From positions 124,001-188,000 of the forward strand of contig NZ_JARUXC010000004.1 of the NCBI RefSeq assembly GCF_030433855.1: a stretch of 64,000 nt of DNA, written 5' to 3'. Source of the DNA: Agreia sp. PsM10. Its GTDB lineage: Bacteria; Actinomycetota; Actinomycetes; Actinomycetales; Microbacteriaceae. The translations under genes and the position numbers were made by a program. This document shows positions 1 through 64,000 of the stretch, one piece after another. Under the pieces are notes generated by a model, which saw only the letters and a program-made list of their open reading frames with translations, was not told the origin of the DNA and made no database searches. Position 1 is the stretch's first letter, and each line of letters begins with the position of its first letter.

Positions 1-379
1 CGGTCTCGGCGGGCTGGGCGTTCGCTACGACGAGCTGCACCACTACGAGGTCGAGGTGTCTGCGGGGCGGGTGACCGCGCGCGCGGCCGTGGCGGGCATC
101 CGGCAGGAGTGGTCTGTGGAGGTCGCCACGGCGTCGCCGGTGACCCTCCGCCTCGATTTCGTGGCGTCTGTCGGCGAGGGGTTCCTGCCGAACCTCACGA
201 GCGATCAGGTGGTGCTGAGCGCCGTGACCGCCGACGGCGAGCAGCACGAGCTGGCGCGTGTCGACGGCCGCTACCTCTCGCAGGAGACGGCCGCGTCGTT
301 CACGGGCCGCGTCATCGGCCTCTACGCGACTCGCGGCGAGGTTGCCTTCACCGCCTTCCACTACACGGGCCAAGACTGA
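1..379 (+). CDS. C-terminal part of a GH43-type beta-xylosidase/arabinofuranosidase (partial)
   Basis: The reading frame is open from the window edge (frame starting at base 2) and ends at a TGA at 377-379, so only about the last 125 codons are here. The visible part is a beta-sandwich-like segment ending in FTGRVIGLYATRGEVAF and a final FHYTG. That pattern is typical of the concanavalin-A-like domain that closes bacterial GH43 beta-xylosidases. The catalytic five-blade propeller lies outside the window, so substrate specificity cannot be read. The gene converges on the GH78 rhamnosidase, and a long hairpin separates the two stops. The setting suggests plant polysaccharide breakdown. A DUF1349-like domain of another glycosidase is the main alternative. 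Confidence 0.6.
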   Translation, partial: GLGGLGVRYDELHHYEVEVSAGRVTARAAVAGIRQEWSVEVATASPVTLRLDFVASVGEGFLPNLTSDQVVLSAVTADGEQHELARVDGRYLSQETAASFTGRVIGLYATRGEVAFTAFHYTGQD

Positions 380-397
380 CCCGCGGCCCTCAGCAGT

Positions 398-457
398 AGT
401 GCCCCGGGCGGACAGTAGTTACCGGCGCACCGGGCACTCTTGTCCGCACGGGGCACT
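398..457. terminator. 60-base intergenic hairpin between convergent glycosidase genes
   Basis: The arms AGTGCCCCGGGCGGACA (398-414) and TGTCCGCACGGGGCACT (441-457) are complementary except at about one position, and the loop contains a second small CCGG pairing. It lies between two convergent stops, so a bidirectional terminator is the simplest reading. Its layout (GTGCCC outer arms, CCGG inner arms, 60 bases) resembles the TGTTGCCC hairpins at 52261 and 58249. Confidence 0.55.
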
Positions 458-468
458 CTTGGCGAGAG

Positions 469-3363
469 CTATGCGGCGCGGGAGGCGTTCAGGGTGGCGA
501 GGTACTGCTCCACGCGGGCGACGTTGTGCGGGGGCATCATGATGAGGGACTTTCCCAGGGGGCTGCCACTCTTCCAGCGGCCGTCCTTCGTCCAGCCCAG
601 GCCGATGAAGTAGCCGAGCTCCGCGAAGAGCGCTTCGAGTCCGTCACGCGCCTCGGTGTCTCCGACGATCCGAGACAGGGGAGTCTCCATCGTCAGCGGC
701 TCGGTGTCGGCAGCGGCGACCAGCGATGACACGTCGACCGTATATTCGTGCCGCCCCGATCCGACCTCGATCGCGTCGGCAGAAGCCGTGCCCGGCAGCG
801 TGATGCGGGCCGTGGTGTTCGGCGGAACCACCGCGACGAGCGAGAACGACGGGCCCTCGAGCATCCACGACACGTCGACGACGCCGAAGCCGGTGTCGAG
901 GCTCGCGTGCGCACTCGTGAGCCCGCCCCCGAGTACAGGCGCGATCTCGACGACAGAGTAGCCCGGTGCGCCGGGTGCGATGCCGCCGATGGAGCGCTGC
1001 ATCCAGTCCGCGACCGCGCCCAGGGCGTAATGGTTGAACGATGTCATCTCGCCGGGGTTGATGCTGCCGTCGGGCAGCATGCTGTCCCAGCGCTCCCAGA
1101 TCGTGGTCGCGCCCATGGTGATCGGGTACAGCCACGACGGGCAGCCCTCCTCGAGCAGCAGCCTGAACGCCACGTCGCTCTGCCCTCCGCGCACGAGCGC
1201 GTCGCAGATCAGGGGAGTGCCCACGAATCCGGTGCCGATGCGGTAGCCGTGCGAGCGCACGAGCTCCGCGAGTCGCGCGCCTGCGGTGGCCAGCGCCTGC
1301 GGTTCGGTGATGAGCTCGAAGCCGATCGCGATCGCGTACGCGGTGTGCGCATCCGACATCATGCGGCCGGCGGGCGTCACATACTCGGCGAGAAAAGCCG
1401 ATCGGATGCCGTCGGCCAGCTCGCCGTACCGGCTCGCGTCGGCGTCATGGCCGAGCACGCGGGCGGCCTCCGCGGTGCGAGCCGTCGAGCGGTAGAAGTA
1501 GGCGGTGGCCACGATGTCCGGATCGGTCTTGGCCTTCGCCGGGTTCTCGGGCGGCGCGCTCGGGTCGAGCCAGTCTCCGAACTGGAACCCGCCCGTCCAC
1601 AGGTGGTCGTCGCCGGCCAGCGCATCCACCACGTCGACCCACCGGGTCATGCTCTCGTACTGCGCGGCCAACGCGGCGCGGTCTGCGAAACGCTCGAAGA
1701 GGGCATCCGGAACCAGTGTCGCCGCGTCGCCCCACGCGGCCGCGGCCATCGGCGGCATCGGAAGCGGGCTCGGCACGACGAACGGCACCACGCCCGCGGC
1801 CGTGCGCTGCTCGGCCTCGAGGTCGCGCAGCCACGAGCCGAGGAACCCGCTCGTGTCGTAGAGGTAGCTGGCGGTGGGAGTGAAGACCTGGATGTCGCCG
1901 GTCCAGCCGAGGCGCTCGTCGCGCTGCGGGCAGTCTGTCGGCAGGCTCAGGAAGTTGCCGCGCATGCCCCAGAGCACGTTCGAGTGCAGCTGGTCGAGCT
2001 TCGGATTGCTCGTCTCGAGATGGCCGGTACGCACCATGTCGTTGTGCACGACCACGGCCGAGATGTCGTCGAGTGCGAGCTCGCCCGGCCAGTTCGTGAT
2101 CTCGGCGTAGCGGAATCCGTGGAACGTGAAACGCGGGCTCCACACGCGCTCGCCGCCGTCGCCCGTGAACGTGTCGGTCGCCTTCGCGAAGCGCAGCGGC
2201 CGGATGCCCAGCTCGCCGTCTTCGAGCACCTCGGCGTGGCGCAGGGTCACCTCGTGACCGGCCGGCGCGTCGATTCGCAGCTCGAGCCACCCCACGAGGT
2301 TCTGGCCGAAGTCGACGAGGGTCTTGCCCGACGGCGAGGTGAAGATGCGCTGCGCGGGCACGCTCTGGATGCGACGCACGGGCGGCGCGAACGACGGCAC
2401 GAGCCGCGCGGGGTCGGCTTCTTGCGGTGAGAGTTCGTGCACGCCTGTCGGTGCCGGAAACGCGGCGCCGACGACAGTCAGCGCGTCGTCGTCTTCGCGG
2501 GCGTCGAACGCTTCGCCGGGGTAGATGCCCGCGCTTACGACCGGCCCCGCAGCGGTGCCCTGCCAGCTGTCGCCGGTGAGAACGCGCTCGATCGTGCCGT
2601 CTTCGTAGGTCACGACGAGCTGGGCCGAGAGGGCCACGGGGCCCGGGTAGAAGGTGGCGAAGTTGCCGTCGAACCCGAAGCGCTCGCGGTACCAGCCCTC
2701 GGCCACGGTGGCCCCGAGCACCACGGCCTCGCCCGCGGCGAGGCGGTCGGTCACGTCGTAGCTCTGGAAGGTGAGGCGGTCGTCGTAGGCGGTCCAGCCC
2801 GGGGTGAGCACCTCGTCGCCCACGACGCTGCCCGCGAGGGTGAGCTCGTAGATGCCGTGGGCGGTGGCGGAGAGCACCGCGGAGGTGACGTCGTCGCGGG
2901 GTGTGAACTCGGTGCGGAAGCGCACGGTGCCGCGGCTCAGGTTCGTGCGCTGCGCGAGGTCGGCATCGGTCGGTCCGTCGACGGCGATGAAGGGGGCGAC
3001 CCAGTCGTCGGCGGTGAGAGGGCCGGTGCGGAGGACGTGCCAGTCGCCGAACTCCGACTCCGAGCCGTCCTCACCGTGAACACGCACGCGCACCTCGACC
3101 GAGTCGTAGGCGGCGAGCGGCGCGAACGGCCAGGCGACGTGCTGCGACTCGCGCCCCTCGACGGTGAACGACTCCGTGCTCCCCGTATCCGAGTCGCCCT
3201 GAGAGCCGCGGCGCACCTCGATGTCGGCCGATGCCTGCAGCCAGCCCGGCGCATCCGTGGTCACCTGCCACGAGAGCGACGGGATGCCCGTGGCCAGGAA
3301 GTCGGGGCGGCCCCGGCCCTCGGCCCAGAGCTTCGAGACGACGGGGGCAGTGGAATGGGACAT
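469..3363 (-). CDS. Alpha-L-rhamnosidase, glycoside hydrolase family 78
   Basis: This enzyme hydrolyses terminal alpha-L-rhamnose from plant glycosides or polysaccharides. The 964-residue length and the order of domains (N-terminal beta-sandwiches, a six-hairpin (alpha/alpha)6 catalytic domain, C-terminal beta domain) fit the bacterial GH78 pattern. The strongest signature is LPTDCPQRDERLGWTGD at about residues 472-490, the acidic segment at the family's active site. No signal peptide is visible, so it probably acts on imported glycosides or leaves by another route. ATG at 3363 follows GGAGAG. After the usual C-terminal domain there is an extra tail of about 70 residues (from ETPLSRIVGD to LNASRAA) with its own conserved look, possibly a small added domain. 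A LacI-type operator lies 35 bases upstream, matching one in front of rhaI. Confidence 0.92.
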   Translation of the reverse strand: MSHSTAPVVSKLWAEGRGRPDFLATGIPSLSWQVTTDAPGWLQASADIEVRRGSQGDSDTGSTESFTVEGRESQHVAWPFAPLAAYDSVEVRVRVHGEDGSESEFGDWHVLRTGPLTADDWVAPFIAVDGPTDADLAQRTNLSRGTVRFRTEFTPRDDVTSAVLSATAHGIYELTLAGSVVGDEVLTPGWTAYDDRLTFQSYDVTDRLAAGEAVVLGATVAEGWYRERFGFDGNFATFYPGPVALSAQLVVTYEDGTIERVLTGDSWQGTAAGPVVSAGIYPGEAFDAREDDDALTVVGAAFPAPTGVHELSPQEADPARLVPSFAPPVRRIQSVPAQRIFTSPSGKTLVDFGQNLVGWLELRIDAPAGHEVTLRHAEVLEDGELGIRPLRFAKATDTFTGDGGERVWSPRFTFHGFRYAEITNWPGELALDDISAVVVHNDMVRTGHLETSNPKLDQLHSNVLWGMRGNFLSLPTDCPQRDERLGWTGDIQVFTPTASYLYDTSGFLGSWLRDLEAEQRTAAGVVPFVVPSPLPMPPMAAAAWGDAATLVPDALFERFADRAALAAQYESMTRWVDVVDALAGDDHLWTGGFQFGDWLDPSAPPENPAKAKTDPDIVATAYFYRSTARTAEAARVLGHDADASRYGELADGIRSAFLAEYVTPAGRMMSDAHTAYAIAIGFELITEPQALATAGARLAELVRSHGYRIGTGFVGTPLICDALVRGGQSDVAFRLLLEEGCPSWLYPITMGATTIWERWDSMLPDGSINPGEMTSFNHYALGAVADWMQRSIGGIAPGAPGYSVVEIAPVLGGGLTSAHASLDTGFGVVDVSWMLEGPSFSLVAVVPPNTTARITLPGTASADAIEVGSGRHEYTVDVSSLVAAADTEPLTMETPLSRIVGDTEARDGLEALFAELGYFIGLGWTKDGRWKSGSPLGKSLIMMPPHNVARVEQYLATLNASRAA

Positions 3364-3397
3364 GGACTCTCCATTGAGGCGTGGGACAGACGGCGAG

Positions 3398-3409
3398 TGA
3401 ACCGTTTCA
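3398..3409. promoter_or_regulatory. LacI-family-type operator upstream of the rhamnosidase
   Basis: TGAACCGTTTCA is an imperfect palindrome (10 of 12 positions) with the central CG typical of LacI/GalR-family sites. It sits 35 bases upstream of the GH78 start codon. The perfect relative TGAATCGATTCA lies upstream of rhaI (61314-61325), suggesting one rhamnose regulator acting on both. No LacI-family gene is in the window. Confidence 0.55.
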
Positions 3410-3500
3410 AAAACCTTACAGTTGTTCGGTTTTTACCGCTAGTGGGCAGCCCGGGCGAGCGCGCGCTCAGCGGGCGAGCGCGCCTCCGGTGGCGGTCCGT

Positions 3501-3645
3501 TCACCCGTAAGCGGCGCGGGCTTCCCAGTACTCTTCGGCGGGCTCGGCCAGCGCGGCGAGGTGCTCCTTGTCGCGCGAGGGCGCCCACTCGGCGTCGGCG
3601 TTGTCACCGTGAGTGAGCACCGTGACGCTCGGCGGGCCACAGTCA
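3501..3645 (-). pseudogene. 3'-end remnant of an aldo/keto reductase gene
   Basis: On the minus strand the frame ending at TGA 3501-3503 reads VLTHGDNADAEWAPSRDKEH and then LAALAEPAEEYWEARAAYG. The intact aldo/keto reductase at 14734-15690 ends with the matching LAELAEPAEKYWEARAARPWS, preceded by IVLTGAVTRK. Bases 3511-3586 match 14750-14825 at 67 of 76 positions by my count. Only about 45 codons remain; the rest of the gene is missing beyond about 3645. The two copies bracket the van island in the same orientation, so this piece probably marks the left junction of an integration or recombination event. Confidence 0.7.
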
Positions 3646-4173
3646 GGCGTCGTCCACCTGCACCTCGACGATGGGGGAAGCGGCTGACTCGATGCACTGC
3701 CGGATGCGTCTGACGGCCTCGTGGGGGCCGTTTCGGTGGGTGATCGCCGCGGAGGTCGCGCTGTGTGCGGCCGCCATGGTCACGAGTTTTGCGGGGCTTC
3801 TGGTGCCGTGATGCACCGAGAAAGCCGACGAGACGTGCACGTGCGTGAACGTCAAGGGTCCGAACCTCGGACACCGCCCAGCCGGCCTCGAGCCGGGCGG
3901 GGTCGACGACGGCCAGTGACCCACCTGGTCCCGGCCAGCGAGGCGATAGACCAGGTGCTCGAGCAGCCCGCCACCCGCGCCGTGCCGACCGTGCGTGATG
4001 GTCGACCACCTCGGTGACCGGTCGAGCCAGGGCAACGGTCTCCTGGCGACGTCGAACGTTCTCGCGTCCCACTCAAAGCGAGTGCGAACACTATCCGGGG
4101 TTGTTGCTAGGCTCGCCGCCATCACCGCGCCGCCAGAGTTTAAAATATATGTTCGAAACGTGGACGGGGTCAC
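3646..4173 (-). pseudogene. Degenerate open frame, function not recognised
   Basis: An ATG-started minus frame runs through this stretch, but protein-like segments switch between two frames: GLLEHLVYRLAGRDQVG in one, SLAVVDPARLEAGWAVSEVRTL in the next, then LTFTHVHVSSAFSVHHGTRS back in the first. This is the pattern of an old gene with several frameshifts. I do not recognise the family. It sits at the left edge of the accessory island, between the aldo/keto reductase remnant and an AT-richer promoter region at about 4130-4400 in which I see no gene. It could also be a chance frame in GC-rich DNA. Confidence 0.25.
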
Positions 4174-4435
4174 CCATGCATCAGTTCGAGGCGGTGTGTC
4201 AAGTACGTCTTGATTTCGTTCAGTAAGTAGAATCCGTCTCGAGTTCCCCCGGAAGCCTTCATGGAGTCACATGGTGTTGTTAATCGGACGATGAAGCCCC
4301 CAGGGGGCTCTGCGGCAGGCAATTAATGAATTTTCGTCGACACCTTCTCCGATTTCTCCTACTCTGAGACACGAAGCGCGTTCAGTGCTAGAGCGATCCA
4401 CGCAGCACGTGGTGACACGATGGAGGAAGTCCACA

Positions 4436-5146
4436 ATGAATTGTCTCGCAAATACCGGTTTCGAACCCTGGATTCCGCTCGTCGCGGGCGCAATCGTCAT
4501 CTCGCTCGGAATGGCCTTCTGGCTCGTCGCGCGGCGTACGAAGAGCCGAGGTGCCGCGGCACTTGGACTGACGCTTCTTCTCATTGTCGGCGCGGGGGCG
4601 TTCAGCACGTTCACCGCTCCGTCTGCTCAGGCTGCTGCCCCGTGCCCGCCCGCTGCAGCCGCTCCTGCCACTACGACGGCGCCCGCTACGCCGACACCCA
4701 CTACGCCGGCACCCACTACGCCGGCACCCACTACGCCGGGTGCGACGGTGCCGGACTTCACTCCGACGCTCGAATTGTCGTCCGACAGCACGATACCGAA
4801 TGGAACGATCACCGCGGACATCGCTCTTGACGAACTCTTGAACGTGGCCGCGACGGGCCCGATCACCGTGTTCGTTGAATACCCTCTCTTCACGACCGCC
4901 ACATTCGCGGGCAGCGGATGGACCGTCGTTTCTGACGATGGGGCAGGCTTCGCTGAGCTGACCTATACGCCGACTCTCGGAGCGGGCGCCGACACTTCAA
5001 ACCTGACATTGACCCTCGTCCAGAACAGTGCCACAGTAACGGCCACGGGAACGGTAACCGTGACGATCCTTGACGGTTCCGGTGGTGACAGCGTCAGCAG
5101 CAACAATGTCGTCGCGGATGTGTACACCATTGTTGCTGCTGACTGA
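4436..5146 (+). CDS. Surface/secreted protein with N-terminal LANTG-like membrane anchor and Thr/Pro-rich linker
   Basis: Start ATG 4436 is preceded by GGAGGA eight bases upstream. The 236-residue product opens with LANTG, a hydrophobic helix and an RR-containing positive stretch (residues 4-36), which looks like a sortase C-terminal signal placed at the N-terminus. A second hydrophobic helix ends in a signal-peptidase-like site, PSAQA/AAPCP, near residue 66. A Thr/Pro/Ala linker follows, encoded by near-exact 15-base tandem repeats (about 4685-4740), then a beta-rich domain of about 150 residues resembling DUF11/CARDB-type surface domains. A paralogue with the same plan lies in inverted orientation at 13990-14700, at the other end of the van island. 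Function is unknown. Either helix could serve as a membrane anchor. Confidence 0.7.
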   Translation: MNCLANTGFEPWIPLVAGAIVISLGMAFWLVARRTKSRGAAALGLTLLLIVGAGAFSTFTAPSAQAAAPCPPAAAAPATTTAPATPTPTTPAPTTPAPTTPGATVPDFTPTLELSSDSTIPNGTITADIALDELLNVAATGPITVFVEYPLFTTATFAGSGWTVVSDDGAGFAELTYTPTLGAGADTSNLTLTLVQNSATVTATGTVTVTILDGSGGDSVSSNNVVADVYTIVAAD

Positions 5147-5415
5147 GGCAGGTCTGGACGATTCCACACTCTGCGTCCACCAGGACCGGAGAAGTGCAAA
5201 CTGTGGTTCTAGCTCATCAACGGAGTGGACAACAGGTGGAATGGCTAAGCCGGCGTCGGATATCAGCTGCGTTCTCACCGACGATGCTGACTTCATCGCC
5301 CTGACCTTCAGCAGTATTATGTTTCGGCGGAAACGGGTCGGGACTGAAGATCTGCAGGTTCTGTGACGAACGGTAGTTTCGGTGACGACTCAAGCGTGCA
5401 AGCTCCTATGTCGGA

Positions 5416-6582
5416 TCACTCGTGTTGGGGGACAGGCAGCATCCGCGGCGTGAGGCGTACCTCGACATGTAGACCCCCAGTCGGTGGGGCCGTGATGCTG
5501 AGCAGCCCGTTGTGGGCTGTGACGATGCTTGAGACGATGGCCAAGCCAAGCCCTATACCGTCATGGTTGCTGCGGACTCGTTCCACGCCCCGTTGAAAAG
5601 GCTCGGTGAGAGTGGCTACTATCTCTGGATTCACGACCGGGCCGGTGTTCTCGACGGTCAGGATCACTGAATCCGCTCGGTTGCTGGAAGTCACGTGAAT
5701 GCGTCCGTGATTGGGCAGATTGTGCACGATGGCGTTATGAATGAGGTTCGTGGTGAGCTGAAGGAGGAGGGCGGGGGAGCCCTGGGAGGGGCAAAACTCC
5801 CCCGAAGTGTCGATGACGACGCCGTTTTTTTCTGCAAGGGGCAGAAGGATCTCCGCTGCTTGCTCGGCGATGAGAGAGAGATCGACCTGCTCGAGAACAA
5901 ATGACTTCTGGTCAGCGCGTCCCAACAGCAGCAGCGCCTCAGTGAGGTTGATAGCTCGCTCGTTGATGGCGGCGAGTTGCTCGATCGTGGCGGTCACATC
6001 CGGGTCAGGGTCGGTTCGGGCCACATCCAGAAGTGTTTTGGTGATCGTCAGGGGAGTTCGCAATTCGTGAGATGCATTGGCTGAGAATCGTTGTTGTTCG
6101 AGCGCCTGGGCCTCGAGTCGGGTGAGCATCGTGTCGAAGGCATCAGCGAGCTCGTGGAACTCGTCGTTGCGGCCTGGGAGCTGGATCCGATGCGACAACG
6201 ATCCTGCGGAGGCTTTGCGCGTTGCGTCCATTATCCGATCGAGGGGGAAGAGCACGCGCCCGGCGAGGACCCAGCCTCCCAGGAGGCCAGCGGTGACCAG
6301 AACGATCATCACGATCGCAGCGACGGGCTGGAACACCCGGATGAGATCGAGGCGATTCGGGCTGAACTCGCCTGTATCGGTGTAGGGGTACACGCTTTCG
6401 GGAACATAGCGAAGAAGAAAGACCCAGACGGCGACAAGAATGAGGGAGCCGGTGAGCACGACAACTCCCGCATAGCTCATAGCCAACTTGGCGCGCACGC
6501 TCAAACCATGCGCCCTATCCACTGAGAGCACTCGCCGAAACACTGTCTTCCGAGGTTTCGATGCGGTAGCCGACGCCGGCAA
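5416..6582 (-). CDS. vanS: VanS-type membrane sensor histidine kinase
   Basis: The kinase has two transmembrane helices flanking a short extracellular loop of about 40 residues (around FLLRYVPESVYPY), then a HAMP linker, a HisKA dimerisation domain with SANASHELRTPLT (His near residue 170) and an HATPase_c domain with NLIHNAIVHN and GIGLGLAIV. It would phosphorylate the VanR-type regulator encoded immediately upstream. The short sensor loop is typical of actinobacterial VanS proteins. The frame overlaps the regulator by 68 bases; a GTG at 6522, overlapping the regulator stop by 8 bases, is an equally plausible start. The pair is divergent from vanHAX, which it presumably controls. The van assignment rests on this context. 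Confidence 0.85.
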   Translation of the reverse strand: MPASATASKPRKTVFRRVLSVDRAHGLSVRAKLAMSYAGVVVLTGSLILVAVWVFLLRYVPESVYPYTDTGEFSPNRLDLIRVFQPVAAIVMIVLVTAGLLGGWVLAGRVLFPLDRIMDATRKASAGSLSHRIQLPGRNDEFHELADAFDTMLTRLEAQALEQQRFSANASHELRTPLTITKTLLDVARTDPDPDVTATIEQLAAINERAINLTEALLLLGRADQKSFVLEQVDLSLIAEQAAEILLPLAEKNGVVIDTSGEFCPSQGSPALLLQLTTNLIHNAIVHNLPNHGRIHVTSSNRADSVILTVENTGPVVNPEIVATLTEPFQRGVERVRSNHDGIGLGLAIVSSIVTAHNGLLSITAPPTGGLHVEVRLTPRMLPVPQHE

Positions 6583-7210
6583 CGGTGGAGATCAACCACG
6601 GGTTGCCCAGTCGTTTACGCAGCGTCGAGACGGTGATTCGCACCGCATTGGTGAAGGGATCGGCGTTTTCATCCCAGGCTCGCTCAAGAAGCTCCTCACT
6701 GCTGATGACACCTCCTTCGGCGGCGACGAGCACTTCGAGGACAGCAAACTGTTTTCGGGTGAGGGCGACGTAGCGTCCATCGCGGTAGACCTCCCGGCGA
6801 AAAGGATCTATCCGAAGTCCGGCAATCTCCCGCACGAGAGGTCTCCGGTTCACCCGCCGACGGTCGAGTGCCCTGATTCGCAGTACAAGCTCTCGAAACT
6901 CGAATGGTTTCGTCAGATAATCGTCGGCTCCGAGCTCGAAACCTGACGCCTTGTCGTCGAGACGATCGGCCGCTGTGAGCATCAGGATCGATGGGCCGCT
7001 GCCCGAGGCGATGATGCGTTGCGCGATCTCGTCCCCGGATGGACCGGGGATGTCGCGATCGAGAACGGCAATGTCGTAGTTGTTCACGCAGAGCATCTCC
7101 CACGCCATGTCGCCATCATTCGCGATATCAGAGGCAATCGCTTCTAACCGCAGCCCAGCATGAAGGGCATCGGCCAATACAGGCTCGTCTTCGACGATAA
7201 GAACACGCAT
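6515..7210 (-). CDS. vanR: VanR-type OmpR/PhoB-family response regulator
   Basis: This 231-residue protein has a receiver domain (acidic pair E7-D8, phosphoacceptor D51 in VLDRDIPGPSGD) and a C-terminal winged helix of the OmpR class. ATG 7210 begins MRVLIVEDEP, the usual opening for this family. It is transcribed together with the overlapping sensor kinase and divergently from vanH; the two start codons are 87 bases apart. It is expected to activate vanHAX and probably its own operon when the kinase senses a glycopeptide. The family is certain; the specific target is inferred from neighbours. Confidence 0.87.
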   Translation of the reverse strand: MRVLIVEDEPVLADALHAGLRLEAIASDIANDGDMAWEMLCVNNYDIAVLDRDIPGPSGDEIAQRIIASGSGPSILMLTAADRLDDKASGFELGADDYLTKPFEFRELVLRIRALDRRRVNRRPLVREIAGLRIDPFRREVYRDGRYVALTRKQFAVLEVLVAAEGGVISSEELLERAWDENADPFTNAVRITVSTLRKRLGNPWLISTVAGVGYRIETSEDSVSASALSG

Positions 7211-7297
7211 GCCTTGATCATATGATTTTTCGACTTATTCTCAGCGTATGAAAATTCAGGTACGGGAACGCAACACGCCCCCGTCTTGACTTGCCTC
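7211..7297. promoter_or_regulatory. Divergent vanRS / vanHAX promoter region
   Basis: This 87-base spacer separates the vanR and vanH start codons. It is AT-richer than its surroundings near 7215-7255 (around ATATGATTTTTCGACTTATT) and must hold both promoters and the VanR sites. I could not identify clear -35/-10 boxes or repeated VanR sites by eye. Confidence 0.5.
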
Positions 7298-8341
7298 ATG
7301 ACACACCGCCATCGGGCCCGTACAGCGGCCCTCCATCATGTAGGCAGTCACTCCGCCTCAACCCCCACGTCTTCACAGCCCACTCGTCTCACCGTCTTCG
7401 CGTGCAGTTCGTACGAAGCAGCCTTGTTCCGCGGAATGGCGACTCGATTCAGGGTCGAGCCGATCGTTTCTGAGCGACCATTCTCAGCGGCGACCGCTGC
7501 TTTGGCTGCAGGCAGCCGGTGCATCAGCGTCAACCACACAGCACAGATCTCCAATGCAACTCTTTGGGAACTCAGCCTGGCGGGGGTGGAGTACATCTCC
7601 ACGCGAAGCATCGGTACCGACCATCTCGATGTGGGATATGCGCAGGATGTGGGGATCACCGTAGAGAACGTCGGCTACTCACCTGACAGCGTCGCGGACT
7701 ACACGCTGATGCTGATTCTCATGGCCATCAGGGATACCAAATCGGTGCTACGGCGAGTTGACGCGCGGGACTACCGCCTTGGTGAGGTGCGGGGTACGGC
7801 TCTTCGCGACCTCACGGTGGGCGTCATCGGGACCGGCCGCATCGGTACGGCGGTCATGCACCGCTTGCAAGGTTTCGGGTGTCGAGTGTTGGCCTATGAC
7901 ACCCGGCCCCGTGCCGAGCATGACTACCTGCCCCTGGACGAGCTGCTGCAGCAGAGCGATCTCGTCACTCTGCACACGCCGTCGACCCCCGCCAACCATC
8001 ACCTTCTTCACCGAAGCCGCCTCGCCCAGCTACCGGACGGCGCCTTTGTCGTGAACACCGCTCGGGGAGCACTGGTTGACACCGATGCTCTTCTCGACGA
8101 ACTGGAAAGCGGTCGCCTCGGAGGCGCTGCACTTGACGTCGTGGAAAACGAAGAGGGCGTTTTCTATGCCGATCATCAGAACGCACCTGTGGTGCGCGAC
8201 CAACTCGCTCGTCTTCAACAACTACCCAACGTGGTGATCAGCCCTCACATCGGTTTCTACACGGAGCGCGCTCTCAGCGACATCGTCGAGAACAGCCTCA
8301 TCAATTGCGCACGATTCGGAAGCAGAAGACACCATGGATAA
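7298..8341 (+). CDS. vanH: VanH D-lactate dehydrogenase (pyruvate to D-lactate)
   Basis: This NAD-dependent D-2-hydroxyacid dehydrogenase supplies D-lactate for the VanA-type ligase. The Rossmann fingerprint GVIGTGRIGTAV is followed by NTARGALVD (substrate-binding Arg, about residue 256), the DVVENEEG acidic motif and SPHIGFYTE (catalytic His, about residue 317). IGTDHLDVGYAQ and VGYSPDSVADYTL are characteristic of VanH rather than of general lactate dehydrogenases. I chose ATG 7298; a TTG 12 bases upstream is less likely. The first 35-40 residues are an unusual low-complexity lead before the family's normal start. The stop overlaps the vanA start by 8 bases, implying translational coupling. 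Confidence 0.9.
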   Translation: MTHRHRARTAALHHVGSHSASTPTSSQPTRLTVFACSSYEAALFRGMATRFRVEPIVSERPFSAATAALAAGSRCISVNHTAQISNATLWELSLAGVEYISTRSIGTDHLDVGYAQDVGITVENVGYSPDSVADYTLMLILMAIRDTKSVLRRVDARDYRLGEVRGTALRDLTVGVIGTGRIGTAVMHRLQGFGCRVLAYDTRPRAEHDYLPLDELLQQSDLVTLHTPSTPANHHLLHRSRLAQLPDGAFVVNTARGALVDTDALLDELESGRLGGAALDVVENEEGVFYADHQNAPVVRDQLARLQQLPNVVISPHIGFYTERALSDIVENSLINCARFGSRRHHG

Positions 8342-9568
8342 ATTGACAATCGGTATTATCTTCGGCGGAGTTTCTGAGGAACACGACATCTCTGTGAAGT
8401 CTGCCCTGGAAGTGGCTGCGCACCTCGACCTGAGCAAGTACTCACCGGTCTGGATCGGGATCACCAAGACGGGAGCCTGGACTCTCTGCGAGGCCCCGCG
8501 GGAGGGCTGGGACAACGGCTCCGGACCTCAGGTAGCCTTGTCGCCTGACAGATCGACTCACGGTCTGCTGGTGCTGGACGGCGAGCAGTATTCGACCATC
8601 ACTCTCGACGTGGTCTTTCCCGTTCTGCACGGAACGCTCGGCGAAGACGGGGCCATCCAGGGGCTGCTCGAGCTTTCCGCACTTCCTTATGTCGGGTGTG
8701 GGATTCAGGCGTCCGTGCTGGCCATGGACAAATCTCTCGCTTATACGGTGGCGCGAAGTGCAGGGATTTCGACACCGGGCTACTGGGTGGCCGAGCCTCA
8801 CGACGAGATCCACCCAGATCAGTACTCATACCCGGTGTTCGTGAAGCCGGCACGTTCTGGTTCGTCCTTCGGGGTCAGCAAGGTCGACGACAAACAGCAG
8901 TTGCTCAAGGCAGTCGAGGTTGCCAGAGAGTTCGACTCCACGGTTCTGATCGAGGAAGCCATCATCGGGGACGAGATTGGATGCGCAATGCTGGGTGCTG
9001 GGCGCGACTTTCTTGTAGGCGAACCCGACAGGGTGGCACTAACCAGCGGCTTCTTTCGGATCCACCAAGAAGCCAAGCCCGAGCAAGGCTCGGCAAACTC
9101 GACGTTCGTGGTTCCAGCAGATATCTCTCCAGAGAATCGGGGGGGGGGGGGGGGGGCGGCCGCCCCCCGCCCGCCCCGCCCCCCCCCGCGCCCACGCGCC
9201 CGTCCCCCCCGCCCGCCCACCCCCACCACACCAACCCCCCCACCCACCACCCGCACCACAACAAACCAACCCCCCACAACGGCGCCCAAAACGCGCGTTG
9301 GGGGTTACCACAATATAACACCCCAGATAGGGGGGGGCGGGGCCCGCCCCCCCCCGAAACGGTCTACCGAGCGTTGGGATGTCGTGGGCTTGCGCGAGTG
9401 GACATGTTCTTGAAGCACGACGGAACGATCGTTCTCAACGAGGTCAACACACTCCCTGGGCTGACCTCATACAGCCGATACCCGCGGATGATGGCCGTAG
9501 CAGGAATCACCCTGTCTGAGATCATCGACCGACTTGTGGCCGTGGCCTTAGGGGGAGGCGAGCGGTGA
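8334..9568 (+). pseudogene. vanA: VanA-type D-alanine--D-lactate ligase, interrupted by a low-complexity patch
   Basis: The frame from ATG 8334 encodes the N-terminal and central ATP-grasp parts of a D-Ala-D-Lac ligase: FGGVSEEHDISVKSA, VGCGIQASVLAMDKSL, YPVFVKPARSGSSFGV and FFRIHQEAKPEQGSAN, about 268 residues. At 9139 the sequence turns into G and C runs. From 9362 the native protein resumes in another frame with VYRALGCRGLARVDMFLKHD and ends EIIDRLVAVALGGGER at 9568. VanA needs only about 10 residues between these parts, yet 223 bases are present. As given, the gene is split and frameshifted. If the patch is an assembly artefact the true gene is intact, which I think more likely because flanking and downstream reading frames are well preserved. 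The stop overlaps vanX by 4 bases. Confidence 0.88.
9139..9361. other. Low-complexity G/C patch inside vanA, probable assembly artefact
   Basis: The stretch begins with a run of about 17 G, continues as C runs broken by single A, G or T (CCCCACCACACCAACC-like text), and ends with further G and C homopolymers. It encodes nothing plausible, has no transposase, terminal repeats or target duplication, and replaces about 30 bases that the ligase family requires. Poly-G tails from two-colour sequencing, joined to poly-C from the opposite strand, would look like this. A real expanded low-complexity insertion is the alternative. Confidence 0.75.
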
Positions 9569-10173
9569 GACACGGATTTGCGTTCATTGATGAGAGTGCC
9601 CCCGGCATTCGGTGGGATTCCAAATACGCCACGTGGGACAACTTCACGGGAAAGCCAGTCGATGGCTATCGCGCCAATCGGATCGTCGGCACGCATGAGT
9701 TGTGCGCAGCCCTCACCCGTGCGCAAGACAAGGCTGTCTCCTTGGGCTTCGGCATCCACCTCTGGGATGGATACCGCCCCCAGCGCGCCGTGGACTGCTT
9801 TGTCCGTTGGTCTCACTCGCCCGACGACGGGAGAACAAAGCTCCGCCACTATCCGCGTATCGATCGCCCGGAGATGTTCGAGCAGGGATACGTGGCCACC
9901 CAATCCGGTCACAGCCGAGGAAGCACAGTCGATCTGACTCTCTACGACCTGGCCACCCTCGAACTCGCCCCGATGGGCACCGACCACGATGTCATGGATA
10001 CCCTCTCCCACCACGGAGCCGAAGGCATTGCCGACGAGGAGACAGCCCACCGGTCCCTTCTTCGCTCGGTGATGGAGGACGTCGGCTTCACGGCATACGA
10101 GCGGGAATGGTGGCATTACACCTTGGCTGAGGAGCCATACCCCGATACCTACTTCGATTTCCCCATCTACTAG
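9565..10173 (+). CDS. vanX: VanX D-Ala-D-Ala dipeptidase
   Basis: This zinc dipeptidase destroys D-Ala-D-Ala so that only D-Ala-D-Lac precursors reach the cell wall. At 202 residues it is the normal VanX length, and every catalytic position falls on the classical numbering: R71 (DGYRPQ), zinc ligands H116 and D123 (SGHSRGSTVD), catalytic E181 and zinc ligand H184 (EREWWHY). GTG 9565 overlaps the vanA stop as GTGA, so translation is coupled. The intact active site argues that the pathway was functional until recently and that the vanA patch is not ancient decay. Confidence 0.95.
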   Translation: MRHGFAFIDESAPGIRWDSKYATWDNFTGKPVDGYRANRIVGTHELCAALTRAQDKAVSLGFGIHLWDGYRPQRAVDCFVRWSHSPDDGRTKLRHYPRIDRPEMFEQGYVATQSGHSRGSTVDLTLYDLATLELAPMGTDHDVMDTLSHHGAEGIADEETAHRSLLRSVMEDVGFTAYEREWWHYTLAEEPYPDTYFDFPIY

Positions 10174-10183
10174 GGATCGACAT

Positions 10184-10454
10184 GGCTCGCGTTCGCGTCT
10201 TCTCTTCGATGAGGCCATCCAAGATCATGGCATTTCGACCAAGGCCGCCAGATGGGTCAAAAGAGGCGACAAGTTAGAGCACGTTACCGGTGACGCAATC
10301 GATCTGAAAGACCAAGAAGCTGGGGATGGATGGACGAATTCGGGGAGCCAACGGTCTCTGTCGTGTTTATGAAAATGAGCCCGGGCACTTCGAGTTGACT
10401 GCCGAGCTCAATGAAACATGCCCTCCGGTGATCGCAGATGGCTCCGCAGGTTGA
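10184..10454 (+). pseudogene. vanY: vanY-like D,D-carboxypeptidase remnant (peptidase M15), truncated and frameshifted
   Basis: Directly after vanX one frame reads LLFDEAIQDHGISTKAARW and LEHVTGDAIDLKDQEAGDGW. A second, from about 10335 to the TGA at 10452, reads GANGLCRVYENEPGHFELTA and then ELNETCPP. A short WMDEFG segment in the third frame links them. Together they spell the C-terminal half of an actinobacterial VanY-type carboxypeptidase, including the zinc-site pattern (HVTGDAID) and the final NEPGHFEL. The N-terminal half is absent and at least two frameshifts are needed, so the gene is dead. It would have trimmed terminal D-Ala from pentapeptide precursors. From 10455 to 10652 I see no gene. 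Confidence 0.75.
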
Positions 10455-10652
10455 TCGGCGGTCGAGAGCCGTGCGCGGCGGATGTTCCGACTGCAGTACG
10501 AGACGCCCAATCGTGTAGTAGGTCCCTCCGGCACGCTCGGCAAGACAATCTCGTTATCGAAGAATTCGATTCAACAGGTTCCCGATCAGATGTTGCTTTG
10601 ACCGGTTGAATACGGCCAAATTCCCATTACCAACGCCGAGGAGGCACCTTCC

Positions 10653-11999
10653 ATGAGTAAACCCGAACCGGACGATCCGCTGACGCCGCTCGACGAGCAC
10701 CTCTTCAGCGAGACGCGCCCCACTCCGCTGTCTCGTCGTCTTCCCCGAAAGCGGCTGTGGGTCGTCGGCCTATCTGTCACGGTCATTGCCGTCATCCTGG
10801 GTGTCGTCGTGCTCGTCGCGCACCCGTTCGCGCAACAGCCCGCCGCGAAGATTGCGACCGCCACGGTCGAAACAGGCACTGTCACGACGACAGTCGAGGC
10901 AAAGGGCGCGATCACTGCGGCCGCAACGTCGAACGCATCGTTCTCAAACCCCGGCACCATCACCGGCATCTCTGTGACCATCGGTCAGCCGGTCGTCGTC
11001 GGACAGGACCTGGCGACGATCGACTCAGCCGACGCCGATAGGGCGCTGGCAAAAGCACAGGGCGCCTTGGGGGCGGCTGAGACCGCACTCGACAATTCAC
11101 GTGAGTCCTATTCAAATACGGCGACCGATCTTGCGAACGCTCGGGCGACTCGCGATGCCACACCAGCGGACTCTCCTGACTATTCAACTGCTGTTGCAGC
11201 CGTCCGCGAACTAGAGAATGCTCTGCCACTCAGAGACACCGACGTCGTGAATGCAGTGAACACGCGAGACGATGCCTCGCGAGACGTCGATGCTGCGCAG
11301 GCCGAACGCGATAAAATGGTGTTAAAAGCATCGATTGCGGGTGTCGTCACAGCGATCAACGGCACCGTCGGATCCGTGACCACCGGAGGCGGCAGCTCGA
11401 GCGGTTCCGCAGGATCGCCGGGAGAGTCCGGCTCGGGCGCAACGGCGGGGAGCGCTACCACCGGCCCTAGCGGATTGATAACAATTTCGGACACGTCGTC
11501 GCTCTTCGTGTCGGCCGCCATTCCCGAAGCCAGCATCGGCACAGTGGCCCCAGCGCAATCAGTGACAGTCACCATGGCCGGAGATTCGACAGTCACGATG
11601 TCAGGATCGGTCGTCTCTATCGCCCCCACACCACAGACGAACGCCGCCGGAATCGTCACTTTCGCTGCGTCGATCCAGCTCACCACCCCGCCGGCAACGG
11701 TGAGGATTGGAGAAACCGCATTGGTCAGCATCGTGACAGCCAGCGCGGTCGATGTGCCGACTCTGCCGATGTCTGCCGTGACGATGACCGGCCCCGGCGA
11801 AGGAACAGCGCAGTTGGCGCCGAGGAAGAAATCTGACACGGACGGCAAGATCGTGCCTATCAAGGTAGGCCTCTCCGGGGACGGAGTCGTGGAGATCACA
11901 CACGGTCTCGCGGTCGACGATGTCGTACAGATCGCAACGCCGTCTGAGGATGGTATGGGCGATGGCGCGGACGGCTCCAGCGGCAGCGAGGGTTTCTGA
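10653..11999 (+). CDS. MacA-like periplasmic-adaptor-type (HlyD/MFP) subunit of an ABC exporter
   Basis: The 448-residue protein has a cytoplasmic N-terminus of about 40 residues, one transmembrane helix (about 44-66), then a barrel-sandwich lipoyl half (FSNPGTITGISVTIGQPVVVG), an Ala/Asp-rich coiled-coil hairpin (about 125-220) and a second lipoyl/beta-barrel half (VVTAINGTVGSVTTGG). A Gly/Ser loop of about 30 residues is inserted in the barrel. ATG 10653 follows GAGGAGG. In actinobacteria such adaptors work with MacB-type transporters outside the membrane. It overlaps the ATPase gene by one base, so the three genes form one operon. Substrate is unknown; position beside vanHAX suggests envelope or antibiotic stress. 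Confidence 0.85.
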   Translation: MSKPEPDDPLTPLDEHLFSETRPTPLSRRLPRKRLWVVGLSVTVIAVILGVVVLVAHPFAQQPAAKIATATVETGTVTTTVEAKGAITAAATSNASFSNPGTITGISVTIGQPVVVGQDLATIDSADADRALAKAQGALGAAETALDNSRESYSNTATDLANARATRDATPADSPDYSTAVAAVRELENALPLRDTDVVNAVNTRDDASRDVDAAQAERDKMVLKASIAGVVTAINGTVGSVTTGGGSSSGSAGSPGESGSGATAGSATTGPSGLITISDTSSLFVSAAIPEASIGTVAPAQSVTVTMAGDSTVTMSGSVVSIAPTPQTNAAGIVTFAASIQLTTPPATVRIGETALVSIVTASAVDVPTLPMSAVTMTGPGEGTAQLAPRKKSDTDGKIVPIKVGLSGDGVVEITHGLAVDDVVQIATPSEDGMGDGADGSSGSEGF

Positions 12000-12706
12000 T
12001 GACCGTGCGAGACACGGCCATCACCCTTCGGGCAGTCCGACGCGAGTATGGGAAGGGTGAGAGCATGGTATCTGCCTTGGACGGCGTCGATCTCGTCGTG
12101 CCTTCCGGTGAGTACCTCGCCGTCGTGGGCCCGTCCGGCGCAGGAAAATCCAGCCTCCTCAACATTCTGGGTTGTCTCGACCAACCGAGCTCTGGGTCGT
12201 TGGAGATCGGAGGTCGTCTCGTTTCGGACCTTCCCGAAAAGAAAGTGGCTTCCATCCGGAACACGGAGATCGGATTCGTTTTTCAGTCGTTCAACCTCAT
12301 TCCTTCGCTCACGGCACTCGCCAACGTCGAACTCCCGATGGTCTATGCCGGTGTCGGCCGCATCGAGCGGCAGAACCGTGCCCAGGCTGCTCTCGGACAG
12401 GTCGGTTTGCGGGGCAGAGAAAGGCATCGCTCGAATCAGCTTTCCGGGGGGCAACAGCAGCGTGTCGCTGTTGCGCGCGCCATCGTGAACCGACCGACTT
12501 TCATCCTCGCTGACGAACCCACAGGCAATCTCGATTCGCACGCAACAGAAGATGTACTGACCATCTTCGACGAATTGCATGGTGGGGGCGCGACAGTCAT
12601 TGTCATCACTCACGAAGATGAGGTGGCTGCGCGCGCGCAACGGGTCATCGTGATGCGAGACGGCCGAATTGAACGCTCCTACCGAAACGAGAAGGTGACA
12701 TCGTGA
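11999..12706 (+). CDS. MacB/LolD-like ABC transporter ATPase
   Basis: This 235-residue nucleotide-binding subunit shows Walker A (GPSGAGKSS), Q-loop ([22 protein letters not shown]), signature ([14 protein letters not shown]), Walker B ([11 protein letters not shown]) and H-loop ([11 protein letters not shown]). The FNLIP segment after the Q-loop and the short length place it in the MacB/LolD/FtsE group that works with four-helix FtsX-type permeases. It would power the adaptor and permease encoded on either side, overlapping the permease gene by four bases (GTGA). Confidence 0.92.
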
Positions 12707-13893
12707 GTCCGCTGGACCTCGTCGCCGCAGCCGTTCGAAGCCTGCGAGGCAATCTCACCCAATCGATTCTGACAACCCTGATGGTCCTGATCGGAGTCGG
12801 TTCCGTGATCACACTCGTGGCCGTGGGCAATGGGACGACCGCGCAGGTGAACGCGCAGGTCGCCTCGCTCGGAGCAAGCGCCATCTACGTCAACCCGGCC
12901 ACGGATGACCAGGGATCAATATCTACTCCTCTCACGCGGGCAGATAGAGACTCCCTCGCCTCGGACCCTCTCGGTACCGCCATCGGTCTCGTCGCACCAA
13001 TCGTGTACGGGAACTCCACGGCCAGTGCTGGTTCAGTCTCCGCCTCCCCGCAAATAATGGGCACGACACCGGACTTTTTTTCAATCACGAACGCGAAGCT
13101 CAGCGCTGGTCGATTCTTTACAACATCGGATGCACTCACCAACCAGAGTGTTGCAGTCATCGACGAAGGATTGCAGATGGCGCTCTTGCCCGACGGGTCT
13201 TCTGCGGTGGGCCAGACGATCATTGTCGCCGACACGCCGACTCTCGTCATCGGGGTTCTGGCCCCGACAGCCATCGACGCGATGTACGGGATGGCCAGCG
13301 GCGGCACCGCCTACGAGCCGATCGACCACGTCGAAGCGATCATCACGGGCTACAACGACCTCGGTTCGATTGCCCTCAGCGCCACGAGTCCTGACACAGT
13401 CGACGCAGCAGAGTCGCAAGCGGCAGCGATCCTCGCGGCACGCGGCGAACCGACGCCGTACTTCTCTTCATCGGATGAGCTGCGCGAAACGCTGGGCGGT
13501 ACCCAAGAGAGTCTCAGCAACCTGTTGTCGAGCGTCGCGGCAATCAGTCTGCTCGTGGGAGGAATCGGGGTCACCAACGTTATGTTGCTCACCGTTCGGG
13601 AACGCACCAGAGAGATCGGGATTCGAAAGGCTCTCGGCGCTCAGCCCATCTCCCTGGCGGGCCAGTTCGTGCTTGAAGCGACTGGTCTGAGCATCATCGG
13701 TGGCGCGCTCGGCGTCGCCGGCGCACTGATCGCGACCCTCTTTCCCGTTACCGGCGTCATGCCCATCGTTGACGTCCCCACCATAGGTCTGGCGGCCGGG
13801 ATTTCGATCGCCATCGGAATCTTTTTCGGCACCTACCCTGCGGTGAAGGCGGCGCGGATGAATCCCGTGGCGGCGCTGCGCGTGGGCGCCTGA
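12703..13893 (+). CDS. MacB/FtsX-type ABC transporter permease
   Basis: The 396-residue protein has the MacB plan: one N-terminal transmembrane helix (about 20-42), a large extracellular MacB-PCD-like domain (about 45-265), then three C-terminal helices. The ISLLVGGIGVTNVMLLTVRERTREIGIRKALGA motif, present in two shorter pieces either side of the third helix, is diagnostic of FtsX permeases. GTG 12703 overlaps the ATPase stop. These permeases act as mechanotransducers rather than classic channels, moving peptides, lipids or antibiotics at the outer face. The convergent surface-protein gene runs into its 3' end. Confidence 0.9.
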   Translation: MSPLDLVAAAVRSLRGNLTQSILTTLMVLIGVGSVITLVAVGNGTTAQVNAQVASLGASAIYVNPATDDQGSISTPLTRADRDSLASDPLGTAIGLVAPIVYGNSTASAGSVSASPQIMGTTPDFFSITNAKLSAGRFFTTSDALTNQSVAVIDEGLQMALLPDGSSAVGQTIIVADTPTLVIGVLAPTAIDAMYGMASGGTAYEPIDHVEAIITGYNDLGSIALSATSPDTVDAAESQAAAILAARGEPTPYFSSSDELRETLGGTQESLSNLLSSVAAISLLVGGIGVTNVMLLTVRERTREIGIRKALGAQPISLAGQFVLEATGLSIIGGALGVAGALIATLFPVTGVMPIVDVPTIGLAAGISIAIGIFFGTYPAVKAARMNPVAALRVGA

Positions 13894-13989
13894 TGTGAGA
13901 TGGATGTCGCCGGCGGAAAGAGCGCGATCATCGCAACTATCCGCGCAAGAGGAATGAAGCGCCACGAGAGTTGAACGACGGTCTGGTTG

Positions 13990-14700
13990 CATATCCGTAA
14001 CGTTCGCGACGTTGCTGTCGCCGCTGCTGCCTGAACCGATGGTGACTGTAAAGACGTTCGTTGACGTGACCGTAGCCTGGCCTGGGTCGTACCAAATCAC
14101 GAGCGAGGTTGTGGTCGCGCTTGGGGCAAGTCCCGAATACTCATACTGCACATACTCATCGCCGGGGTTCCCTCCGCCGATGAGAGTCCAGCCGGCACCC
14201 GCAGACACGATGGTCGGCGTCATCCAAGATGCGTACTCAAGGAACAACGTGATCGGTCCAGTTGCGGGTGCACCATTGAGTTCAGTCATAGTGAAGGTGG
14301 CCGTCGTGGGGGTGCCGAACGCAACCTCGGCTGGCGCCACAACACTCGGGGTGAAGTCTGGTTCAATGGCCGGCGGGACCGTCGGAACGGTCGTTTCGGT
14401 AGGCACTGGAGTGGGCGACGCTGACGGCAGGGTTGTTGATGAGGACGTGGACGCGACGGGACACGGCGCGGCCTGCGCTGCAGGCGTTAGCGCGGTACCA
14501 AGCGCACCGCCGCCAATCAGGAACAATGCGACGTGTCCAACTGCAGCGAACGCACGCTTCCGCATTCGTCGAGACACGGCCCAGAATGCAACGCCGCCTA
14601 CAAGGCCAACCGCGGCGATCGTGAGAGGAATCCAGGCATCTAGGTCTGTAGACGAGAGATCGAGTGAGGGGTCAAAGGCCCACCACCTTTCGACCGGCCG
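13990..14700 (-). pseudogene. Paralogue of the 4436 surface protein, probably damaged at both ends
   Basis: The minus frame carries the same architecture as the gene at 4436: a first helix (DAWIPLTIAAVGLVGGVAFW, then SRRMRKR), a second helix ending TPAAQA/APCP, a Ser/Thr/Pro linker and a beta domain with PATGPITLFLEYASW (compare AATGPITVFVEYPLF). No start codon precedes the first helix; the frame runs back into the aldo/keto reductase 3' end. A GTG at 14577 would start at the second helix and still give a signal peptide. At the other end, after SSGDSNVANVT (about 13990), homology stops and the frame continues antisense through the permease gene until 13468. Both boundaries look like recombination scars. 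A shortened secreted protein starting at 14577 may still be made. Confidence 0.6.
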
Positions 14701-14733
14701 ACCCCGAACTACCGGAGAGGCCTTCGCAGCGCC

Positions 14734-15690
14734 TCAGCTCCAGGGGCGGGCGGCGCGGGCTTCCCAGTACTTTTCGGCAGGTTCGGCCAGTTCGGCCAGG
14801 CGCTCCTCGTCGAGCGAGGGCGCCCGCGCCTCGAGGTTCTGCTTGAGCTGCTTGCGGGTCACCGCCCCGGTCAGCACGATGTCGGCCCACGGATGCGCCA
14901 CGGCCGCGCCGATGGCCAGCCCGTCGAGGCGCTGCCCGTCTTCGGCGGCGAGCGCGGCGGCGGCCGTCTCTTCGCCGCGCGATGTCAGCCGCCCGTTGGC
15001 CAGCACCTCCTTGACCACGACGAGCCACTTGGCATCGTTCGCCGCGGTGAGCGCCTCGCCCACCGAGGGCTCGAGCAGGTTCCAGGTGGACTGCACGGCA
15101 GAGAACGGGGAATCGGCCAGGCCGAGCGCGCGCTCGATGACCTCGGCCTGCGCAGGCCCGCTCGTCGAGAAGCCCACGCGCACGCCGCTCTCCCGCAGGG
15201 CGCGCAGCCTGTCGAGAAGCGCGCCGTCGTCGAGGGCTGTGCTGTCGGAGGTCAGCGAGTGCACGAGGTACACGTCGGGTTCTGTGCCGAGCGCCGCCTG
15301 CGTCTCGGCCCACTGCCGCTCGAACATCGCGAGCGAATGCTCCTTGCGCTCCTGCTGCGGCGCGTCGAGGCGCCAGTCGCCGGTGTACTCGTAGCCCCAC
15401 TTCGATCCGATGGTCAGTTCGTCGCGATACCCCGGATGCGCGGCCAGCCACGATCCGAGGAACTCCTCGGCGCGCCCGTACGAGCGCGCCGCATCGACGT
15501 AGCGGATGCCCAGCCACCACGCGGCATCCAGAAGTTTGTGCGCCCGCTCGCGTATCGCATCCACGCTGCGATCGGCACCCTCGCCCAGGTCTTTCGCGCG
15601 CCCGCCGGTGATGTACGCGGGGCGGCCGATGGCGGCGAGTCCGAGCCCCAGGCGCGATGCGATGCTGTCTTCGATGTCGATGTCATCCAC
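14734..15690 (-). CDS. Aldo/keto reductase
   Basis: This NADPH-type aldo/keto reductase shows the TIM-barrel landmarks: YVDAARSYGRAEEFLGSWL (catalytic Asp and Tyr), IGSKWGYEY (catalytic Lys) and DVYLVHSLT (the His position). It probably reduces a sugar aldehyde or related carbonyl. GTG 15690 (reading VDDIDIEDS) is the likely start; the frame is open another 11 codons upstream. A piece of a second copy of its 3' end lies at 3501-3645, so this gene marks the right edge of the van island. The partner of the neighbouring genes is not evident. Confidence 0.85.
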   Translation of the reverse strand: MDDIDIEDSIASRLGLGLAAIGRPAYITGGRAKDLGEGADRSVDAIRERAHKLLDAAWWLGIRYVDAARSYGRAEEFLGSWLAAHPGYRDELTIGSKWGYEYTGDWRLDAPQQERKEHSLAMFERQWAETQAALGTEPDVYLVHSLTSDSTALDDGALLDRLRALRESGVRVGFSTSGPAQAEVIERALGLADSPFSAVQSTWNLLEPSVGEALTAANDAKWLVVVKEVLANGRLTSRGEETAAAALAAEDGQRLDGLAIGAAVAHPWADIVLTGAVTRKQLKQNLEARAPSLDEERLAELAEPAEKYWEARAARPWS

Positions 15691-15734
15691 CGTTCGAGCG
15701 TACGCGCACCGACCCGGATGCATCCGCGCCGACT

Positions 15735-15774
15735 CGGCGCATCCGCTGCTGGACGGCCGGGCGCGGATGCGCCG
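15735..15774. terminator. Hairpin downstream of the CtaG-like gene
   Basis: CGGCGCATCCGC (15735-15746) and GCGGATGCGCCG (15763-15774) are perfect 12-base inverted arms. They lie between the stop of the CtaG-like gene and the start of the aldo/keto reductase, both on the minus strand. No U-tract follows, as is usual in this group. Confidence 0.5.
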
Positions 15775-15789
15775 AACGGGCGCGGGCGC

Positions 15790-16776
15790 TCAGCCGCGGC
15801 GTTCCAGGTGCGCGCGGGTCAGGGCGTCCATCTCGTCGTCGCTCAGCGCATCCATCTTCTTGGCGTCGCGGCGGTCGAGCCTCGACCAGCGCACGAAGAG
15901 CAGGATCAGTATCGGAACGTCGGCGATCTCGGCGATGAACCAGAGCAGGTCGCCCGCGAGATGCTGATCGTGCAGCGGGGTCGGCCACCAGCCGGGCGCC
16001 AGCTGTGACGCGACCGCGCCGACACCGCTGACGACGCCCGGCCCGACGCCATCCAGAACGCCGTCGTTCAGTCGCATCAGCACGCCCGGAATCGCGTCGA
16101 GAACCAGCTCGACGAACGCCAGCAGGAACTCGGCCGTGATGAACAGGGTGCTGCGCGCGGCCGAGTTCTCGACCAGCGGAAGGGCGAACAGCAGCCCGAT
16201 GGCCGGCACCAGCACACCGATGGCGGGCTCCGCCACGGGGCTCAGCCTGAGCACGCCGGCCAGCGGAGTGAGGAAGACGCAGAAGGCGAGCGCGGCGAAC
16301 AGGGTGGCGAAGGCCGCGTTGCCGGTGACGCGAACGACCCACGACGACAGCACGCGTTCGAGGCGCGCGGAGCCGCGGGGGCCGAGGGCGCGTCGCGCCA
16401 CCTCGACGGGGCGGCCGAGCACCATCAGGGCGGGCACGATGAACAGCAGCAGCGCGATGCGGGTGGTGAAGGCGAGTCTGAGCTGGTCGCTGTAGGTGCC
16501 GAGAAATCCGAACGAGACCACGGCCCACGAGCCGAGGCCGGCGACCATGAAGAGCACGGTCCGCGACACCGGCCAGCGCCCGCCGCGAGACCGGATGCGC
16601 CGCACGCCGATCGCATACAGCGCGGCGCTGGCGAGTATCGCCGCGAGGGCGACCGGGTCGAGCGACCACGAGCCGAGGAGGGTGTCGAGGGGAGGCGTCT
16701 GCGTGCCTTTCGCGAGGGATCGAACCTCACGGATGCTACTCCTCGCGGCTGGGCCACCCCCTAGGCTGGGGGCCAT
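15790..16776 (-). CDS. ctaG: CtaG/Caa3-type cytochrome c oxidase assembly membrane protein
   Basis: This polytopic protein has about seven hydrophobic helices and fits the caa3_CtaG family: LGTYSDQLRLAFTTRIALLLFIVPALMVLGRP near the third helix in outline, with PLHDQHLAGDLLWFIAEIADVPIL near the end. That last segment carries the conserved His and the W-E pattern of the family. The C-terminus is charged and cytoplasmic (RRDAKKMDALSDDEMD). In actinobacteria CtaG homologues help load copper into cytochrome oxidase. I chose ATG 16776; the frame is open to 16839, but that would enter the divergent AIM24 leader. Confidence 0.8.
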   Translation of the reverse strand: MAPSLGGGPAARSSIREVRSLAKGTQTPPLDTLLGSWSLDPVALAAILASAALYAIGVRRIRSRGGRWPVSRTVLFMVAGLGSWAVVSFGFLGTYSDQLRLAFTTRIALLLFIVPALMVLGRPVEVARRALGPRGSARLERVLSSWVVRVTGNAAFATLFAALAFCVFLTPLAGVLRLSPVAEPAIGVLVPAIGLLFALPLVENSAARSTLFITAEFLLAFVELVLDAIPGVLMRLNDGVLDGVGPGVVSGVGAVASQLAPGWWPTPLHDQHLAGDLLWFIAEIADVPILILLFVRWSRLDRRDAKKMDALSDDEMDALTRAHLERRG

Positions 16777-16807
16777 CCACCCGCACCGCACGAGAAGGAG
16801 ACTCCCC

Positions 16808-17482
16808 ATGCGCTCGACACTCTTCAGCCAGGAGAACAACGAGGTCGAATCCGACGCTCTGATGGCCCTGCAGAACCCCTACATGCTGCGCTCCCGGGTC
16901 ACGCCCGGGCGCGACATCATCACCCGCAAGGGTGCGATGGTCGCCTACCAGGGCAACATCGAGTTCAAGCACGAGGGTGCGAGGGATGCCGGTGCGCTGT
17001 TGCGCAAGATGGTCTCGTCGGACGACCAGCCGCTCATGCGCGTGTTCGGACACGGCGACGTGTTCTTCGCGCACCACCGGGCGAACATCCACCTCATCCA
17101 GCTCGAGGGGGAGGGCATCACGATCAACGGAACGTCGCTTCTCGCCTTTCAGGCCGACCTCGGCTACGAGCTCACGCGGCTCAAGGGTGCGAGCATGCTC
17201 GCCGGCGGCTTCTGGAACACGACCGTGCACGGCCACGGACACATGGCCGTCGCCACGCAGGGCACCCCGATGATCCTCGACTGCTCGCAGCAGCCCACGT
17301 TCACCGACATCAACGCCACCGTCGCCTGGAGCGCGAACCTGCAGCCGACCGTGAAGTCGTCGCTGAGCGCGGGCGCCTTCATCGGCCGTGGGTCGGGCGA
17401 GGCGTTCCAGTACGCGTTCCACGGACCGGGCTGGGTCATCGTGCAGCCGTCGGAGTTCACGGGCGTGGTCGCGACGGCGTAG
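16808..17482 (+). CDS. AIM24 family protein
   Basis: The 224-residue soluble protein is a typical AIM24 (TIGR00266-like) beta-barrel protein, with MLRSRVTPGRDIITRKGAMVAYQGNIEF, split around residues 29-56, and later LKGASMLAGGFWNTT and GHGHMAVATQG. The biochemical role of bacterial members is not established. ATG 16808 follows AAGGAG. A TAGGCT -10-like element at about 16762 fits a promoter divergent from the CtaG-like gene. Confidence 0.88.
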   Translation: MRSTLFSQENNEVESDALMALQNPYMLRSRVTPGRDIITRKGAMVAYQGNIEFKHEGARDAGALLRKMVSSDDQPLMRVFGHGDVFFAHHRANIHLIQLEGEGITINGTSLLAFQADLGYELTRLKGASMLAGGFWNTTVHGHGHMAVATQGTPMILDCSQQPTFTDINATVAWSANLQPTVKSSLSAGAFIGRGSGEAFQYAFHGPGWVIVQPSEFTGVVATA

Positions 17483-17489
17483 TCACACG

Positions 17490-17508
17490 AGCTGCGCCGG
17501 GCGCAGCT
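17490..17508. terminator. Short hairpin between convergent genes
   Basis: AGCTGCGC (17490-17497) and GCGCAGCT (17501-17508) pair around a 3-base loop in the 30-base gap between the AIM24 stop and the convergent sugar isomerase stop. A bidirectional terminator is likely. Confidence 0.5.
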
Positions 17509-17512
17509 GCGG

Positions 17513-18526
17513 CTAGTCGACCTTCGTCGAGAAGGCGGCGTCGAACGAGGCCGTCGGTGCCTCCCAGAGCAGGGAGCGCACGAAGGCGAGTGCCTCGGGC
17601 GCGCCGCGCAGGCGGTCCATGCCGGCGTCCTCCCACTCCACCGAGATGGGTCCGGTGTAGCCGATGTGGTTTAGCGCGCGGAACGCGTCCTCCCACGGAA
17701 CGTCGCCGTGCCCGGTCGAGACGAAGTCCCAGCCGCGGCGCGGGTCGGCCCAGGGCAGGTGCGAGCCCAGGATGCCTGCGCGCCCCGAGTTGCCGTTGCG
17801 CATGCGGGTGTCCTTGCAGTCGACGTGGTAGATCAGCTCGGCGAACTCGGTGATGAATTCCACCGGGTTGATGCCCTGCCAGACCATGTGGCTCGGGTCC
17901 CAGTTGAGCCCGAACGACTTTCTGTGGTCGATGGCCTCGAGCGTGCGCACGGTCGACCAGTAGTCGTAGGCGATCTCCGACGGGTGCACCTCGTGGGCGA
18001 AGCGCACCCCCTCGCCCTCGAACACGTCGAGGATCGGGTTCCAGCGGTCGGCGAAGTCCTGGTAGCCGGCGTCGATCACGTCTTGACCCACGGGCGGGAA
18101 CATGGCCACGTACTGCCAGATGCTCGAGCCGGTGAAGCCCACGACGGTGTCGACGCCGAGCTTGCGGGCCGTGATCGCGGTCTTCTTCAGCTCCTCGGCG
18201 GCGCGCTGGCGCACACCCTCTCCGTCGCCGTCGCCCCAGACCTTCGCCGAGACCATGTCCTTGTGCCGGAAGTCGATGGGGTTGTCGCAGACCGCCTGCC
18301 CCTTGAGGTGGTTCGAGATCGCGAAGACCTTCAGGTTGTTCTTCTCGAGGATGTCGAGGCGCGACTGCACGTAGGCGTCGTCTTCGGCGGCGCGCCACGG
18401 GTCGAGGTGGTCGCCCCAGCAGGCGATCTCGAGACCGTCGTAGCCCCACTCTCCCGCGAGCCGGGCCACCTCCTCGAAGGGAAGGTCGGCCCACTGGCCG
18501 GTGAACAGGGTGACGGGGCGTGTCAT
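17513..18526 (-). CDS. Sugar phosphate isomerase/epimerase family TIM-barrel protein
   Basis: The 337-residue protein belongs to the xylose-isomerase-like (AP endonuclease 2) TIM-barrel family. It has the opening [20 protein letters not shown], then [16 protein letters not shown], a metal-site region [13 protein letters not shown], and later [18 protein letters not shown] and [11 protein letters not shown], which supply the Glu/Asp/His metal ligands. ATG 18526 follows AAGGAG. It lies downstream of, and in the same orientation as, a Gfo/Idh/MocA oxidoreductase; such pairs commonly degrade inositols or oxidised sugars. The substrate cannot be told from sequence. Confidence 0.87.
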
Positions 18527-18544
18527 GTGCTTCTCCTTGTGCTC

Positions 18545-18605
18545 GTTCCCTGAGCCTGTCGAAGGGAACTCGTCTGAACGCTTCCCTTCGACAGGCTCAG
18601 GGAAC
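18545..18605. repeat. Palindromic intergenic repeat (GTTCCCTGAGCCTGTCGAAGGG family)
   Basis: Two copies of the 22-base unit face each other (18545-18566 and 18584-18605), forming a perfect stem with a 17-base loop, between the oxidoreductase and isomerase genes. Further copies or half-copies are at 26826-26893, 38528-38549, 49203-49224 and 51374-51425, always outside genes. This is a dispersed REP-like family. Confidence 0.85.
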
Positions 18606-18612
18606 GGATCGG

Positions 18613-19869
18613 TTACGGGGTGACGGATGCGCCGCCTGCGGCGGCAGAACTCTCCACCGCGGCGAGCACCTTCTGAACCCGCAGTCCGTCGGCGAACGAC
18701 GGCTGCGACTCGGTGTCGTCGCGGATGGAGTTCAGGAAGTCTGCGAACTGGTGCACGAACGTGTGCTCCCAGCCGATGATGTGGCCGTCGGGCCACCAGT
18801 GGCCGATATACGGATGCCCGGCCTCGGTCACGAGGATGCGTCGGAATCCCTGCTCCCCGGGCGCATCGCCGGAGTCGAAGAACATCAGCTCGTTGAGGTT
18901 CTCGAGGTCGAACGTCAGGCTGCCCTTCTCGCCGTAGATCTCGAGCGCGAGGCCGTTCTTGGCGCCGAGCGCGAAGCGCGAGACCTCGAGCTGAATGATG
19001 CCGCCCCCTGAGAGCCGGCCCGTCGCCCACGCGGCGTCATCCACTGTCACGTCTTCGAGCGCGACGTCGGCCGAGCCCGGCCCGGAGCCCGCGGCCGAGC
19101 CGCCGATCGCGCCGTCGCCGCTGTCACCGGCGGGGCGCTGCGTCACGAAGGTGTGCACGCCGCCGGTGAGGCTGTCGATGCTCTCGCCCGTGAGGTGCAG
19201 CACGAGGTCGGTGGCGTGCGAGCCGAGGTCGCCGAGCGCGCCCGAGCCGGCCTCGTCGCGACGCAGCCGCCAACTCATGGGGGACGAGGGGTCGCTGAGC
19301 CAGTCCTGCAGGTAGCTGATGCGCACGTGCCGGATGGGACCGATGCGGCCGTCGTCGACGAACTTCTTCGCCAGCGCGATCGCGGGAACACGGCGGTAGT
19401 TGAAGTTGACGATGGCGTGCTGCCCGTTGGCCCGGGCCTTCTCGAACGCCTCGGCCATCTCCTCGGCCTCGGCGACGGTGTTGGCCAGCGGCTTCTCGAC
19501 GATCACGTGCTTGCCGGCGGCGAGCGCCGCGAGCACGATCTCGTGGTGCAGGATGCCCGGGGTGCAGACATCGACGATGTGCACGTCGTCGCGCTCCAGC
19601 ACGGCGCGCCAGTCGGTGGCGCTGTCCTTCCAGCCGAACTTCTCGGCGGCCGCAGCCACCTTGGCCGCGTCTCGGCCGACGAGCACGGTCTGCTCCACGG
19701 CGGGAACGTCGAAGTAGGCGGCCACATTGCGCCAGGCGCCCGAGTGCGCCTTGCCCATGAAGGCGTATCCGATGACGGCTACGCCGAGCGGTGCGGCCGT
19801 CTGGGGAGTCGCGGGGTCCTGGCTCACTTCGTCTCCGTTCGCGTCGTCGCGTTGTGCTGCGGTGTGCAT
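18613..19869 (-). CDS. Gfo/Idh/MocA family NAD(P)-dependent oxidoreductase
   Basis: The N-terminal Rossmann fold has [17 protein letters not shown] and later [32 protein letters not shown] carries the catalytic Lys of the family (EKP). The C-terminal dimerisation domain includes [16 protein letters not shown] with the conserved His. The protein is 418 residues and somewhat long because of a Gly/Ser/Ala loop ([14 protein letters not shown]). It probably oxidises a sugar or inositol derivative that the downstream TIM-barrel isomerase then processes. A leader of about 28 residues precedes the Rossmann fold, so the start may lie a little downstream. Confidence 0.9.
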
Positions 19870-19923
19870 CCATTATCGCGGCACTCGCTGGTCGCGTGAT
19901 CTGCGACGGCTGCGCTGATTGAA

Positions 19924-20232
19924 TTGGCCGCCGCTCCGAACGCTGACGAAAAGCTCTACGTAGCGTGCAAGTCCAGCATGAGTGAACCGCGATTGCATGG
20001 GATCAGCGTCAACGATCTATCGGCCCGCAATGTCGAGGTAGGCGAGCCTCCTGACACGTTCGTGGGCCTGCGCTTCGATGCGATCGACTTTGCAGGGCGC
20101 GACCGGTCTGTTGGCAGTCAGTTCGGAGAGCGCGCCTCCGACGGCGTCAAGCGCGCGACGCGGCGTGGCGCGGGGCAACGTTATCTGCCGCCGACTCGCC
20201 TCACTGAGGGGCTGAAGGCCGACCCGGTGTGA
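19924..20232 (+). pseudogene. Pentapeptide-repeat protein remnant (5' part)
   Basis: The frame reads PRLHGISVNDLSARNVEVGE, then TFVGLRFDAIDFAGRDRS. It parallels the N-terminus of the intact pentapeptide protein at 26154 (PRLDAIRLDDLVAGDPETL, then VYEGLRFEGADLSGRDLS). After about 60 residues the similarity fades and the frame ends at TGA 20230-20232. Only the 5' portion survives. It lies at the left edge of the less GC-rich three-gene operon, so it was probably cut when that DNA arrived. Confidence 0.6.
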
Positions 20233-20284
20233 TCGAAGGAGATCTACAAGCCCATGCCAGCAGGCGGCTCGGGCAATCGAATGA

Positions 20285-20377
20285 CTGGCGGGTGCGGCGG
20301 TGTTCTTGACGTCGTATGCGTCGAATTACATTGACGGCAATCTCCTGTTTGTCGACGAATGCCGCTTCGGGCGGTGA
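20285..20377 (+). pseudogene. Short-chain dehydrogenase 3'-end remnant
   Basis: The frame from 20285 reads LAGAAVFLTSYASNYIDGNL and then LFVDECRFGR before TGA 20375-20377. This is the recognisable C-terminal pattern of SDR enzymes (A-A-V-F-L-A-S-D-A-S-x-Y-I-x-G-x-x-L-x-V-D). A stop codon lies just upstream in the same frame, so nothing of the rest remains. It is a second broken gene in the same gap, indicating repeated recombination here. Confidence 0.5.
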
Positions 20378-20542
20378 GTCTAAATTTGCCTGACCACGTA
20401 ATTATCGGCAATAGAGGCGGGCATGATCCGCGGAGGAGCGGTGTGCCGAGATAATCTCGCACTCGCAGGGGGACCGTCAGGGGTCCGCATCTAGAATCGA
20501 CGTGACTACTAGAGTTTCGTTTGAGGGTTGGGAAAACAAATC

Positions 20543-21181
20543 GTGACGATAAGTGCAGCGGCGTCGGTAATGCCTCAGCTTTCGGGGGACGAGTCCTCCG
20601 ACTGCAAATTCTGCGCCCTTCATTCATTCGAGCCTCTCCTGCTCGAATCACGTTCGGGATCCCTGGTTCCTTCTGTTGGGTCTATGGTCGAGGGCTGGCT
20701 TCTTGCCTTTCCCGCCGTCCATGTTCTCTCGTTAGCCGATCTGAGTTTCGACGACTGGGATGGTTTCTCGGAACTTCTAGAGAATGCTCGCTCCTTGTTG
20801 CGGGGTGCCTATGGATCGACGGTCATGTTTGAACATGGGTCAGCGGGCGTCGGCAGGCTTGCAGCGTGCGGGGTCGATCATGCGCACATGCATTTAGTGC
20901 CTCTCGACATTGATCTCAGAGCAGCGATTTCTAATCTGGCCGGCGAACTCGGTGAGTTTGAATGGACTCGGATCGAGGGCCGGGTCGAGCCAATAGCCGA
21001 GGAAGATTACATCTTCATAAGTGATCGAACGGGCTCTTGGGTAACGCGTAGCTCTCACCTTCCGAGTCAGGTGGTGCGTCGTGCAATTGCGCTGGAGCTC
21101 GGCATTTCTGAGTGGGACTGGAAGAAGGACGCGCGGCCAGGAACTGTATCCTCGACGCGTGCTCGGCTCAGGGACATCTAG
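20543..21181 (+). CDS. HIT-superfamily nucleotide-hydrolase-like protein
   Basis: This protein of about 212 residues carries a Cys pair near the N-terminus (CKFCALHS, a zinc-knuckle-like start seen in some HIT proteins) and the family's histidine triad DHAHMHLVPL near residue 113. HIT enzymes transfer or hydrolyse nucleotidyl groups. The C-terminal third after the triad (about 90 residues, ending KKDARPGTVSSTRARLRD) is longer than in stand-alone HIT proteins and may bind a partner or ligand. I chose GTG 20543; TTG 20528 is possible. It is the first gene of a tightly packed three-gene operon (the next start abuts its stop) that is less GC-rich than the flanking genes. Physiological role unknown. 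Confidence 0.75.
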   Translation: MTISAAASVMPQLSGDESSDCKFCALHSFEPLLLESRSGSLVPSVGSMVEGWLLAFPAVHVLSLADLSFDDWDGFSELLENARSLLRGAYGSTVMFEHGSAGVGRLAACGVDHAHMHLVPLDIDLRAAISNLAGELGEFEWTRIEGRVEPIAEEDYIFISDRTGSWVTRSSHLPSQVVRRAIALELGISEWDWKKDARPGTVSSTRARLRDI

Positions 21182-21829
21182 ATGTCCGCGGGCGAATCGG
21201 ATCCCGTACCTGAGGGAGTACCTCCAAAGGGAAACGCTTCTGCCCCTGCCGAGGACGTTCCAGGTTTCGCGCCAGATGAGCCCACGGATGAAAGAAAACT
21301 CGGTGACTGGCGTTCGAGATACTGGGAAAAATCCGCTCGGCGAGCAATTCAGATTGAGGCTGCTTTCGTTTGGCTGTGTTTATCCGGCACGATAGCCGGC
21401 ATTCTGTTCGCGGCGATTATCTCGACGATGCCGGATCAGATCGTCCCATCGCAGACGTGGGAGTCGCTATCTCCATTTGTTCTGTCCTACCTAGGCGGGC
21501 TGTTGGGTGGAACGCTCTTTTCGATGAAATGGCTTTACCACACCGTCGCGAAAGGCCTGTGGAACAGGGACCGCAGGCTTTGGCGAATCTTCACGCCATT
21601 TCTCTCGGGTGGTGCCTCCCTAACGGTTATCCTGCTTTGCGCCTCAGGTGCGATCCCTTTATTCGGTCCTGAGCTAGTCAGAACGAACGTTGGTGCGCTG
21701 GGGTTGTCAGTCGTGTTTGGCTACTTCTCGGATCGCGCATTCAGCAGCTTGGAGCGGGTTGCCGAAGACAACTTGGGGCTCGCGCGTAAACGTAAGGCCA
21801 CTGGTCAGCAGAACGCGAAGGAGAAATGA
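21182..21829 (+). CDS. Four-helix membrane protein, function unknown
   Basis: This 215-residue protein has a charged, Pro-rich cytoplasmic N-terminus of about 60 residues and four predicted helices: about 61-83 (AAFVWLCLSGTIAGILFAAI), 97-118 (FVLSYLGGLLGGTLFSMKWL), 140-163 (FLSGGASLTVILLCASGAIPL) and 170-190. It ends in a basic tail (ARKRKATGQQNAKEK). No catalytic motif is visible. ATG 21182 starts directly after the HIT gene stop, and its own stop overlaps the next start by four bases (ATGA). Co-translation with a HIT protein and a PEP-synthase/MazG fusion suggests the membrane component of one system, perhaps its effector or anchor. That role is inference. Confidence 0.7.
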   Translation: MSAGESDPVPEGVPPKGNASAPAEDVPGFAPDEPTDERKLGDWRSRYWEKSARRAIQIEAAFVWLCLSGTIAGILFAAIISTMPDQIVPSQTWESLSPFVLSYLGGLLGGTLFSMKWLYHTVAKGLWNRDRRLWRIFTPFLSGGASLTVILLCASGAIPLFGPELVRTNVGALGLSVVFGYFSDRAFSSLERVAEDNLGLARKRKATGQQNAKEK

Positions 21830-24261
21830 CAGAAAACACGCATAACCCGCGCAGCCTTTTTCTTTCTAGTCCGTCGCTGTCGGCCAACGAGTTCAGGCTG
21901 GCCGAGGTATCAGAGGCTGGTGGCAAAGGTGCTGGGCTACTTCGGTTGTCGCCGAATTGGTATCCGGAAACTCTGATTGTTGGTCCGCACGCACACCGCA
22001 TGTACCGAGCTGGTGACATAACAGCAACGTTTGCGTCAGATTCCGAAGACAGGGAGCGTCTTGAGCATGTCCTGTCGCGGATGACCTCGCATACGAGCTC
22101 GAAGCGCATATTTGTCAGGAGCTCCGCGGCGCGGGAAGGGGTCTCAGAGCGGGGTAAGTACGAATCCGTTACGGCCGAAGCCTCTGCAGCAAGCATGCAG
22201 GAATCGATCGTGGCAATGTGGAAGTCGGTCGGACTTGAAAATGACCTCGGCGTCGTCGTCCAGCCATTCATCAATGTGAAAGTTCGGGGGCACCTTTCCA
22301 ATGAACATCGCGTGAGTCGTGATACGACGTCCTGGGTTTCGGAAATGTTCGTTGGAAATCAAGGCACTACTCAGACCTGGCGAGTGACGGGCGCTGTGCC
22401 AGCAGGCGATGGTGCGCTCATGTGCCCGAATGTGCGATCGATCGAAAAAGTTCTTCGTGGTGCAGCCAAATTACTCAGCGGTCTCCCTTTCCGTCATCAC
22501 CTCGAGTGGGTCTGGGATGGCGAGCGTATCTGGGTGGTGCAAGCCGACCGCGTGCCGCCCACAACCGGCAATGCGCCTGGAGACGCGTGGTCGGCCCGGC
22601 GAGGGGAGAGCATCGACCAGACAAGCCTCAATGTTTGGGCAGAGCTCTCGGGAGATGTCCTGGCAGACTCGACGGGCTGGGATAAGGCGGGCGCCCTTAG
22701 GAAATTCTCGGACTCTGGCCTGCCAGTAGCGCGAGTTTGGATACTCGAAGGTGCCCAAATCATTAATTCACTAAACGGTGATGAGGTAGTGCCAGGTCTC
22801 GTAGAAGATCTCGCACTGTTGGCGTCAGGACACATAGTCGTTCGAACCGATGTTCGTGGTGCTGGCGCGCAGCTAATGCTTCCAAAGACCGGTACAGAAT
22901 CGGATCCTGTCGCTATAGAGGCTTTCTTGAGGCAGACCTGTTCCAGCCTGATCGCCGCTGGCGTCGGCCCGGAGAATATTGCTTTTCTTGCTCATCGCTA
23001 TTTGCGGGCAAGAGCTTGCGCTTGGAGTCTCGCCTATCCGGACCAGGCATTTGTAGAGATTGACAGCATGTGGGGCACGCCGGATGGGCTCGCCTGGCTT
23101 CCGCACGACAGCGCTTGGGCCAATGTGGATACCGGTGAGGTGTGGCGCTCGATTGAGGGCAAAACAAACTTCCTCGACATCGATGAGCACGGAACATGGA
23201 CATACCGTGAATCGCCGACGGAGTGGATATGGCGGGCAAGTATGTCTGAGGATCAGATACGCAACGTGGCGGCAGGGGCCTCCCGCTTAGCAAAGCAAGC
23301 AGGAGCACCAGTTCTTACCATGTGGTTCATTGGCATTCTCGAAGGCGCGGATGCAGAGTACTTACCGTGGTTTCAGCAGATTCGTGACGCGGATGAAGCC
23401 GACGTGCGAGGTTCAATATCGCCAGCCAAGGATCGCCGGACAGTGACGACCACCGAAGAGCTAGATAGCGTGGGTCGAGATGCTGGCCCGAGCTTCAAGG
23501 TCCTTCGAATTGTCCCCGGACCTGACCTAGTTCGAGATAAGGACTTTGTGACGAAGGTCATAGAAGTGGCCACCAGTAGGGACCTGACCGTGGAGCTCGT
23601 TGGGAGTCCTCTAGCTCATCCTTACTATCTAATTCGTCGCGCTGGAGTAGCAGTAAGTTGTGTGAGCCAATTCGAACAGCCACTCACAATTCATAACAAA
23701 TTGGTGCGGGACAACATCGTTGATCAGATCGAGTCGAATGGAGAGGTAGTCGTTTCGTACCGGGCAGCAGGAACTGAGAGGACGCGCCTGCTGCGGCTAA
23801 AACTTGTCGAAGAATCGCTCGAACTGCTCCGCGCTGCGACAACCGAACAAGCCACAGACGAGATAGCCGATGTCGAGGAAGTGCTCGATTCACTTAGGGT
23901 TGCGCTTCGCGTTCGAAGGTCGGATGTTCGCGAGAGACGCGCTGAAAAGCGGACGGTCAGGGGAGGCTTCGATGAGGGCCTTGTACTCGTAAGTGCTGGA
24001 AGGCAGACCTCGGATTCCGACAACGAGTTAGATGGGTTCGATGATGCAGGTCCTAGTCGCCGCCCGTGGCAAGTACAACAGCATCTGGACAAGATCATCC
24101 TCAGTGCCTTGCCGCCGGTTGCAGGAGAGCAGCAAACATATGTCTTGAAGCTTGGCGACCGGTCAGTCCGCATTGTTTACAGGGGTGCCCGAATCGAGAT
24201 TAGCCAAGAGGGCGAAACAAAATCTGAGCCCGGAGATGAGTTGCTCTTCCTCGACCTCTAG
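21826..24261 (+). CDS. PEP-synthase-like ATP-grasp protein fused to a MazG-like NTP pyrophosphatase domain
   Basis: The 811-residue protein begins with a PPDK/PEP-synthase N-terminal ATP-grasp module: VSEAGGKGAGLLRL (about 28-41), FVRSSAAREGVSERGKYES (about 96-114), VVVQPFI, and HLEWVWDGERIWVVQADR, with the expected Arg, Glu and Gln. A second grasp-like segment follows (IVVRTDVRGAGAQLMLP, then EIDSMWGTPDGLAWLPHDS). I see no normal TLSHAAI-type phosphohistidine domain, though AHPYYLIRRAGVAV near 600 could be a remote version. From about residue 624, NKLVRDNIVDQIESNGEVV and LVEESLELL, ELADV-like EIADVEEVLDSL match the all-alpha NTP pyrophosphatase family (COG4997/MazG-like). About 120 further residues are unrecognised. 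Comparable stand-alone proteins exist for each half; I do not know this fusion. It may act on a nucleotide or antibiotic. Confidence 0.7.
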   Translation: MTENTHNPRSLFLSSPSLSANEFRLAEVSEAGGKGAGLLRLSPNWYPETLIVGPHAHRMYRAGDITATFASDSEDRERLEHVLSRMTSHTSSKRIFVRSSAAREGVSERGKYESVTAEASAASMQESIVAMWKSVGLENDLGVVVQPFINVKVRGHLSNEHRVSRDTTSWVSEMFVGNQGTTQTWRVTGAVPAGDGALMCPNVRSIEKVLRGAAKLLSGLPFRHHLEWVWDGERIWVVQADRVPPTTGNAPGDAWSARRGESIDQTSLNVWAELSGDVLADSTGWDKAGALRKFSDSGLPVARVWILEGAQIINSLNGDEVVPGLVEDLALLASGHIVVRTDVRGAGAQLMLPKTGTESDPVAIEAFLRQTCSSLIAAGVGPENIAFLAHRYLRARACAWSLAYPDQAFVEIDSMWGTPDGLAWLPHDSAWANVDTGEVWRSIEGKTNFLDIDEHGTWTYRESPTEWIWRASMSEDQIRNVAAGASRLAKQAGAPVLTMWFIGILEGADAEYLPWFQQIRDADEADVRGSISPAKDRRTVTTTEELDSVGRDAGPSFKVLRIVPGPDLVRDKDFVTKVIEVATSRDLTVELVGSPLAHPYYLIRRAGVAVSCVSQFEQPLTIHNKLVRDNIVDQIESNGEVVVSYRAAGTERTRLLRLKLVEESLELLRAATTEQATDEIADVEEVLDSLRVALRVRRSDVRERRAEKRTVRGGFDEGLVLVSAGRQTSDSDNELDGFDDAGPSRRPWQVQQHLDKIILSALPPVAGEQQTYVLKLGDRSVRIVYRGARIEISQEGETKSEPGDELLFLDL

Positions 24262-24314
24262 GCGTAGGCGCTGAATCGAAGAGATTTCGGTGAGTCACTG
24301 CGTCCGGAGATTGT

Positions 24315-24884
24315 TCATTTTGGGGTTAAGGGATTCAGCACCCTCGAGGTCGACTCGATGAACACGCGGCGCAGGGTCTCGCGGGGGATGCCCTCGATCG
24401 CGGGGTTCACCGCCGACACGAGCAGGCCGCCGCCCGCCAGCGCGAGCGCCGCCCGGGCCTCGGGAGCGGGCTGGGCTCCGATCAGCAGCGCATCGAGTCT
24501 GCTCGCGAGAGCCCGGAACTCCGTCGCCTCCTCGAGCTCGCGCCCCACCTGCGGATCGCGCTGCATCGCCGCCGAGAACAGTCGGTTGTCGAGCACGAGG
24601 TCGACGAGTCCGGCGAGCGCGAGGTCGAAGCGTTCCTGCGCGCTCGAACCCTTCTCCGCCTCCGCCGCCACGCGCTCCATCTGCGCGAGCGCCGGGGCCG
24701 CCACCGCGAGCACGATCTCCGACTTCGAGTTGAACAGGTGATAGACCGCGGCCTTCGTCACGCCCAGCGAGTCGGCGATCATCTGCAGCGACGTGCCGTT
24801 CACCCCGTGCTGCGCGAAGAGCGCGAGCGCGGCCTCGAGCAGGCGCGAACGGCCCTCTCCCCGCGGTGCCACGGGCCTGCCCAT
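24315..24884 (-). CDS. TetR-family transcriptional regulator
   Basis: The N-terminal TetR helix-turn-helix is clear: RSRLLEAALALFAQHGVNGT, then LQMIADSLGVTKAAVYHLF. The remaining 130 residues form the ligand-binding helices. ATG 24884 (MGRPVAPRGEG) is the likely start; the frame is open to a TTG at 24968, inside a perfect 22-base palindrome that is surely its operator. It is divergent from a medium-chain dehydrogenase gene that it probably represses. Ligand unknown. Confidence 0.88.
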   Translation of the reverse strand: MGRPVAPRGEGRSRLLEAALALFAQHGVNGTSLQMIADSLGVTKAAVYHLFNSKSEIVLAVAAPALAQMERVAAEAEKGSSAQERFDLALAGLVDLVLDNRLFSAAMQRDPQVGRELEEATEFRALASRLDALLIGAQPAPEARAALALAGGGLLVSAVNPAIEGIPRETLRRVFIESTSRVLNPLTPK

Positions 24885-24966
24885 ACGCTGCGCCTTCCGG
24901 TCGGATGCTCGTGGGCGCGTCGGTCGGAACGCCCGTTCTGAGAGTAGCCCGGGAGTCGGCGCATCC

Positions 24967-24988
24967 AAGATAGCCGATCGGCTATCTT
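24967..24988. promoter_or_regulatory. Perfect 22-base palindrome, probable TetR operator
   Basis: The arms AAGATAGCCGA and TCGGCTATCTT abut without spacer to make an exact palindrome. It lies in the divergent gap between the TetR gene and the dehydrogenase, 49 bases before the latter's ATG, where binding could silence both promoters. Confidence 0.75.
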
Positions 24989-25037
24989 TACATCATTCGA
25001 CTACCCGTCATCCAGCCCCACGCCCGAGGAGAACCGC

Positions 25038-26081
25038 ATGTCCGACCTGTCCACCACCCCCGCTTCGATGGCGCTCTCGATGGTCACCGGCCCCGGCCAG
25101 ACCTCCGTCGTCGAGGTGCCCGTGCCCACCGCCGGGCCCGCCGACGTGCTGGTCAAGATCCGCGCGTGCGGCATCTGCGGCTCCGACGCGATGTACATCG
25201 CCATCGGCGGGCTCCCCGGTCGCGAGGGCCGGACCCCGCTCGGCCACGAACCCGCCGGCGAGGTCGTGGCGGTCGGCAGCGATGTTGTCGGCGTGAGCGT
25301 GGGCGACCACGTGGTCGTGAACCCCATGGCGGCGCCATCCGGAATCATCGGCTCGGGCGGTGCGACCGGCGGAATGGCCGACTACCTGCTCGTCGAGAAC
25401 GCGGTCGTCGGAACGAGCCTCGCGATCGTGCCCGACCACATCCCGTTCGAGGTCGCTGCGCTCAACGAGCCGATGGCCGTGGCTCGGCACGCCGTCAACC
25501 GCACCCGGCCCAAGCCGGGCGACAAGGTCGTGATCTTCGGCGCGGGTCCCATCGGGCTGGGCGCCGCCATCAGCTACATGGCCTTGGGCGTCGAGCACAT
25601 CGTGGTGGTCGACGTGATCGCGTCCCGCCTCGAGAAGGCCCTGCAGATCGGGGTGGATGCCGTGGTGAATTCGGCAGAGGAGGACCTGGTCGAGCGGCTG
25701 GTCGCCCTGCACGGCGAAGGACCGGCGCGTCGGGGAGTGCGGAAGCCGGCATCCGACATCTACCTGGATGCGACGGGCGCGGCCCCGGTGGTGAAGGCCA
25801 TTCTCGGCGCGGCGAAGCACGGGGCGACGCTGGGCATCGTGGGAGTGCACAAGAAGCCGGTCGAGGTCGACTTCGGCGAGCTGCTCGGCTCGGAGCTGAC
25901 CATCGTGCTGTCGATGGGCTATCCGACCGAGATCTTCGAGGTGACCCAGGACATCATCGCCAACTGGCAGAAGTACGCGGTGATCGTGAGCGACGTGTTT
26001 CCGTTCGCCGACGTGCAGCGAGCATTCGAGGTCGCCGCGACGCCGGGCGCGGCGGACAAGGTCGTGGTCACCTTCGACTGA
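25038..26081 (+). CDS. Zinc-type medium-chain alcohol dehydrogenase
   Basis: The 347-residue MDR protein shows CGICGSDAMYI (catalytic zinc Cys), GHEPAGEVVAVG (catalytic zinc His/Glu) and the NAD(P) fingerprint VVIFGAGPIGLGAA. The four-Cys structural zinc loop of classical members is missing: the corresponding segment reads VNPMAAPSGIIGSGGATGG. It resembles sorbitol, threonine or butanediol dehydrogenases, but the substrate cannot be fixed. ATG 25038 has GAGGAG upstream. The neighbouring divergent TetR gene and the palindrome between them suggest induction by the substrate. Confidence 0.88.
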   Translation: MSDLSTTPASMALSMVTGPGQTSVVEVPVPTAGPADVLVKIRACGICGSDAMYIAIGGLPGREGRTPLGHEPAGEVVAVGSDVVGVSVGDHVVVNPMAAPSGIIGSGGATGGMADYLLVENAVVGTSLAIVPDHIPFEVAALNEPMAVARHAVNRTRPKPGDKVVIFGAGPIGLGAAISYMALGVEHIVVVDVIASRLEKALQIGVDAVVNSAEEDLVERLVALHGEGPARRGVRKPASDIYLDATGAAPVVKAILGAAKHGATLGIVGVHKKPVEVDFGELLGSELTIVLSMGYPTEIFEVTQDIIANWQKYAVIVSDVFPFADVQRAFEVAATPGAADKVVVTFD

Positions 26082-26153
26082 TCGCGAGGCCCATCCGTTG
26101 CCTAGACTTCTGCGGGGCGGCCCGTGCGGCCGCCCGCAGGAGAGAGGCTGATC

Positions 26154-26816
26154 ATGGCGCGCAAGCCCGGTACACAGGCACCCCGATTGGATGCGATCAG
26201 GCTCGACGACCTCGTCGCTGGCGACCCCGAGACGCTCCGGTCGCACGACGTCTACGAGGGCCTGCGCTTCGAGGGCGCCGACCTGTCCGGCCGCGACCTG
26301 TCGGGCGTCCAGCTCAGGGAGTGCGCGTTCGACGATCTGCAGGCGCACGATGCCTCTCTGCGCGGGGCGACGTTCGCCGACGTCGAGATCCATCGGCTGA
26401 ACGCGCCCATCTTCTCGGCCCCCAGGGCGGAGCTGCGCTCGGTCACGATCGACGGATCGCGCCTCGGCTCCGCCGAGCTGTACGAGTCAGCCCTCTCGTC
26501 GGTGCACATCTCGTCGACCAAGCTCGGCTTCGCCAACCTCTCGGGAGCCAACCTGCTCGACGTGCTGTTCACCGGATGCTCGATCGACGAGCTCGACCTG
26601 AGCAGCTCCAAGCTGAACCGCGTGGCGTTCGTCGACTGCACGATCGGAGTGCTGAGCCTCAACCACGCCACGCTGCAGAACGTCGACCTGCGTCGCGCCG
26701 AGCTCTCCCGCCTCGACGGGTTCACCGCCCTCGCCGGGGCGACGCTGTCGAGCGGCCAGGTCGCCGACCTGGCGTCGTCTTTCGCCGAGCACCTGGGCAT
26801 CCGCGTCGAGGACTGA
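26154..26816 (+). CDS. Pentapeptide-repeat protein
   Basis: After a 30-residue lead the 220-residue protein consists largely of pentapeptide repeats (A/S-D/N-L/F-S/R-G type), for example GADLSGRDLSGVQLRECAF, LGFANLSGANLLDVLF and LQNVDLRRAELSRLDG, which would fold as a right-handed quadrilateral beta helix. Some family members mimic DNA and protect gyrase; most have no known function. ATG 26154 follows AGGAGAGAGG. A broken relative of its first 60 residues lies at 19924. A REP palindrome follows the gene. Confidence 0.85.
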   Translation: MARKPGTQAPRLDAIRLDDLVAGDPETLRSHDVYEGLRFEGADLSGRDLSGVQLRECAFDDLQAHDASLRGATFADVEIHRLNAPIFSAPRAELRSVTIDGSRLGSAELYESALSSVHISSTKLGFANLSGANLLDVLFTGCSIDELDLSSSKLNRVAFVDCTIGVLSLNHATLQNVDLRRAELSRLDGFTALAGATLSSGQVADLASSFAEHLGIRVED

Positions 26817-26825
26817 GTGGACGGG

Positions 26826-26893
26826 CCCTTCGACAGGCTCAGGGAACAGCGCGGCGACAGGCTCAGGGAGCGTTCCCTGAGCCTGTCGAAGGG
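26826..26893. repeat. Palindromic intergenic repeat cluster (GTTCCCTGAGCCTGTCGAAGGG family)
   Basis: One unit reads CCCTTCGACAGGCTCAGGGAAC (26826-26847), a partial second unit follows in the same direction, and an inverted unit ends at 26893. The cluster fills the gap between the convergent pentapeptide and MMPL genes and can form a strong hairpin, so it may also terminate transcription. Confidence 0.85.
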
Positions 26894-26908
26894 CGAACAG
26901 CCCCGCCG

Positions 26909-29125
26909 CTACACCCCGGCACCCACCGGTATGCGCTCCGCACCCGAGGCGGAGACCGGCGCCGCTGCATCCAGAGCATGGCCCTCGGTGTCGATGTTCG
27001 GAACGATGCGGTCGAGCCACTTCGGCATCCACCAGGCGGACTCGCCGAGCAGGCTGAGCAGCGCCGGAATCAGCACGAGCCGCACGATGAACGCGTCCGC
27101 CATCACGCCGACCATCAGTCCGAAGGCGATGGATGCGCCGATCGCGAAGGTTCCCGTGGCGAACCCGGCGAAGACCACGGTCATGATGGTCGCTGCCGCC
27201 ACGAGCACCGGTCCGGAGCGCGCGAAGCCCTCGCGGATCGCCTTCTTCGGGGACATTCCCCGGTCGTGCATCTCCTTGATGCGCGAGACCAGGAACACCT
27301 GGTAGTCCATGGCGAGGCCGAAGAGCACGCCCACCAGCAGCAAGGGGAGCAGGCTCATCATGGGGTCGCCCTGGGGCGCGGCGATCACTGCGTCGAGCCA
27401 GCCCCACTGGAACACCGCGGTGCTGGCTCCGAACGAGGCCCCGACCGACAGCAGGTATCCGAGCGTCGCGATCAGCGGAATGAGCAGCGATCGGAACATC
27501 ACGACGAGCAGCAGCATCGAGATGACAACGATCACGATGATGTACTTGATCAGCGCGCTGGTGAGCGCCGCGTCCTGGTCGAGACCGATCGCCGTCTCGC
27601 CGGTGACCTCGAGGTGCACGCCTGTCAGCGAGTCGGCATCGTCGGTGATCGTGGTCACCACGTCTTTCGTCGCCTGGTCGATCGGGCCGCCGTCGGGGAT
27701 CACGACGATCCGCGCCATGCGTCCGTCGGCCGAGATCTCGGCCGGAACCACCTGCTGAACGCCCGCCAGCGTGCCGAGCCGGCCCTCGACATCCGGCGCC
27801 TTCGAGGCGATGTCGTCGCCTTCGGCGAGCACGATCAACGGGCTCTGGATGCCGCCGAACTCGTCGACGATGAGGTTGTAGGCGGTGCGCTCCGTCGACT
27901 CCGGATCGGCGCCCCCGGGGATGCTGAACGCGGTCTTCATGCTGAACAGCGGCAGGGCGACGATCACGAGAACCACGATGCCGGCGAGCGCCGAGACGAT
28001 CGGCCGGTTGACCACGACGCTGCCCCAGCCGCGCAGGAGTCCACGCTTCTGCGTGGCACCCTCCACCCAGACGGTTCCGGAGGCGAGCTCCGCGCGCTGC
28101 TTCTTCGAGAGGGCTCGCGTGCCCATGGTGCGCATCAGCGCGGGCAGCAGCGTGAGGGCGAGCAGCACGGCCACGGCGACGGCGGCCGCGGCGGCGAAGC
28201 CCATCTCGGTGATGAAGCTGAGGTTGGCGACGAGCAGGGCCACGAGAGCGACGATCACGGTGAGTCCGGCGAAGACGACGGCTGTGCCTGCGGTTCCCGT
28301 CGCCCGGGCCACCGCGTCTTCGACGCTCTTGCCGCTTCTCAGCTCTGTTCTGAACCTCGACAGGATGAAGAGGCTGTAGTCGATGCCGACGGCGAGGCCG
28401 AGCATGGCCGACAGGATGATGGAGTTGTCGCCGAGCGGGAACAGTGCGCCGTAGGCGAGCACTCCGACAAGGCCGACGCCCACGCCGAAGACGGCGATGA
28501 GCAGATTGACGCCGGCCGCGAGCAGCGAGCCGAAGGTGAGGATGAGCACGAGGAACGCGATGATCACACCGACGCCCTCGCCGATGCCCGGCTCGGGGGC
28601 GCCGAGGGGAACGAGGTTGCCGCCGAGTTCGACGCCGAGGTCGTTCGGCGCGTTCGCCTGCAGCTCGAGGGCCGCGTCGTAGGACGACACCTGCTTCGCG
28701 TCGGACAGCTCGCCGTAGCTCAGCGTCGCGACGGCGAGGGTGCCGTCCTCGGATACGTAGGGCCGGTTCGCGTCGAACGGATCGCTGACGGCGTCGACTC
28801 CGGGGAGTGCCGCGGCCTCGCTCAGGACGTCGGCGATCTGCGCCGCGACCGCCGGGTCGGAGACGTCTCCGCCATCCGGCTGGAAGACGAGTTGCAGCGT
28901 GTCACCTGTGGCATCGGCCGAGGCGGGGAATTCGTCGTTCATGCGATCGAGGGCCTGCGACGCAGGAGAGTCGGGAATCGAGTCGGTTGCCGCGGCCGGC
29001 GAGGCGAGGTTGCCACCGATCACGAGGGTGCCGATGAGGCCGGCGAAGATCAGGAGCCAGGCTCCGATCACCACCATGCGGTGTCGGGCGCTGAACCGTC
29101 CGACGCGGGCGAGGAATGTGGACAA
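26909..29125 (-). CDS. MMPL/RND-family membrane transporter
   Basis: The 738-residue protein has the doubled MMPL plan: an N-terminal helix, an extracellular domain, five to six helices (GVGVIIAFLVLILTFGSL, then GIDYSLFILSRFRTEL), and a second half repeating this order (LLVGVLFGLAMDYQVFLVSR, then IKEMHDRG). The paired Asp-Tyr motifs GIDYS and AMDYQ are the conserved proton-relay positions. TTG 29125 is supported by AAGGAG six bases upstream. Such transporters export lipids, antibiotics or other hydrophobic compounds. A NarL-type two-component system lies downstream in the same orientation on the far side of a DUF4342 gene. Confidence 0.92.
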   Translation of the reverse strand: MSTFLARVGRFSARHRMVVIGAWLLIFAGLIGTLVIGGNLASPAAATDSIPDSPASQALDRMNDEFPASADATGDTLQLVFQPDGGDVSDPAVAAQIADVLSEAAALPGVDAVSDPFDANRPYVSEDGTLAVATLSYGELSDAKQVSSYDAALELQANAPNDLGVELGGNLVPLGAPEPGIGEGVGVIIAFLVLILTFGSLLAAGVNLLIAVFGVGVGLVGVLAYGALFPLGDNSIILSAMLGLAVGIDYSLFILSRFRTELRSGKSVEDAVARATGTAGTAVVFAGLTVIVALVALLVANLSFITEMGFAAAAAVAVAVLLALTLLPALMRTMGTRALSKKQRAELASGTVWVEGATQKRGLLRGWGSVVVNRPIVSALAGIVVLVIVALPLFSMKTAFSIPGGADPESTERTAYNLIVDEFGGIQSPLIVLAEGDDIASKAPDVEGRLGTLAGVQQVVPAEISADGRMARIVVIPDGGPIDQATKDVVTTITDDADSLTGVHLEVTGETAIGLDQDAALTSALIKYIIVIVVISMLLLVVMFRSLLIPLIATLGYLLSVGASFGASTAVFQWGWLDAVIAAPQGDPMMSLLPLLLVGVLFGLAMDYQVFLVSRIKEMHDRGMSPKKAIREGFARSGPVLVAAATIMTVVFAGFATGTFAIGASIAFGLMVGVMADAFIVRLVLIPALLSLLGESAWWMPKWLDRIVPNIDTEGHALDAAAPVSASGAERIPVGAGV

Positions 29126-29326
29126 GAGAGGCTCCTTGGAGTGAGGCGGAAAGGTCTACCTCAATACTCGCGAGCGGTGTTCTCCTCGGAATCGTCCTGC
29201 TGGATCGTGCGGTCTAATGCGTTTGGATGAGACGGCCGGCAACTCGGTGCAGCCACGGCCTATGCTCGTCGCTATTCGACGAGGAGTGCCTCCTGCTGCA
29301 CCGAATTACTGCGCTGCGCTGCTGCG

Positions 29327-29680
29327 TCAGATGGATGCCGAGGGGTCGGGCTCGGCCGGGCCGTCCGTCGGGCTCGCGGCCGGCGTCGTGGCCGAGCCGT
29401 CTACGGAACCCGCGGCATCCGCTCGCCGTTCGACGACCAGCGTGATCTTCGAGACGACCGCGGCGATCGCGCCGATCGCGAGCAGCACGGGGGCGATCGC
29501 CACGGTGAGTGCGAGGCCGACGAGGCCCGCGTTCACCGGGATCTCGAGCAGGGCGCTGCCGTCTTCGCGCTTCAGGATGATGCGGCGCACGTTGCCTTCG
29601 TGGATGAGGTTCTTGACTGTCTCGACCAGCTTGTCGCCGGCGACCTCGAACTGCTCGAACGTGGATTTCTTGTCGCTCAT
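29327..29680 (-). CDS. DUF4342 domain protein
   Basis: The 117-residue protein begins with the DUF4342 pattern FEQFEVAGDKLVETVKNLI, then EGNVRRIILKREDG and a hydrophobic stretch of about 35 residues (GLVGLALTVAIAPVLLAIGA, continuing). It ends in an acidic Ala/Pro/Ser tail. The hydrophobic part probably attaches it to the membrane. Its function is not established. It is transcribed alone, with 200 bases of non-coding sequence toward the MMPL gene in which I see no feature. Confidence 0.82.
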   Translation of the reverse strand: MSDKKSTFEQFEVAGDKLVETVKNLIHEGNVRRIILKREDGSALLEIPVNAGLVGLALTVAIAPVLLAIGAIAAVVSKITLVVERRADAAGSVDGSATTPAASPTDGPAEPDPSASI

Positions 29681-29809
29681 GTCGTTTCGTCCTGTCTGAC
29701 GTCGATGTTCGTACGACGATCCGGTTCGGAACGCCTGGATTCCAGTCTGGCCGTGTCGCGCGCTGCGCGCATCAGTCCCGGGTACGACTCACCCGATTCA
29801 CATGCAGTA

Positions 29810-30472
29810 CTACGACGCCGCGAACCCGGCCCGATAGGCGAATGTCACGAGTTGGGCGCGGTCGCGCGCTCCCAGCTTCGCCATGGCCCTGTTCGCGTGG
29901 GTCTTCACCGTGTACGGCGACACGAACATCTCGGCGGCGATCTGCGTGTTGTCGAGTCCGCGCGCCGCGGCCTTCACGACGTCGAGCTCGCGGGGGGTGA
30001 GCGCCGAGAAGCGGTCGAGCATGGCGGCGTCCGCAGCGGGTCGACTCTCGTGGGCCACGTGGCCGATGAGAGCGGCGCTCGCGGAGGCCGACAGTGCCCC
30101 GCCGCCCGTCGCCACCTCGTGGATGCCCGCGGCCAGCTCGGCGGGGCCGATGCCCTTGCTGAGAAAGCCGTTGGCTCCGGCGCGCAGGGCCGCGAACACG
30201 TTCTCGTCGTTGTCGAAGGTGGTCAGCACGATGATGCGCAGCTGCTCGCTCGTGTAGGCGGCGCGCAGACGCTTGGTCGCCTCGACCCCGTCGATGCCGG
30301 GCATCCGGATGTCCATGAGCACGACGTCGACGCTCAGTCCGTCGATCGCGGCGAGGGCCTCGAACCCGTCGCCGACGTCGGCGACGATCTCGATGTCGGC
30401 TTGCGGTTCGAGGATCGCGCGCAGGCCCGCGCGGATCATCTCCTGGTCGTCCACGATCATCACCCGGATCAT
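29810..30472 (-). CDS. NarL/LuxR-family response regulator
   Basis: The receiver domain has MIVDDQEMIRAGL and VVLMDIRMPGIDGVEA (phosphoacceptor Asp about 54). The C-terminal LuxR helix-turn-helix has LTPRELDVVKAAARGLDNTQ and VSPYTVKTHANRAMAKLGA. ATG 30472 overlaps the kinase stop as ATGA, so the two are translated together. In actinobacteria such pairs often control nearby transporters; the MMPL exporter is the obvious candidate but no operator was identified. Confidence 0.92.
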   Translation of the reverse strand: MIRVMIVDDQEMIRAGLRAILEPQADIEIVADVGDGFEALAAIDGLSVDVVLMDIRMPGIDGVEATKRLRAAYTSEQLRIIVLTTFDNDENVFAALRAGANGFLSKGIGPAELAAGIHEVATGGGALSASASAALIGHVAHESRPAADAAMLDRFSALTPRELDVVKAAARGLDNTQIAAEMFVSPYTVKTHANRAMAKLGARDRAQLVTFAYRAGFAAS

Positions 30473-31662
30473 CGGATCTGCCCTCCGTCTATGCGCAGTG
30501 TCGCGACGACGATGAACGCGTCGTCGGTGTCGACGACCTCGAGGCGGCCGCCGGCCGACGTGGCGCGCTCGCGCATGCCGATCAGACCGTAGCCGCGCCG
30601 CGCAGCGGCAGTCTTCGGTGCCCGGCGCGCCCGGGCATTCGTGACCGTGATCGTCAGGATGCCGCCATCCGACCGGGTCGTCACCGAGACGGCACCCGGG
30701 CCATGGCGCTGCGAGTTGGTGAGCGCCTCCTGCACGATCCGGAACGCGGCCGTGCTGACCTCGGCATCGATCGCCTCCGGCGCCTCGCACAATTCGGCCT
30801 GCACCTCGACGCCGGCCGAGCGGTAGGAGTCGATGAGGCGCGCGATGCCGCCGAGGTCGGGCGTGGGCCGTGACGCATCGCCGGCAGCGGATTCAGGCTC
30901 GTCGGTGCGGAGCACGTGCAGGATGCGTTGGGTCTCCGAAAGGACAGCTTGCACGTTCGACCGGGCCGAGGTGAGGGACGATCGGGCGGTAGCGGCCTCT
31001 GCCGGGAGGCTGACCTCGGCGACTCCGAGATGCATGTTGAGCACCGCGATCTCGTGCCCCACCACGTCGTGCAGGTCGCGGGCGATGCGCAGGCGTTCCT
31101 CGCTCACGCGCTGGTTCGCCTCGGCATCGCGAGTCGCGAGTGCTTCGAGGGAGCGCTGTTCGAGCTCGCGCCGGTAGCGGTCCTGGCTGCGAGTGGCACT
31201 GCCTGCGGCGGCGGCGGCCAGGGCGAATGCGAAAGCCACGATCGATACCGGGTAGACGAAGCCCTGGTCGTGGAACAGCGAGACGGACACGTAGTTGGCG
31301 GAGCCGATGACCAGGCCGACCATGACCGCCGGCATGCCTCGGACCGCGAGGGAGAACGCGGCGAACACAGCGAGGTTCCAGGCCATGAGCGGATCCCAGT
31401 CCACCGCATTGGCCACGAAGGGCGCGGCAGCGATGACTGCCAGGCCGACCCAGCGCCACCGGTAAGACACGGCGATGCCGAGAAGGGAGACTATGAGGGG
31501 GATCCAGGCCACGAAGCCGTATCCCTGCAGCGGGGGGACCACGAATTCGGTGGCCGAGGCCAGCCCGATGGTGATCAGGGTGATGCGGTCGAGCAGTGCG
31601 GGTCGTCGATACCACGAGGGGCGGTACGCCACCATCTCGGTGGGTGAGCTCGACGCGGTCAT
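30469..31662 (-). CDS. NarL-type sensor histidine kinase (HisKA_3)
   Basis: The protein of about 397 residues has five or six predicted membrane helices in the first 170 residues, then a coiled segment and the HisKA_3 dimerisation motif SEERLRIARDLHDVVGHEIA with the phosphorylated His. The HATPase region (IVQEALTNSQRHGPGAVSV, then GYGLIGMRERA) follows. ATG 31662 is preceded by GGGAGGATC; the frame is open further upstream without a ribosome site. No extracellular sensor domain is visible, so it may sense membrane state through its helices. Confidence 0.9.
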   Translation of the reverse strand: MTASSSPTEMVAYRPSWYRRPALLDRITLITIGLASATEFVVPPLQGYGFVAWIPLIVSLLGIAVSYRWRWVGLAVIAAAPFVANAVDWDPLMAWNLAVFAAFSLAVRGMPAVMVGLVIGSANYVSVSLFHDQGFVYPVSIVAFAFALAAAAAGSATRSQDRYRRELEQRSLEALATRDAEANQRVSEERLRIARDLHDVVGHEIAVLNMHLGVAEVSLPAEAATARSSLTSARSNVQAVLSETQRILHVLRTDEPESAAGDASRPTPDLGGIARLIDSYRSAGVEVQAELCEAPEAIDAEVSTAAFRIVQEALTNSQRHGPGAVSVTTRSDGGILTITVTNARARRAPKTAAARRGYGLIGMRERATSAGGRLEVVDTDDAFIVVATLRIDGGQIR

Positions 31663-31732
31663 TCGTTGATCCTCCCACCGGGTCCGCGACAGAAGGTACT
31701 GCGGACGCGGTAGATCTGCCGCGTGGCGCCGG

Positions 31733-31793
31733 GCGCGGGTGTTCTCGTCCAGCGCGGCGGCTGAACCACTGCGCTTCGCGAAAACACCCGCGC
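31733..31793. terminator. Hairpin downstream of the SDR gene
   Basis: GCGCGGGTGTT (31733-31743) and AACACCCGCGC (31783-31793) are perfect inverted arms around a 39-base loop. It lies between the stop of the minus-strand SDR gene and the start of the kinase gene, so it probably ends SDR transcription. Confidence 0.5.
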
Positions 31794-31834
31794 TCGCCGA
31801 CGCCGATGCCGGACCTGGCGCGCCGCCCAGGCCG

Positions 31835-32887
31835 TTACGCCACAGACCAGCCGCCATCCGACGGCAGGATGACGCCGTTCACGTTGACGCCGTCGTCGCT
31901 CAGCAGGAACGTGATCGACGCGGCGAGGGCGTCGCTCTCGACGGCCTCGGGCATGACCGACATGCCCACGCGCACCCGCTCCGCACCGAGCTTCGAGCCG
32001 AACTTCGCCTCGATGTTCGTGATCGTCGGGCCGGGGGCGACCGCGTTGACCCGGATCCCGCTGGGTCCGTACATGAACGCGCTGCTCTTGGTGAGCCCCG
32101 CGACAGCGTGCTTCGACGCCGTGTAGGCCGCGCCGGCCGCCGATCCGCGCAGGGCAGCCTCCGAAGCCGTGTTCACGATCGAGCCGTGGGCCTGGCCGAG
32201 CATCGTGGGCATGACGGCCCGCATCAGCTTCATCGTGCCGTCGACGTTGATCGAGAAGACGCGCTTCCACACGTCGTCGGAGACGTCTCCGACCGGTGTC
32301 ATGTCGTCCATGATGCCGGCGATGTTGGCCAGGCCGTCGATGCGGTCGCCGGCTGCGGCGATGATCTGCGCCACGGCCTGATCGTCGGTGATGTCGGCGA
32401 CGACGGTCACGATGTCGGCGCCCGGGGTCTTCGCCACGAAGTCGTCGAGCCGCTCCTGCGAGATGTCGACGGCGACGACGCGGCCGCCCTCGCGGGCGAT
32501 TCTGGATGCCGTGGCCCGGCCGATGCCGGACCCTGCGCCGGTCACGATGATCGTCTTGCCCGAGAAGCGACCGTCGTCGATGCGCTCGACCCACTCCGGA
32601 GTCTGGACGGCCGGCTCGGCGTCGTCGGTCACGACGACGGCCGGCGTGCCTTCGGGAACCTCGCCGGCGGCCGCACGGCGAACGAGGTCGTCGATCAGCT
32701 CCTGGCTGAACGCGCCCTGGCTCATCTCGACCAGTCGATCGAGCGAGAGCTTGCTCACGGTGCGCAACGCACTGGCATCCTGACCCGCCTTGGCCAGCAG
32801 GTCGTTCATGATGGGGCCGCCGACCGGGTGCGACAGCCAGGTGCCGATGGTCGAGGAGCTGGTGAGGGGCGTGTTCTCTGCGGTCAT
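31835..32887 (-). CDS. Short-chain dehydrogenase with N-terminal extension
   Basis: The last 245 residues are a classical SDR: TGAGSGIGRATA cofactor motif, NIAG, and YTASKHAVAG with catalytic Tyr and Lys. SEAALRGSAAG supplies a Ser just before it. The first 105 residues are an extra helical region (WLSHPVGGPIMNDLLAKAGQ, VSKLSLDRLVEMSQGAF) that repeats neither half of the SDR fold and may mediate assembly. ATG 32887 is chosen over an ATG nine bases earlier because of spacing to GAAAGAGA. It is divergent from a TetR regulator and separated from it by a palindrome. Substrate unknown. Confidence 0.88.
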   Translation of the reverse strand: MTAENTPLTSSSTIGTWLSHPVGGPIMNDLLAKAGQDASALRTVSKLSLDRLVEMSQGAFSQELIDDLVRRAAAGEVPEGTPAVVVTDDAEPAVQTPEWVERIDDGRFSGKTIIVTGAGSGIGRATASRIAREGGRVVAVDISQERLDDFVAKTPGADIVTVVADITDDQAVAQIIAAAGDRIDGLANIAGIMDDMTPVGDVSDDVWKRVFSINVDGTMKLMRAVMPTMLGQAHGSIVNTASEAALRGSAAGAAYTASKHAVAGLTKSSAFMYGPSGIRVNAVAPGPTITNIEAKFGSKLGAERVRVGMSVMPEAVESDALAASITFLLSDDGVNVNGVILPSDGGWSVA

Positions 32888-32918
32888 GGGATGCATCTCT
32901 TTCTCTCGAGTCTTGAAC

Positions 32919-32934
32919 CGGACAACTCTGTCCG
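32919..32934. promoter_or_regulatory. Probable TetR operator between SDR and TetR genes
   Basis: CGGACA and TGTCCG form perfect six-base arms around ACTC. The site lies in the 63-base divergent gap, next to a TAGGCT -10-like element at about 32939 serving the TetR gene. Confidence 0.55.
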
Positions 32935-32950
32935 CACGTAGGCTACACCC

Positions 32951-33550
32951 GTGACAACACCGAAACCTGAACCCCGCAAGGCGAATCGCGGCCCCAGTGC
33001 GGGGCCCGAGAACCGGCGTGCGCTCATCGTGGCCGCGCGCGAGGTGTTCGGAGACGGAGGGTACGCCGCGCCGCTCAGCTCGGTGGCCAAGCTGGCCGGG
33101 GTCGGCCAGGGCAGTCTCTACCGGCACTTCCCCGACCGGCTGTCGCTGGCCGTCGCCGTCTTCGACGAGAACATCGGAGAGCTCGAAGCCATATCCAACC
33201 GCGCCGACAGCACTCTCGACGAGCTGCTCGACGCGATCATTGCGCAAGCGCTGGTGTCGACGGCGATGATCGACATGATCACCGCCGACCTCGACGACCC
33301 GAGGGTTCAGCACCTCCAGACGCGCATCGAAGACGTCGTCGACGCGATCGTGCAGCGTGAGCGTGCGGCCCATCGCATCGGCGACAGTGTCGAGACGGCC
33401 GACGTGCTGCTGGCCATCTCGATGCTCGCCGGGGTCGTGGCTCGGACGCCGGCGGATCGACGCGGCTCCGTTGCGCGCCGGGCCTGGTCGCTGTTTCACG
33501 CGGCGTTCGCGCCCTCCGAGCGAGGGACTCGGGTACCACCGACGCAGTAG
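32951..33550 (+). CDS. TetR-family transcriptional regulator
   Basis: The 199-residue protein has a basic lead and the TetR helix-turn-helix RRALIVAAREVFGDGGYAAP, then LSSVAKLAGVGQGSLYRHFP. GTG 32951 lies only about seven bases after the -10-like TAGGCT, so the transcript may be leaderless. It is divergent from the SDR gene and probably represses it and itself through the intervening palindrome. The ligand is unknown. Confidence 0.87.
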   Translation: MTTPKPEPRKANRGPSAGPENRRALIVAAREVFGDGGYAAPLSSVAKLAGVGQGSLYRHFPDRLSLAVAVFDENIGELEAISNRADSTLDELLDAIIAQALVSTAMIDMITADLDDPRVQHLQTRIEDVVDAIVQRERAAHRIGDSVETADVLLAISMLAGVVARTPADRRGSVARRAWSLFHAAFAPSERGTRVPPTQ

Positions 33551-33639
33551 GAGAAGTCATCCCTGCGCACGATTCGCATCCCGGCCGAACCCGCGAGTCT
33601 GGAGTCATCACACGCGAACAACCGAAAGGACGCGACACG

Positions 33640-33798
33640 ATGACCACGACCTACACCCGACTCCGAGCCGGGGAGCACGTCGACCGGGCCCCGAGGCGCC
33701 CGTCGACTCTCTCGACGCTCGCCTACGTGGCCGTCGGCACCGGAGCGATGGCTGTGAGCGCACTCGCCGTCGGGCTGGGTGTGCTCGCCCAGAACTGA
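33640..33798 (+). CDS. Small single-pass membrane protein, 52 residues
   Basis: ATG 33640 follows GAAAGGA. The 52-residue product starts MTTTYTRLRAGEH, has a basic stretch (DRAPRRPSTLS) and one hydrophobic helix rich in Ala, Val and Gly (LAYVAVGTGAMAVSALAVGL) close to the C-terminus VLAQN. Clear ribosome site, sensible length and membrane topology support a real gene, but nothing indicates its role. It sits between the TetR regulator and ppk2. Confidence 0.55.
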   Translation: MTTTYTRLRAGEHVDRAPRRPSTLSTLAYVAVGTGAMAVSALAVGLGVLAQN

Positions 33799-33907
33799 GC
33801 GCGCCGGGTGAGCGCGCCGGCTCGATCGCGGGCGACCACTGTACGCAGGGGCGACGGATGCGGCAACCCCGCGAGCCCGGACGGCCAAGGGCGAGGAGAG
33901 TTCGCCC

Positions 33908-34735
33908 ATGGCCCATTCGAAGAAGTCCTCCTCGCGCGTGCAGCGCATGCCGAAACCTCTCTACGAGAAGGAGCTCGAGCGCCTGCAGATCGAGCTCGTG
34001 AGCATGCAGCAGTGGGTGATCGACACAGGCGCCCGCGTCGTCGTGATCTTCGAGGGCCGCGATGCCGCGGGCAAAGGCGGCGCGATCAAGCGCATCATGC
34101 AGTACCTCAATCCTCGATCCGCCCGGGTCGTCGCGCTGCCGACGCCGAGCGAACGCGAGAAGGGGCAGTGGTACTTCCAGCGCTACATCGAGCGGCTGCC
34201 GACGACGGGCGAGATCGTGCTGATGGACCGCTCCTGGTACAACAGGGCCGGCGTCGAGCGGGTGATGGACTACTGCACACCCGAGCAGTACCGTCGATTC
34301 CTGCACCAGGTTCCGACGTTCGAGCGCATGCTCGTCGAAGACGGCATCATTCTCATCAAGTACTGGTTCTCGGTGTCCGACGACATCCAGGAGGAGCGGT
34401 TCCATTCGCGGTTGAACGACCCGATGCGTCGCTGGAAGCTCTCCGACACCGACGTGGTCTCGATCACGAAGTGGGAGGACTACTCCCGCGCGAAGGACGC
34501 GATGTTCGAGGCGACCGACCACGCCGACGCGCCCTGGTGGACCATCGAGAGCGACGACAAGCGCGCATCCAGAATCAACACCATCAGCCACCTGCTGTCG
34601 CAGGTGCCCTACGAGTCGCGCGACCCCGACGAGGTCACGATCCCGCCCCGCCCCGTTGCCGACGACTACGACAGGCCCGAGAAGGAGCGCTACAAGTACG
34701 TGCCCGATCACGCGGGGGCCGTCTCGAAGCGCTGA
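33908..34735 (+). CDS. ppk2: Polyphosphate kinase 2 family protein
   Basis: The 275-residue protein is a one-domain PPK2. It has Walker A (FEGRDAAGKGGAIKRI, about 49-64), the lid region with PTPSEREKGQWYFQRY, and Walker B MDRSWYNRAGVERV. These enzymes transfer phosphate between polyphosphate and nucleoside di- or triphosphates; class I members act on NDPs. ATG 33908 is preceded by GGCGAGGAGAG. It is monocistronic between a small membrane protein and an isochorismatase-like gene. Confidence 0.93.
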   Translation: MAHSKKSSSRVQRMPKPLYEKELERLQIELVSMQQWVIDTGARVVVIFEGRDAAGKGGAIKRIMQYLNPRSARVVALPTPSEREKGQWYFQRYIERLPTTGEIVLMDRSWYNRAGVERVMDYCTPEQYRRFLHQVPTFERMLVEDGIILIKYWFSVSDDIQEERFHSRLNDPMRRWKLSDTDVVSITKWEDYSRAKDAMFEATDHADAPWWTIESDDKRASRINTISHLLSQVPYESRDPDEVTIPPRPVADDYDRPEKERYKYVPDHAGAVSKR

Positions 34736-34801
34736 GGCGGATATGGTTGACTCTCGTCGTACCGGACAACATGATCCGGTAGGACGCGACGGAGGACGAC
34801 C

Positions 34802-35365
34802 ATGACCATCACAGCTCTCGACCCGAATCCCGCCCTCGTTGTGATCGACCTGCAGGCCGGAACCGCGGGAAACCCGCAGAATCCCACCGCGCATCCGATC
34901 GACGGTGTCGTGGCGGCGGCGGCGAACCTGGCCACGGCGTTCCGCGAACGCGGACTGCCCGTTGTGCTCGCCAACGTCGACGGCATGCCGGGCGGGCGCA
35001 CGCAGTACGGGGAGGGGGCTCGCGCGTTCCCGGCCGAGTTCAGTGCGCTGCTGCCCTCGTTGGCGCAGCAACCTTCAGACCTGATCGTGACGCGTTCGAC
35101 CTGGAGCGCCTTCGCGGGCACCGACCTCGACGCGACCCTGAGGCGGCTCTGTGTCACACAGGTCGTGCTCGCCGGCATGGCGACGAGCTTCGGCGTGGAG
35201 TCGACCGCGCGTCAGGCGTACGACCTCGGCTACAGCGTGGTGTTCGCGCTCGACGCGATCACCGACCGGGTCATCGAATCCCACGACGGCAGTGTGCAGC
35301 GGGCGTTCCTGGCCCTCGGCCAGGCAGCGACCGCGGCCGACGTCGTGGCGCTGCTGCCGGCCTAG
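34802..35365 (+). CDS. Isochorismatase-like hydrolase without the usual catalytic Cys and Lys
   Basis: The 187-residue alpha/beta protein has the family's first catalytic residue (ALVVIDLQAGT, Asp about 16). In the second position the family Lys is replaced (IVTRSTWSAFAGTDLD). The loop that normally holds the nucleophilic Cys reads GMATSFGVESTARQAYDLGY, with Gly in its place. True isochorismatases such as EntB also have Gly there, so the protein may be a Cys-independent hydrolase or may be inactive. ATG 34802 follows GACGGAGGACGACC. Its stop overlaps the convergent SMR gene by four bases. Confidence 0.85.
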   Translation: MTITALDPNPALVVIDLQAGTAGNPQNPTAHPIDGVVAAAANLATAFRERGLPVVLANVDGMPGGRTQYGEGARAFPAEFSALLPSLAQQPSDLIVTRSTWSAFAGTDLDATLRRLCVTQVVLAGMATSFGVESTARQAYDLGYSVVFALDAITDRVIESHDGSVQRAFLALGQAATAADVVALLPA

Positions 35366-35682
35366 TACTCCGCGCCCACCTCGACCAGGAGTACTCCGCC
35401 CATCACGAGGGCGATGCCCGCCGCCATCACCCAGGTGAACGGTTCCTTGAAGATGAGCCGTCCGGCCACCGCGGTGAGCGCGACCCCGGCCGCCGACCAG
35501 ATTCCGTAGGCCACGCCGAGCGGCATGTCGTTCTGCAGCGCGAACGACAGGCACGTGAATGCGATGCCGTAGCCGAGCGCGACGGGGATGTACCAGAGCT
35601 TGCTGCCCGTGATCGCGGCCTTCAGTGAGAGGGTGGCGGTGACCTCGGTGAGGATGGCGCCGATGAGGAAGATCCAGGCCAT
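35362..35682 (-). CDS. Small multidrug resistance (SMR) protein, second subunit
   Basis: The 106-residue protein has four helices and the SMR landmarks GAILTEVTATLSLKAA (membrane Glu about 13), PLGVAYGIWSAAGVALTA and a final helix VMAAGIALVMGGVLLVEVG. Its start overlaps the stop of the upstream SMR gene by one base. Paired SMR genes usually encode heterodimeric exporters of cationic compounds or guanidinium-like metabolites. Confidence 0.9.
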   Translation of the reverse strand: MAWIFLIGAILTEVTATLSLKAAITGSKLWYIPVALGYGIAFTCLSFALQNDMPLGVAYGIWSAAGVALTAVAGRLIFKEPFTWVMAAGIALVMGGVLLVEVGAEY

Positions 35683-36038
35683 CAGCTCGCCTCCGTCGCG
35701 CTCGCGCGCGTCTTCTCGGCGCGCTGCCGTCCGAGCTCGATGCAGAGCACGCCGCCGATGATCAACAGCAGCCCGGCCCCCATGACCGGAGTCAGCGGCT
35801 CACCGAACAGCAGCGCCGAGAACAGGGCCGTCAGGGCAACCCCGAGGGCTCCCCAGATTCCGTAGGCGACGCCGAGCGGCAGCCCCGCGCGCAGCACCAG
35901 CGACAGGAAGACGAACGCCCCCGCGAAGCCCGCCGCCATCAACGCATACCAGCCGGGATGCTCGAGCGCGGCTTTCAGTGACAGCGACCCGGTCACCTCG
36001 CTCACGATGGCGCCGCCCAGAAACAGCCACTTCTTCAC
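35682..36038 (-). CDS. Small multidrug resistance (SMR) protein, first subunit
   Basis: The 118-residue protein has four helices, the conserved Glu in GAIVSEVTGSLSLKAALEHP, the LPLGVAYGIWGALGVALTAL motif and a basic C-terminal tail (GRQRAEKTRASAT). It is the upstream member of an overlapping SMR pair, with which it probably forms an antiparallel heterodimer using proton exchange. The tail length difference between partners is normal for such pairs. Confidence 0.9.
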   Translation of the reverse strand: MKKWLFLGGAIVSEVTGSLSLKAALEHPGWYALMAAGFAGAFVFLSLVLRAGLPLGVAYGIWGALGVALTALFSALLFGEPLTPVMGAGLLLIIGGVLCIELGRQRAEKTRASATEAS

Positions 36039-36076
36039 GCTCGGTCACCCGTCATGTCGCCAGTGTGTCAGAGGGC

Positions 36077-36155
36077 CGCGCTGCAACTCAGGAAAACTCG
36101 CCTCGCGACGATCGAAATACGCAAGGAGGACTCGAATTTCCTGAGTTGCAGCGCG
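36077..36155. terminator. Long inverted repeat downstream of the lactate dehydrogenase
   Basis: CGCGCTGCAACTCAGGAAA (36077-36095) has an exact reverse complement at 36137-36155. The 41-base loop between them is featureless. It lies between the stop of the FMN dehydrogenase and the start of the SMR pair, all on the minus strand, so termination is likely. It could also be a dispersed repeat found elsewhere in the genome; no second copy is in the window. Confidence 0.55.
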
Positions 36156-36162
36156 ACCCGAA

Positions 36163-37563
36163 CTACGCGTCGGCGGGCGTCGCCTCGACCTTCTTCTCCG
36201 CCGCCCTGGCGACCGCAGGGGTGGATGCGGCGGGCTTGCGGGTTGGCGCCTTGCGCGTGCCGGCCGACGCGGCCGTGCCCTTCGAGGGCCGCGAGGCGGC
36301 CTGCTCGGCCACCGCGGCGGTCTGCGCCGAGACGGCGCGGGGCGCCAGGCGCTGCAGCTGCGTGACATGCGCCGGGGTCAGCTCCTCGATGGAGGCGACC
36401 TCGAGCAGCTTCATCGTGCGCACGATCTGCTCCGACAGGATCGAGATCGTGCGGTCGACGCCCGCGCGCCCTCCGGCCATGAGCCCGTAGAGGTAGGCGC
36501 GGCCGATCAGGGTGAACTTCGCGCCGAGGGCGAGCGAGGCCACGATGTCGGCGCCGTCCATGATGCCCGTGTCGACCATCACCTCGACGTCGCCGCCGAC
36601 CTCGCGGGCCACGTCGGGCAGCAGGTGGAAGGGGATCGGGGCACGGTCGAGCTGGCGCCCTCCGTGGTTCGAGAGCAGGATTCCGTCGACGCCGAGGTCG
36701 GCGAGGCGCTTCGAGTCCTCGAGGTTCTGCACTCCCTTGATCACGATCTTGCCGGGCCACATGCTGCGGATGAACGCGAGGTCGTCGAAGTCGATCGACG
36801 GGTCCATTGCCGAGTCGAGCAGCTCGCCCACGGTGCCGCCGGTCGACGACAGCGACGCGAACTCGAGCGGGGGAGTCGTGAGGAAGTCGTACCACCACCA
36901 GGGCCGGGGGATCGCGTTGATGATGGTGCCCGCCGTGAGCTGCGGAGGAATCGAGAAGCCGTTGCGCTTGTCTCGCAGGCGCGCGCCGGCGATGGGGGTG
37001 TCGACGGTGAACATGAGCGTGTCGAAGCCGGCCGCGGCCGCCCGTTCGACGAGTCCGTACGAGATCTCGCGCTGGCGCATCACATAGAGCTGGAACCAGT
37101 TGCGCCCGGTCGGGTTCGCCGCCTTGACGGCCTCGATCGACGATGTTCCGAGGGTCGACAGTGTGAACGGGATGCCGGCCGCGGCGGCGGCCCCGGCCCC
37201 GGCGATCTCGCCCTCGGTCTGCATCAGACGGGTGAAGCCGGTGGGGGCGATGCCGAACGGCATGGTCGAGGTGCCGCCGAGGATCTGAGTGGTCGTGTCG
37301 AGCTTCGACACGTCGCGCAGGATCGACGGGTGGAACTCGATGTCCTGGAACGCCTGCCGCGCACGCGTGAGCGACAGCTCGCCCTCCGCCGATCCGTCGG
37401 TGTAGTCGAACGCCGCCTTCGGGGTGCGCCGCTTGGCGATGGTGCGCAGGTCGTCGATGGTCAGCGCGCCCTGCAGCCGACGCTTCTTGCCGTCGAGCTC
37501 GGGCTTCTTGAACTGCATCAAGGGAAGCAGCTCCTTGGGGTTCGGAAAACGGCGTTCAACCAT
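36163..37563 (-). CDS. FMN-dependent alpha-hydroxy-acid (L-lactate) dehydrogenase
   Basis: This 466-residue TIM-barrel flavoenzyme shows [18 protein letters not shown] near the N-terminus, [53 protein letters not shown], the catalytic [12 protein letters not shown], and [20 protein letters not shown] near the phosphate site. It would oxidise L-lactate or a related hydroxy acid to the keto acid. An Ala/Lys/Pro-rich tail of about 60 residues (after [13 protein letters not shown]) is unusual and may be a flexible linker to other proteins. ATG 37563. The FadR-type regulator gene ends only 12 bases upstream, in the same orientation, suggesting one operon under autoregulation. Confidence 0.9.
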
Positions 37564-37574
37564 GGGGCAGTCCT

Positions 37575-38363
37575 CTATCTGGTCAGGGGGTCGGCGGGTG
37601 CGGAGATGAAATTGGTCTCGGTGTAGTAGCCGGTGATGTGCGCACGAACGCGGCCGCGGGCGAGCTCGGCGTCGCCTGTCTCGATGGCGTCGACGATGCT
37701 GCGGTGCTCGTGGCGCAGGCGGCCGGATGTCTCGGCCCACGACGGCAGGTTCGGCACGCCGGCGAGAACGTAGCTCTCGATCGAGTTGCGGAGGCCCGCC
37801 ATCATCGAGGCGATCACGGCGTTGCCGGAGAGCTCCGCGAGCGCCAGGTGGAAGGCCGCGTCGAGCGCGAGGAACTCGGCCTCGGAGACCCGGCCATCGG
37901 CATCCATCGCATCGAGCAGCTCGACGGCGGGGCCGAGATCGAGCCCGTCGACACGGGCCCCGGATGCCTCGGCCAGCTCGGTCACGACGGCCGCCTCGAG
38001 CACCAGTCGGGTCTTCACCACGTCGCGCACGTCGAATCCCTGGGCGGCGACCTGCAGGCGCATCAGTGACGACATGCCGCCGGATGGGCGGGCCACGATG
38101 ATGGCGCCGGACTGCGGGCCCGATCCGGTCTGCGTGCGGATGAGCCCGAGCACCTCGAGCACGCGCAGTGCCTCGCGAACAGACGAGCGGCCGACGCCGA
38201 GTTCGCTCGCGAGCGTCCGCTCGGCGGGCAGGTGGTCGCCGGGAACCAGACGCCCGGCGAGAAGGTCGGCCTCGATGTGCTGCAGCACGACCTGCCAGGC
38301 GCGGCGCGGGTCGATCGGCGCAGCGGATGCGGGGGAGACGGCACGCGCGTCGACTGCGGTCAC
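37575..38363 (-). CDS. FadR-family GntR regulator (LldR-like)
   Basis: The winged helix-turn-helix ([20 protein letters not shown], then [20 protein letters not shown]) is followed by an all-helical FCD domain with the metal-binding pattern [17 protein letters not shown] and [21 protein letters not shown] 38363 (VTAVDARAV) is the likely start. Directly downstream is the FMN lactate dehydrogenase, so this is probably a lactate-responsive repressor. A matching TGTGGTCAGACCACA palindrome lies 52 bases upstream. Confidence 0.88.
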
Positions 38364-38414
38364 GTCGCGTCCTCCTCGATCGCCGGCTATCACGGGGCGC
38401 CTGTGGTCAGGCCG

Positions 38415-38429
38415 TGTGGTCAGACCACA
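38415..38429. promoter_or_regulatory. FadR/LldR-type operator
   Basis: TGTGGTCAGACCACA is a perfect palindrome around a central A. It contains the TGGTNNNACCA core typical of FadR-family regulators such as LldR and PdhR. A half-site, TGTGGTCAG, lies at 38402-38410. Position upstream of the regulator gene fits autoregulation of the regulator-dehydrogenase operon. Confidence 0.72.
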
Positions 38430-38527
38430 GCATATGCGCGGTGTCGCCGGTTGTCCATCCATGCCGCACTCTCAGGTGCCGGGTCTAGCGTTTAAGCCAG
38501 CCCTCTTCTCCCAGGCTTCCGGGACGT

Positions 38528-38549
38528 GTTCCCTGAGCCTGTCGAAGGG
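38528..38549 (+). repeat. Single copy of the GTTCCCTGAGCCTGTCGAAGGG repeat
   Basis: One exact 22-base unit lies upstream of the PEBP gene with no inverted partner nearby, so it cannot form the hairpin seen at 18545 or 51374. It may be a decayed REP element. Confidence 0.8.
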
Positions 38550-38576
38550 GAACGGCACCCGAACAAAGGACATCCG

Positions 38577-39104
38577 ATGAGCGCGAACCCCTACGACCGA
38601 CTTCCGAAGCTCCCCTCATTCGACCTCGAATCGGCCGATGTGAAGCAGGGCGAGCGGTTGTCGAACGATCAGGTGGGGTCGGGGGCCGGCGGCAGCGACA
38701 TCTCGCCCCAGCTGAGCTGGTCCGGTGCGCCCGAGGCGACCAAGAGCTACGTCGTGACGGTCTACGACCCCGACGCACCCACGGCATCCGGATTCTGGCA
38801 CTGGGCCGTGTTCAACATTCCGGCCGAGGTGACGAGTCTCGCCGCGGGCGCCGGAACCCCGGGCAGCGAGCTGCTGCCGGCAGGCGCGATCACCCTGCGC
38901 AACGACGGAGGCGTCGCCGGATTCGTCGGAGCCACCCCTCCTCCCGGCCACGGCGACCACGAGTACTACGTCGTGGTGCACGCGGTCGACGTCGAGACCC
39001 TCGACATTCCCGAAGACGCGTCTCCCGCGATGCTCGGCTTCAATCTCTTCTTCCACGGCATCGGTCGCGCGGTGATCAGCGCTCCGTACAGCGTCTCCGA
39101 CTGA
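38577..39104 (+). CDS. YbhB/YbcL-family PEBP-like (Raf kinase inhibitor-like) protein
   Basis: This 175-residue protein matches bacterial PEBP homologues: [40 protein letters not shown] with the conserved DPDAP and W-H-W ligand-site residues, [23 protein letters not shown], and YGVGR-like [17 protein letters not shown] 38577 follows AAAGGA. Family members bind small phosphate or phospholipid ligands; the bacterial role is unclear. It is convergent with the next gene. Confidence 0.9.
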
Positions 39105-39117
39105 GCCGCGCGGGCGG

Positions 39118-39498
39118 TCAGCCGATGAGCGACCGCACGTAATCGAAGGATTCCCTGGTCAGTGCCGACCAGTTCTCGAGCGTCTTCGCGGGGTCGGCCG
39201 TGTGCAGATCGTCGCCCGAGGGCACCTCGATCCACTCGCGCATCGTTCGCCGGCCCATCGACAGCGGCGCAGCTCGCCCCTGCTCGATCAACTCGAGTGC
39301 GCGCTCGCGCGGCACCTTCACGATGAGCCGGTCGTCGCTGCCGATGAACGCGACGATCTTCGTGCCCGTTCGGATGCCGGGGTTGTGGAGCATGGTCCCG
39401 AGCTCGACGGGGCCGGCCGACCTCAGGCTTGCCGCGATCTCGTGCAGCAGTTCGATCGCGGCGTCGGATGGCGTGCTCATGCGGACCACCGTACTCAT
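39118..39498 (-). CDS. TfoX/YjbR-like domain protein
   Basis: The 126-residue protein has the small alpha/beta pattern LGTMLHNPGIRTGTKIVAFI, then DDRLIVKVPRERALELIEQG, and MREWIEVP. This fits TfoX-N/MmcQ-YjbR type proteins, which have a DNA-binding-like fold but no settled function. Two ATG starts are possible (39498 or 39480). The gene is divergent from the PadR operon. Confidence 0.65.
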   Translation of the reverse strand: MSTVVRMSTPSDAAIELLHEIAASLRSAGPVELGTMLHNPGIRTGTKIVAFIGSDDRLIVKVPRERALELIEQGRAAPLSMGRRTMREWIEVPSGDDLHTADPAKTLENWSALTRESFDYVRSLIG

Positions 39499-39591
39499 TC
39501 TCGGCCGCTCCGCTAATCAGTCTTGCTATCTACCGGTACTCATGTTTACTATGTAGTGGTAGTCAACAACACTGAGTAGTAGGGAGTCCGG

Positions 39592-39978
39592 ATGGGCAAG
39601 CAGGCGACCGAGATGCTCAAGGGTGCACTCGAAGGAATCGTGCTCGGCATCCTCAGCGACCGGGCGGCGTATGGCTACGAGATCACGGCCTGGCTGCGCG
39701 ATCAGGGCTTCGCCGACATCGCCGAGGGCACCATCTATGCCCTGCTCCTGCGCATCGAGCAGCGCGGCTACGTCGACGTGGTGAAGGAGCCATCGGAGAA
39801 GGGGCCGCCGCGCAAGGTCTACACGCTGAACTCCGCCGGCGCCCGCACTCTCGACGAGTTCTGGGCCAACTGGAGCTTCCTGGCCGAGTGCATCGAGCAG
39901 CTTCGCGCCCGCGTCGATGCTCCGCCGACAGGCACCACTCGAACACGAACATCACGAATCGAAGGAGAGCACTCATGA
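39592..39978 (+). CDS. PadR-family transcriptional regulator
   Basis: The 128-residue protein is a PadR winged helix: LKGALEGIVLGILSDRAAYG with the conserved YGYEI, then ADIAEGTIYALLLRIEQRGY and KGPPRKVYTLNSAG. ATG 39592 has AGTAGGGAG upstream. It leads a tight operon with a DUF1048 protein and an ABC exporter and presumably represses it until a drug is bound. The AT-rich, TAGTNNTAG-containing stretch at 39535-39585 is the likely operator zone, though I cannot define the site. Confidence 0.9.
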   Translation: MGKQATEMLKGALEGIVLGILSDRAAYGYEITAWLRDQGFADIAEGTIYALLLRIEQRGYVDVVKEPSEKGPPRKVYTLNSAGARTLDEFWANWSFLAECIEQLRARVDAPPTGTTRTRTSRIEGEHS

Positions 39979-40340
39979 CCGCTGCATGGATCGAACAGGT
40001 CACCGGATCGTTCGAAGACAAGAAGCGCTGGCGCGAATACAAGGCGCGCAAGAAGCAGATGCCTGGCAGCTACCGAACCGCGATCGAGGGGCTCGAGCGC
40101 TATCTCACCTATGCCGGCGCGGTCAGCAAGGGAGACGTGCTGGTGCAGATGTTCGACGACCTCGCCGACCTCGTGGAACGCGCTGCTGCGGACTCGACGC
40201 CGATTCGCGAGATCGTCGGCGACGATCCCGTGGAATTCGCCGAGGAGTTCATCAGGAACTACAGCGACGGGCAGTGGATCAGCAAGGAACGCGCCCGGCT
40301 TGTCGAATCGATCGATCGTGCCGTCGCCGACCAGGCCTGA
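39975..40340 (+). CDS. DUF1048 family protein
   Basis: The 121-residue, mostly helical, charged protein opens AAWIEQVTGSFEDKKRWREY and contains LPGSYRTA-like MPGSYRTAIEGLERYLTYAG, matching DUF1048. ATG 39975 overlaps the PadR stop as ATGA. DUF1048 genes are commonly found between PadR regulators and ABC exporters in Firmicutes and actinobacteria. The role is unknown, perhaps modulation of the regulator. Confidence 0.85.
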   Translation: MTAAWIEQVTGSFEDKKRWREYKARKKQMPGSYRTAIEGLERYLTYAGAVSKGDVLVQMFDDLADLVERAAADSTPIREIVGDDPVEFAEEFIRNYSDGQWISKERARLVESIDRAVADQA

Positions 40341-41124
40341 CGCGGGGCCCGCCATTCGGGTGCGCGGGCTCGTCAAGTCGTTCGGCGACCTCGCCGTGCT
40401 GCGCGGCGTCGACCTCGATGTCGATCGGGGCAGTGTCTTCGCGCTTCTGGGCTCGAACGGCGCGGGCAAGACCACGCTCGTGCGCATCCTCTCGACGCTG
40501 CTGTCATCGGATGCGGGCCCGTCGATCGTGAACGGGTTCGACGTGGCCGTCGAGCCGGCGCGAGTACGCGAATCGATCAGTCTCACGGGGCAGTTCGCCG
40601 CCGTCGACGAGGTGTTGTCGGGGAGGGAGAACCTCGTGCTCATCGCGCGGCTCCGCCACCTCCCGAAGGCGGGCGCGATCGCCGACGAGCTGCTCGCTCG
40701 CTTCTCCCTCACCGACGCGGCAGATCGTCGCGCTGCGACGTACTCGGGCGGAATGCGGCGACGGCTCGACATCGCGATGAGCCGCATCGGATCGCCCGCG
40801 GTGATCTTTCTCGACGAACCGACCACGGGCCTCGACCCGCAGGCCCGCGCCGAGGTCTGGCAGACGATCAGGTCACTCGCCGATTCGGGGACGACCGTGA
40901 TGCTGACGACTCAGTACCTCGAGGAGGCGGAGCAGCTCGCCGACCGGATCGCCATCCTGCACGAGGGAACGATCATTCGCAGTGGCACCCTCGACGAACA
41001 CACCAGTCTTCTTCCGGCAGCCCGGGTGGAGTACGTGGAGAAACGTCCGTCGCTCGAGGAGGTCTTCCTCGCACTCGTCGGCTCCGGCGCTCCGGATGGT
41101 TCACGTCGAAAGGATCCGTCATGA
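40318..41124 (+). CDS. DrrA-like ABC exporter ATPase
   Basis: The 268-residue ATPase has Walker A LLGSNGAGKTTLVRIL, the Q-loop region SLTGQFAAVDEVLSGRENL typical of DrrA-type daunorubicin exporters, signature YSGGMRRRLDIAM, Walker B VIFLDEPTTGLDPQ and the H-loop region MLTTQYLEEAEQLADRI. GTG 40318 starts inside the DUF1048 gene (22-base overlap), and the stop overlaps the permease start (ATGA). Substrate unknown. Confidence 0.92.
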   Translation: MPSPTRPDAGPAIRVRGLVKSFGDLAVLRGVDLDVDRGSVFALLGSNGAGKTTLVRILSTLLSSDAGPSIVNGFDVAVEPARVRESISLTGQFAAVDEVLSGRENLVLIARLRHLPKAGAIADELLARFSLTDAADRRAATYSGGMRRRLDIAMSRIGSPAVIFLDEPTTGLDPQARAEVWQTIRSLADSGTTVMLTTQYLEEAEQLADRIAILHEGTIIRSGTLDEHTSLLPAARVEYVEKRPSLEEVFLALVGSGAPDGSRRKDPS

Positions 41125-41885
41125 CAACTCACGTGATCGGCGACACCGCCGTTCTGACTGCGCGATCGCTGCGGCACATCCTGCGCAGTCCCGACACGAT
41201 CGTGACCACGGCCGTCACCCCGATCGCCCTGATGCTGCTCTTCGTCTTCGTGCTGGGCGGCGCCATCGACACGGGCGGCGACGTGCCGTACGTCGAGTAC
41301 CTGCTCCCGGGCATCCTGCTGATCACCATCGCGTCGGGAATCGCGTATACGGCCTATCGCCTGTTCCTCGACATGCAGAGCGGCATCGTCGACCGCCTGA
41401 GGTCGATGCCGATCGCGAGGTCGAGCGTTCTGTGGGCGCACGTGCTCACGTCGATGGCGGCCAATCTGATCTCGGTCGTCGTCGTCACGGGTGTGGCGTT
41501 GCTGCTCGGCTTCCGGTCGGGTGCATCGGTGCTCGCGTGGCTTGCCGTCGCCGGCCTGGTGGTGCTGTTCACCCTCGCCCTGACCTGGATCGCCGTGATC
41601 GCAGGACTCTCGGCGAAGTCGATCGATGGGGCGAGCGCCTTCAGCTACCCGCTGATCTTCCTTCCCTTCATCAGTTCGGCCTTCGTTCCTACCGATTCGA
41701 TGCCGGGGCCGGTCGCCTGGTTCGCAGAGAACCAGCCTGTGACGTCGATCGTCGACACGATCCGAGCACTGCTCGCAGGGCAGCCCGTGGGCGGCGAGAT
41801 CTGGATCGCGCTGGCATGGCTCGGCGGCATCCTTGTCGCTGCATACGTGGCGGCGCTCGCGACCTACCGCCGCCGCCTGAGCTGA
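41121..41885 (+). CDS. ABC-2 type exporter permease (DrrB-like)
   Basis: The 254-residue protein has six predicted helices, the ABC2 pattern YVEYLLPGILLITIASGIAY, the DrrB-like DRLRSMPIARSSVLWAHV coupling segment, and FLPFISSAFVPTDSMPGPVAWFAENQPVT near the end, presented here as two adjacent parts of one loop. It pairs with the overlapping ATPase. From 41886 to 42180 (295 bases) I see only an AT-richer promoter-like region for the next gene. Confidence 0.92.
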   Translation: MTTHVIGDTAVLTARSLRHILRSPDTIVTTAVTPIALMLLFVFVLGGAIDTGGDVPYVEYLLPGILLITIASGIAYTAYRLFLDMQSGIVDRLRSMPIARSSVLWAHVLTSMAANLISVVVVTGVALLLGFRSGASVLAWLAVAGLVVLFTLALTWIAVIAGLSAKSIDGASAFSYPLIFLPFISSAFVPTDSMPGPVAWFAENQPVTSIVDTIRALLAGQPVGGEIWIALAWLGGILVAAYVAALATYRRRLS

Positions 41886-42180
41886 GCGCGTGACCATCGG
41901 GGAGTGACGAACCCGGTACGGACTCGACTATGAGGAATATTCGCGAATTCGCGTAATGACGGGTCGGCTCGGCTGTCTCTTCCTGTAGGAGCAGGCGAGT
42001 CGCCCCCAAGACTCGTCGCCCCGTTTCACGGTGTTCTCAATGCGCTGAGCGGATGTATTCAGATCTATCGGACTCCGAATTAACAACTTTTCCTCACATA
42101 TGGGCCGAACTTGCCCTACGGTGAGAACCGCACGGAGAAAGAGTGGGGACTCTCTCAGGTTCACAATCCAAGGAGACCCC

Positions 42181-45100
42181 ATGCCCTCACGGCTTGCAGT
42201 GATTCGACGCGTCCGCGCGCTGCTCAGTTTTGTCGCGATCACCGCGCTGACGGCGAGTGCGGTTGCCATCGCGGCACCGGCCTACGCGGCCGGTGAATCG
42301 CTGAACGTCGTCGTCGCGCAGACAGACGGCACCCCGACCTTCGATGCCCTTGATGCGAACGCCACGAACGGCATCGTGCGCACAAACGACACCGTGAGCT
42401 ACATCGTCAGCGTCCAGACCCTCGGGGGAGCCCAGACCGCTCCGACGATCACCTTCGACCTGCCCCAGGGGCAGGAACTCGTGAGCCTGCCGAACTATTG
42501 CCTGACCGGGTCGAGCGTCACGCCGACGACCATCGGCAGCCTGACGCCTCCCATAACAGCCACCAGCTGGACCACCTATCCGGTGCAGACCGTCGTCTGT
42601 GTGCTCGCAGACAGAGGCGTCGACCCGACAACCAACGACTACGGTTTTGTGGCCAAGGTTGCCGCCGAGATTCCCAACGGAACCGTGCTGGATGAATTCA
42701 CGGCGTCCGCCACGTCGACGGCAGTCAGCGATCAGCAGCCCATCGCATCGCCTGAGTCGAATGCTCTTCAGGTCACCGTTGCAGCAGCGCCGCGCTTCGA
42801 TCTGTCTAAGAACGGCACGAGCGACGTCGACGACAACAGCGCCTACATTCGCCAGAACACCACGACGTGCACAACCCAACGCATGATCGATGCGGGTTTT
42901 GTGGGCTGCCAGGTTCTTCAGTTCCCCGTTCTGATCTCGGTTCCCGAGGGGGGAAAGGGCAACAACCCGTTGAGCTCTGACATCACCTTCGTCGATGACA
43001 TCAGCCCCGCCGCCCTCTGGGGCGCGGCCGCTGTCGCCAATCCCGAATTCGACCCGGCCTTCGCGCCGGCCGTCGTGAGCTGTGGCCCCGTCGACAATTC
43101 CGTCGCAGGGGCATCGTTCTTCTACCCCTACGGCTCCATCGCGGCCGGCGGATCCTCCACCAATTCGGTGCGCGACTCCGGCACCTTCGATTGTGACCAG
43201 GATGCCGCGGGTGGACCTGTCACGGTCAGTATCTCTGGCGCGGACACCTCGGCCAAGACCTACCCCGCGACCAACGGTTCCAACAACGTGGCCATGCCTG
43301 CAGGCAAGGCCTATGTCGTCTCCGGCTACATCCTTGTCGAGTTCCCGACGGCTGCCCTGAGTGCCATCGGCGTTGAAGCGGAGCCGGGTCAGAACACCGG
43401 CTCCTTCTCTCTGCCCTACGAAAACGTGTATACGGAGCTCGCCTCTACTGACCTGACCGGCACTGCCCTTCCTGACGAAGCAAATACCGAGAACAACGTG
43501 GTGCGGGGGTCCAGCACCATCGATCTGAGCAACGGCTTCAGCAAGACCTTCCTTGGAGAGCCGGGAAACGCAGCGAACTCCGGAGGCAGTGGATACGCGG
43601 CCGGAACTATCGCGGGCCCTCCTGGTTCGCAGGATGGCGGTGACGGGCGGGGTATTGTCCAGCCAGGCGGCAAGGTTCTCAGTGGTCTGTCGCTGCAGAT
43701 GGACAACCCTCCCGGAATCGGGGCATCCACGCAGGTGGTGTGTGACGCCTGGGACAACACCAAGATTGCCATCACGGAGGCACAGTGGCGCGGCGCACAG
43801 GCCGGAACGACCTCCGCTGCGGCTGCGTCGCCCACCATCGGCTACCTGCAGCAGCTGCCCTCCAATGGCGCAGCCGTCTGGCTCACCAACTACAGCTCAC
43901 CCGCCGCTCCTGCGGTGACGTATGAGTTCAGCAACGGCACCCCCGGAACGGCGAGCGTGAACTCCTGCCGTGACGAAACGACCGGGTGGTACTCCTCGCC
44001 GGCTGCTGTTCCCGGAAACGATGCGACCTTGGCTGCGCAGGGCGTTTACACGGGTGTGTCCCGTGTTCGCGCCGTCGTACAGGTTCCCTCCGACGTGTCA
44101 GCCGACTTCAGCTTCTCGGGCCTGATCTCCATCGGTTTCACCGTCCTTCCCGCAGCAGCAACCGGAGACGTGATCGGAAACTGGGGAAGCTCTTACATCA
44201 GCTACAGCGACGGCAACACGCCGCCGACACTGGCAGAGGTACAGGCAGACCCCCGGGCGATCGACTACGACTCGACGTACGTGCCATCGAACGACACCGG
44301 CACCCGAGGCGACCGTGTCACTGTCCAGGCGGTGACCGCCCGAATCATCAAGTCTGTCTGGAACCCCGCCACGAGCACCTATGTCTCCGATGGTGTGCCT
44401 GTCTACAGCACCGGCGTAAACGTGAATTACAAGCTTCAGCCAACCCTGACCTCCGGAACGACGACCGGTCAGACGGCCGCGGTAACAATCGAAGATTGCC
44501 TCCCGGCCGAGCAGAGCTTCCAGAGCTCCAGCCTCGAGGGTGGCACGGCGATTGCGCCGAACATCATCACCGCCGCCGGCGCACCAGACGGCTCCGAATT
44601 GGACTGTGCTGCAGGCAATACGTACCTCCGCTGGGATCTCGGTGAGCAGCCGATCAACACGCCGCTCCCCGCAATTCTGTACACGGTCGAGGTCATTGCG
44701 ACAGCGCCCAACGGCACCGAGACAAACACCGCCCTCGTGACCGCCGTGGGCGATGCATCCTCCGTTGCGGCCCGTCGCGATACAGCTCAGATCCAGATCC
44801 AGACACCCACGGGTATCAAGCTGGCGAAGACGACCCTGACGCCGGTCATCGACGTCAACCCGGTCGGCATCACGAACCCACGGACCCTCGACTGGACGAT
44901 CTCGTTCGCAGCGATCGACACCTCCGGCGTCTCGAACGTCGACATCATCGACGTGCTGCCCGCGAACGGTCTGAACGGAACCTCGTTCACTGGCACGCTC
45001 GCGTTCGACACGGCCACCGCCACTGCATCCACGGGAACGGCGACGCTGCTCTACACGAAGGCGGCCCCCGCATCCATCAGCGGCAACCCCGATGCGGCGT

Positions 45101-46638
45101 CGAACGCCGCTGGCGGTACGACTGTCTGGTGTGACGCACCGGCAGGCGGAGCCGTTGTGTCCGGCGCCGGAAGCGCGGCCGACTGCCCCGCAGCGGCCAG
45201 CGCCGTGACCGGCCTGCGCATCCTGCGTGCCGGAGCGTTCAGCGCCGGCTCGACCGTCACGGTTGAGGTCTCGATGACCCCGTCGGGCAACACCGCGGGC
45301 GACGTGTACAACAACAGCACCCAGGCAGATGCCCAGGGCGTTCTCCAGGGTGTCGGACCGGTGGCTCGCGCCATCACCGTCGCATCCTCGTCGATCGGCG
45401 ACTACGTCTGGAACGATGTCAACGGAAATGGCCTGCAGGATGCGGGTGAGCCCGCCATCCCGGGATTCCCCGTGTCACTGACCGGCACAGACATCGATGG
45501 CAACACCATCACCGCCGCAACGACGACCGACGCGGCAGGCAATTACCTGTTCGCCGGCCTCCCGCAGGGCACATACACGGTGACCTTCGACCCGGCCGGT
45601 CTGGGTGACACCTACTCGTTCGCCCAGTACAAGCAGGGCACGGACGGCGCGCTCGATTCGGATGCCGACCAGACGACGGGCGAGGCGCCCGCTGTCACGC
45701 TCGCCCAGAGCGAGCAGCGTCTCGATGTGGATGCGGGCCTGACGAGAAACCAGACCGCGTCGATCATCTTGACGAAGGTCGTGGTCGACCCCGACACGAG
45801 CGACACAGCCGGTGACGCCACGTCGTTCCCGGTGACCATCACGTGCACCGTGCCGGAGAACCCGACGCCGATCGTGATCGAGACCACGGTCGCGGCCGAT
45901 GGAACTCCGACCGAGGTGACGGGCCTTCCCGTCGGTGCGACCTGTGTCATCGTCGAGACCGACACCGACGGCGCAGTCGTCACCTACTCGGTCGAGAACG
46001 GCACGATCACGACCATCGGCGAACCCGTCGACGTGACGATCACGAACACCTTCCCCGGAACATCCGTGGCCAAGCAGGTCGTGGGTGCACCGGTGAAGAA
46101 TGCCGACGGCAGCTACGCGATCACGTACGACGTGACGGTGTCGAACACGGGCAAGGTGGACACCGTCTACACGGTCGAGGATGAACTGCACTACGGCGCC
46201 GGTATCGTCGTCGACAATGCGGAGATCACCGACTCACCCGACGGTGTCGACGTGAACGACGGCTGGAACGGTGTCACCGACCTGGTGATCGCCGAAGACA
46301 TCGACATCCCCGTCGATGGAGTGCACGTCTACCGGGTCGTCGTCACCGCGACGGTTCCGACCACCGTTACCACGGGAGCCCGCAACTGCGAGGTCGGCAC
46401 GGGCGAGACGGGCACAGGGTTCCTGAACTCCGCGACCGTCGTGACCGATCGCGGTGAGACCACCGCCTCGGACTGCGCCCCGGCGCCGGAGGAGCCCGTC
46501 GTTCCGGTTGCGAAGCCGGGAACCGGAAGCCTGCCCAACACGGGAGCGAACGTGACCGTCGGGCTCGCGGCGCTGCTCGGGCTGATGCTCGCCGGCGGAG
46601 TCGCGCTCGTCATCTCGAGGCGTCGACGGGTCGAATGA
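42181..46638 (+). CDS. Large LPXTG-anchored surface protein with DUF11-like and SdrD B-type domains
   Basis: The 1485-residue protein starts at ATG 42181 after AAGGAGACCCC. It has a Sec signal peptide ending near AAPAYA/AGES (about residue 37-40). Most of the length is repeated beta-sandwich material of the DUF11/isopeptide type (about 45-1070). An SdrD B-like domain follows (IGDYVWNDVNGNGLQDAGEP at about 1076), then a DUF5979-like domain (ASIILTKVVVDPDTSD to VTITNTFPG, about 1192-1292) and another DUF11-like unit. The C-terminus is a sortase signal: LPNTG at about 1451, a helix and RRRRVE. It should be attached to peptidoglycan and project from the cell, perhaps as an adhesin. No sortase gene is in the window. 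Confidence 0.9.
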   Translation: MPSRLAVIRRVRALLSFVAITALTASAVAIAAPAYAAGESLNVVVAQTDGTPTFDALDANATNGIVRTNDTVSYIVSVQTLGGAQTAPTITFDLPQGQELVSLPNYCLTGSSVTPTTIGSLTPPITATSWTTYPVQTVVCVLADRGVDPTTNDYGFVAKVAAEIPNGTVLDEFTASATSTAVSDQQPIASPESNALQVTVAAAPRFDLSKNGTSDVDDNSAYIRQNTTTCTTQRMIDAGFVGCQVLQFPVLISVPEGGKGNNPLSSDITFVDDISPAALWGAAAVANPEFDPAFAPAVVSCGPVDNSVAGASFFYPYGSIAAGGSSTNSVRDSGTFDCDQDAAGGPVTVSISGADTSAKTYPATNGSNNVAMPAGKAYVVSGYILVEFPTAALSAIGVEAEPGQNTGSFSLPYENVYTELASTDLTGTALPDEANTENNVVRGSSTIDLSNGFSKTFLGEPGNAANSGGSGYAAGTIAGPPGSQDGGDGRGIVQPGGKVLSGLSLQMDNPPGIGASTQVVCDAWDNTKIAITEAQWRGAQAGTTSAAAASPTIGYLQQLPSNGAAVWLTNYSSPAAPAVTYEFSNGTPGTASVNSCRDETTGWYSSPAAVPGNDATLAAQGVYTGVSRVRAVVQVPSDVSADFSFSGLISIGFTVLPAAATGDVIGNWGSSYISYSDGNTPPTLAEVQADPRAIDYDSTYVPSNDTGTRGDRVTVQAVTARIIKSVWNPATSTYVSDGVPVYSTGVNVNYKLQPTLTSGTTTGQTAAVTIEDCLPAEQSFQSSSLEGGTAIAPNIITAAGAPDGSELDCAAGNTYLRWDLGEQPINTPLPAILYTVEVIATAPNGTETNTALVTAVGDASSVAARRDTAQIQIQTPTGIKLAKTTLTPVIDVNPVGITNPRTLDWTISFAAIDTSGVSNVDIIDVLPANGLNGTSFTGTLAFDTATATASTGTATLLYTKAAPASISGNPDAASNAAGGTTVWCDAPAGGAVVSGAGSAADCPAAASAVTGLRILRAGAFSAGSTVTVEVSMTPSGNTAGDVYNNSTQADAQGVLQGVGPVARAITVASSSIGDYVWNDVNGNGLQDAGEPAIPGFPVSLTGTDIDGNTITAATTTDAAGNYLFAGLPQGTYTVTFDPAGLGDTYSFAQYKQGTDGALDSDADQTTGEAPAVTLAQSEQRLDVDAGLTRNQTASIILTKVVVDPDTSDTAGDATSFPVTITCTVPENPTPIVIETTVAADGTPTEVTGLPVGATCVIVETDTDGAVVTYSVENGTITTIGEPVDVTITNTFPGTSVAKQVVGAPVKNADGSYAITYDVTVSNTGKVDTVYTVEDELHYGAGIVVDNAEITDSPDGVDVNDGWNGVTDLVIAEDIDIPVDGVHVYRVVVTATVPTTVTTGARNCEVGTGETGTGFLNSATVVTDRGETTASDCAPAPEEPVVPVAKPGTGSLPNTGANVTVGLAALLGLMLAGGVALVISRRRRVE

Positions 46639-46685
46639 CGACTGACCCATCGCGCGCTCTTCACCCCCGACCGCGTGGGGTAGAA

Positions 46686-46756
46686 GACTGAGCCCGGCGG
46701 GCGCATCCAGAATCTTCAGCCACAGAGACGACGGATGCGCCACGCCGGGCTCAGTC
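46686..46756. terminator. Long imperfect hairpin between the surface protein and the rhaB remnant
   Basis: GACTGAGCCCGGCG (46686-46699) pairs with CGCCGGGCTCAGTC (46743-46756), and GCGCATCC with GGATGCGC inside. The structure sits between convergent frames and overlaps the stop of the rhaB remnant. It is a likely bidirectional terminator. Confidence 0.6.
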
Positions 46757-46947
46757 GGTTCGGGGGAGCCGGCGGCTCGCGTCGGCAAGGTGCGCCGGGG
46801 CGAACGCCGGCGCAACCAGGGCGCGCAGGCTCTTGAGCGATCCGGTCACCAGCTCCTGGGCGCGGGCCTGGATGAGCACGTTGCCGATGGTGGTCGCCTC
46901 CACAGGGCCGGCGACAGACCGTGCGACCCGTGCGGATACTGCGCAAG
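46751..46947 (-). pseudogene. 3'-end remnant of a rhamnulokinase gene
   Basis: The minus frame ending at TGA 46751-46753 reads SVAGPVEATTIGNVLIQARA, then QELVTGSLKSLRALVAPAFA and PAHLADASRRLPRTD. The intact rhamnulokinase at 47758-49194 has VLAGPVEATAIGNVLIQARA, then QGLVDGSLESLRSLVAQAFA. Only about 60 codons remain. Both copies have the same orientation and flank an 800-base insertion, the same geometry as the aldo/keto reductase copies around the van island. Confidence 0.75.
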
Positions 46948-46964
46948 ATCATTTTTGCCGGGCA

Positions 46965-47603
46965 TCAGAGCGCATCATCGAGAATTCGCTCCAGAAGATC
47001 GGACGCAGCACGGAGGTAACCCTGCGCATGATTTTCCCTAGCGTGCACGTCGAACCGTGAGTTTCCCTCTTTCACTTCAGCCTCTATGTACTGTGACATG
47101 GCGATCAATCGCATAACGGCCGTGGTCAGTACTTCCGAAGCGGATATCTCGCTCCCGTAGCTCTCGAGGAACATCGCAAGCCGCGCAGATACATCCGGTG
47201 GTTCGGTCCAGCCCCAATTCGGAAGGTCTGCGATCGGGTGAAGGGGAACAAAATGGTACGCGGCATAGGCCAAGTCCCAGACCCTACTCATGGGCCGAGC
47301 CTGAAAGCTGCGAGAGGCGTCGTGCACGGAGCGAATCGCTGTGGCAAGACTGACGAGTGCTTGATCTGAGCGCACCTCGGCCGAAAGCGGCGGATACCCA
47401 CTATCTCCAGGAAGGTACTCGAGTATCTCCGTTCCGTCGTAACGCAATTCGATGGGCATGGGTGTGACTGTCACACCAGCGTCGCGGAGGTGCCGCAGGA
47501 ACCTGTGTACGCTCGTGGCGCCCGCCGCATGCGTCCGATGAACCTGGTTGTCGACCAGCTGTGCGTCAGCGAAACGCCCCCGCTGAAACCCTTCTATTGC
47601 CAT
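46965..47603 (-). CDS. Aminoglycoside-phosphotransferase-family protein lacking its catalytic core
   Basis: The 212-residue frame has the N-lobe pattern of APH-like kinases (VHRTHAAGATSVHRFLRHLR, then ILEYLPGDSGYPPL, AIRSVHDAS) and the family's C-terminal part (RVWDLAYAAYHFVPLHPIAD). Normally about 35-40 residues lie between these parts, including the catalytic HxD...N loop and the metal-binding D(W/F)D. Here ASRSF joins directly to QARPMSRVWDLAY, so they are gone while the frame stays open. The product should be inactive. ATG 47603 overlaps an upstream truncated frame by ten bases. I cannot say which substrate the ancestor used. Confidence 0.65.
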   Translation of the reverse strand: MAIEGFQRGRFADAQLVDNQVHRTHAAGATSVHRFLRHLRDAGVTVTPMPIELRYDGTEILEYLPGDSGYPPLSAEVRSDQALVSLATAIRSVHDASRSFQARPMSRVWDLAYAAYHFVPLHPIADLPNWGWTEPPDVSARLAMFLESYGSEISASEVLTTAVMRLIAMSQYIEAEVKEGNSRFDVHARENHAQGYLRAASDLLERILDDAL

Positions 47604-47757
47604 GCGTCGTCTTTTCGACGGCTTGATTCAAGCCAGATTTGCGCGACGCCGATCAGGAACCTCGCTGGATTGCGCGGCATTCTCATGTGTCCATCGTGGC
47701 ACTGGTCGAATAGATGTGCATCAATCAGCACGTTGTCGTCGCAGGGCACGAAGAACG
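47594..47757 (-). pseudogene. Truncated gene fragment coupled to the phosphotransferase-like gene, not recognised
   Basis: The minus frame ending at TAG 47594-47596 reads AFFVPCDDNVLIDAHLFDQC, then HDGHMRMPRNPARFLIGVAQ and IWLESSRRKDDAWQ. It looks protein-like, and its stop overlaps the next gene's start (ATGGCAATAG), as in an operon. Its 5' part is missing: upstream the frame enters the rhamnulokinase 3' end at about 47757. I do not recognise the family. Confidence 0.4.
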
Positions 47758-49194
47758 CTAGCGCGACCGCGGCTCGTACTTCACCGGCGCGAACGCCTGG
47801 GCCACCAGCGATCGCAGCGATTCGAGCGAGCCGTCCACCAGCCCCTGGGCGCGGGCCTGGATGAGCACGTTGCCGATGGCGGTCGCCTCGACGGGGCCGG
47901 CCAGAACGGTGCGGCCCGTGCGGTCGGCCGTGAGCTGGCACAGCAGGGTGTTGAGCGATCCGCCGCCCACGATGTGGATGGTGCTGATCGTGCGCCCCGA
48001 GAGTTCGGCGAGCTGCTCGATCTTCGTCGCGTACGCGTGCGCGAGGCTCTCGATGATCGACCGCACGAATTCGCTCATCGTGCGCGGCGCATCCAGATCG
48101 TTCTCGACGCACCAGTCGACGATGCGGCTCGGCAGGTCGCCCGGCGCGAGGAAGCGCGGGTCGTCGGCGTCGAAGACGGCGACCGGCGTCGTGACCTGGG
48201 AGGCCTCGGCGATGAGCGTCGGCAGGTCGATCGTGGTGCCGCCCGCCTTCTCCCAGGTGCGCACCGATTCGCTCAGCAGCCACAGGCCCATCACGTTGTT
48301 CAGGTAGCGCACGCGCCCGTCGACGCCGCCCTCGTTCGTGAAGTTGGCCAGTCGACCGGCCTCGCTCACGACGGCGCTCGGCAGCTCGACGCCGACGAGC
48401 GACCACGTGCCGCTCGAGATGTAGGCGAAGTCGTCGCCGGTCGCGGGCACGGCGACGACAGCGGATGCCGTGTCGTGCGACCCGACGGCCGTCACCTTCA
48501 GGGACTGTGCCGCCCGGCGAGAGAGCCCGATGTCGGATGCGACGGTCGGCAGGAGGGCGCCGATGGGCGTGCCCGCTTCGACCAGTTCGGGGAACAGCCC
48601 ACGGGGCAGTCCGAGGCGCGAGATGAGCTCGTCGTCCCACTCGCGGGTGTGCACGTTGAGCAGTCCTGTGGTCGAGGCGTTCGTCTTCTCGGCGCGGGCG
48701 ATGCCCGTGAGCCAGAAGTTGATCAGGTCGGGGATGAGCAGCGCGGTGTCCGCTGAATCGAGCGAGCCCGCGATGCGGTCTGCGGCGAACTGGTAGAGCG
48801 TGTTGAACGGCAGGAACTGCAGTCCGTTGCTCGAGTACAGCTCGGCCGCCGAGACGATCGCGTTCGTGGCCTCGACTCCCGCCGAGGTGCGCTCATCGCG
48901 GTAGTGGTACGGGTTGCCGAGCATCCGGTTGCCGCGCAGAAGCGCGTAGTCGACGGCCCACGAATCGACGGCGATGCTCTGCAGCGCGGGCTCCTCGCGC
49001 ACGGCCGCGCCGAGACCCGAGACGACGTTGCGGTAGAGCTCGAGGATGTTCCAGTGCAGCCCGTCGATCGTCGAGACCGGGTTGTTCGGAAACCGCGCGA
49101 CCGGGCGCAGGCTGAGCTCGTTGTGCGAGACGTGGCCCAGCATGACTCGGCCGCTGGTGGCCCCGAGGTCGACGGCGGCGACGGCGGCGGTCAT
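47758..49194 (-). CDS. rhaB: Rhamnulokinase
   Basis: The 478-residue FGGY-type sugar kinase shows AAVDLGATSGRVMLGHV (phosphate-1 motif), DSWAVDYALL with the catalytic Asp, YHYRDERT, FNTLYQFAAD, VGSHDTASAVVAVP and ISSGTWSLVGVE typical of RhaB, and IHIVGGGSLNTLLCQLTAD near the end. It phosphorylates L-rhamnulose to rhamnulose 1-phosphate. ATG 49194. It lies directly downstream of the bifunctional aldolase/dehydrogenase gene. Its 3' end is the junction of a small insertion carrying a defective phosphotransferase. Confidence 0.94.
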   Translation of the reverse strand: MTAAVAAVDLGATSGRVMLGHVSHNELSLRPVARFPNNPVSTIDGLHWNILELYRNVVSGLGAAVREEPALQSIAVDSWAVDYALLRGNRMLGNPYHYRDERTSAGVEATNAIVSAAELYSSNGLQFLPFNTLYQFAADRIAGSLDSADTALLIPDLINFWLTGIARAEKTNASTTGLLNVHTREWDDELISRLGLPRGLFPELVEAGTPIGALLPTVASDIGLSRRAAQSLKVTAVGSHDTASAVVAVPATGDDFAYISSGTWSLVGVELPSAVVSEAGRLANFTNEGGVDGRVRYLNNVMGLWLLSESVRTWEKAGGTTIDLPTLIAEASQVTTPVAVFDADDPRFLAPGDLPSRIVDWCVENDLDAPRTMSEFVRSIIESLAHAYATKIEQLAELSGRTISTIHIVGGGSLNTLLCQLTADRTGRTVLAGPVEATAIGNVLIQARAQGLVDGSLESLRSLVAQAFAPVKYEPRSR

Positions 49195-49202
49195 CAGCGT
49201 GG

Positions 49203-49224
49203 CCCTTCGACACGCTCAGGGAGC
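49203..49224 (+). repeat. Degenerate single copy of the CCCTTCGACAGGCTCAGGGAAC repeat
   Basis: CCCTTCGACACGCTCAGGGAGC differs from the family unit at two or three positions and has no inverted partner. It lies between rhaD and rhaB. Confidence 0.7.
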
Positions 49225-49246
49225 GACGAGGTCTTCATGACCAGCA

Positions 49247-51295
49247 TCATCGCAGGAAGGCCGCCGCGACGCCCGCGTCGACGGGGATGTGAAGGCCCGT
49301 GGTGTGCGTGAGGTCTTCGCCCGTGAGCACCGCGACCGCGTTGGCCACGTTCTCCGGGAGCACCTCGCGGCCCAGGATGGTGCGCTTCGCGTAGTACGCG
49401 CCCAGCTCCTCTTCGGGCACGCCGTAGACGGCGGCGCGCTTGGCGCCCCACCCGCCCGAGAAGATGCCGGAACCGCGCACGACGCCGTCGGGGTTGATGC
49501 CGTTGACCTTCACTCCGTGCTCGCCGAGCTCGACGGCCAGCAGACGCACCTGGTGCGCCTGGTCGGCCTTCGTCGCGGAGTACGCGATGTTGTTCGGTCC
49601 GGCGAAGACCGAGTTCTTCGACGAGATGTAGATGATGTCGCCGCCCATCTTCTGCTGGATGAGCACCTTGGCGGCGGCCTTCGACACGAGGAACGACCCC
49701 TTGGCCATGACGTTGTGCTGCAGGTCCCAGTCGCCCTCGGTGGTGTCGAGCAGCGGCTTCGACAGAGAGAGTCCGGCGTTGTTCACCACGAGGTCGAGTC
49801 CGCCGAACGCGAGCACCGCGGCGTCGATCGCGGCCTGGATCTCGTCTGCGCTCGTCACGTTGGCCTGCACGCCGATGGCGACGTCGGTCGATCCGAGCTG
49901 CGCGGCGGCATCCTGAGCCTTCTCGAGGTCGAGGTCTGCGATCACGACGCACGCGCCGTCTTTCGCGAGGCGGGTCGCGATGGCCTTGCCGATTCCGGAT
50001 GCCGCACCCGTGACGAGCGCGACGCGTGTGGCGTGCGACTTCGGCTTGGGAAGGCGCTGCAGTTTGGCCTCTTCGAGGGCCCAGTACTCGATCGCGAACT
50101 TCTCGCTCTCTTCGATGGGGGCGTATGTCGACAGCGACTCGGCGCCGCGCATGACGTTGATGGCGTTGATGTAGAACTCGCCGGCCACGCGGGCGGTCTG
50201 CTTGTTCGCGCCGTAGCTGAACATGCCCACACCGGGAACGAGAACGATCGCCGGGTCGGCGCCGCGGATCGCGGGGGAGTCGGCCGTGGCGTGCCGGTCG
50301 TAATAGGCCTGGTAGTCGGCCCGATACTCGGCGTGAAGCTCGACGAGGCGTGCGGTCGACTCCTCGATGGATGCGTCGGCCGGCAGGTCGAGGATCAGCG
50401 GCTTGACCTTGGTGCGCAGAAAGTGGTCGGGGCAGCTCGTGCCGAGCTCTGCGAGGCGCGGTGCCTCGCTGGAGGCGAGGAAGTCGAGCACGACGTCGGC
50501 GTCGGTGAAGCTGCCGACCTTCGGGGCGTCGGCGGAGGCGAGGCCGCGGATCGTGGCGCCGAGGGCGGCGGCCTTCGATCGGCGCTCCGCCTTCTCGAGC
50601 GGGGCGAAGCCGTCGCGGGCGGGGCCGAAGGGCTCGGCCTTTCCGTGCTCGGCGATGTAGGCGGCGGCGGTGTCGATGATCCAGAGGCTGTTCGCCTCGG
50701 TCTCATCGCTGGTGTCGCCCCACGCGGTGATGCCATGGCCGCCCAGGATGCAGCCGATCGCATCCGGGTTCTGGCGCTTGATCTCGGCGATGTCGAGACC
50801 GAGCTGGAAGCCGGGGCGACGCCACGGAACCCAGACGACCTTGTCGCCGAAGATCTTCGTTGTGAGCTCCTCGCCGTCTGCCGCGGTCGCGATGGCGATT
50901 CCGGAGTCGGGGTGCAGGTGGTCGACGTGAGCGGCGTCGACGAGACCGTGCATGGCCGTGTCGATCGAGGGGGCCGCGCCGCCCTTGCCGAACAGGGTGT
51001 AGTCGAAGGCGGCGACCATCTCGTCTTCGCGGTCGACTCCCGGGTAGACGTTCACGAGCGAGCGCAGGCGGTCGACGCGCAGAACGGCGAGGCCCGACTC
51101 GGTGAGCGTGCCGAGGTCTCCGCCCGATCCCTTGACCCACATCAGCTCGACCTGCTCGCCGGTGACCGGGTCGGTGGCGGTGCCCTTCGCGGAGGTGTTT
51201 CCGCCCGCGTAGTTCGTGTTCTTCGGGTCCTGTCCGAGTCGATTGGAGCGGGCGATCAGCTCGGCTGCGGCGACGGGGGTCTCGGGGGAAGTCAT
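49247..51295 (-). CDS. rhaD: Bifunctional rhamnulose-1-phosphate aldolase / short-chain dehydrogenase
   Basis: The 682-residue protein joins an N-terminal class II aldolase domain (about 1-430; YAGGNTSAKGTA, HGLVDAAHVDHLHPDSGIAI with metal-binding His, ILGGHGITAWG) to a C-terminal SDR (VALVTGAASGIGKAIATRLA, NNAGLSLSKPL, YSATKADQAHQ with Tyr and Lys). The aldolase cleaves rhamnulose 1-phosphate into dihydroxyacetone phosphate and L-lactaldehyde; the SDR domain is thought to oxidise or reduce the lactaldehyde. ATG 51295. It forms a unit with rhaB and a DeoR regulator. An inverted repeat at 51329-51350 lies just upstream. Confidence 0.93.
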   Translation of the reverse strand: MTSPETPVAAAELIARSNRLGQDPKNTNYAGGNTSAKGTATDPVTGEQVELMWVKGSGGDLGTLTESGLAVLRVDRLRSLVNVYPGVDREDEMVAAFDYTLFGKGGAAPSIDTAMHGLVDAAHVDHLHPDSGIAIATAADGEELTTKIFGDKVVWVPWRRPGFQLGLDIAEIKRQNPDAIGCILGGHGITAWGDTSDETEANSLWIIDTAAAYIAEHGKAEPFGPARDGFAPLEKAERRSKAAALGATIRGLASADAPKVGSFTDADVVLDFLASSEAPRLAELGTSCPDHFLRTKVKPLILDLPADASIEESTARLVELHAEYRADYQAYYDRHATADSPAIRGADPAIVLVPGVGMFSYGANKQTARVAGEFYINAINVMRGAESLSTYAPIEESEKFAIEYWALEEAKLQRLPKPKSHATRVALVTGAASGIGKAIATRLAKDGACVVIADLDLEKAQDAAAQLGSTDVAIGVQANVTSADEIQAAIDAAVLAFGGLDLVVNNAGLSLSKPLLDTTEGDWDLQHNVMAKGSFLVSKAAAKVLIQQKMGGDIIYISSKNSVFAGPNNIAYSATKADQAHQVRLLAVELGEHGVKVNGINPDGVVRGSGIFSGGWGAKRAAVYGVPEEELGAYYAKRTILGREVLPENVANAVAVLTGEDLTHTTGLHIPVDAGVAAAFLR

Positions 51296-51328
51296 GGGCG
51301 CTCCAATGCACGGGGTTTGTTGCGTTTT

Positions 51329-51350
51329 GTTAGATGTTACAAAATCTAAC
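51329..51350. promoter_or_regulatory. DeoR-type operator upstream of rhaD
   Basis: GTTAGAT (51329-51335) and ATCTAAC (51344-51350) are perfect arms around GTTACAAA, in AT-rich DNA 34 bases before the rhaD start. A related repeat with GTGTTA/TAACAC arms lies upstream of the DeoR gene at 52216-52239, so both are probably bound by that regulator. Confidence 0.65.
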
Positions 51351-51373
51351 GCGGGAACACAATGCTCGAGATG

Positions 51374-51425
51374 CCCTTCGACAGGCTCAGGGAACGGGCA
51401 GGCGTTCCCTGAGCTTGTCGAAGGG
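51374..51425. repeat. Palindromic intergenic repeat (CCCTTCGACAGGCTCAGGGAAC family)
   Basis: Facing copies (the second with one change, GAGCTTG) form a hairpin between the DeoR stop and the rhaD operator. It may also terminate the DeoR transcript. Confidence 0.85.
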
Positions 51426-51428
51426 GGT

Positions 51429-52190
51429 CTAGAGAAGTTCGACCAGGTCGCGGTACGGGTCGAGCGCCGCGTCGGCCGGGTCGAGCTCCGTCACGAGGAC
51501 GCCGATCTCGTGCCACGCGAAGCCCACCGCGAGGGCCTGCTGGCCGAGCTTCGACGAGTCGACGAGCAGCACGATCTCGCGAGCCCTCTCGGCGAAGGCC
51601 CGCTTCACCTGGCTCTCCGCGAGCGACACCTCCGAGCTTCCGTTCGGCGCATCCAGAGAGTAGGCCGACGCGAAGAACCGGCCGTAGAGCATGGACTGCG
51701 CACTCTGGCATGCGATCAGCCCGACGAAACTTCCGGTGCGGTCGTCGAGCTCTCCGCCGACGAGAATCGGCGACACCGCCTTGTTCTGATCGAGGGCGGC
51801 GAAGTTCTCGTAGCTGTTGGTCGCGACGGTCAGTGGGCCGGTCGGTGCGAGGTGGGCGGCGAGGCCTCCGGCGGTGGTGGATGCGTCGACCGCCATCGAT
51901 CCTGCGCCAGGGAGAAGAGCGGCGGCCTTCTCTGCGATGCGTGTCTTGGCGGCGAGGCCCGTTGCCCGGCGCTCGCCGAACGGCCGTGCGTCGAGGGCCG
52001 GAACGGCGCCGCCGCGCACCCGTCTCGCGAGGCCCGCCGCATCCAGTTCGTCGAGGTCGCGGCGCACGGTCATGACGCTCACGCCGAGCTGTTCGGCGGC
52101 GGCCTCGAGCCGAACCCCGCCCTCGGAGCGCAGGGTTTCGAGCAGCGCATCGCGCCGGGCCTCGGCGCCGAAGCTGCGAGTCGTCGCCAT
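51429..52190 (-). CDS. DeoR-family transcriptional regulator of the rhamnose genes
   Basis: The 253-residue protein has the DeoR helix-turn-helix (RRDALLETLRSEGGVRLEAA, then LGVSVMTVRRDLDELDAAGL) and a C-terminal sugar-phosphate-isomerase-like sensor domain (MAVDASTTAGGLAAHL, VGGELDDRTGSFVG, LLVDSSKLGQQ). It is followed on the same strand by rhaD and rhaB, so control of rhamnose use, with a phosphorylated intermediate as signal, is likely. ATG 52190 follows GGAGGCGACC. Confidence 0.9.
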   Translation of the reverse strand: MATTRSFGAEARRDALLETLRSEGGVRLEAAAEQLGVSVMTVRRDLDELDAAGLARRVRGGAVPALDARPFGERRATGLAAKTRIAEKAAALLPGAGSMAVDASTTAGGLAAHLAPTGPLTVATNSYENFAALDQNKAVSPILVGGELDDRTGSFVGLIACQSAQSMLYGRFFASAYSLDAPNGSSEVSLAESQVKRAFAERAREIVLLVDSSKLGQQALAVGFAWHEIGVLVTELDPADAALDPYRDLVELL

Positions 52191-52215
52191 GGTCGCCTCC
52201 TGTGTGAACTCGGCT

Positions 52216-52239
52216 GTGTTATCTCACATAAAGTAACAC
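52216..52239. promoter_or_regulatory. Probable autoregulatory DeoR operator
   Basis: GTGTTA (52216-52221) and TAACAC (52234-52239) are perfect arms around an AT-rich 12-base centre, 26 bases before the DeoR start. On the minus strand it shares GTTA...TT.TGT.A.AT with the site upstream of rhaD. Confidence 0.6.
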
Positions 52240-52260
52240 GGCTTCAGGAGTGGCGATGGG

Positions 52261-52320
52261 TGTTGCCCAGCGCGACGGATGTCACCGGGCGACCGGCAAC
52301 ATCCGTCGCGTCGAGCAACA
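52261..52320. repeat. 60-base hairpin repeat (TGTTGCCC family), copy 1
   Basis: The outer arms TGTTGC and GCAACA and inner segments GCGACGGATGT / ACATCCGTCGC make a long imperfect stem. The sequence is a near copy of 58249-58308. Both lie in intergenic gaps, here between the DeoR gene and the hydrolase gene. Confidence 0.75.
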
Positions 52321-52342
52321 CTCGCGACCGGTGCTAGCCGAC

Positions 52343-53059
52343 CTAGCCGAGCTCGTCGATCGCGTCGGTGATGAACTGCGCGACCTCGGCCGGCTTGGTC
52401 TGCATGACCAGGTGCGGAGCATCCAGCTCGATCACCTTGCGAGCGCCGGCTCGCTTGTATCCGAAGCGCTCGACGTCGGGGTTGATGGTGTGGTCTGCGC
52501 TCGAGACGATGCCCCAGCTGGGCTTGGCTTTCCAGGCGGCCACCGGCGCGGTCTCCGAGAAGGCGACGGCCGCGAGGGGGCGCTGTCCGACGGCGAGTAC
52601 GCGCGCGGTGTCGGTGGGAACGCCGGCGGCGAAGATCTCGGGGAAGGCATCGATCTTCACCGAGACGTCGGTTCCGGGCTCCGCGCCCTCGATGGGGTAC
52701 GGCGAGTACACGAGGTTCGCGGCGAGCGGCGAGTCGGGGAAGCCGCCCTGCAGCTGGCCCAGGCTCTCGCCCTCGTCGAGCGCATAGCCCGACACGTAGA
52801 CGAGGCCGATCACGTTCTCGGCGACGCCCGCGACCGTGATGACGGCTCCGCCGTAGGAGTGGCCGGCGAGGATGACCGGTCCGTCGATCTGCTCGACGAA
52901 CGACTTGATGTAGGCGGAGTCGCCGATCAGGCTGCGGTTGAACACCGGGGGAACGTGCACGGTGTAGCCCTGGTTCAACAGCGCGAGGGTGACGGGCGCC
53001 CAGCTGGCGGCGTCGGCGAATGCTCCGTGCACGAGCACGATGGTGGGTTTCGTGGACAT
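52343..53059 (-). CDS. Alpha/beta hydrolase
   Basis: The 238-residue hydrolase has the oxyanion segment IVLVHGAFADAASW, nucleophile motif LAGHSYGGAVI (Ser about 78), acid SSADHTINP and final His in LDAPHLVMQ. The compact lid and the VHGAFADASSW-type opening match the group that includes plant-type hydroxynitrile lyase/esterase-like enzymes and arylesterase-like proteins. ATG 53059. It lies downstream of a MaoC protein and an MFS exporter on the same strand. Substrate unknown. Confidence 0.9.
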   Translation of the reverse strand: MSTKPTIVLVHGAFADAASWAPVTLALLNQGYTVHVPPVFNRSLIGDSAYIKSFVEQIDGPVILAGHSYGGAVITVAGVAENVIGLVYVSGYALDEGESLGQLQGGFPDSPLAANLVYSPYPIEGAEPGTDVSVKIDAFPEIFAAGVPTDTARVLAVGQRPLAAVAFSETAPVAAWKAKPSWGIVSSADHTINPDVERFGYKRAGARKVIELDAPHLVMQTKPAEVAQFITDAIDELG

Positions 53060-53116
53060 GATCTTCTTCCTTATTTCTGAGGGGTGGTGTGATGCGCGGA
53101 TGCGCCGATGGGAAAG

Positions 53117-53635
53117 TCAGGCGCCGGCCGGGGTGCGGCGCAGCAGGTAGGTGTGCTCGCCCGAGAGCACGATCTCGGAGCGTTGGTTGTGCACGGTGGC
53201 CGAGGCGGTGACGATGCCGTTCGGGCCGTCGGGGGCAAGCGAGGTGATGCGCAGCTCGGAATAGAGGGTGTCGCCGGCGTGCACCTCGCCGAGGAACTTC
53301 GCACTCAGGCCGGTGAAGGCGATGAACACCTCTCCGATCACATGCGGGAACAGGGTGGCGCCGGGAGCCGTGAATGCCAGCACCTGCAGGCCGTGCACGA
53401 CCGGTGCGCTGTGGCCGTGGGCCTTCGCCCAGACGGCGTCGTAGTGCACCGGGTGATTGTCGGCCGAGACGGCCTGAAACGCGGATGCGTGCGCGTCGGT
53501 CAGCGTGCGGCTGGGCGCACGGAACACCTCCCCGACGATCAGCTCTTCGAACGTTCGGGGCGCGACGATGGCGAAGTCGAGCGGGTCGAAGTCGTCAGGG
53601 GCGGAGGCGTGGGTGGTGGAGGCGTCAGCGGACAC
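53117..53635 (-). CDS. MaoC-like hot-dog dehydratase
   Basis: The 172-residue protein shows the hydratase-2 pattern: TLTDAHASAFQAVSADNHPVHYD (split here around Asp and His of the catalytic loop), APVVHGLQVLAF, and KFLGEVHAGDTLYSEL. MaoC proteins hydrate enoyl-CoA or act on similar thioesters. GTG 53635 overlaps the MFS gene stop by 11 bases, so the genes are co-transcribed. Confidence 0.88.
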   Translation of the reverse strand: MSADASTTHASAPDDFDPLDFAIVAPRTFEELIVGEVFRAPSRTLTDAHASAFQAVSADNHPVHYDAVWAKAHGHSAPVVHGLQVLAFTAPGATLFPHVIGEVFIAFTGLSAKFLGEVHAGDTLYSELRITSLAPDGPNGIVTASATVHNQRSEIVLSGEHTYLLRRTPAGA

Positions 53636-55385
53636 GGTCTGTTCCTTCTTTCGTGGGGGTCTTCGGGATGTGACGAGGCACGGCGACCGAGACGAGGTGC
53701 TCGACCGTGGGCGGGGAGGCCGACAGCCGGCGCGCGGCGTCGACGATCTCGGCGTCGTACCCGGTCGTGCGGGTGTGGTGCTGGCTCAGGTGCTCCCGCC
53801 AGGTGCCGACCTGGAACGCCTCGATCAGGAATCCCGGATGCTCGCGGTCGTCGTAGACGTTCCAGGAGCGGGCGCCCGTTCGACGACGGCTCTGCTCGAC
53901 GGCGCGCATCGCGTCGAGGAAGGCGGCGCGATCGGTGTCTGCGATCTCGTAGCGCACGATGACCAGCGTCGAGCCGGCCGGGTCGAGCGGGTGCGCGGCC
54001 GGCGTGGCCGCATCCGGAACCGTGGCCGAACCCGAGCCCGAGCCTGTGCCCGAGCCCGTCTCGGGGCCGGCGTCGTCGTCGCCCGGCAGCGGCGTCGCGA
54101 TCGGCGGAACGTCGGTCAGGGGCATCGCGGACGACGCCCTGCTCTTGTCGGCGGTGGAAAGGAAGGGCCTCGCGAGCAGCAGGGCCGCGCCGAGCACCAC
54201 GACCACACCCGCTCCGACCATCGTCTCGGCCGTGCCGAAGACACCGCCGAGCGCTCCGATGACCGCGGCGCCGAACGCCGTGCCCCCGAACAGCACCAGT
54301 TGATAGACGGATAGTCCGCGGGTGCGCACCCATCCGGGCAGGAAGGCCTGCACCGTGCCGTTCAGGGTGGCGATCACGCCGATCCACGACAGCCCCACGA
54401 GAACGAGCACCGGCAGGGTGATCCACAGCGTCTGCGACAGGGCGGTCGCCGCGATGCCGATGCCGTAGGCAGTGCTCGTGACGACGACGAGGCGGGAGGT
54501 GCCGAGGGCCGCCCGCGCCTTCGGAATGACGAACGCGCCCGCTATCGATCCGATGCCGAGCGCGGCGAGGAGAACGCCGTACCCGTTGGAGTCGAGCCCG
54601 AGGCGGCTGCTCGCGAGAACGGGGAGCAGTGCCCAGAGCGCGTTGGCCGGAATGATGAAGATGAGCAGCTGAAAGTAGATGCGCCGAACGACCCCGGCGT
54701 GCAGCACGTAGCGCAGGCCCGCGCGGGTCGCCGACATGAAGGGCTCGCGGTCTCCCTGCGGCGGCGTGTAGCCCTTGAAGAGGATCAGCGCGATCAGCAG
54801 TCCCGCGAAGCTCAGGGCGTTCAGAGCGAAGACGAACGGGATGCCCCACGATCCGATCACGACGCCGGCGATGGCCGGTCCGATGGCCCGGGCCACATTG
54901 ACGCCGATCGAGGAGAGCGAGGCGGCCTCGCCGACCAGGGGTTTCGGCACGACTCCCGGAACGAACGCCTGATACGCGGGCAGCTGGATGGCCGACGCGA
55001 CGCCGAGCGCGAAGGTGAAGGCCAGCAGCAGAGTCGGTGTCATCACTCCGGCCGCGGTGAGCACGGCCAGCCCGGCCGCCACGAGCGCCTGCGCCGACTG
55101 CACCCCGATCAGCAGGTGCCGCTTGTTCGCGAACTCGCCGAGAACGCCCGCGGGGATGCCGAACAGCAGCACGGGGGCGGCCGCGGCGGTCGAGACGAGC
55201 GCGATGATCGCGGGCGACGCGTGCTGTTCCACCAGAAACCACTGGGCGCCGACCGTCTGCATCCAGCCGCCGATGTTGCTCACGACATCGGCGATCCAGA
55301 GCCAACGGAAGATGGCGACGGCCAGCGGGGCGAGTGCTCCCGGAGCCTTCGCCGTCGTCTGACCGGTGTCGAGCGGAGAGGTCAT
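53625..55385 (-). CDS. MFS exporter (EntS/MFS_3-like) with C-terminal monooxygenase-like domain
   Basis: About 400 residues form 12 helices of the MFS_3 type: FRWLWIADVVSNIGGWMQTV, then GAQWFLVE, LPAYQAFVPGVVPKP and SLSSIGVNVARAIGPAIAG are characteristic. After an acidic Gly/Ser linker (GSGTGSGSGSATV) comes an extension of about 110 residues (VIVRYEIADTDRAAFLDAM, RSWNVYDDREHPGFLIEAF and WREHLSQHHTRTT), a dimeric alpha-beta-barrel domain like antibiotic-biosynthesis monooxygenases; this fusion recurs in MFS_3 annotations. ATG 55385 overlaps the stop of an upstream fragment by four bases. Confidence 0.9.
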   Translation of the reverse strand: MTSPLDTGQTTAKAPGALAPLAVAIFRWLWIADVVSNIGGWMQTVGAQWFLVEQHASPAIIALVSTAAAAPVLLFGIPAGVLGEFANKRHLLIGVQSAQALVAAGLAVLTAAGVMTPTLLLAFTFALGVASAIQLPAYQAFVPGVVPKPLVGEAASLSSIGVNVARAIGPAIAGVVIGSWGIPFVFALNALSFAGLLIALILFKGYTPPQGDREPFMSATRAGLRYVLHAGVVRRIYFQLLIFIIPANALWALLPVLASSRLGLDSNGYGVLLAALGIGSIAGAFVIPKARAALGTSRLVVVTSTAYGIGIAATALSQTLWITLPVLVLVGLSWIGVIATLNGTVQAFLPGWVRTRGLSVYQLVLFGGTAFGAAVIGALGGVFGTAETMVGAGVVVVLGAALLLARPFLSTADKSRASSAMPLTDVPPIATPLPGDDDAGPETGSGTGSGSGSATVPDAATPAAHPLDPAGSTLVIVRYEIADTDRAAFLDAMRAVEQSRRRTGARSWNVYDDREHPGFLIEAFQVGTWREHLSQHHTRTTGYDAEIVDAARRLSASPPTVEHLVSVAVPRHIPKTPTKEGTDRVR

Positions 55386-55620
55386 GACTGCCCTTCTTTC
55401 GACAGCCGCTCTGTCGCGCGAATCCGGCTGTCCGAGGTCGAATGCGTCGAGACTACGACCGCGAAGAGAAAGCAGGCTAGTAACGCTGGGGTCAGGGCCG
55501 CTCGGTCGCTGAAGGCGACGGCACCTGCCCCACCGATCAGGCATCCGCCGAGGAAGCCCGGAAGCAGCGGCCACGCGTCGAGCCAGCGCGCGCGTCGTGA
55601 TGGCCATGAGTGACGTTCCC
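55382..55620 (-). pseudogene. Fragment of a membrane protein gene upstream of the MFS gene
   Basis: The minus frame ending at TGA 55382-55384 carries two hydrophobic segments, LLPGFLGGCLIGGAGAVAFS and LTPALLACFLFAVVV, a pattern like the last helices of DUF1275/YoaK proteins. The rest of such a protein is absent. The stop overlaps the MFS ATG as ATGA, as if it were once the first gene of the operon. The DUF1275 link is tentative. Confidence 0.35.
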
Positions 55621-55775
55621 TTCGCTGAGCTAGCTGACATATGCGCTGTGAGCCGGTGATCTCACTGTGCTCCGGCCCTGGGAAGTGCTGCCGAGGCCTG
55701 CGCCTGAGACGTCGAGTCCTGCGTAAAAAGCCGATTCCTCGACAAACGAAGGAGCACCGCTTCGACAGAGGACGC

Positions 55776-56738
55776 ATGATTGAGGAACGGTCAATCCACA
55801 ATCTCGAGGGGGGTCACGCGGTGCTTCTGCCATCGAACGACTCCTGTGTGCTGGTGCAGATGTCGGCGAAGACTCTGCGCGAGGTACCCGCATACCGGCG
55901 CATGTCGCGGCGCTCGTTCGAGGGGCTCGCGATGTCGCGCATCGCCTCCGTTCCTCAGGCGGTCACGGCGCACCTCGACGAGGTTCCCGCCGGTCAGATC
56001 GAGAGCGCCCAGGTGCAGCTCGTGCACTCGGGCCGGCTGATCCTCGATCAGGCGGATCACCAGACCGAGGTGCGGGCGGGCGAGCTCGTGGTGTACGACG
56101 CGTCGCGGCCGTTCTCCTTCGTCTACCCCGACGAGTTCCGAACGACGATCGTGCAGATCCCCGCCCACGCGCTCGGGGTGACGAACGGCGAACTGCTGAC
56201 GATCTCGGCCGGCGCCGTGTCGCGCAGCTCGGCCAACGCAGGTGTGCTCGCCGCCCTGTTGAAGGCGGCCGACACGAACTACGACGGCCTCGGCGGGAAC
56301 AGTCGGCGGGCCCTCTCTCGAACGCTGGTCGACGCCGTGCGCCTGGTGGCCGCAGAGCACACGGACCGGATGTCGACGGTCGACGACAACCGGGTCGCCT
56401 TGGCCTCGGCCGCCCGGTCGTACGTCGCCGCGCACGTGCACGACCCCACCCTGTCGGCGGTCGTCATCGCGGCGCGCATGCACGTGTCCGTGCGCACCCT
56501 GCACGCCGCCTTCGAGGACGAGCCCGAGACGCTCGGCCAGGCCATCCGGCGTTCGCGTCTCGAGGCGGCGCGCACCCTGTTGGCGACGACGTCGCAGACC
56601 GTGCGAGCCGTGGCCGAGAGCGTGGGCTACTTCGACGTCACCCACTTCATCCGCGTGTTCAAGAATTCCGAGGGCGTGACGCCCGCCCAGTGGCGGCGTC
56701 GGCAGGTGGGCGGCAGCGGGTCGGGGCTGCTCTCGTGA
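55776..56738 (+). CDS. AraC-family transcriptional regulator
   Basis: The 320-residue protein has an N-terminal AraC-binding-like sensor domain (about 45-190; HSGRLILDQADHQTEVRAGE, VVYDASRPFSFVYP) and a C-terminal double helix-turn-helix (LSAVVIAARMHVSVRTLHAA, then AESVGYFDVTHFIRVFKNSE). ATG 55776. It is divergent from the MFS-MaoC-hydrolase operon, which it probably activates, and overlaps a second AraC-type gene. Confidence 0.88.
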   Translation: MIEERSIHNLEGGHAVLLPSNDSCVLVQMSAKTLREVPAYRRMSRRSFEGLAMSRIASVPQAVTAHLDEVPAGQIESAQVQLVHSGRLILDQADHQTEVRAGELVVYDASRPFSFVYPDEFRTTIVQIPAHALGVTNGELLTISAGAVSRSSANAGVLAALLKAADTNYDGLGGNSRRALSRTLVDAVRLVAAEHTDRMSTVDDNRVALASAARSYVAAHVHDPTLSAVVIAARMHVSVRTLHAAFEDEPETLGQAIRRSRLEAARTLLATTSQTVRAVAESVGYFDVTHFIRVFKNSEGVTPAQWRRRQVGGSGSGLLS

Positions 56739-57487
56739 CGAAGGGCGGGCTGGTTACCGAGACCGTCGAGATCGTCGTCGAATCGGATGTCGAGGGTTCT
56801 CGAGACGGCGGCAGGGCGTCGATCCGCGTGCGTGGCGCTCGCGTCACGCTGCGCGTGCCTGGGTCGGTGTCGGCATCGGCGCCGGAGCCTGCGTCGGCGT
56901 CTGCTGGATCGACCGTCGCTCGGGTGGAACTCCTGTGGCTGACGCCGGCGGAGACCGAGGTGCTCGAGCATGGCGGTGCGATCGACGCGACCCAGGGGCT
57001 CGGGGCCGTGCTCGCTCCGCTGCTGATCCGGCTCGGCGGCGCGCAGGATGATCGTCGGAGACTCGCGATCATGGCGCGCGGGTTGCTGTCGGCGATCGCG
57101 GCCGAGCGCGCGGTCTCGGAGGATCACGACGTGACCGCACGGCAGAGGCTGGCGGTGCTGGCCATGCAGCTGGTTCACTCCCAACTCGAGGATCCGGGCC
57201 TGTCGAGCGCCTCGATCGCGCAGCAGCTCTCCGTGCCGCTTCGCACCCTGCAGGATGCGTTCCGCTCGTCGCCCGCGTCCCTCGCGGAGTCGATCCGGCT
57301 GTTGAGGCTGGAACGGGCGTGGCTCGACCTTCATTCTTCGCCCGGAGAGTTTCCCCTCGACGTGTCGGCGCTGGGCGCGAGGTGGGGCTTCCGCGGGCGC
57401 GACCATTTCGTCCGGGCCTTCGAGCGGCACTACGGGGTGCGCCCCGAGCTGGCTCGCGACGCGTCACAGAGTGCTGTTCGGGTATGA
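56735..57487 (+). CDS. AraC-like DNA-binding protein
   Basis: The C-terminal 100 residues are an AraC helix-turn-helix pair (LSSASIAQQLSVPLRTLQDA, then LGARWGFRGRDHFVRAFERH). The N-terminal 150 residues lack a recognisable cupin and contain low-complexity Ala/Ser sequence (SVSASAPEPASASAGS). GTG 56735 overlaps the stop of the preceding AraC gene as GTGA, so the two regulators are made together. Two co-translated AraC proteins suggest a heteromeric or backup regulator; this is inference. Confidence 0.75.
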   Translation: MTKGGLVTETVEIVVESDVEGSRDGGRASIRVRGARVTLRVPGSVSASAPEPASASAGSTVARVELLWLTPAETEVLEHGGAIDATQGLGAVLAPLLIRLGGAQDDRRRLAIMARGLLSAIAAERAVSEDHDVTARQRLAVLAMQLVHSQLEDPGLSSASIAQQLSVPLRTLQDAFRSSPASLAESIRLLRLERAWLDLHSSPGEFPLDVSALGARWGFRGRDHFVRAFERHYGVRPELARDASQSAVRV

Positions 57488-57596
57488 GATCCGCGCGTTC
57501 TGTGACAGGTCGATGGGTATCGGCGGTGCGACGTTGCGGCTCACCTGATCGAGGAGCGCGCGGCGCGCACTCGTGCGCAGACGGCAGTATGGATGC

Positions 57597-58223
57597 ATGA
57601 CGTGGCGAGAGAGACTCGGTCGCGCGGGTCGTCCCGTCGTCCTGTCGATTGCGCGAGTACTCCGCGGCGACTCAGAGGCGGGGAATTCTCCGGTGCAGGT
57701 CACGCCGACGCCGTCTCCAGTTCGGCCGGCCACCCCGGCGATACAGCCCGAGCCTGAGTCCGGGTCCCCGAGCGAGGTGCACGCATGGTCGTTGCCTCCG
57801 TGGGGGCTCCTGCCCTCTCAGATTCCGCAGCGGCTCGAGGTGCTGCCAGGTCCGTCATCGCTGGAGCTCTTTCGCCGATCGCGCAGGATTGCCGCCTGGG
57901 GCTTCGCGTCGTATGCCGTTGTCGTGGTCGCGGCGTTCATCATCGTCGGCAGGCCGGGGCCGGTTACCCTCTTCGCCCTGGTCGCGCTGGTCGTAGGGGG
58001 CGCGGCGTTCGGGCTGGTCGGGCCGCCTTATGTGGAACGCATCAAAGACGAGCATCGTGAGGGATACACGGTCTGGCGCCAGAACACGCTCTGGAAACCG
58101 CAGGTGGATGCCGCGACCGGCTTCGTAATCAGGCCGGCGGGGGCTCGCGCGCTCTCCCTGCAGGAAGAGGCCGTGGCTCTGAAAAGAGTGCGTGAGATAG
58201 CGCGCTACCTCGACGAGCGCTGA
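57597..58223 (+). CDS. Two-helix membrane protein, function unknown
   Basis: The 208-residue protein has a basic N-terminus, a Pro-rich region (about 30-60), two adjacent hydrophobic helices (FASYAVVVVAAFIIVG and LFALVALVVGGAAFGLVG, about 107-142) and a charged cytoplasmic tail (QEEAVALKRVREIARYLDER). ATG 57597 may be leaderless. I recognise no family. Confidence 0.6.
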   Translation: MTWRERLGRAGRPVVLSIARVLRGDSEAGNSPVQVTPTPSPVRPATPAIQPEPESGSPSEVHAWSLPPWGLLPSQIPQRLEVLPGPSSLELFRRSRRIAAWGFASYAVVVVAAFIIVGRPGPVTLFALVALVVGGAAFGLVGPPYVERIKDEHREGYTVWRQNTLWKPQVDAATGFVIRPAGARALSLQEEAVALKRVREIARYLDER

Positions 58224-58248
58224 CGAGTCGGGTTTGGGATCGCGCCCA

Positions 58249-58308
58249 TGTTGCCCAGCGCGACGGGTGTTGCCGGGTGACCGGCAACATCCGTCGCTGC
58301 GGGCAACA
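58249..58308. repeat. 60-base hairpin repeat (TGTTGCCC family), copy 2
   Basis: TGTTGCCCAGCGCGACGG at the left pairs with CCGTCGCTGCGGGCAACA at the right, and TGTTGCCGG with CCGGCAACA around a four-base loop GTGA. It is nearly identical to 52261-52320. It lies between a plus-strand stop and a minus-strand stop and may terminate both. Confidence 0.78.
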
Positions 58309-58328
58309 GACGCGACGTGCGAAGCGGG

Positions 58329-59867
58329 TTAGTGGGCCGCAGGGACCGCGTCGTGCGGGGCTCCCTCTGACTGGGCGGGTGCCTTTACGAAGAAGCTGAT
58401 CACGATCGCGGCGAGCGAGATGAACGCGCCGTACATGATGGCCGCGTGGATGCCTCCGGCGGTGTCGACCGCGCTCGGTGCGCTGCCACCCGAGAGGGCG
58501 ATCGCCCGTGCGGACATGACGGACACGAAGAGGGCGGTTCCGGCTGCCCCGGCGAGCTGCTGCACTGTTCCCACCACGGCACTGCCGTGCGAGTACAGCT
58601 TCGGAGTGAGCGACGCGAGGCCCGCGGTGAACAGGGGCGTGAACAGCAGCGCGAGGCCGAGGCTCATGCCGATGTGCGCGACGAGCACCCAGCCCCATGC
58701 TGTGGTGGCGGTGAAGAGGGTCATGCCCCAGAAGGCGGCGCTCACGATGATCGATCCCGGAATCAGCAGCACTCGCGGCCCGAAACGGTCGTAGATGCGG
58801 CCGACGAACGGCGCCAGGATGCCCATGAGCAGCCCGCCGGGCAGCAGGAGCAGGCCCGTGGAGAGGGTGCTGAGGCCGAGGACGCTCTGCGTGTAGATCG
58901 GCAGGATGATGAGGGTTCCGAAGAGGGCCATCATGCTGATCGCCAGCATCGCGATGGCCACCGAGAAGGTGCCCGAGCGGAACACGCGAAGGTCGAGAAG
59001 CGCCTTCTCGCGACGGGCCAGCGAGACCTGGCGCAGGATGAACACGGCCAGCGCCACGATGCCGACGACGAGCGGCAGCCAGCCGGGCATCGCGCCCTCA
59101 GCGCTTTCGCCGCCGAGGGAGCTCAGGCCGTAGACCAGCCCGCCGAACGCGAAGGCCGAGAGGATGACCGAGAAGACATCGAGGGGAGCCTTGCGCGGCT
59201 CGGTGACGTTGGGGATCTTGAGGAAGCCGAGCACGAGCGAACCGACGGCGATGGGCAGAACGATCCAGAACATCCAGCGCCAGTCGAGCACGCTGAGGAT
59301 GAGCCCCGAGATGGTGGGGCCGATGGCCGGGGCCACCGAGATGACGATCGAGATGTTGCCCATGGTGCGGCCGCGGGTTGCCGGGGGAACGAGGTTGAGC
59401 ACGGTGGTCATGAGCAGCGGCATCATGATGGCCGTTCCGCTGGCCTGGATGACCCGGCCCGCGAGCAGGACCTCGAAGCCCGGAGCCATGGCCGAGATGA
59501 ACGTGCCCGCGCTGAAGAGCGCCATCGCGGCGAGGAACACCGGCCGTGTGTTGAAGCGCTGCAGCAGGAACCCGGTGATGGGAATGACCACGGCCATGGT
59601 GAGCATGAACGCGGTGGTCAGCCACTGCGCGGCCTCGGCGGCGATGTCGAGGTCTGTCATGAGCACGGGCAGCGCCACGCTCATGATCGTCTCGTTCAGG
59701 ATGACGACGAATGCCGACACCAGAAGCAGCGAGATGACGAGGCGGTTGCGCCCGGCGAGCGCGGGATCTTCGGCCCAGGGCGACGCGGGTGCGTCGTGCG
59801 ACCCCGAAGCGGTGGACGGCGCGACGGCCGGTACGGAGTCTGTGGGCGGTGCGAGGCGATCAGTCAC
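58329..59867 (-). CDS. DHA2-family (EmrB/QacA-like) MFS drug exporter
   Basis: The protein of about 512 residues has 14 predicted helices. LNETIMSVALPVLMTDLDI, LLAGRVIQASGTAIMMPLLM and GPTISGLILSVLDWRWMFWI are the classical DHA2 motifs (antiporter motif C around VAPAIGPTISG). GTG 59867 follows GGAG. A proton-drug antiporter is expected; substrates cannot be read. It is separated from rhaI by a hairpin, so probably independent of rhamnose control. Confidence 0.93.
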   Translation of the reverse strand: MTDRLAPPTDSVPAVAPSTASGSHDAPASPWAEDPALAGRNRLVISLLLVSAFVVILNETIMSVALPVLMTDLDIAAEAAQWLTTAFMLTMAVVIPITGFLLQRFNTRPVFLAAMALFSAGTFISAMAPGFEVLLAGRVIQASGTAIMMPLLMTTVLNLVPPATRGRTMGNISIVISVAPAIGPTISGLILSVLDWRWMFWIVLPIAVGSLVLGFLKIPNVTEPRKAPLDVFSVILSAFAFGGLVYGLSSLGGESAEGAMPGWLPLVVGIVALAVFILRQVSLARREKALLDLRVFRSGTFSVAIAMLAISMMALFGTLIILPIYTQSVLGLSTLSTGLLLLPGGLLMGILAPFVGRIYDRFGPRVLLIPGSIIVSAAFWGMTLFTATTAWGWVLVAHIGMSLGLALLFTPLFTAGLASLTPKLYSHGSAVVGTVQQLAGAAGTALFVSVMSARAIALSGGSAPSAVDTAGGIHAAIMYGAFISLAAIVISFFVKAPAQSEGAPHDAVPAAH

Positions 59868-60007
59868 GAGAACTCCAGGGCTGAGGGGAAGAAAGAAGAA
59901 AGGCAGCGGAGGCGAGCGGAGCAACGGCTCGCGGAATTCGCTTCATCGGGAGAACCTGCCTCCACTCTCCACTATTCCTCCGACACTCGAAAGAGTTCGA
60001 ACACGAA

Positions 60008-60067
60008 CGCGCCCGCCCGGTGCATACGCGCCCTGTCGAGGGGCGGCGGATGCGCCGAGCGGGCGCG
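60008..60067. terminator. Hairpin downstream of rhaI
   Basis: CGCGCCCGC (60008-60016) and GCGGGCGCG (60059-60067) are perfect arms, with further GC pairing inside. It lies 24 bases past the rhaI stop on the minus strand. Confidence 0.5.
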
Positions 60068-60090
60068 GATACGGTGGGATCAGCGGGTCG

Positions 60091-61254
60091 CTACGCGCCC
60101 CAGCTCGCCTGCGCGCCGACGCGCTCGGCCGAGATCTTCTCCTGGTAACCGGATGCCTGGAACGCGGCGATCGGATCGGCCGGAAGACCGCGCGACTCGC
60201 GCCACTGCGCCAGCGGACCCCGGACATCCGTGTAGAAGGCGTCCATCAGAATCGCATTCGCGCCGAGCACGTCGTTGGACTCCTGTGCCGCGGTAAGGGC
60301 GGCGCGATCGACGAGCAGTGCGCGCGCCGTCATCTCCTGCACGTTGAGCACCGAGCGCATCTGGCCGGCGATCTTGGCCTCGATGTTGTGGCACTGGTCG
60401 AGCATGAAGGCCACGACCGAGTCGGGGCCGTAGCCGCCGCCGCGAATGACCTCGTAGAGGATGCGGAACAGCTGGAACGGGTCGGCCGCGCCCACGATCA
60501 GGTCATCGTCTGCGTAGAAGCGCGAGTTGAAGTCGAACGAGCCGAGCTTTCCGAGGCGCAGCAGCTGGGCCACGATGAACTCGATGTTGGTGCCGGGCGC
60601 GTGGTGACCGGTGTCGAGGCAGACCAGGGCGCGCTCGCCGAGCGCGGCGACCTGGGCGTAAGAGGTTCCCCAGTCGGGAACGTCGGTGTGATAGAACGCC
60701 GGCTCGAAGAACTTGTACTCGAGAACCAGGCGCTGCTCGGCGCCGATGCGGTCGTAGATGGTCTGCAGCGACTCGGCGAGCCGGTCCTGGCGGCCGCGGA
60801 TGTCGTCCTGCCCCGGATAGTTGGTGCCGTCCGCGAGCCAGATCTTGAGGTCTTTCGAGCCCGTCGCATCCATGATGTCGATGCACTCGAAGTGGTGGTC
60901 GATGGCCTTCTGGCGCACGGCCGGGTTCGACGAGGTCAGCGAGCCGAACTTGTAGTCCTCGTCCTGGAACGTGTTCGAGTTGACGGTTCCGAGCTCGACA
61001 CCGAGGTCGTTGGCGTAGGCGCCGAGGGCGGCGTAGTCGTCGACCTTGTCCCACGGGATGTGGATGGCCACCTTCGGGGAGAGCCCGGTGTACTTGTTCA
61101 CCTGCGCCGCGTCGGCGATCTTCTCCTCGGGGTTGCGGGCCGTGCCCGGGGTTCCGAAGACGCGGAATCGCGTGCCCGAGTTGCCGAACGCCCAGGAGGG
61201 GAGTTCGATCGACTGCCCCTCGAGCTGCTGGGCGATGTCGCTGAATTGCACCAT
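60091..61254 (-). CDS. rhaI: L-rhamnose isomerase (RhaI, TIM-barrel type)
   Basis: The 387-residue protein resembles the L-rhamnose isomerase found in actinobacteria, rhizobia and pseudomonads rather than E. coli RhaA: ELPSWAFGNSGTRFRVFGTP, VAIHIPWDKVDDYAALGAYA, LVLEYKFFEPAFYHTDVPDW, CLDTGHHAPGTNIE and FDFNSRFYADDDLIVG include the Glu, Asp and His metal ligands. It converts L-rhamnose to L-rhamnulose. A perfect LacI-type palindrome is located 60 bases upstream, matching the one in front of the GH78 rhamnosidase. Confidence 0.93.
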   Translation of the reverse strand: MVQFSDIAQQLEGQSIELPSWAFGNSGTRFRVFGTPGTARNPEEKIADAAQVNKYTGLSPKVAIHIPWDKVDDYAALGAYANDLGVELGTVNSNTFQDEDYKFGSLTSSNPAVRQKAIDHHFECIDIMDATGSKDLKIWLADGTNYPGQDDIRGRQDRLAESLQTIYDRIGAEQRLVLEYKFFEPAFYHTDVPDWGTSYAQVAALGERALVCLDTGHHAPGTNIEFIVAQLLRLGKLGSFDFNSRFYADDDLIVGAADPFQLFRILYEVIRGGGYGPDSVVAFMLDQCHNIEAKIAGQMRSVLNVQEMTARALLVDRAALTAAQESNDVLGANAILMDAFYTDVRGPLAQWRESRGLPADPIAAFQASGYQEKISAERVGAQASWGA

Positions 61255-61313
61255 TGGAATTCTCCGTATTTCTTAAGTCGTGCGAGCCGGCCCACCTCGG
61301 GCCGACGCCCAGA

Positions 61314-61325
61314 TGAATCGATTCA
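61314..61325. promoter_or_regulatory. LacI-family-type operator upstream of rhaI
   Basis: TGAATCGATTCA is a perfect 12-base palindrome with central CG. It lies between rhaM and rhaI, followed on the minus strand by the rhaI leader. Its relative at 3398-3409 precedes the rhamnosidase gene. Confidence 0.65.
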
Positions 61326-61357
61326 ATTGTGTCTAGATTAGTTGCTGGGTAGAGCTT

Positions 61358-61708
61358 TTACAATCGATGGGCGGCGGCCAGCTGGTCTGCGAGGTTGAAT
61401 ACTTCGGGGATGTAGTCGAAGGCCTGGTCTGCGGGCACGTCGAGATCCACGAAGTTCTCGGCCATCGCCGCCTGCCAGCGTGCGTTCACCTCGGTGCCTG
61501 CCATCCCGTCAAGCGACGCCTGAAGATCGTCGGTCTCGAAGTAGCCGATCACCAGACCATCCGGCCGCAGGAAGATCGAGTAGTTGCGCCAGCCCGTCGC
61601 ATCCAGCGCCTCGAGCATGTCGGGCCACACGGCGGCGTGCTCCTCGCGGTACGCCTCGATGCGGTCGGGCTTCACCTGCAGTTGAAAGCAGACGCGTTGC
61701 ACAGTCAT
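61358..61708 (-). CDS. rhaM: L-rhamnose mutarotase
   Basis: The 116-residue ferredoxin-like protein has RVCFQLQVKPDRIEAYREEH and AAVWPDMLEAL (catalytic His about 23), WRNYSIFLRPDGLVIGYFE and WQAAMAENFVDLD, all typical of RhaM. It interconverts rhamnose anomers so that the isomerase gets its preferred form. ATG 61708. It lies between rhaI and the arabinose/fucose-isomerase-like gene, all on the same strand. Confidence 0.92.
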   Translation of the reverse strand: MTVQRVCFQLQVKPDRIEAYREEHAAVWPDMLEALDATGWRNYSIFLRPDGLVIGYFETDDLQASLDGMAGTEVNARWQAAMAENFVDLDVPADQAFDYIPEVFNLADQLAAAHRL

Positions 61709-61721
61709 AGGGCTCCCTCTC

Positions 61722-63170
61722 TCAGCGCCACGCGGGCAGGGCCCGCATGTCGACGTGTCGGTGCTCGATTCCGAGAAGGCTGGCGGCGGCCCGGATGTCT
61801 GCGGCCCGGTGTCCGACACAGAGCGCCCAGTGATGGCCGATTCCCGTCTGCGACCACTCGTCGACCCACTCGCCGGGGTCGCCGCCGAAGTCGACGCGGG
61901 AGGTCGTGTTGCCGATAGCGAGTAGCGGACCCGGCTTCACGACGCCCTCGCTGGTGATGAAGGAGTAGCTGCCATCGGCATCCTGACCGATGCCGAACGT
62001 GGTGACCGGGCCCTGCTTCACATCGAATTCGACCGAGACGCCGTAACCGCGCTTGCCGTGATAGATGCCGAGGCCGCGCAGCAGCGGGTCGCGCTCGGAG
62101 ACCTGCAGGTGCGCGGGGCCGTCGTGACCCATCTCCACCACGTCGTCGACGAAGTTGAGCGCCTGGATCTCGGTGAACGAGCCTCCGGCGCCGATGGTGT
62201 GCGCAGCGAGCATGGCGAGGCTGGTGCGCAGCTCGTACTCGCCCACGAACGGGATGCCGCGAGCCGTGAGCAGGGACGAGCCCAGGATCATGCCGGCGCC
62301 GAGGCGCTCGTGCTGCTCTCCCTGCAGGCCGCGGTGGTAGTAGGCGGCCGAGTCGAGGTCGAAGTCCTCGACCAGCCGGTCGAGTCCGACCGAGACCTTG
62401 GCGCCCCACGAGAAGTCGTCGTCGTTCACGGAGTCGTCGATGGTGAACAGGCGCCGGGCGAGCTCCTTGCGGTCGGCGACCTGCGCATCCGTCACCTCGT
62501 CGACCCGCACCCTCAGGTCGTCGAACTCGAGAACCTCGACGTGCGAGCCGAACTGCGTCGAGACGAGGGTGAGGTCGGTCGACACGTCGAGCATGCCGGG
62601 ATAGAGGTGGCCCATCAGGCCGTGGCGGGCGTTGCGAAGGACGCCGCGAACGGCAGCGGCATGCACCCACTGGGTGATGCGCGCCCAGGCGGACTCCTGC
62701 TTCAGGTGGCCCGAGACGCTGCGAAACGGGATGCCCGCCCGCTTGAAGACATTGGCCACCTCGGGCACCGGGCACTGGCCGCAGTAGGCGAGCCACTTGC
62801 CGGTGTCGAAGTTGGCGTGGTCCATGGCCTCGGTGGGCTGCAGATCGATCACGAGCACGGGGGTCTTGGCGCGCTGGGCGATCGGCAGAACCATCGACGA
62901 GGTCAGGTAGGTGGTGAGGAAGATGACGATGAGGTCGCAGTCGGCGACCCGCAGTTTCTCGGCCGCGACCGTGGCCTCCTGCGCATCCGATACGAAGCCC
63001 ACGTCGATCGTCTCGGCGTCGAGCTCATTGAAGCGGCCGGTGACGTAGCGGCTCGACTCCTGCAGCTGCGGGAGGAGCTCGGGGAACTGGGGCCAGTAGG
63101 CGGCGAGGCCGCCGGCGACGAGGCCGATGCGGGTCTGGCGGTGCTTCTTCGGAGGAAGGAGATCGTTCAT
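61722..63170 (-). CDS. L-arabinose/L-fucose isomerase-family protein
   Basis: The 482-residue protein belongs to the AraA/FucI fold: RIGLVAGGLAAYWPQFPELL, VIFLTTYLTSSMVLPIAQRA, FVGEYELRTSLAMLAAHTIG with the metal-binding Glu, then EMGHDGPAHLQVS with a metal-binding His region, and GHHWALCVGHRAADI near the end. Its place in a rhamnose cluster suggests a related deoxysugar isomerase; it may handle fucose, arabinose or a second rhamnose product. ATG 63170. Exact substrate is not readable. Confidence 0.85.
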   Translation of the reverse strand: MNDLLPPKKHRQTRIGLVAGGLAAYWPQFPELLPQLQESSRYVTGRFNELDAETIDVGFVSDAQEATVAAEKLRVADCDLIVIFLTTYLTSSMVLPIAQRAKTPVLVIDLQPTEAMDHANFDTGKWLAYCGQCPVPEVANVFKRAGIPFRSVSGHLKQESAWARITQWVHAAAVRGVLRNARHGLMGHLYPGMLDVSTDLTLVSTQFGSHVEVLEFDDLRVRVDEVTDAQVADRKELARRLFTIDDSVNDDDFSWGAKVSVGLDRLVEDFDLDSAAYYHRGLQGEQHERLGAGMILGSSLLTARGIPFVGEYELRTSLAMLAAHTIGAGGSFTEIQALNFVDDVVEMGHDGPAHLQVSERDPLLRGLGIYHGKRGYGVSVEFDVKQGPVTTFGIGQDADGSYSFITSEGVVKPGPLLAIGNTTSRVDFGGDPGEWVDEWSQTGIGHHWALCVGHRAADIRAAASLLGIEHRHVDMRALPAWR

Positions 63171-63200
63171 GGTTCCGTCCGTTCTGGTGATGCGGGGAGT

Positions 63201-63290
63201 GATCTCGATACGGCGCTCGTTCCTCGCGCCTACTCGATCAGCGCACACGCTGCGCTGATCGAGTAGGCCGCCCGCGGCCGTATCGAGATC
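63201..63290. repeat. 90-base palindromic intergenic element
   Basis: GATCTCGATACGGC at the left pairs with GCCGTATCGAGATC-like sequence at the right, and CTACTCGATCAGCGC with GCGCTGATCGAGTAG inside around ACACGCT. It lies between rhaS and the isomerase gene. It differs from the other repeat families here and has the look of a REP/BIME element. Confidence 0.8.
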
Positions 63291-63307
63291 GAGGGGGTGA
63301 CTACTTC

Positions 63308-64000
63308 TTAGAAGTCGTAGTCGTCGATGTTGTCGGCGTTGAAGCGGGTGGGCGGTCCGACGATCGCGACACCGCCCTCGCCGACCGTGATCTCGCCCAG
63401 GTCGCCCGCGTCGAAGGTGTCACCCTCGGCGCCGGTGATGGTTCCGTCGACGAGCGCCTTGCCGGCGAACGCGGCGACGTAGCCGAGCTGTGCCGGATCC
63501 CAGAGAGCGAACTCCTTCACGGTGCCGTCCTTCACGAACTCGCGCATCTCGTTCGGCAGTCCGAGCCCGGTCAGCGCGACCTTGCCCTTGTAGTCCGAGG
63601 TCGAGAGGTACTTGGCCGCGGCCGCGATGCCCACCGTCGTGGGCGAGATGATGCCCTTGAGGTCGGGGTACGACGAGAGCAGGCCCTGTGTCTCCTGGAA
63701 GGACTTGTCGGCGTCGTCGTCTCCGTAGACCTTGGCGACGAGTTTGATGTCCTTGTAGTCGGGGTTCGAGGCGAGCTCCTCCTCCATGTACTTGATCCAC
63801 TCGTTCTGGTTCGTGGCCGTGGCCGTGGCCGAGAGGATCGCGATGTCGCCGGCTCCGCCGATCTGCTCCGAGATGATCTCCAGCTGGATCAGGGCGACGT
63901 CTTTCGCGACGACCTGGCTGATGAAGATGTCGCGGTAGTCGGGGTTGGTGTCGGAGTCGAATGCCACGATCTTGGCGCCGGCCTCGCGAGCCGTCTGCAG
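63308..64000 (-). CDS. rhaS: Rhamnose ABC transporter substrate-binding protein RhaS (partial)
   Basis: The stop is at 63308-63310 and the frame is open through the window edge, giving the C-terminal 230 residues of a periplasmic-binding-protein type 1 sugar binder. IAILSATATATNQNEWIKYM, ELASNPDYKDIKLVAKVYGD, GIISPTTVGIAAAAKYL and GLGLPNEMREFVKDGTVKEF are RhaS-like. It delivers rhamnose to the ABC importer, whose other genes are outside the window. The N-terminal signal/lipobox is also beyond the edge. Confidence 0.9.
   Translation of the reverse strand: MQTAREAGAKIVAFDSDTNPDYRDIFISQVVAKDVALIQLEIISEQIGGAGDIAILSATATATNQNEWIKYMEEELASNPDYKDIKLVAKVYGDDDADKSFQETQGLLSSYPDLKGIISPTTVGIAAAAKYLSTSDYKGKVALTGLGLPNEMREFVKDGTVKEFALWDPAQLGYVAAFAGKALVDGTITGAEGDTFDAGDLGEITVGEGGVAIVGPPTRFNADNIDDYDF

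Follow-up and report, generated by a model that had tools for sequence, protein, structure and literature searches.

The window, a 64,000-nucleotide stretch of DNA from Agreia sp. PsM10, contains a 3.7-kb operon of three genes that encode a histidine-triad (HIT) protein, a small membrane protein (TM), and a fusion protein (PM) with two ATP-grasp modules and a MazG-type domain. The three proteins are co-inherited as one tight gene set in four distant records, and the operon is mobile and has been moved horizontally. Because the trio is kept together in distant bacteria and often lies beside virus-defence genes, it looks like an undescribed immune operon. From the sequences and their surroundings we infer a role in defence, and the chances appear about even that this mobile operon serves against phages (or mobile elements), acting on a nucleotide or nucleotide-like molecule and using a membrane effector. 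The features of the locus are as follows.

19875-26097, no strand: inserted segment holding gene remnants, operon, TetR and ADH; missing at the Gfo/Idh-pentapeptide junction of three genus-mates
19960-20172, + strand: 5′ remnant of a pentapeptide-repeat gene; 45% to the G140 copy over 73 aa (tblastn)
20194-20374, + strand: remnant (3′ part) of a short-chain dehydrogenase (SDR) gene with an in-frame stop; tblastn pieces of 71% and 63%
20543-21181, + strand: HIT protein, 212 aa, CwfJ/CWF19-like type; profile match and conserved triad
21182-21829, + strand: TM, small membrane protein, 215 aa; hydropathy, and a homologue at this place in the operon in each of three other records
21826-24261, + strand: PM, 811 aa, in which two PPDK_N-like ATP-grasp modules are fused to a linker region and a MazG/PRA-PH domain
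21826-22611, + strand: PM module 1, residues 1-262, PPDK_N-like ATP-grasp; hhalign 46.9 versus at most 24.7 in 60 shuffles
22612-23415, + strand: PM module 2, residues 263-530, PPDK_N-like ATP-grasp; hhalign 46.2 versus at most 20.6 in 60 shuffles
23683-24000, + strand: MazG/PRA-PH-like nucleotide pyrophosphohydrolase domain of PM (KLVRD...EExxE...ExxD)
24315-24968, - strand: TetR regulator, named by eye; native GC
25038-26081, + strand: zinc alcohol dehydrogenase (ADH), named by eye; native GC

The original prediction described three genes on one strand with abutting or overlapping ends, and the ORFs, their order and their junctions were found as it gave them. The HIT gene starts with GTG at 20543 (an in-frame TTG also occurs at 20528) and stops with TAG at 21179-21181; the ATG of TM at 21182 follows without a gap, and TM and PM overlap by the ATGA at 21826-21829. 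The operon is also less GC-rich than its neighbours, as had been predicted, with a GC content of 0.56-0.57 in HIT, TM and PM versus 0.69-0.71 in the Gfo/Idh, TetR, ADH and pentapeptide genes, and a GC3 of 0.57-0.61 versus 0.87-0.92 in the same flanking genes. A promoter scan gave 0 promoter-like sites where 1.5 were expected, and a terminator scan gave 9 terminator-like sites where 3.5 were expected, all of them within genes or at gene edges.

The complete trio was found in the same order in three records besides the window: another genus of the family, a Solirubrobacterales MAG, and a Caulobacter plasmid. Identity to the window proteins in these records, in that order, was 48, 34 and 29% for HIT, 52, 34 and 34% for TM, and 44, 30 and 25% for PM. 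Gene order is thus identical in all four complete trios and identity drops alike for the three proteins; the retention of all three genes and their order in three further records, where the proteins are 25-52% identical, argues strongly against chance. The three-gene system is rare and patchy. Full-length PM was present in 2 of 398 genomes in the family draw, 1 of 396 in the phylum draw and 2 of 396 in the order draw (the draws overlap). TM was matched only together with PM: among 396 phylum-draw genomes the only match was in that of the window, and among 72,556 plasmid records it was in the one that also holds PM. HIT relatives were also found without TM and PM, so that a scattering of single homologues, which had been named as evidence against a common function, applies to HIT and not to TM and PM. 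A phage origin was ruled out, as nothing in 50,697 phage records matched window PM or HIT and IMG/VR scans with profiles A1 (PM), A2 (HIT) and A3 gave 7, 41 and 35 pattern stretches, respectively, with no confirmed relative.

A variant that lacks both TM and the MazG domain occurs in genome G1313, where a two-ATP-grasp protein, an AAA ATPase and a HIT protein lie downstream of BREX genes. When plasmids were searched with the ATP-grasp protein of this variant, only the Caulobacter record was matched. Its AAA ATPase matched 36 plasmid records, and among the 20 listed the match was mostly to the AAA domain alone, so the AAA protein is no specific marker.

The insertion site of the operon is variable. 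In three of the four genus-mate loci the site is empty, and the fourth (G140) holds other cargo, a metabolic insert; the empty sites rule out a core location, so that the single core location in all relatives that would have contradicted the prediction was not seen. The two broken genes reported next to the operon are indeed present: a pentapeptide-repeat gene has left its 5′ part and an SDR gene its 3′ part, both decayed. TetR and ADH lie in the same insertion as the operon but are probably not part of the system. The GC content of the trio is 0.09-0.13 below that of the left flank in three of the four trios, the L009 trio having no GC anomaly, and the Caulobacter trio is borne on a plasmid. 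Under a strict limit, two of the 79 genus genomes matched the aldo-keto-reductase neighbour of the trio in G258; one is G258 itself, and the other aligns at that gene only.

None of the three window proteins had a Pfam match above the cut-off, and their assignments come from profile comparisons and conserved residues. The HIT protein belongs to the HIT superfamily by its HxHxH triad (HAHMH, 20879-20893) and by its fold as judged from sequence. Residues H60, H113, H115 and H117 are identical in all four trio copies, the A2 profile matches CWF19L1 (the best solved match, E 8.9e-6) and other HIT structures, and Pfam HIT/CwfJ_C_1 matches two of the four copies under the cut-off. TM has two conserved motifs, KWL.H..A...W..DR..WR and GYF.D. 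Hydropathy exceeds the threshold in two stretches of the window TM, at 56-88 and at 136-167, both long enough for more than one helix, and in three stretches in L011, two in L009 and four in L010. The four helices first ascribed to TM are therefore plausible, but with two to four stretches across the copies they are clear only in the Caulobacter protein. TM matched nothing in Pfam or PADLOC, and its matches to the sequences of solved structures were at chance level only, which ruled out a known fold.

PM had been called a PEP-synthase/MazG fusion. The MazG part of that name stands, and the PEP-synthase part is better described, by profile comparison, as two PPDK_N-like ATP-grasp modules. Both modules pass shuffle and reversal controls and are remote members of this family, yet a search of the A1 profile against PDB at E<=1 returned no PEP-synthase or PPDK structure and only MazG-type ones. 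Two further results count against the two-module reading: full-length A1 aligned to a single PpsA with an hhalign probability of 0.9%, and modules 1 and 2 resemble each other weakly (score 27.3). NCBIfam PRK05849 weakly matched residues 76-150, within module 1, and in the L009 homologue residues 396-491 gave a Pfam PPDK_N hit that stays below the curated cut-off (E 3.9e-5). When aligned to PpsA, module 1 keeps E227 and Q239 and has D241 in place of the PpsA R, while module 2 has M499 in place of the PpsA E and is probably degenerate. In region 520-622 a swinging-histidine PEP-utilizer domain scored 12.4, below the shuffle maximum of 16.6 (the target alignment held 4 sequences); neither the His domain, also by Pfam, nor the barrel was matched, and a true PEP synthase was thereby ruled out. 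GSxLxHPYY, matched by eye as a swinging-His motif, failed its control. The MazG residues E662, E663, E666, E679 and D682, which form the EExxE...ExxD motif, are identical in all four trios, and in each of them MazG is fused to the ATP-grasp modules; Pfam PRA-PH matched three of the four PM homologues, the window copy having no match at E<=1. In MazG/PRA-PH proteins EExxE...ExxD is the metal-binding motif. The linker of the L011 protein had a weak SepF match (E 0.0021, below the cut-off).

The evidence from defence neighbours covers five loci, including the window. HmaA and HmaB (PADLOC E=0) lie 0.6-0.8 kb downstream of the L009 trio. In G258, 1.6 kb separate the trio from a type III Res gene (E=0), beyond which lies a partial type III methylase (9e-69, profile 298-620 of 621). 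The G1313 variant lies 2.6 kb downstream of pglX-pglZ-brxL (1e-142, 5e-81, 4e-216). Near the Caulobacter plasmid copy, nSTAND3 and HNH genes (Pfam 1.8e-14 and 2e-7) were found, with weak PADLOC matches. Outside the window the neighbours are therefore strong at three loci (Hma, type III R-M, BREX) and weak at one (nSTAND/HNH), in raw counts. At the window itself no known defence gene was found among the 8 ORFs scanned of 44 others (crude list of 47), where the immediate neighbours were named by eye; the proximity to known defence genes is seen beside relatives. The self-contained nucleotide and membrane defence module that was predicted is partly supported by a conserved, horizontally moved operon in which nucleotide-type enzymes accompany a membrane protein and whose relatives lie by defence genes, while HIT relatives without TM and PM, the variant without TM and MazG, and the result that no defence gene turned up among the ORFs scanned at the window speak against it.

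We hypothesize a mechanism in which PM binds ATP and, upon phage infection, module 1 phosphorylates or ligates a small substrate or senses the nucleotide pool; module 2 would be a copy with a regulatory or binding role. Hydrolysis of the nucleotide product by the MazG domain and HIT would set or reset the level of this product. Both the signalling steps and the effector role are proposed by analogy, with TM as an effector that would perturb the membrane and thereby halt cells under infection (abortive infection). An AAA ATPase stands at the TM position in the BREX-side variant, which makes the two look interchangeable, as output or regulatory parts set around a core of HIT and the double-ATP-grasp protein. 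It is conceivable, if doubtful, that the operon represents a new immune class in which a double-ATP-grasp "dikinase-like" protein and a CwfJ-type HIT protein make or sense a phosphorylated nucleotide signal distinct from those of CBASS, Thoeris and Pycsar, with a membrane effector or AAA ATPase as exchangeable parts and an optional MazG that erases the signal. If the operon does serve defence, PEP-synthase-type ATP-grasp chemistry and a CWF19-like HIT enzyme would be brought into bacterial immunity. The variant, in which AAA was found and TM was not, offers a natural test of core against output parts, and the operon is compact and can be cloned whole.

Other explanations account for part of these observations. 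In a small biosynthetic or nucleotide-salvage cassette, PM would be an ATP-grasp ligase or dikinase acting on a metabolite, MazG and HIT would tailor a nucleotide intermediate, TM would export the product or give immunity, and closeness to defence genes would reflect shared accessory islands. PPDK_N proteins include ligases, and NCBIfam PigC weakly matched one of the four PM members (E 0.068). HIT relatives on Streptomyces, Lactococcus, Parabacteroides and Rhizobium plasmids lie in metabolic- or biosynthetic-looking clusters, adjoining cysteine-desulfurase-like, DCD-like, ThyX, PRA-PH and anthranilate-phosphoribosyltransferase-like genes (the last named by eye). However, no such cluster was seen to contain TM or PM, defence or defence-like genes lie near all four loci outside the window, and the set is limited to three genes, none of which matched a carrier, tailoring or transporter family in Pfam or NCBIfam; we regard the cassette as unlikely.

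A direct attack on the nucleotide pool, in which MazG and HIT respond to infection by breaking down (d)NTPs or nucleotide cofactors, the ATP-grasp modules act as sensor or regulator and TM is only a membrane anchor, would fit the intact catalytic residues of MazG and HIT and the MazG-ATP-grasp fusion in every trio. The BREX-side variant keeps the ATP-grasp protein and HIT but has neither MazG nor TM, which suggests that MazG is not an essential effector, and this reading seems rather improbable. It is very unlikely that the genes are ordinary accessory cargo that share no function, whether toxin-antitoxin-like, phage-derived or neutral. The rarity and patchiness of the operon would agree with such cargo, as would the metabolic insert that G140 carries at this site, but the tight packing and the order kept across Actinomycetota and an alphaproteobacterium argue against it, as do the phage and IMG/VR searches described above.

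A system already listed in PADLOC was ruled out, with 0 families matched by each of HIT, TM and PM at E<=1, and no description of such a three-gene operon was found among the open-licence PubMed Central papers searched. The individual parts can be compared with known families. Like the PEP synthase/PPDK family and NCBIfam PRK05849, PM has PPDK_N-type modules, as remote relatives; it differs in having them in tandem, in its MazG domain near the C-terminus, in the M for E exchange of module 2, and in having no detectable PEP-utilizer His domain and no barrel match. PM shares the EExxE...ExxD and KLVRD motifs with the MazG/PRA-PH pyrophosphohydrolases, but here the domain sits behind two ATP-grasp modules in an operon with a membrane protein. 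The window HIT protein resembles the CwfJ/CWF19 branch of the HIT superfamily in its HxHxH and C-terminal eWDw region, and differs as a stand-alone bacterial protein within a three-gene operon. The Parabacteroides plasmid cluster ThyX-AAA-HIT-PRA-PH (L019) has the same HIT subfamily, an adjoining MazG-type enzyme, and an AAA protein homologous to that of the G1313 variant (29% over 393 aa, 3e-44), but no TM and no double-ATP-grasp protein among the genes shown.

The closest precedent among defence systems is Thoeris. The window proteins have no TIR, SIR2 or macro match (Pfam, E<=1; none in PADLOC), and hence neither a TIR-domain ThsB nor a SIR2-SLOG or TM-macro ThsA was found among them; the excerpts of PMC8565338 and PMC11204291 consulted here make no mention of ATP-grasp and MazG parts for Thoeris. 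According to the excerpted text of PMC8565338, 2.4% of Thoeris systems include a HIT protein, ThsC, and are called Thoeris type II (ThsA, ThsB, ThsC-HIT), and the likeness to the window trio is a HIT protein inside a defence operon. In the excerpted text of PMC11204291, TM-macro ThsA is a membrane effector clustered by a nucleotide, and the role proposed for TM would be similar, with a nucleotide acting on a membrane effector.

The operon consists of the genes for a histidine-triad protein (HIT), a small membrane protein (TM) and an 811-aa ATP-grasp/MazG fusion (PM), and lies directly downstream of the remnants of two decayed genes:

19960-20172, pentapeptide-repeat gene remnant, 5′ part
20194-20374, SDR gene remnant, 3′ part
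20543-21181, + strand, HIT ORF
21182-21829, + strand, TM ORF
21826-24261, + strand, PM ORF

This layout agrees with the original prediction in that the HIT stop abuts the TM start, TM and PM share an ATGA overlap, and two broken genes lie next to the operon. The lower GC content was also confirmed, at 0.56-0.57 versus 0.69-0.71 for the flanking genes, with GC3 values of 0.57-0.61 versus 0.87-0.92. The three proteins gave no above-cut-off Pfam match and no match to the PADLOC defence-system models at E ≤ 1, and the single weak NCBIfam match among them was that of PM to PRK05849. Elsewhere in the window, a lower-GC3 cluster (5416-10218) resembles by eye a vancomycin-type resistance set, with VanS-, VanR- and VanH-like genes, a D-Ala-D-Lac ligase-like gene (8334-9413) and then another ORF.

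The trio was found in identical gene order in three further records. HIT, TM and PM share 48%, 52% and 44% identity with the window proteins in G258, a genome of another genus of the same family; 34%, 34% and 30% in L009, a Solirubrobacterales MAG locus; and 29%, 34% and 25% in L010, a Caulobacter rhizosphaerae plasmid locus. Whichever protein is compared, identity declines from record to record in one and the same order (TM shows a tie), the pattern expected of genes that move as a unit, and in all four trios adjacent genes overlap, abut or lie 1 base apart. Counting the variant operon described below, the analysis covers five loci in all.

The trio is rare. Full-length PM occurred in 2 of 398 genomes drawn from the family (5 matched, 3 of these by the MazG part only), 1 of 396 from the phylum (4 matched, again 3 by the MazG part only) and 2 of 396 from the order, in draws that overlap, with only the best candidates per genome scored. 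One scan of genome contigs used a single protein and is insensitive. TM matched only the window's own genome among the 396 phylum-draw genomes, and PM matched 2 of 279 genomes in the class of the Solirubrobacterales MAG, the second being the shorter variant described below. Among 72,556 plasmid records, the window and Caulobacter PM and TM queries each matched the Caulobacter record only; Caulobacter HIT matched three. A search of 50,697 phage records with window PM and HIT gave no match.

The operon is mobile. A Gfo/Idh gene (ending at 19869 in the window) was matched in six of the eight genus genomes searched, own included, and the site was compared in the four relatives with 86-96% Gfo/Idh identity, leaving out one at 40%. 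In three of these genus-mates the gene adjoins the pentapeptide-repeat gene (26124-26816 in the window), and the remnants, the operon and the TetR and ADH genes are absent; TetR matched the window's own genome alone among the eight. In the closest relative the same spot is filled by another insert of about 6 kb (9762-15674 in that locus), by eye an ABC transporter and SDR. The empty junctions and the different cargo therefore indicate a variable site, and not the core location that would have refuted the original prediction; the second insert suggests that this junction is a hotspot for insertions.

Profile comparisons with hhalign were made against a PPDK_N alignment of 16 sequences from related genomes, with 60 column shuffles per module and a reversed target as controls. 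PM residues 1-262 scored 46.9 (shuffle maximum 24.7, reversed target 18.3) and residues 263-530 scored 46.2 (20.6 and 14.2). After a fifth sequence was added, the modules scored 44.3 and 54.0 against shuffle maxima of 21.7 and 21.1, while residues 515-811 scored 14.5 and TM 15.2. Independent support comes from the PRK05849 match, which falls in module 1, and from a Pfam PPDK_N match to module 2 of the Solirubrobacterales PM. Against the two-module reading, the modules match each other only weakly (score 27.3, E 0.005), and the full-length PM alignment compared with one PpsA sequence gave a probability of 0.9%; among PDB sequences at E ≤ 1 the PM profile matched MazG-type structures and no PEP-synthase/PPDK structure. 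Module 1 keeps E227 and Q239 and has D241 in place of a PpsA R, and module 2 has M499 at the position of a PpsA E; judging by work on PPDK, these would be ATP-site residues. The proposed PEP-synthase/MazG fusion therefore stands for its MazG half, whose C-terminal motif residues are identical in all four trios, whereas the other half is better described as two PPDK_N-like modules, with no swinging-His domain detected in PM.

The variant operon (10088-15152 of locus L071, genome G1313) encodes a 715-aa PM-like protein, then a 726-aa AAA ATPase, then HIT (14481-15152). The first is 29% identical to PM across both ATP-grasp modules and is without the MazG motifs; TM had no match at this locus. 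The AAA protein shares 29% identity over 393 aa (3e-44) with one in a Parabacteroides plasmid cluster (2283-6988) that runs ThyX, AAA, HIT, PRA-PH and is an uncharacterised module of nucleotide enzymes, and the HIT alignment matched the Parabacteroides HIT with 99.4% probability. Taken by itself, the AAA domain is widespread, with matches in 36 plasmid records. HIT is the most widely shared part; the MazG domain, like TM or AAA, seems to be exchangeable. On a Rhizobium beringeri plasmid (pRlX4, 4588-7358), an AAA ATPase 34.5% identical to the variant's over 27% of its length is directly followed by a DUF4406 gene.

Nearby defence genes were proposed as a check, and strong ones lie beside three of the four loci outside the window. 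In the Solirubrobacterales MAG, HmaA and HmaB (PADLOC E=0) lie 0.6-0.8 kb past PM on the same strand, followed by a large ORF in the HmaC position by eye. The trio of G258 has a type III restriction enzyme (E=0) at a distance of 1.6 kb. Farther out come an AlbA-domain gene, an ORF whose match (9e-69) is to the C-terminal half of a type III methylase, and a helicase with the HKD+Snf2 model C3a139 as best match (1e-121). The variant operon lies 2.6 kb downstream of pglX-pglZ-brxL; an ORF that looks transposase-like by eye sits between them. PADLOC matches are weak on the Caulobacter plasmid, where nSTAND3, HNH and GNAT-PIN genes are nearby. The operon flanks there lie at 11735-13591 and 17477-19618; one flank gene encodes a 618-aa protein annotated as a SAM-dependent methyltransferase, with no Pfam match, and the other a GNAT-PIN fusion that weakly matches PDC-M11A. 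In the window itself, no defence gene was found among the 8 ORFs scanned (of 44 non-trio ORFs in a crude list of 47); two had any match, one being an ABC-transporter ATPase by sequence and the other match being weak (1e-4, LolE-like part).

What is shown is co-inheritance, mobility, domain content and neighbourhood; the trio is best interpreted as a candidate nucleotide-based defence operon, for which we infer all functional steps. The chief alternative is a small cassette for biosynthesis or salvage, since HIT relatives also adjoin metabolic-looking genes. Relatives of the Parabacteroides HIT lie beside cysteine-desulfurase-like genes of aminotransferase class V on plasmids of Streptomyces, Lactococcus and Rhizobium (L018 5369-8669, L066 4441-7737, L065 4754-7461, L067 3923-8499), a second recurrent HIT partnership. 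In the defence interpretation, PM would make or sense a nucleotide-like molecule at the expense of ATP, HIT and MazG would remove or reset it, and TM would act on the membrane. A membrane effector can be clustered by a nucleotide, as described for TM-macro ThsA (PMC11204291). The likeness to Thoeris lies in HIT: according to PMC8565338, the HIT gene ThsC is present with 2.4% of Thoeris systems, and a HIT gene is likewise part of the trio.
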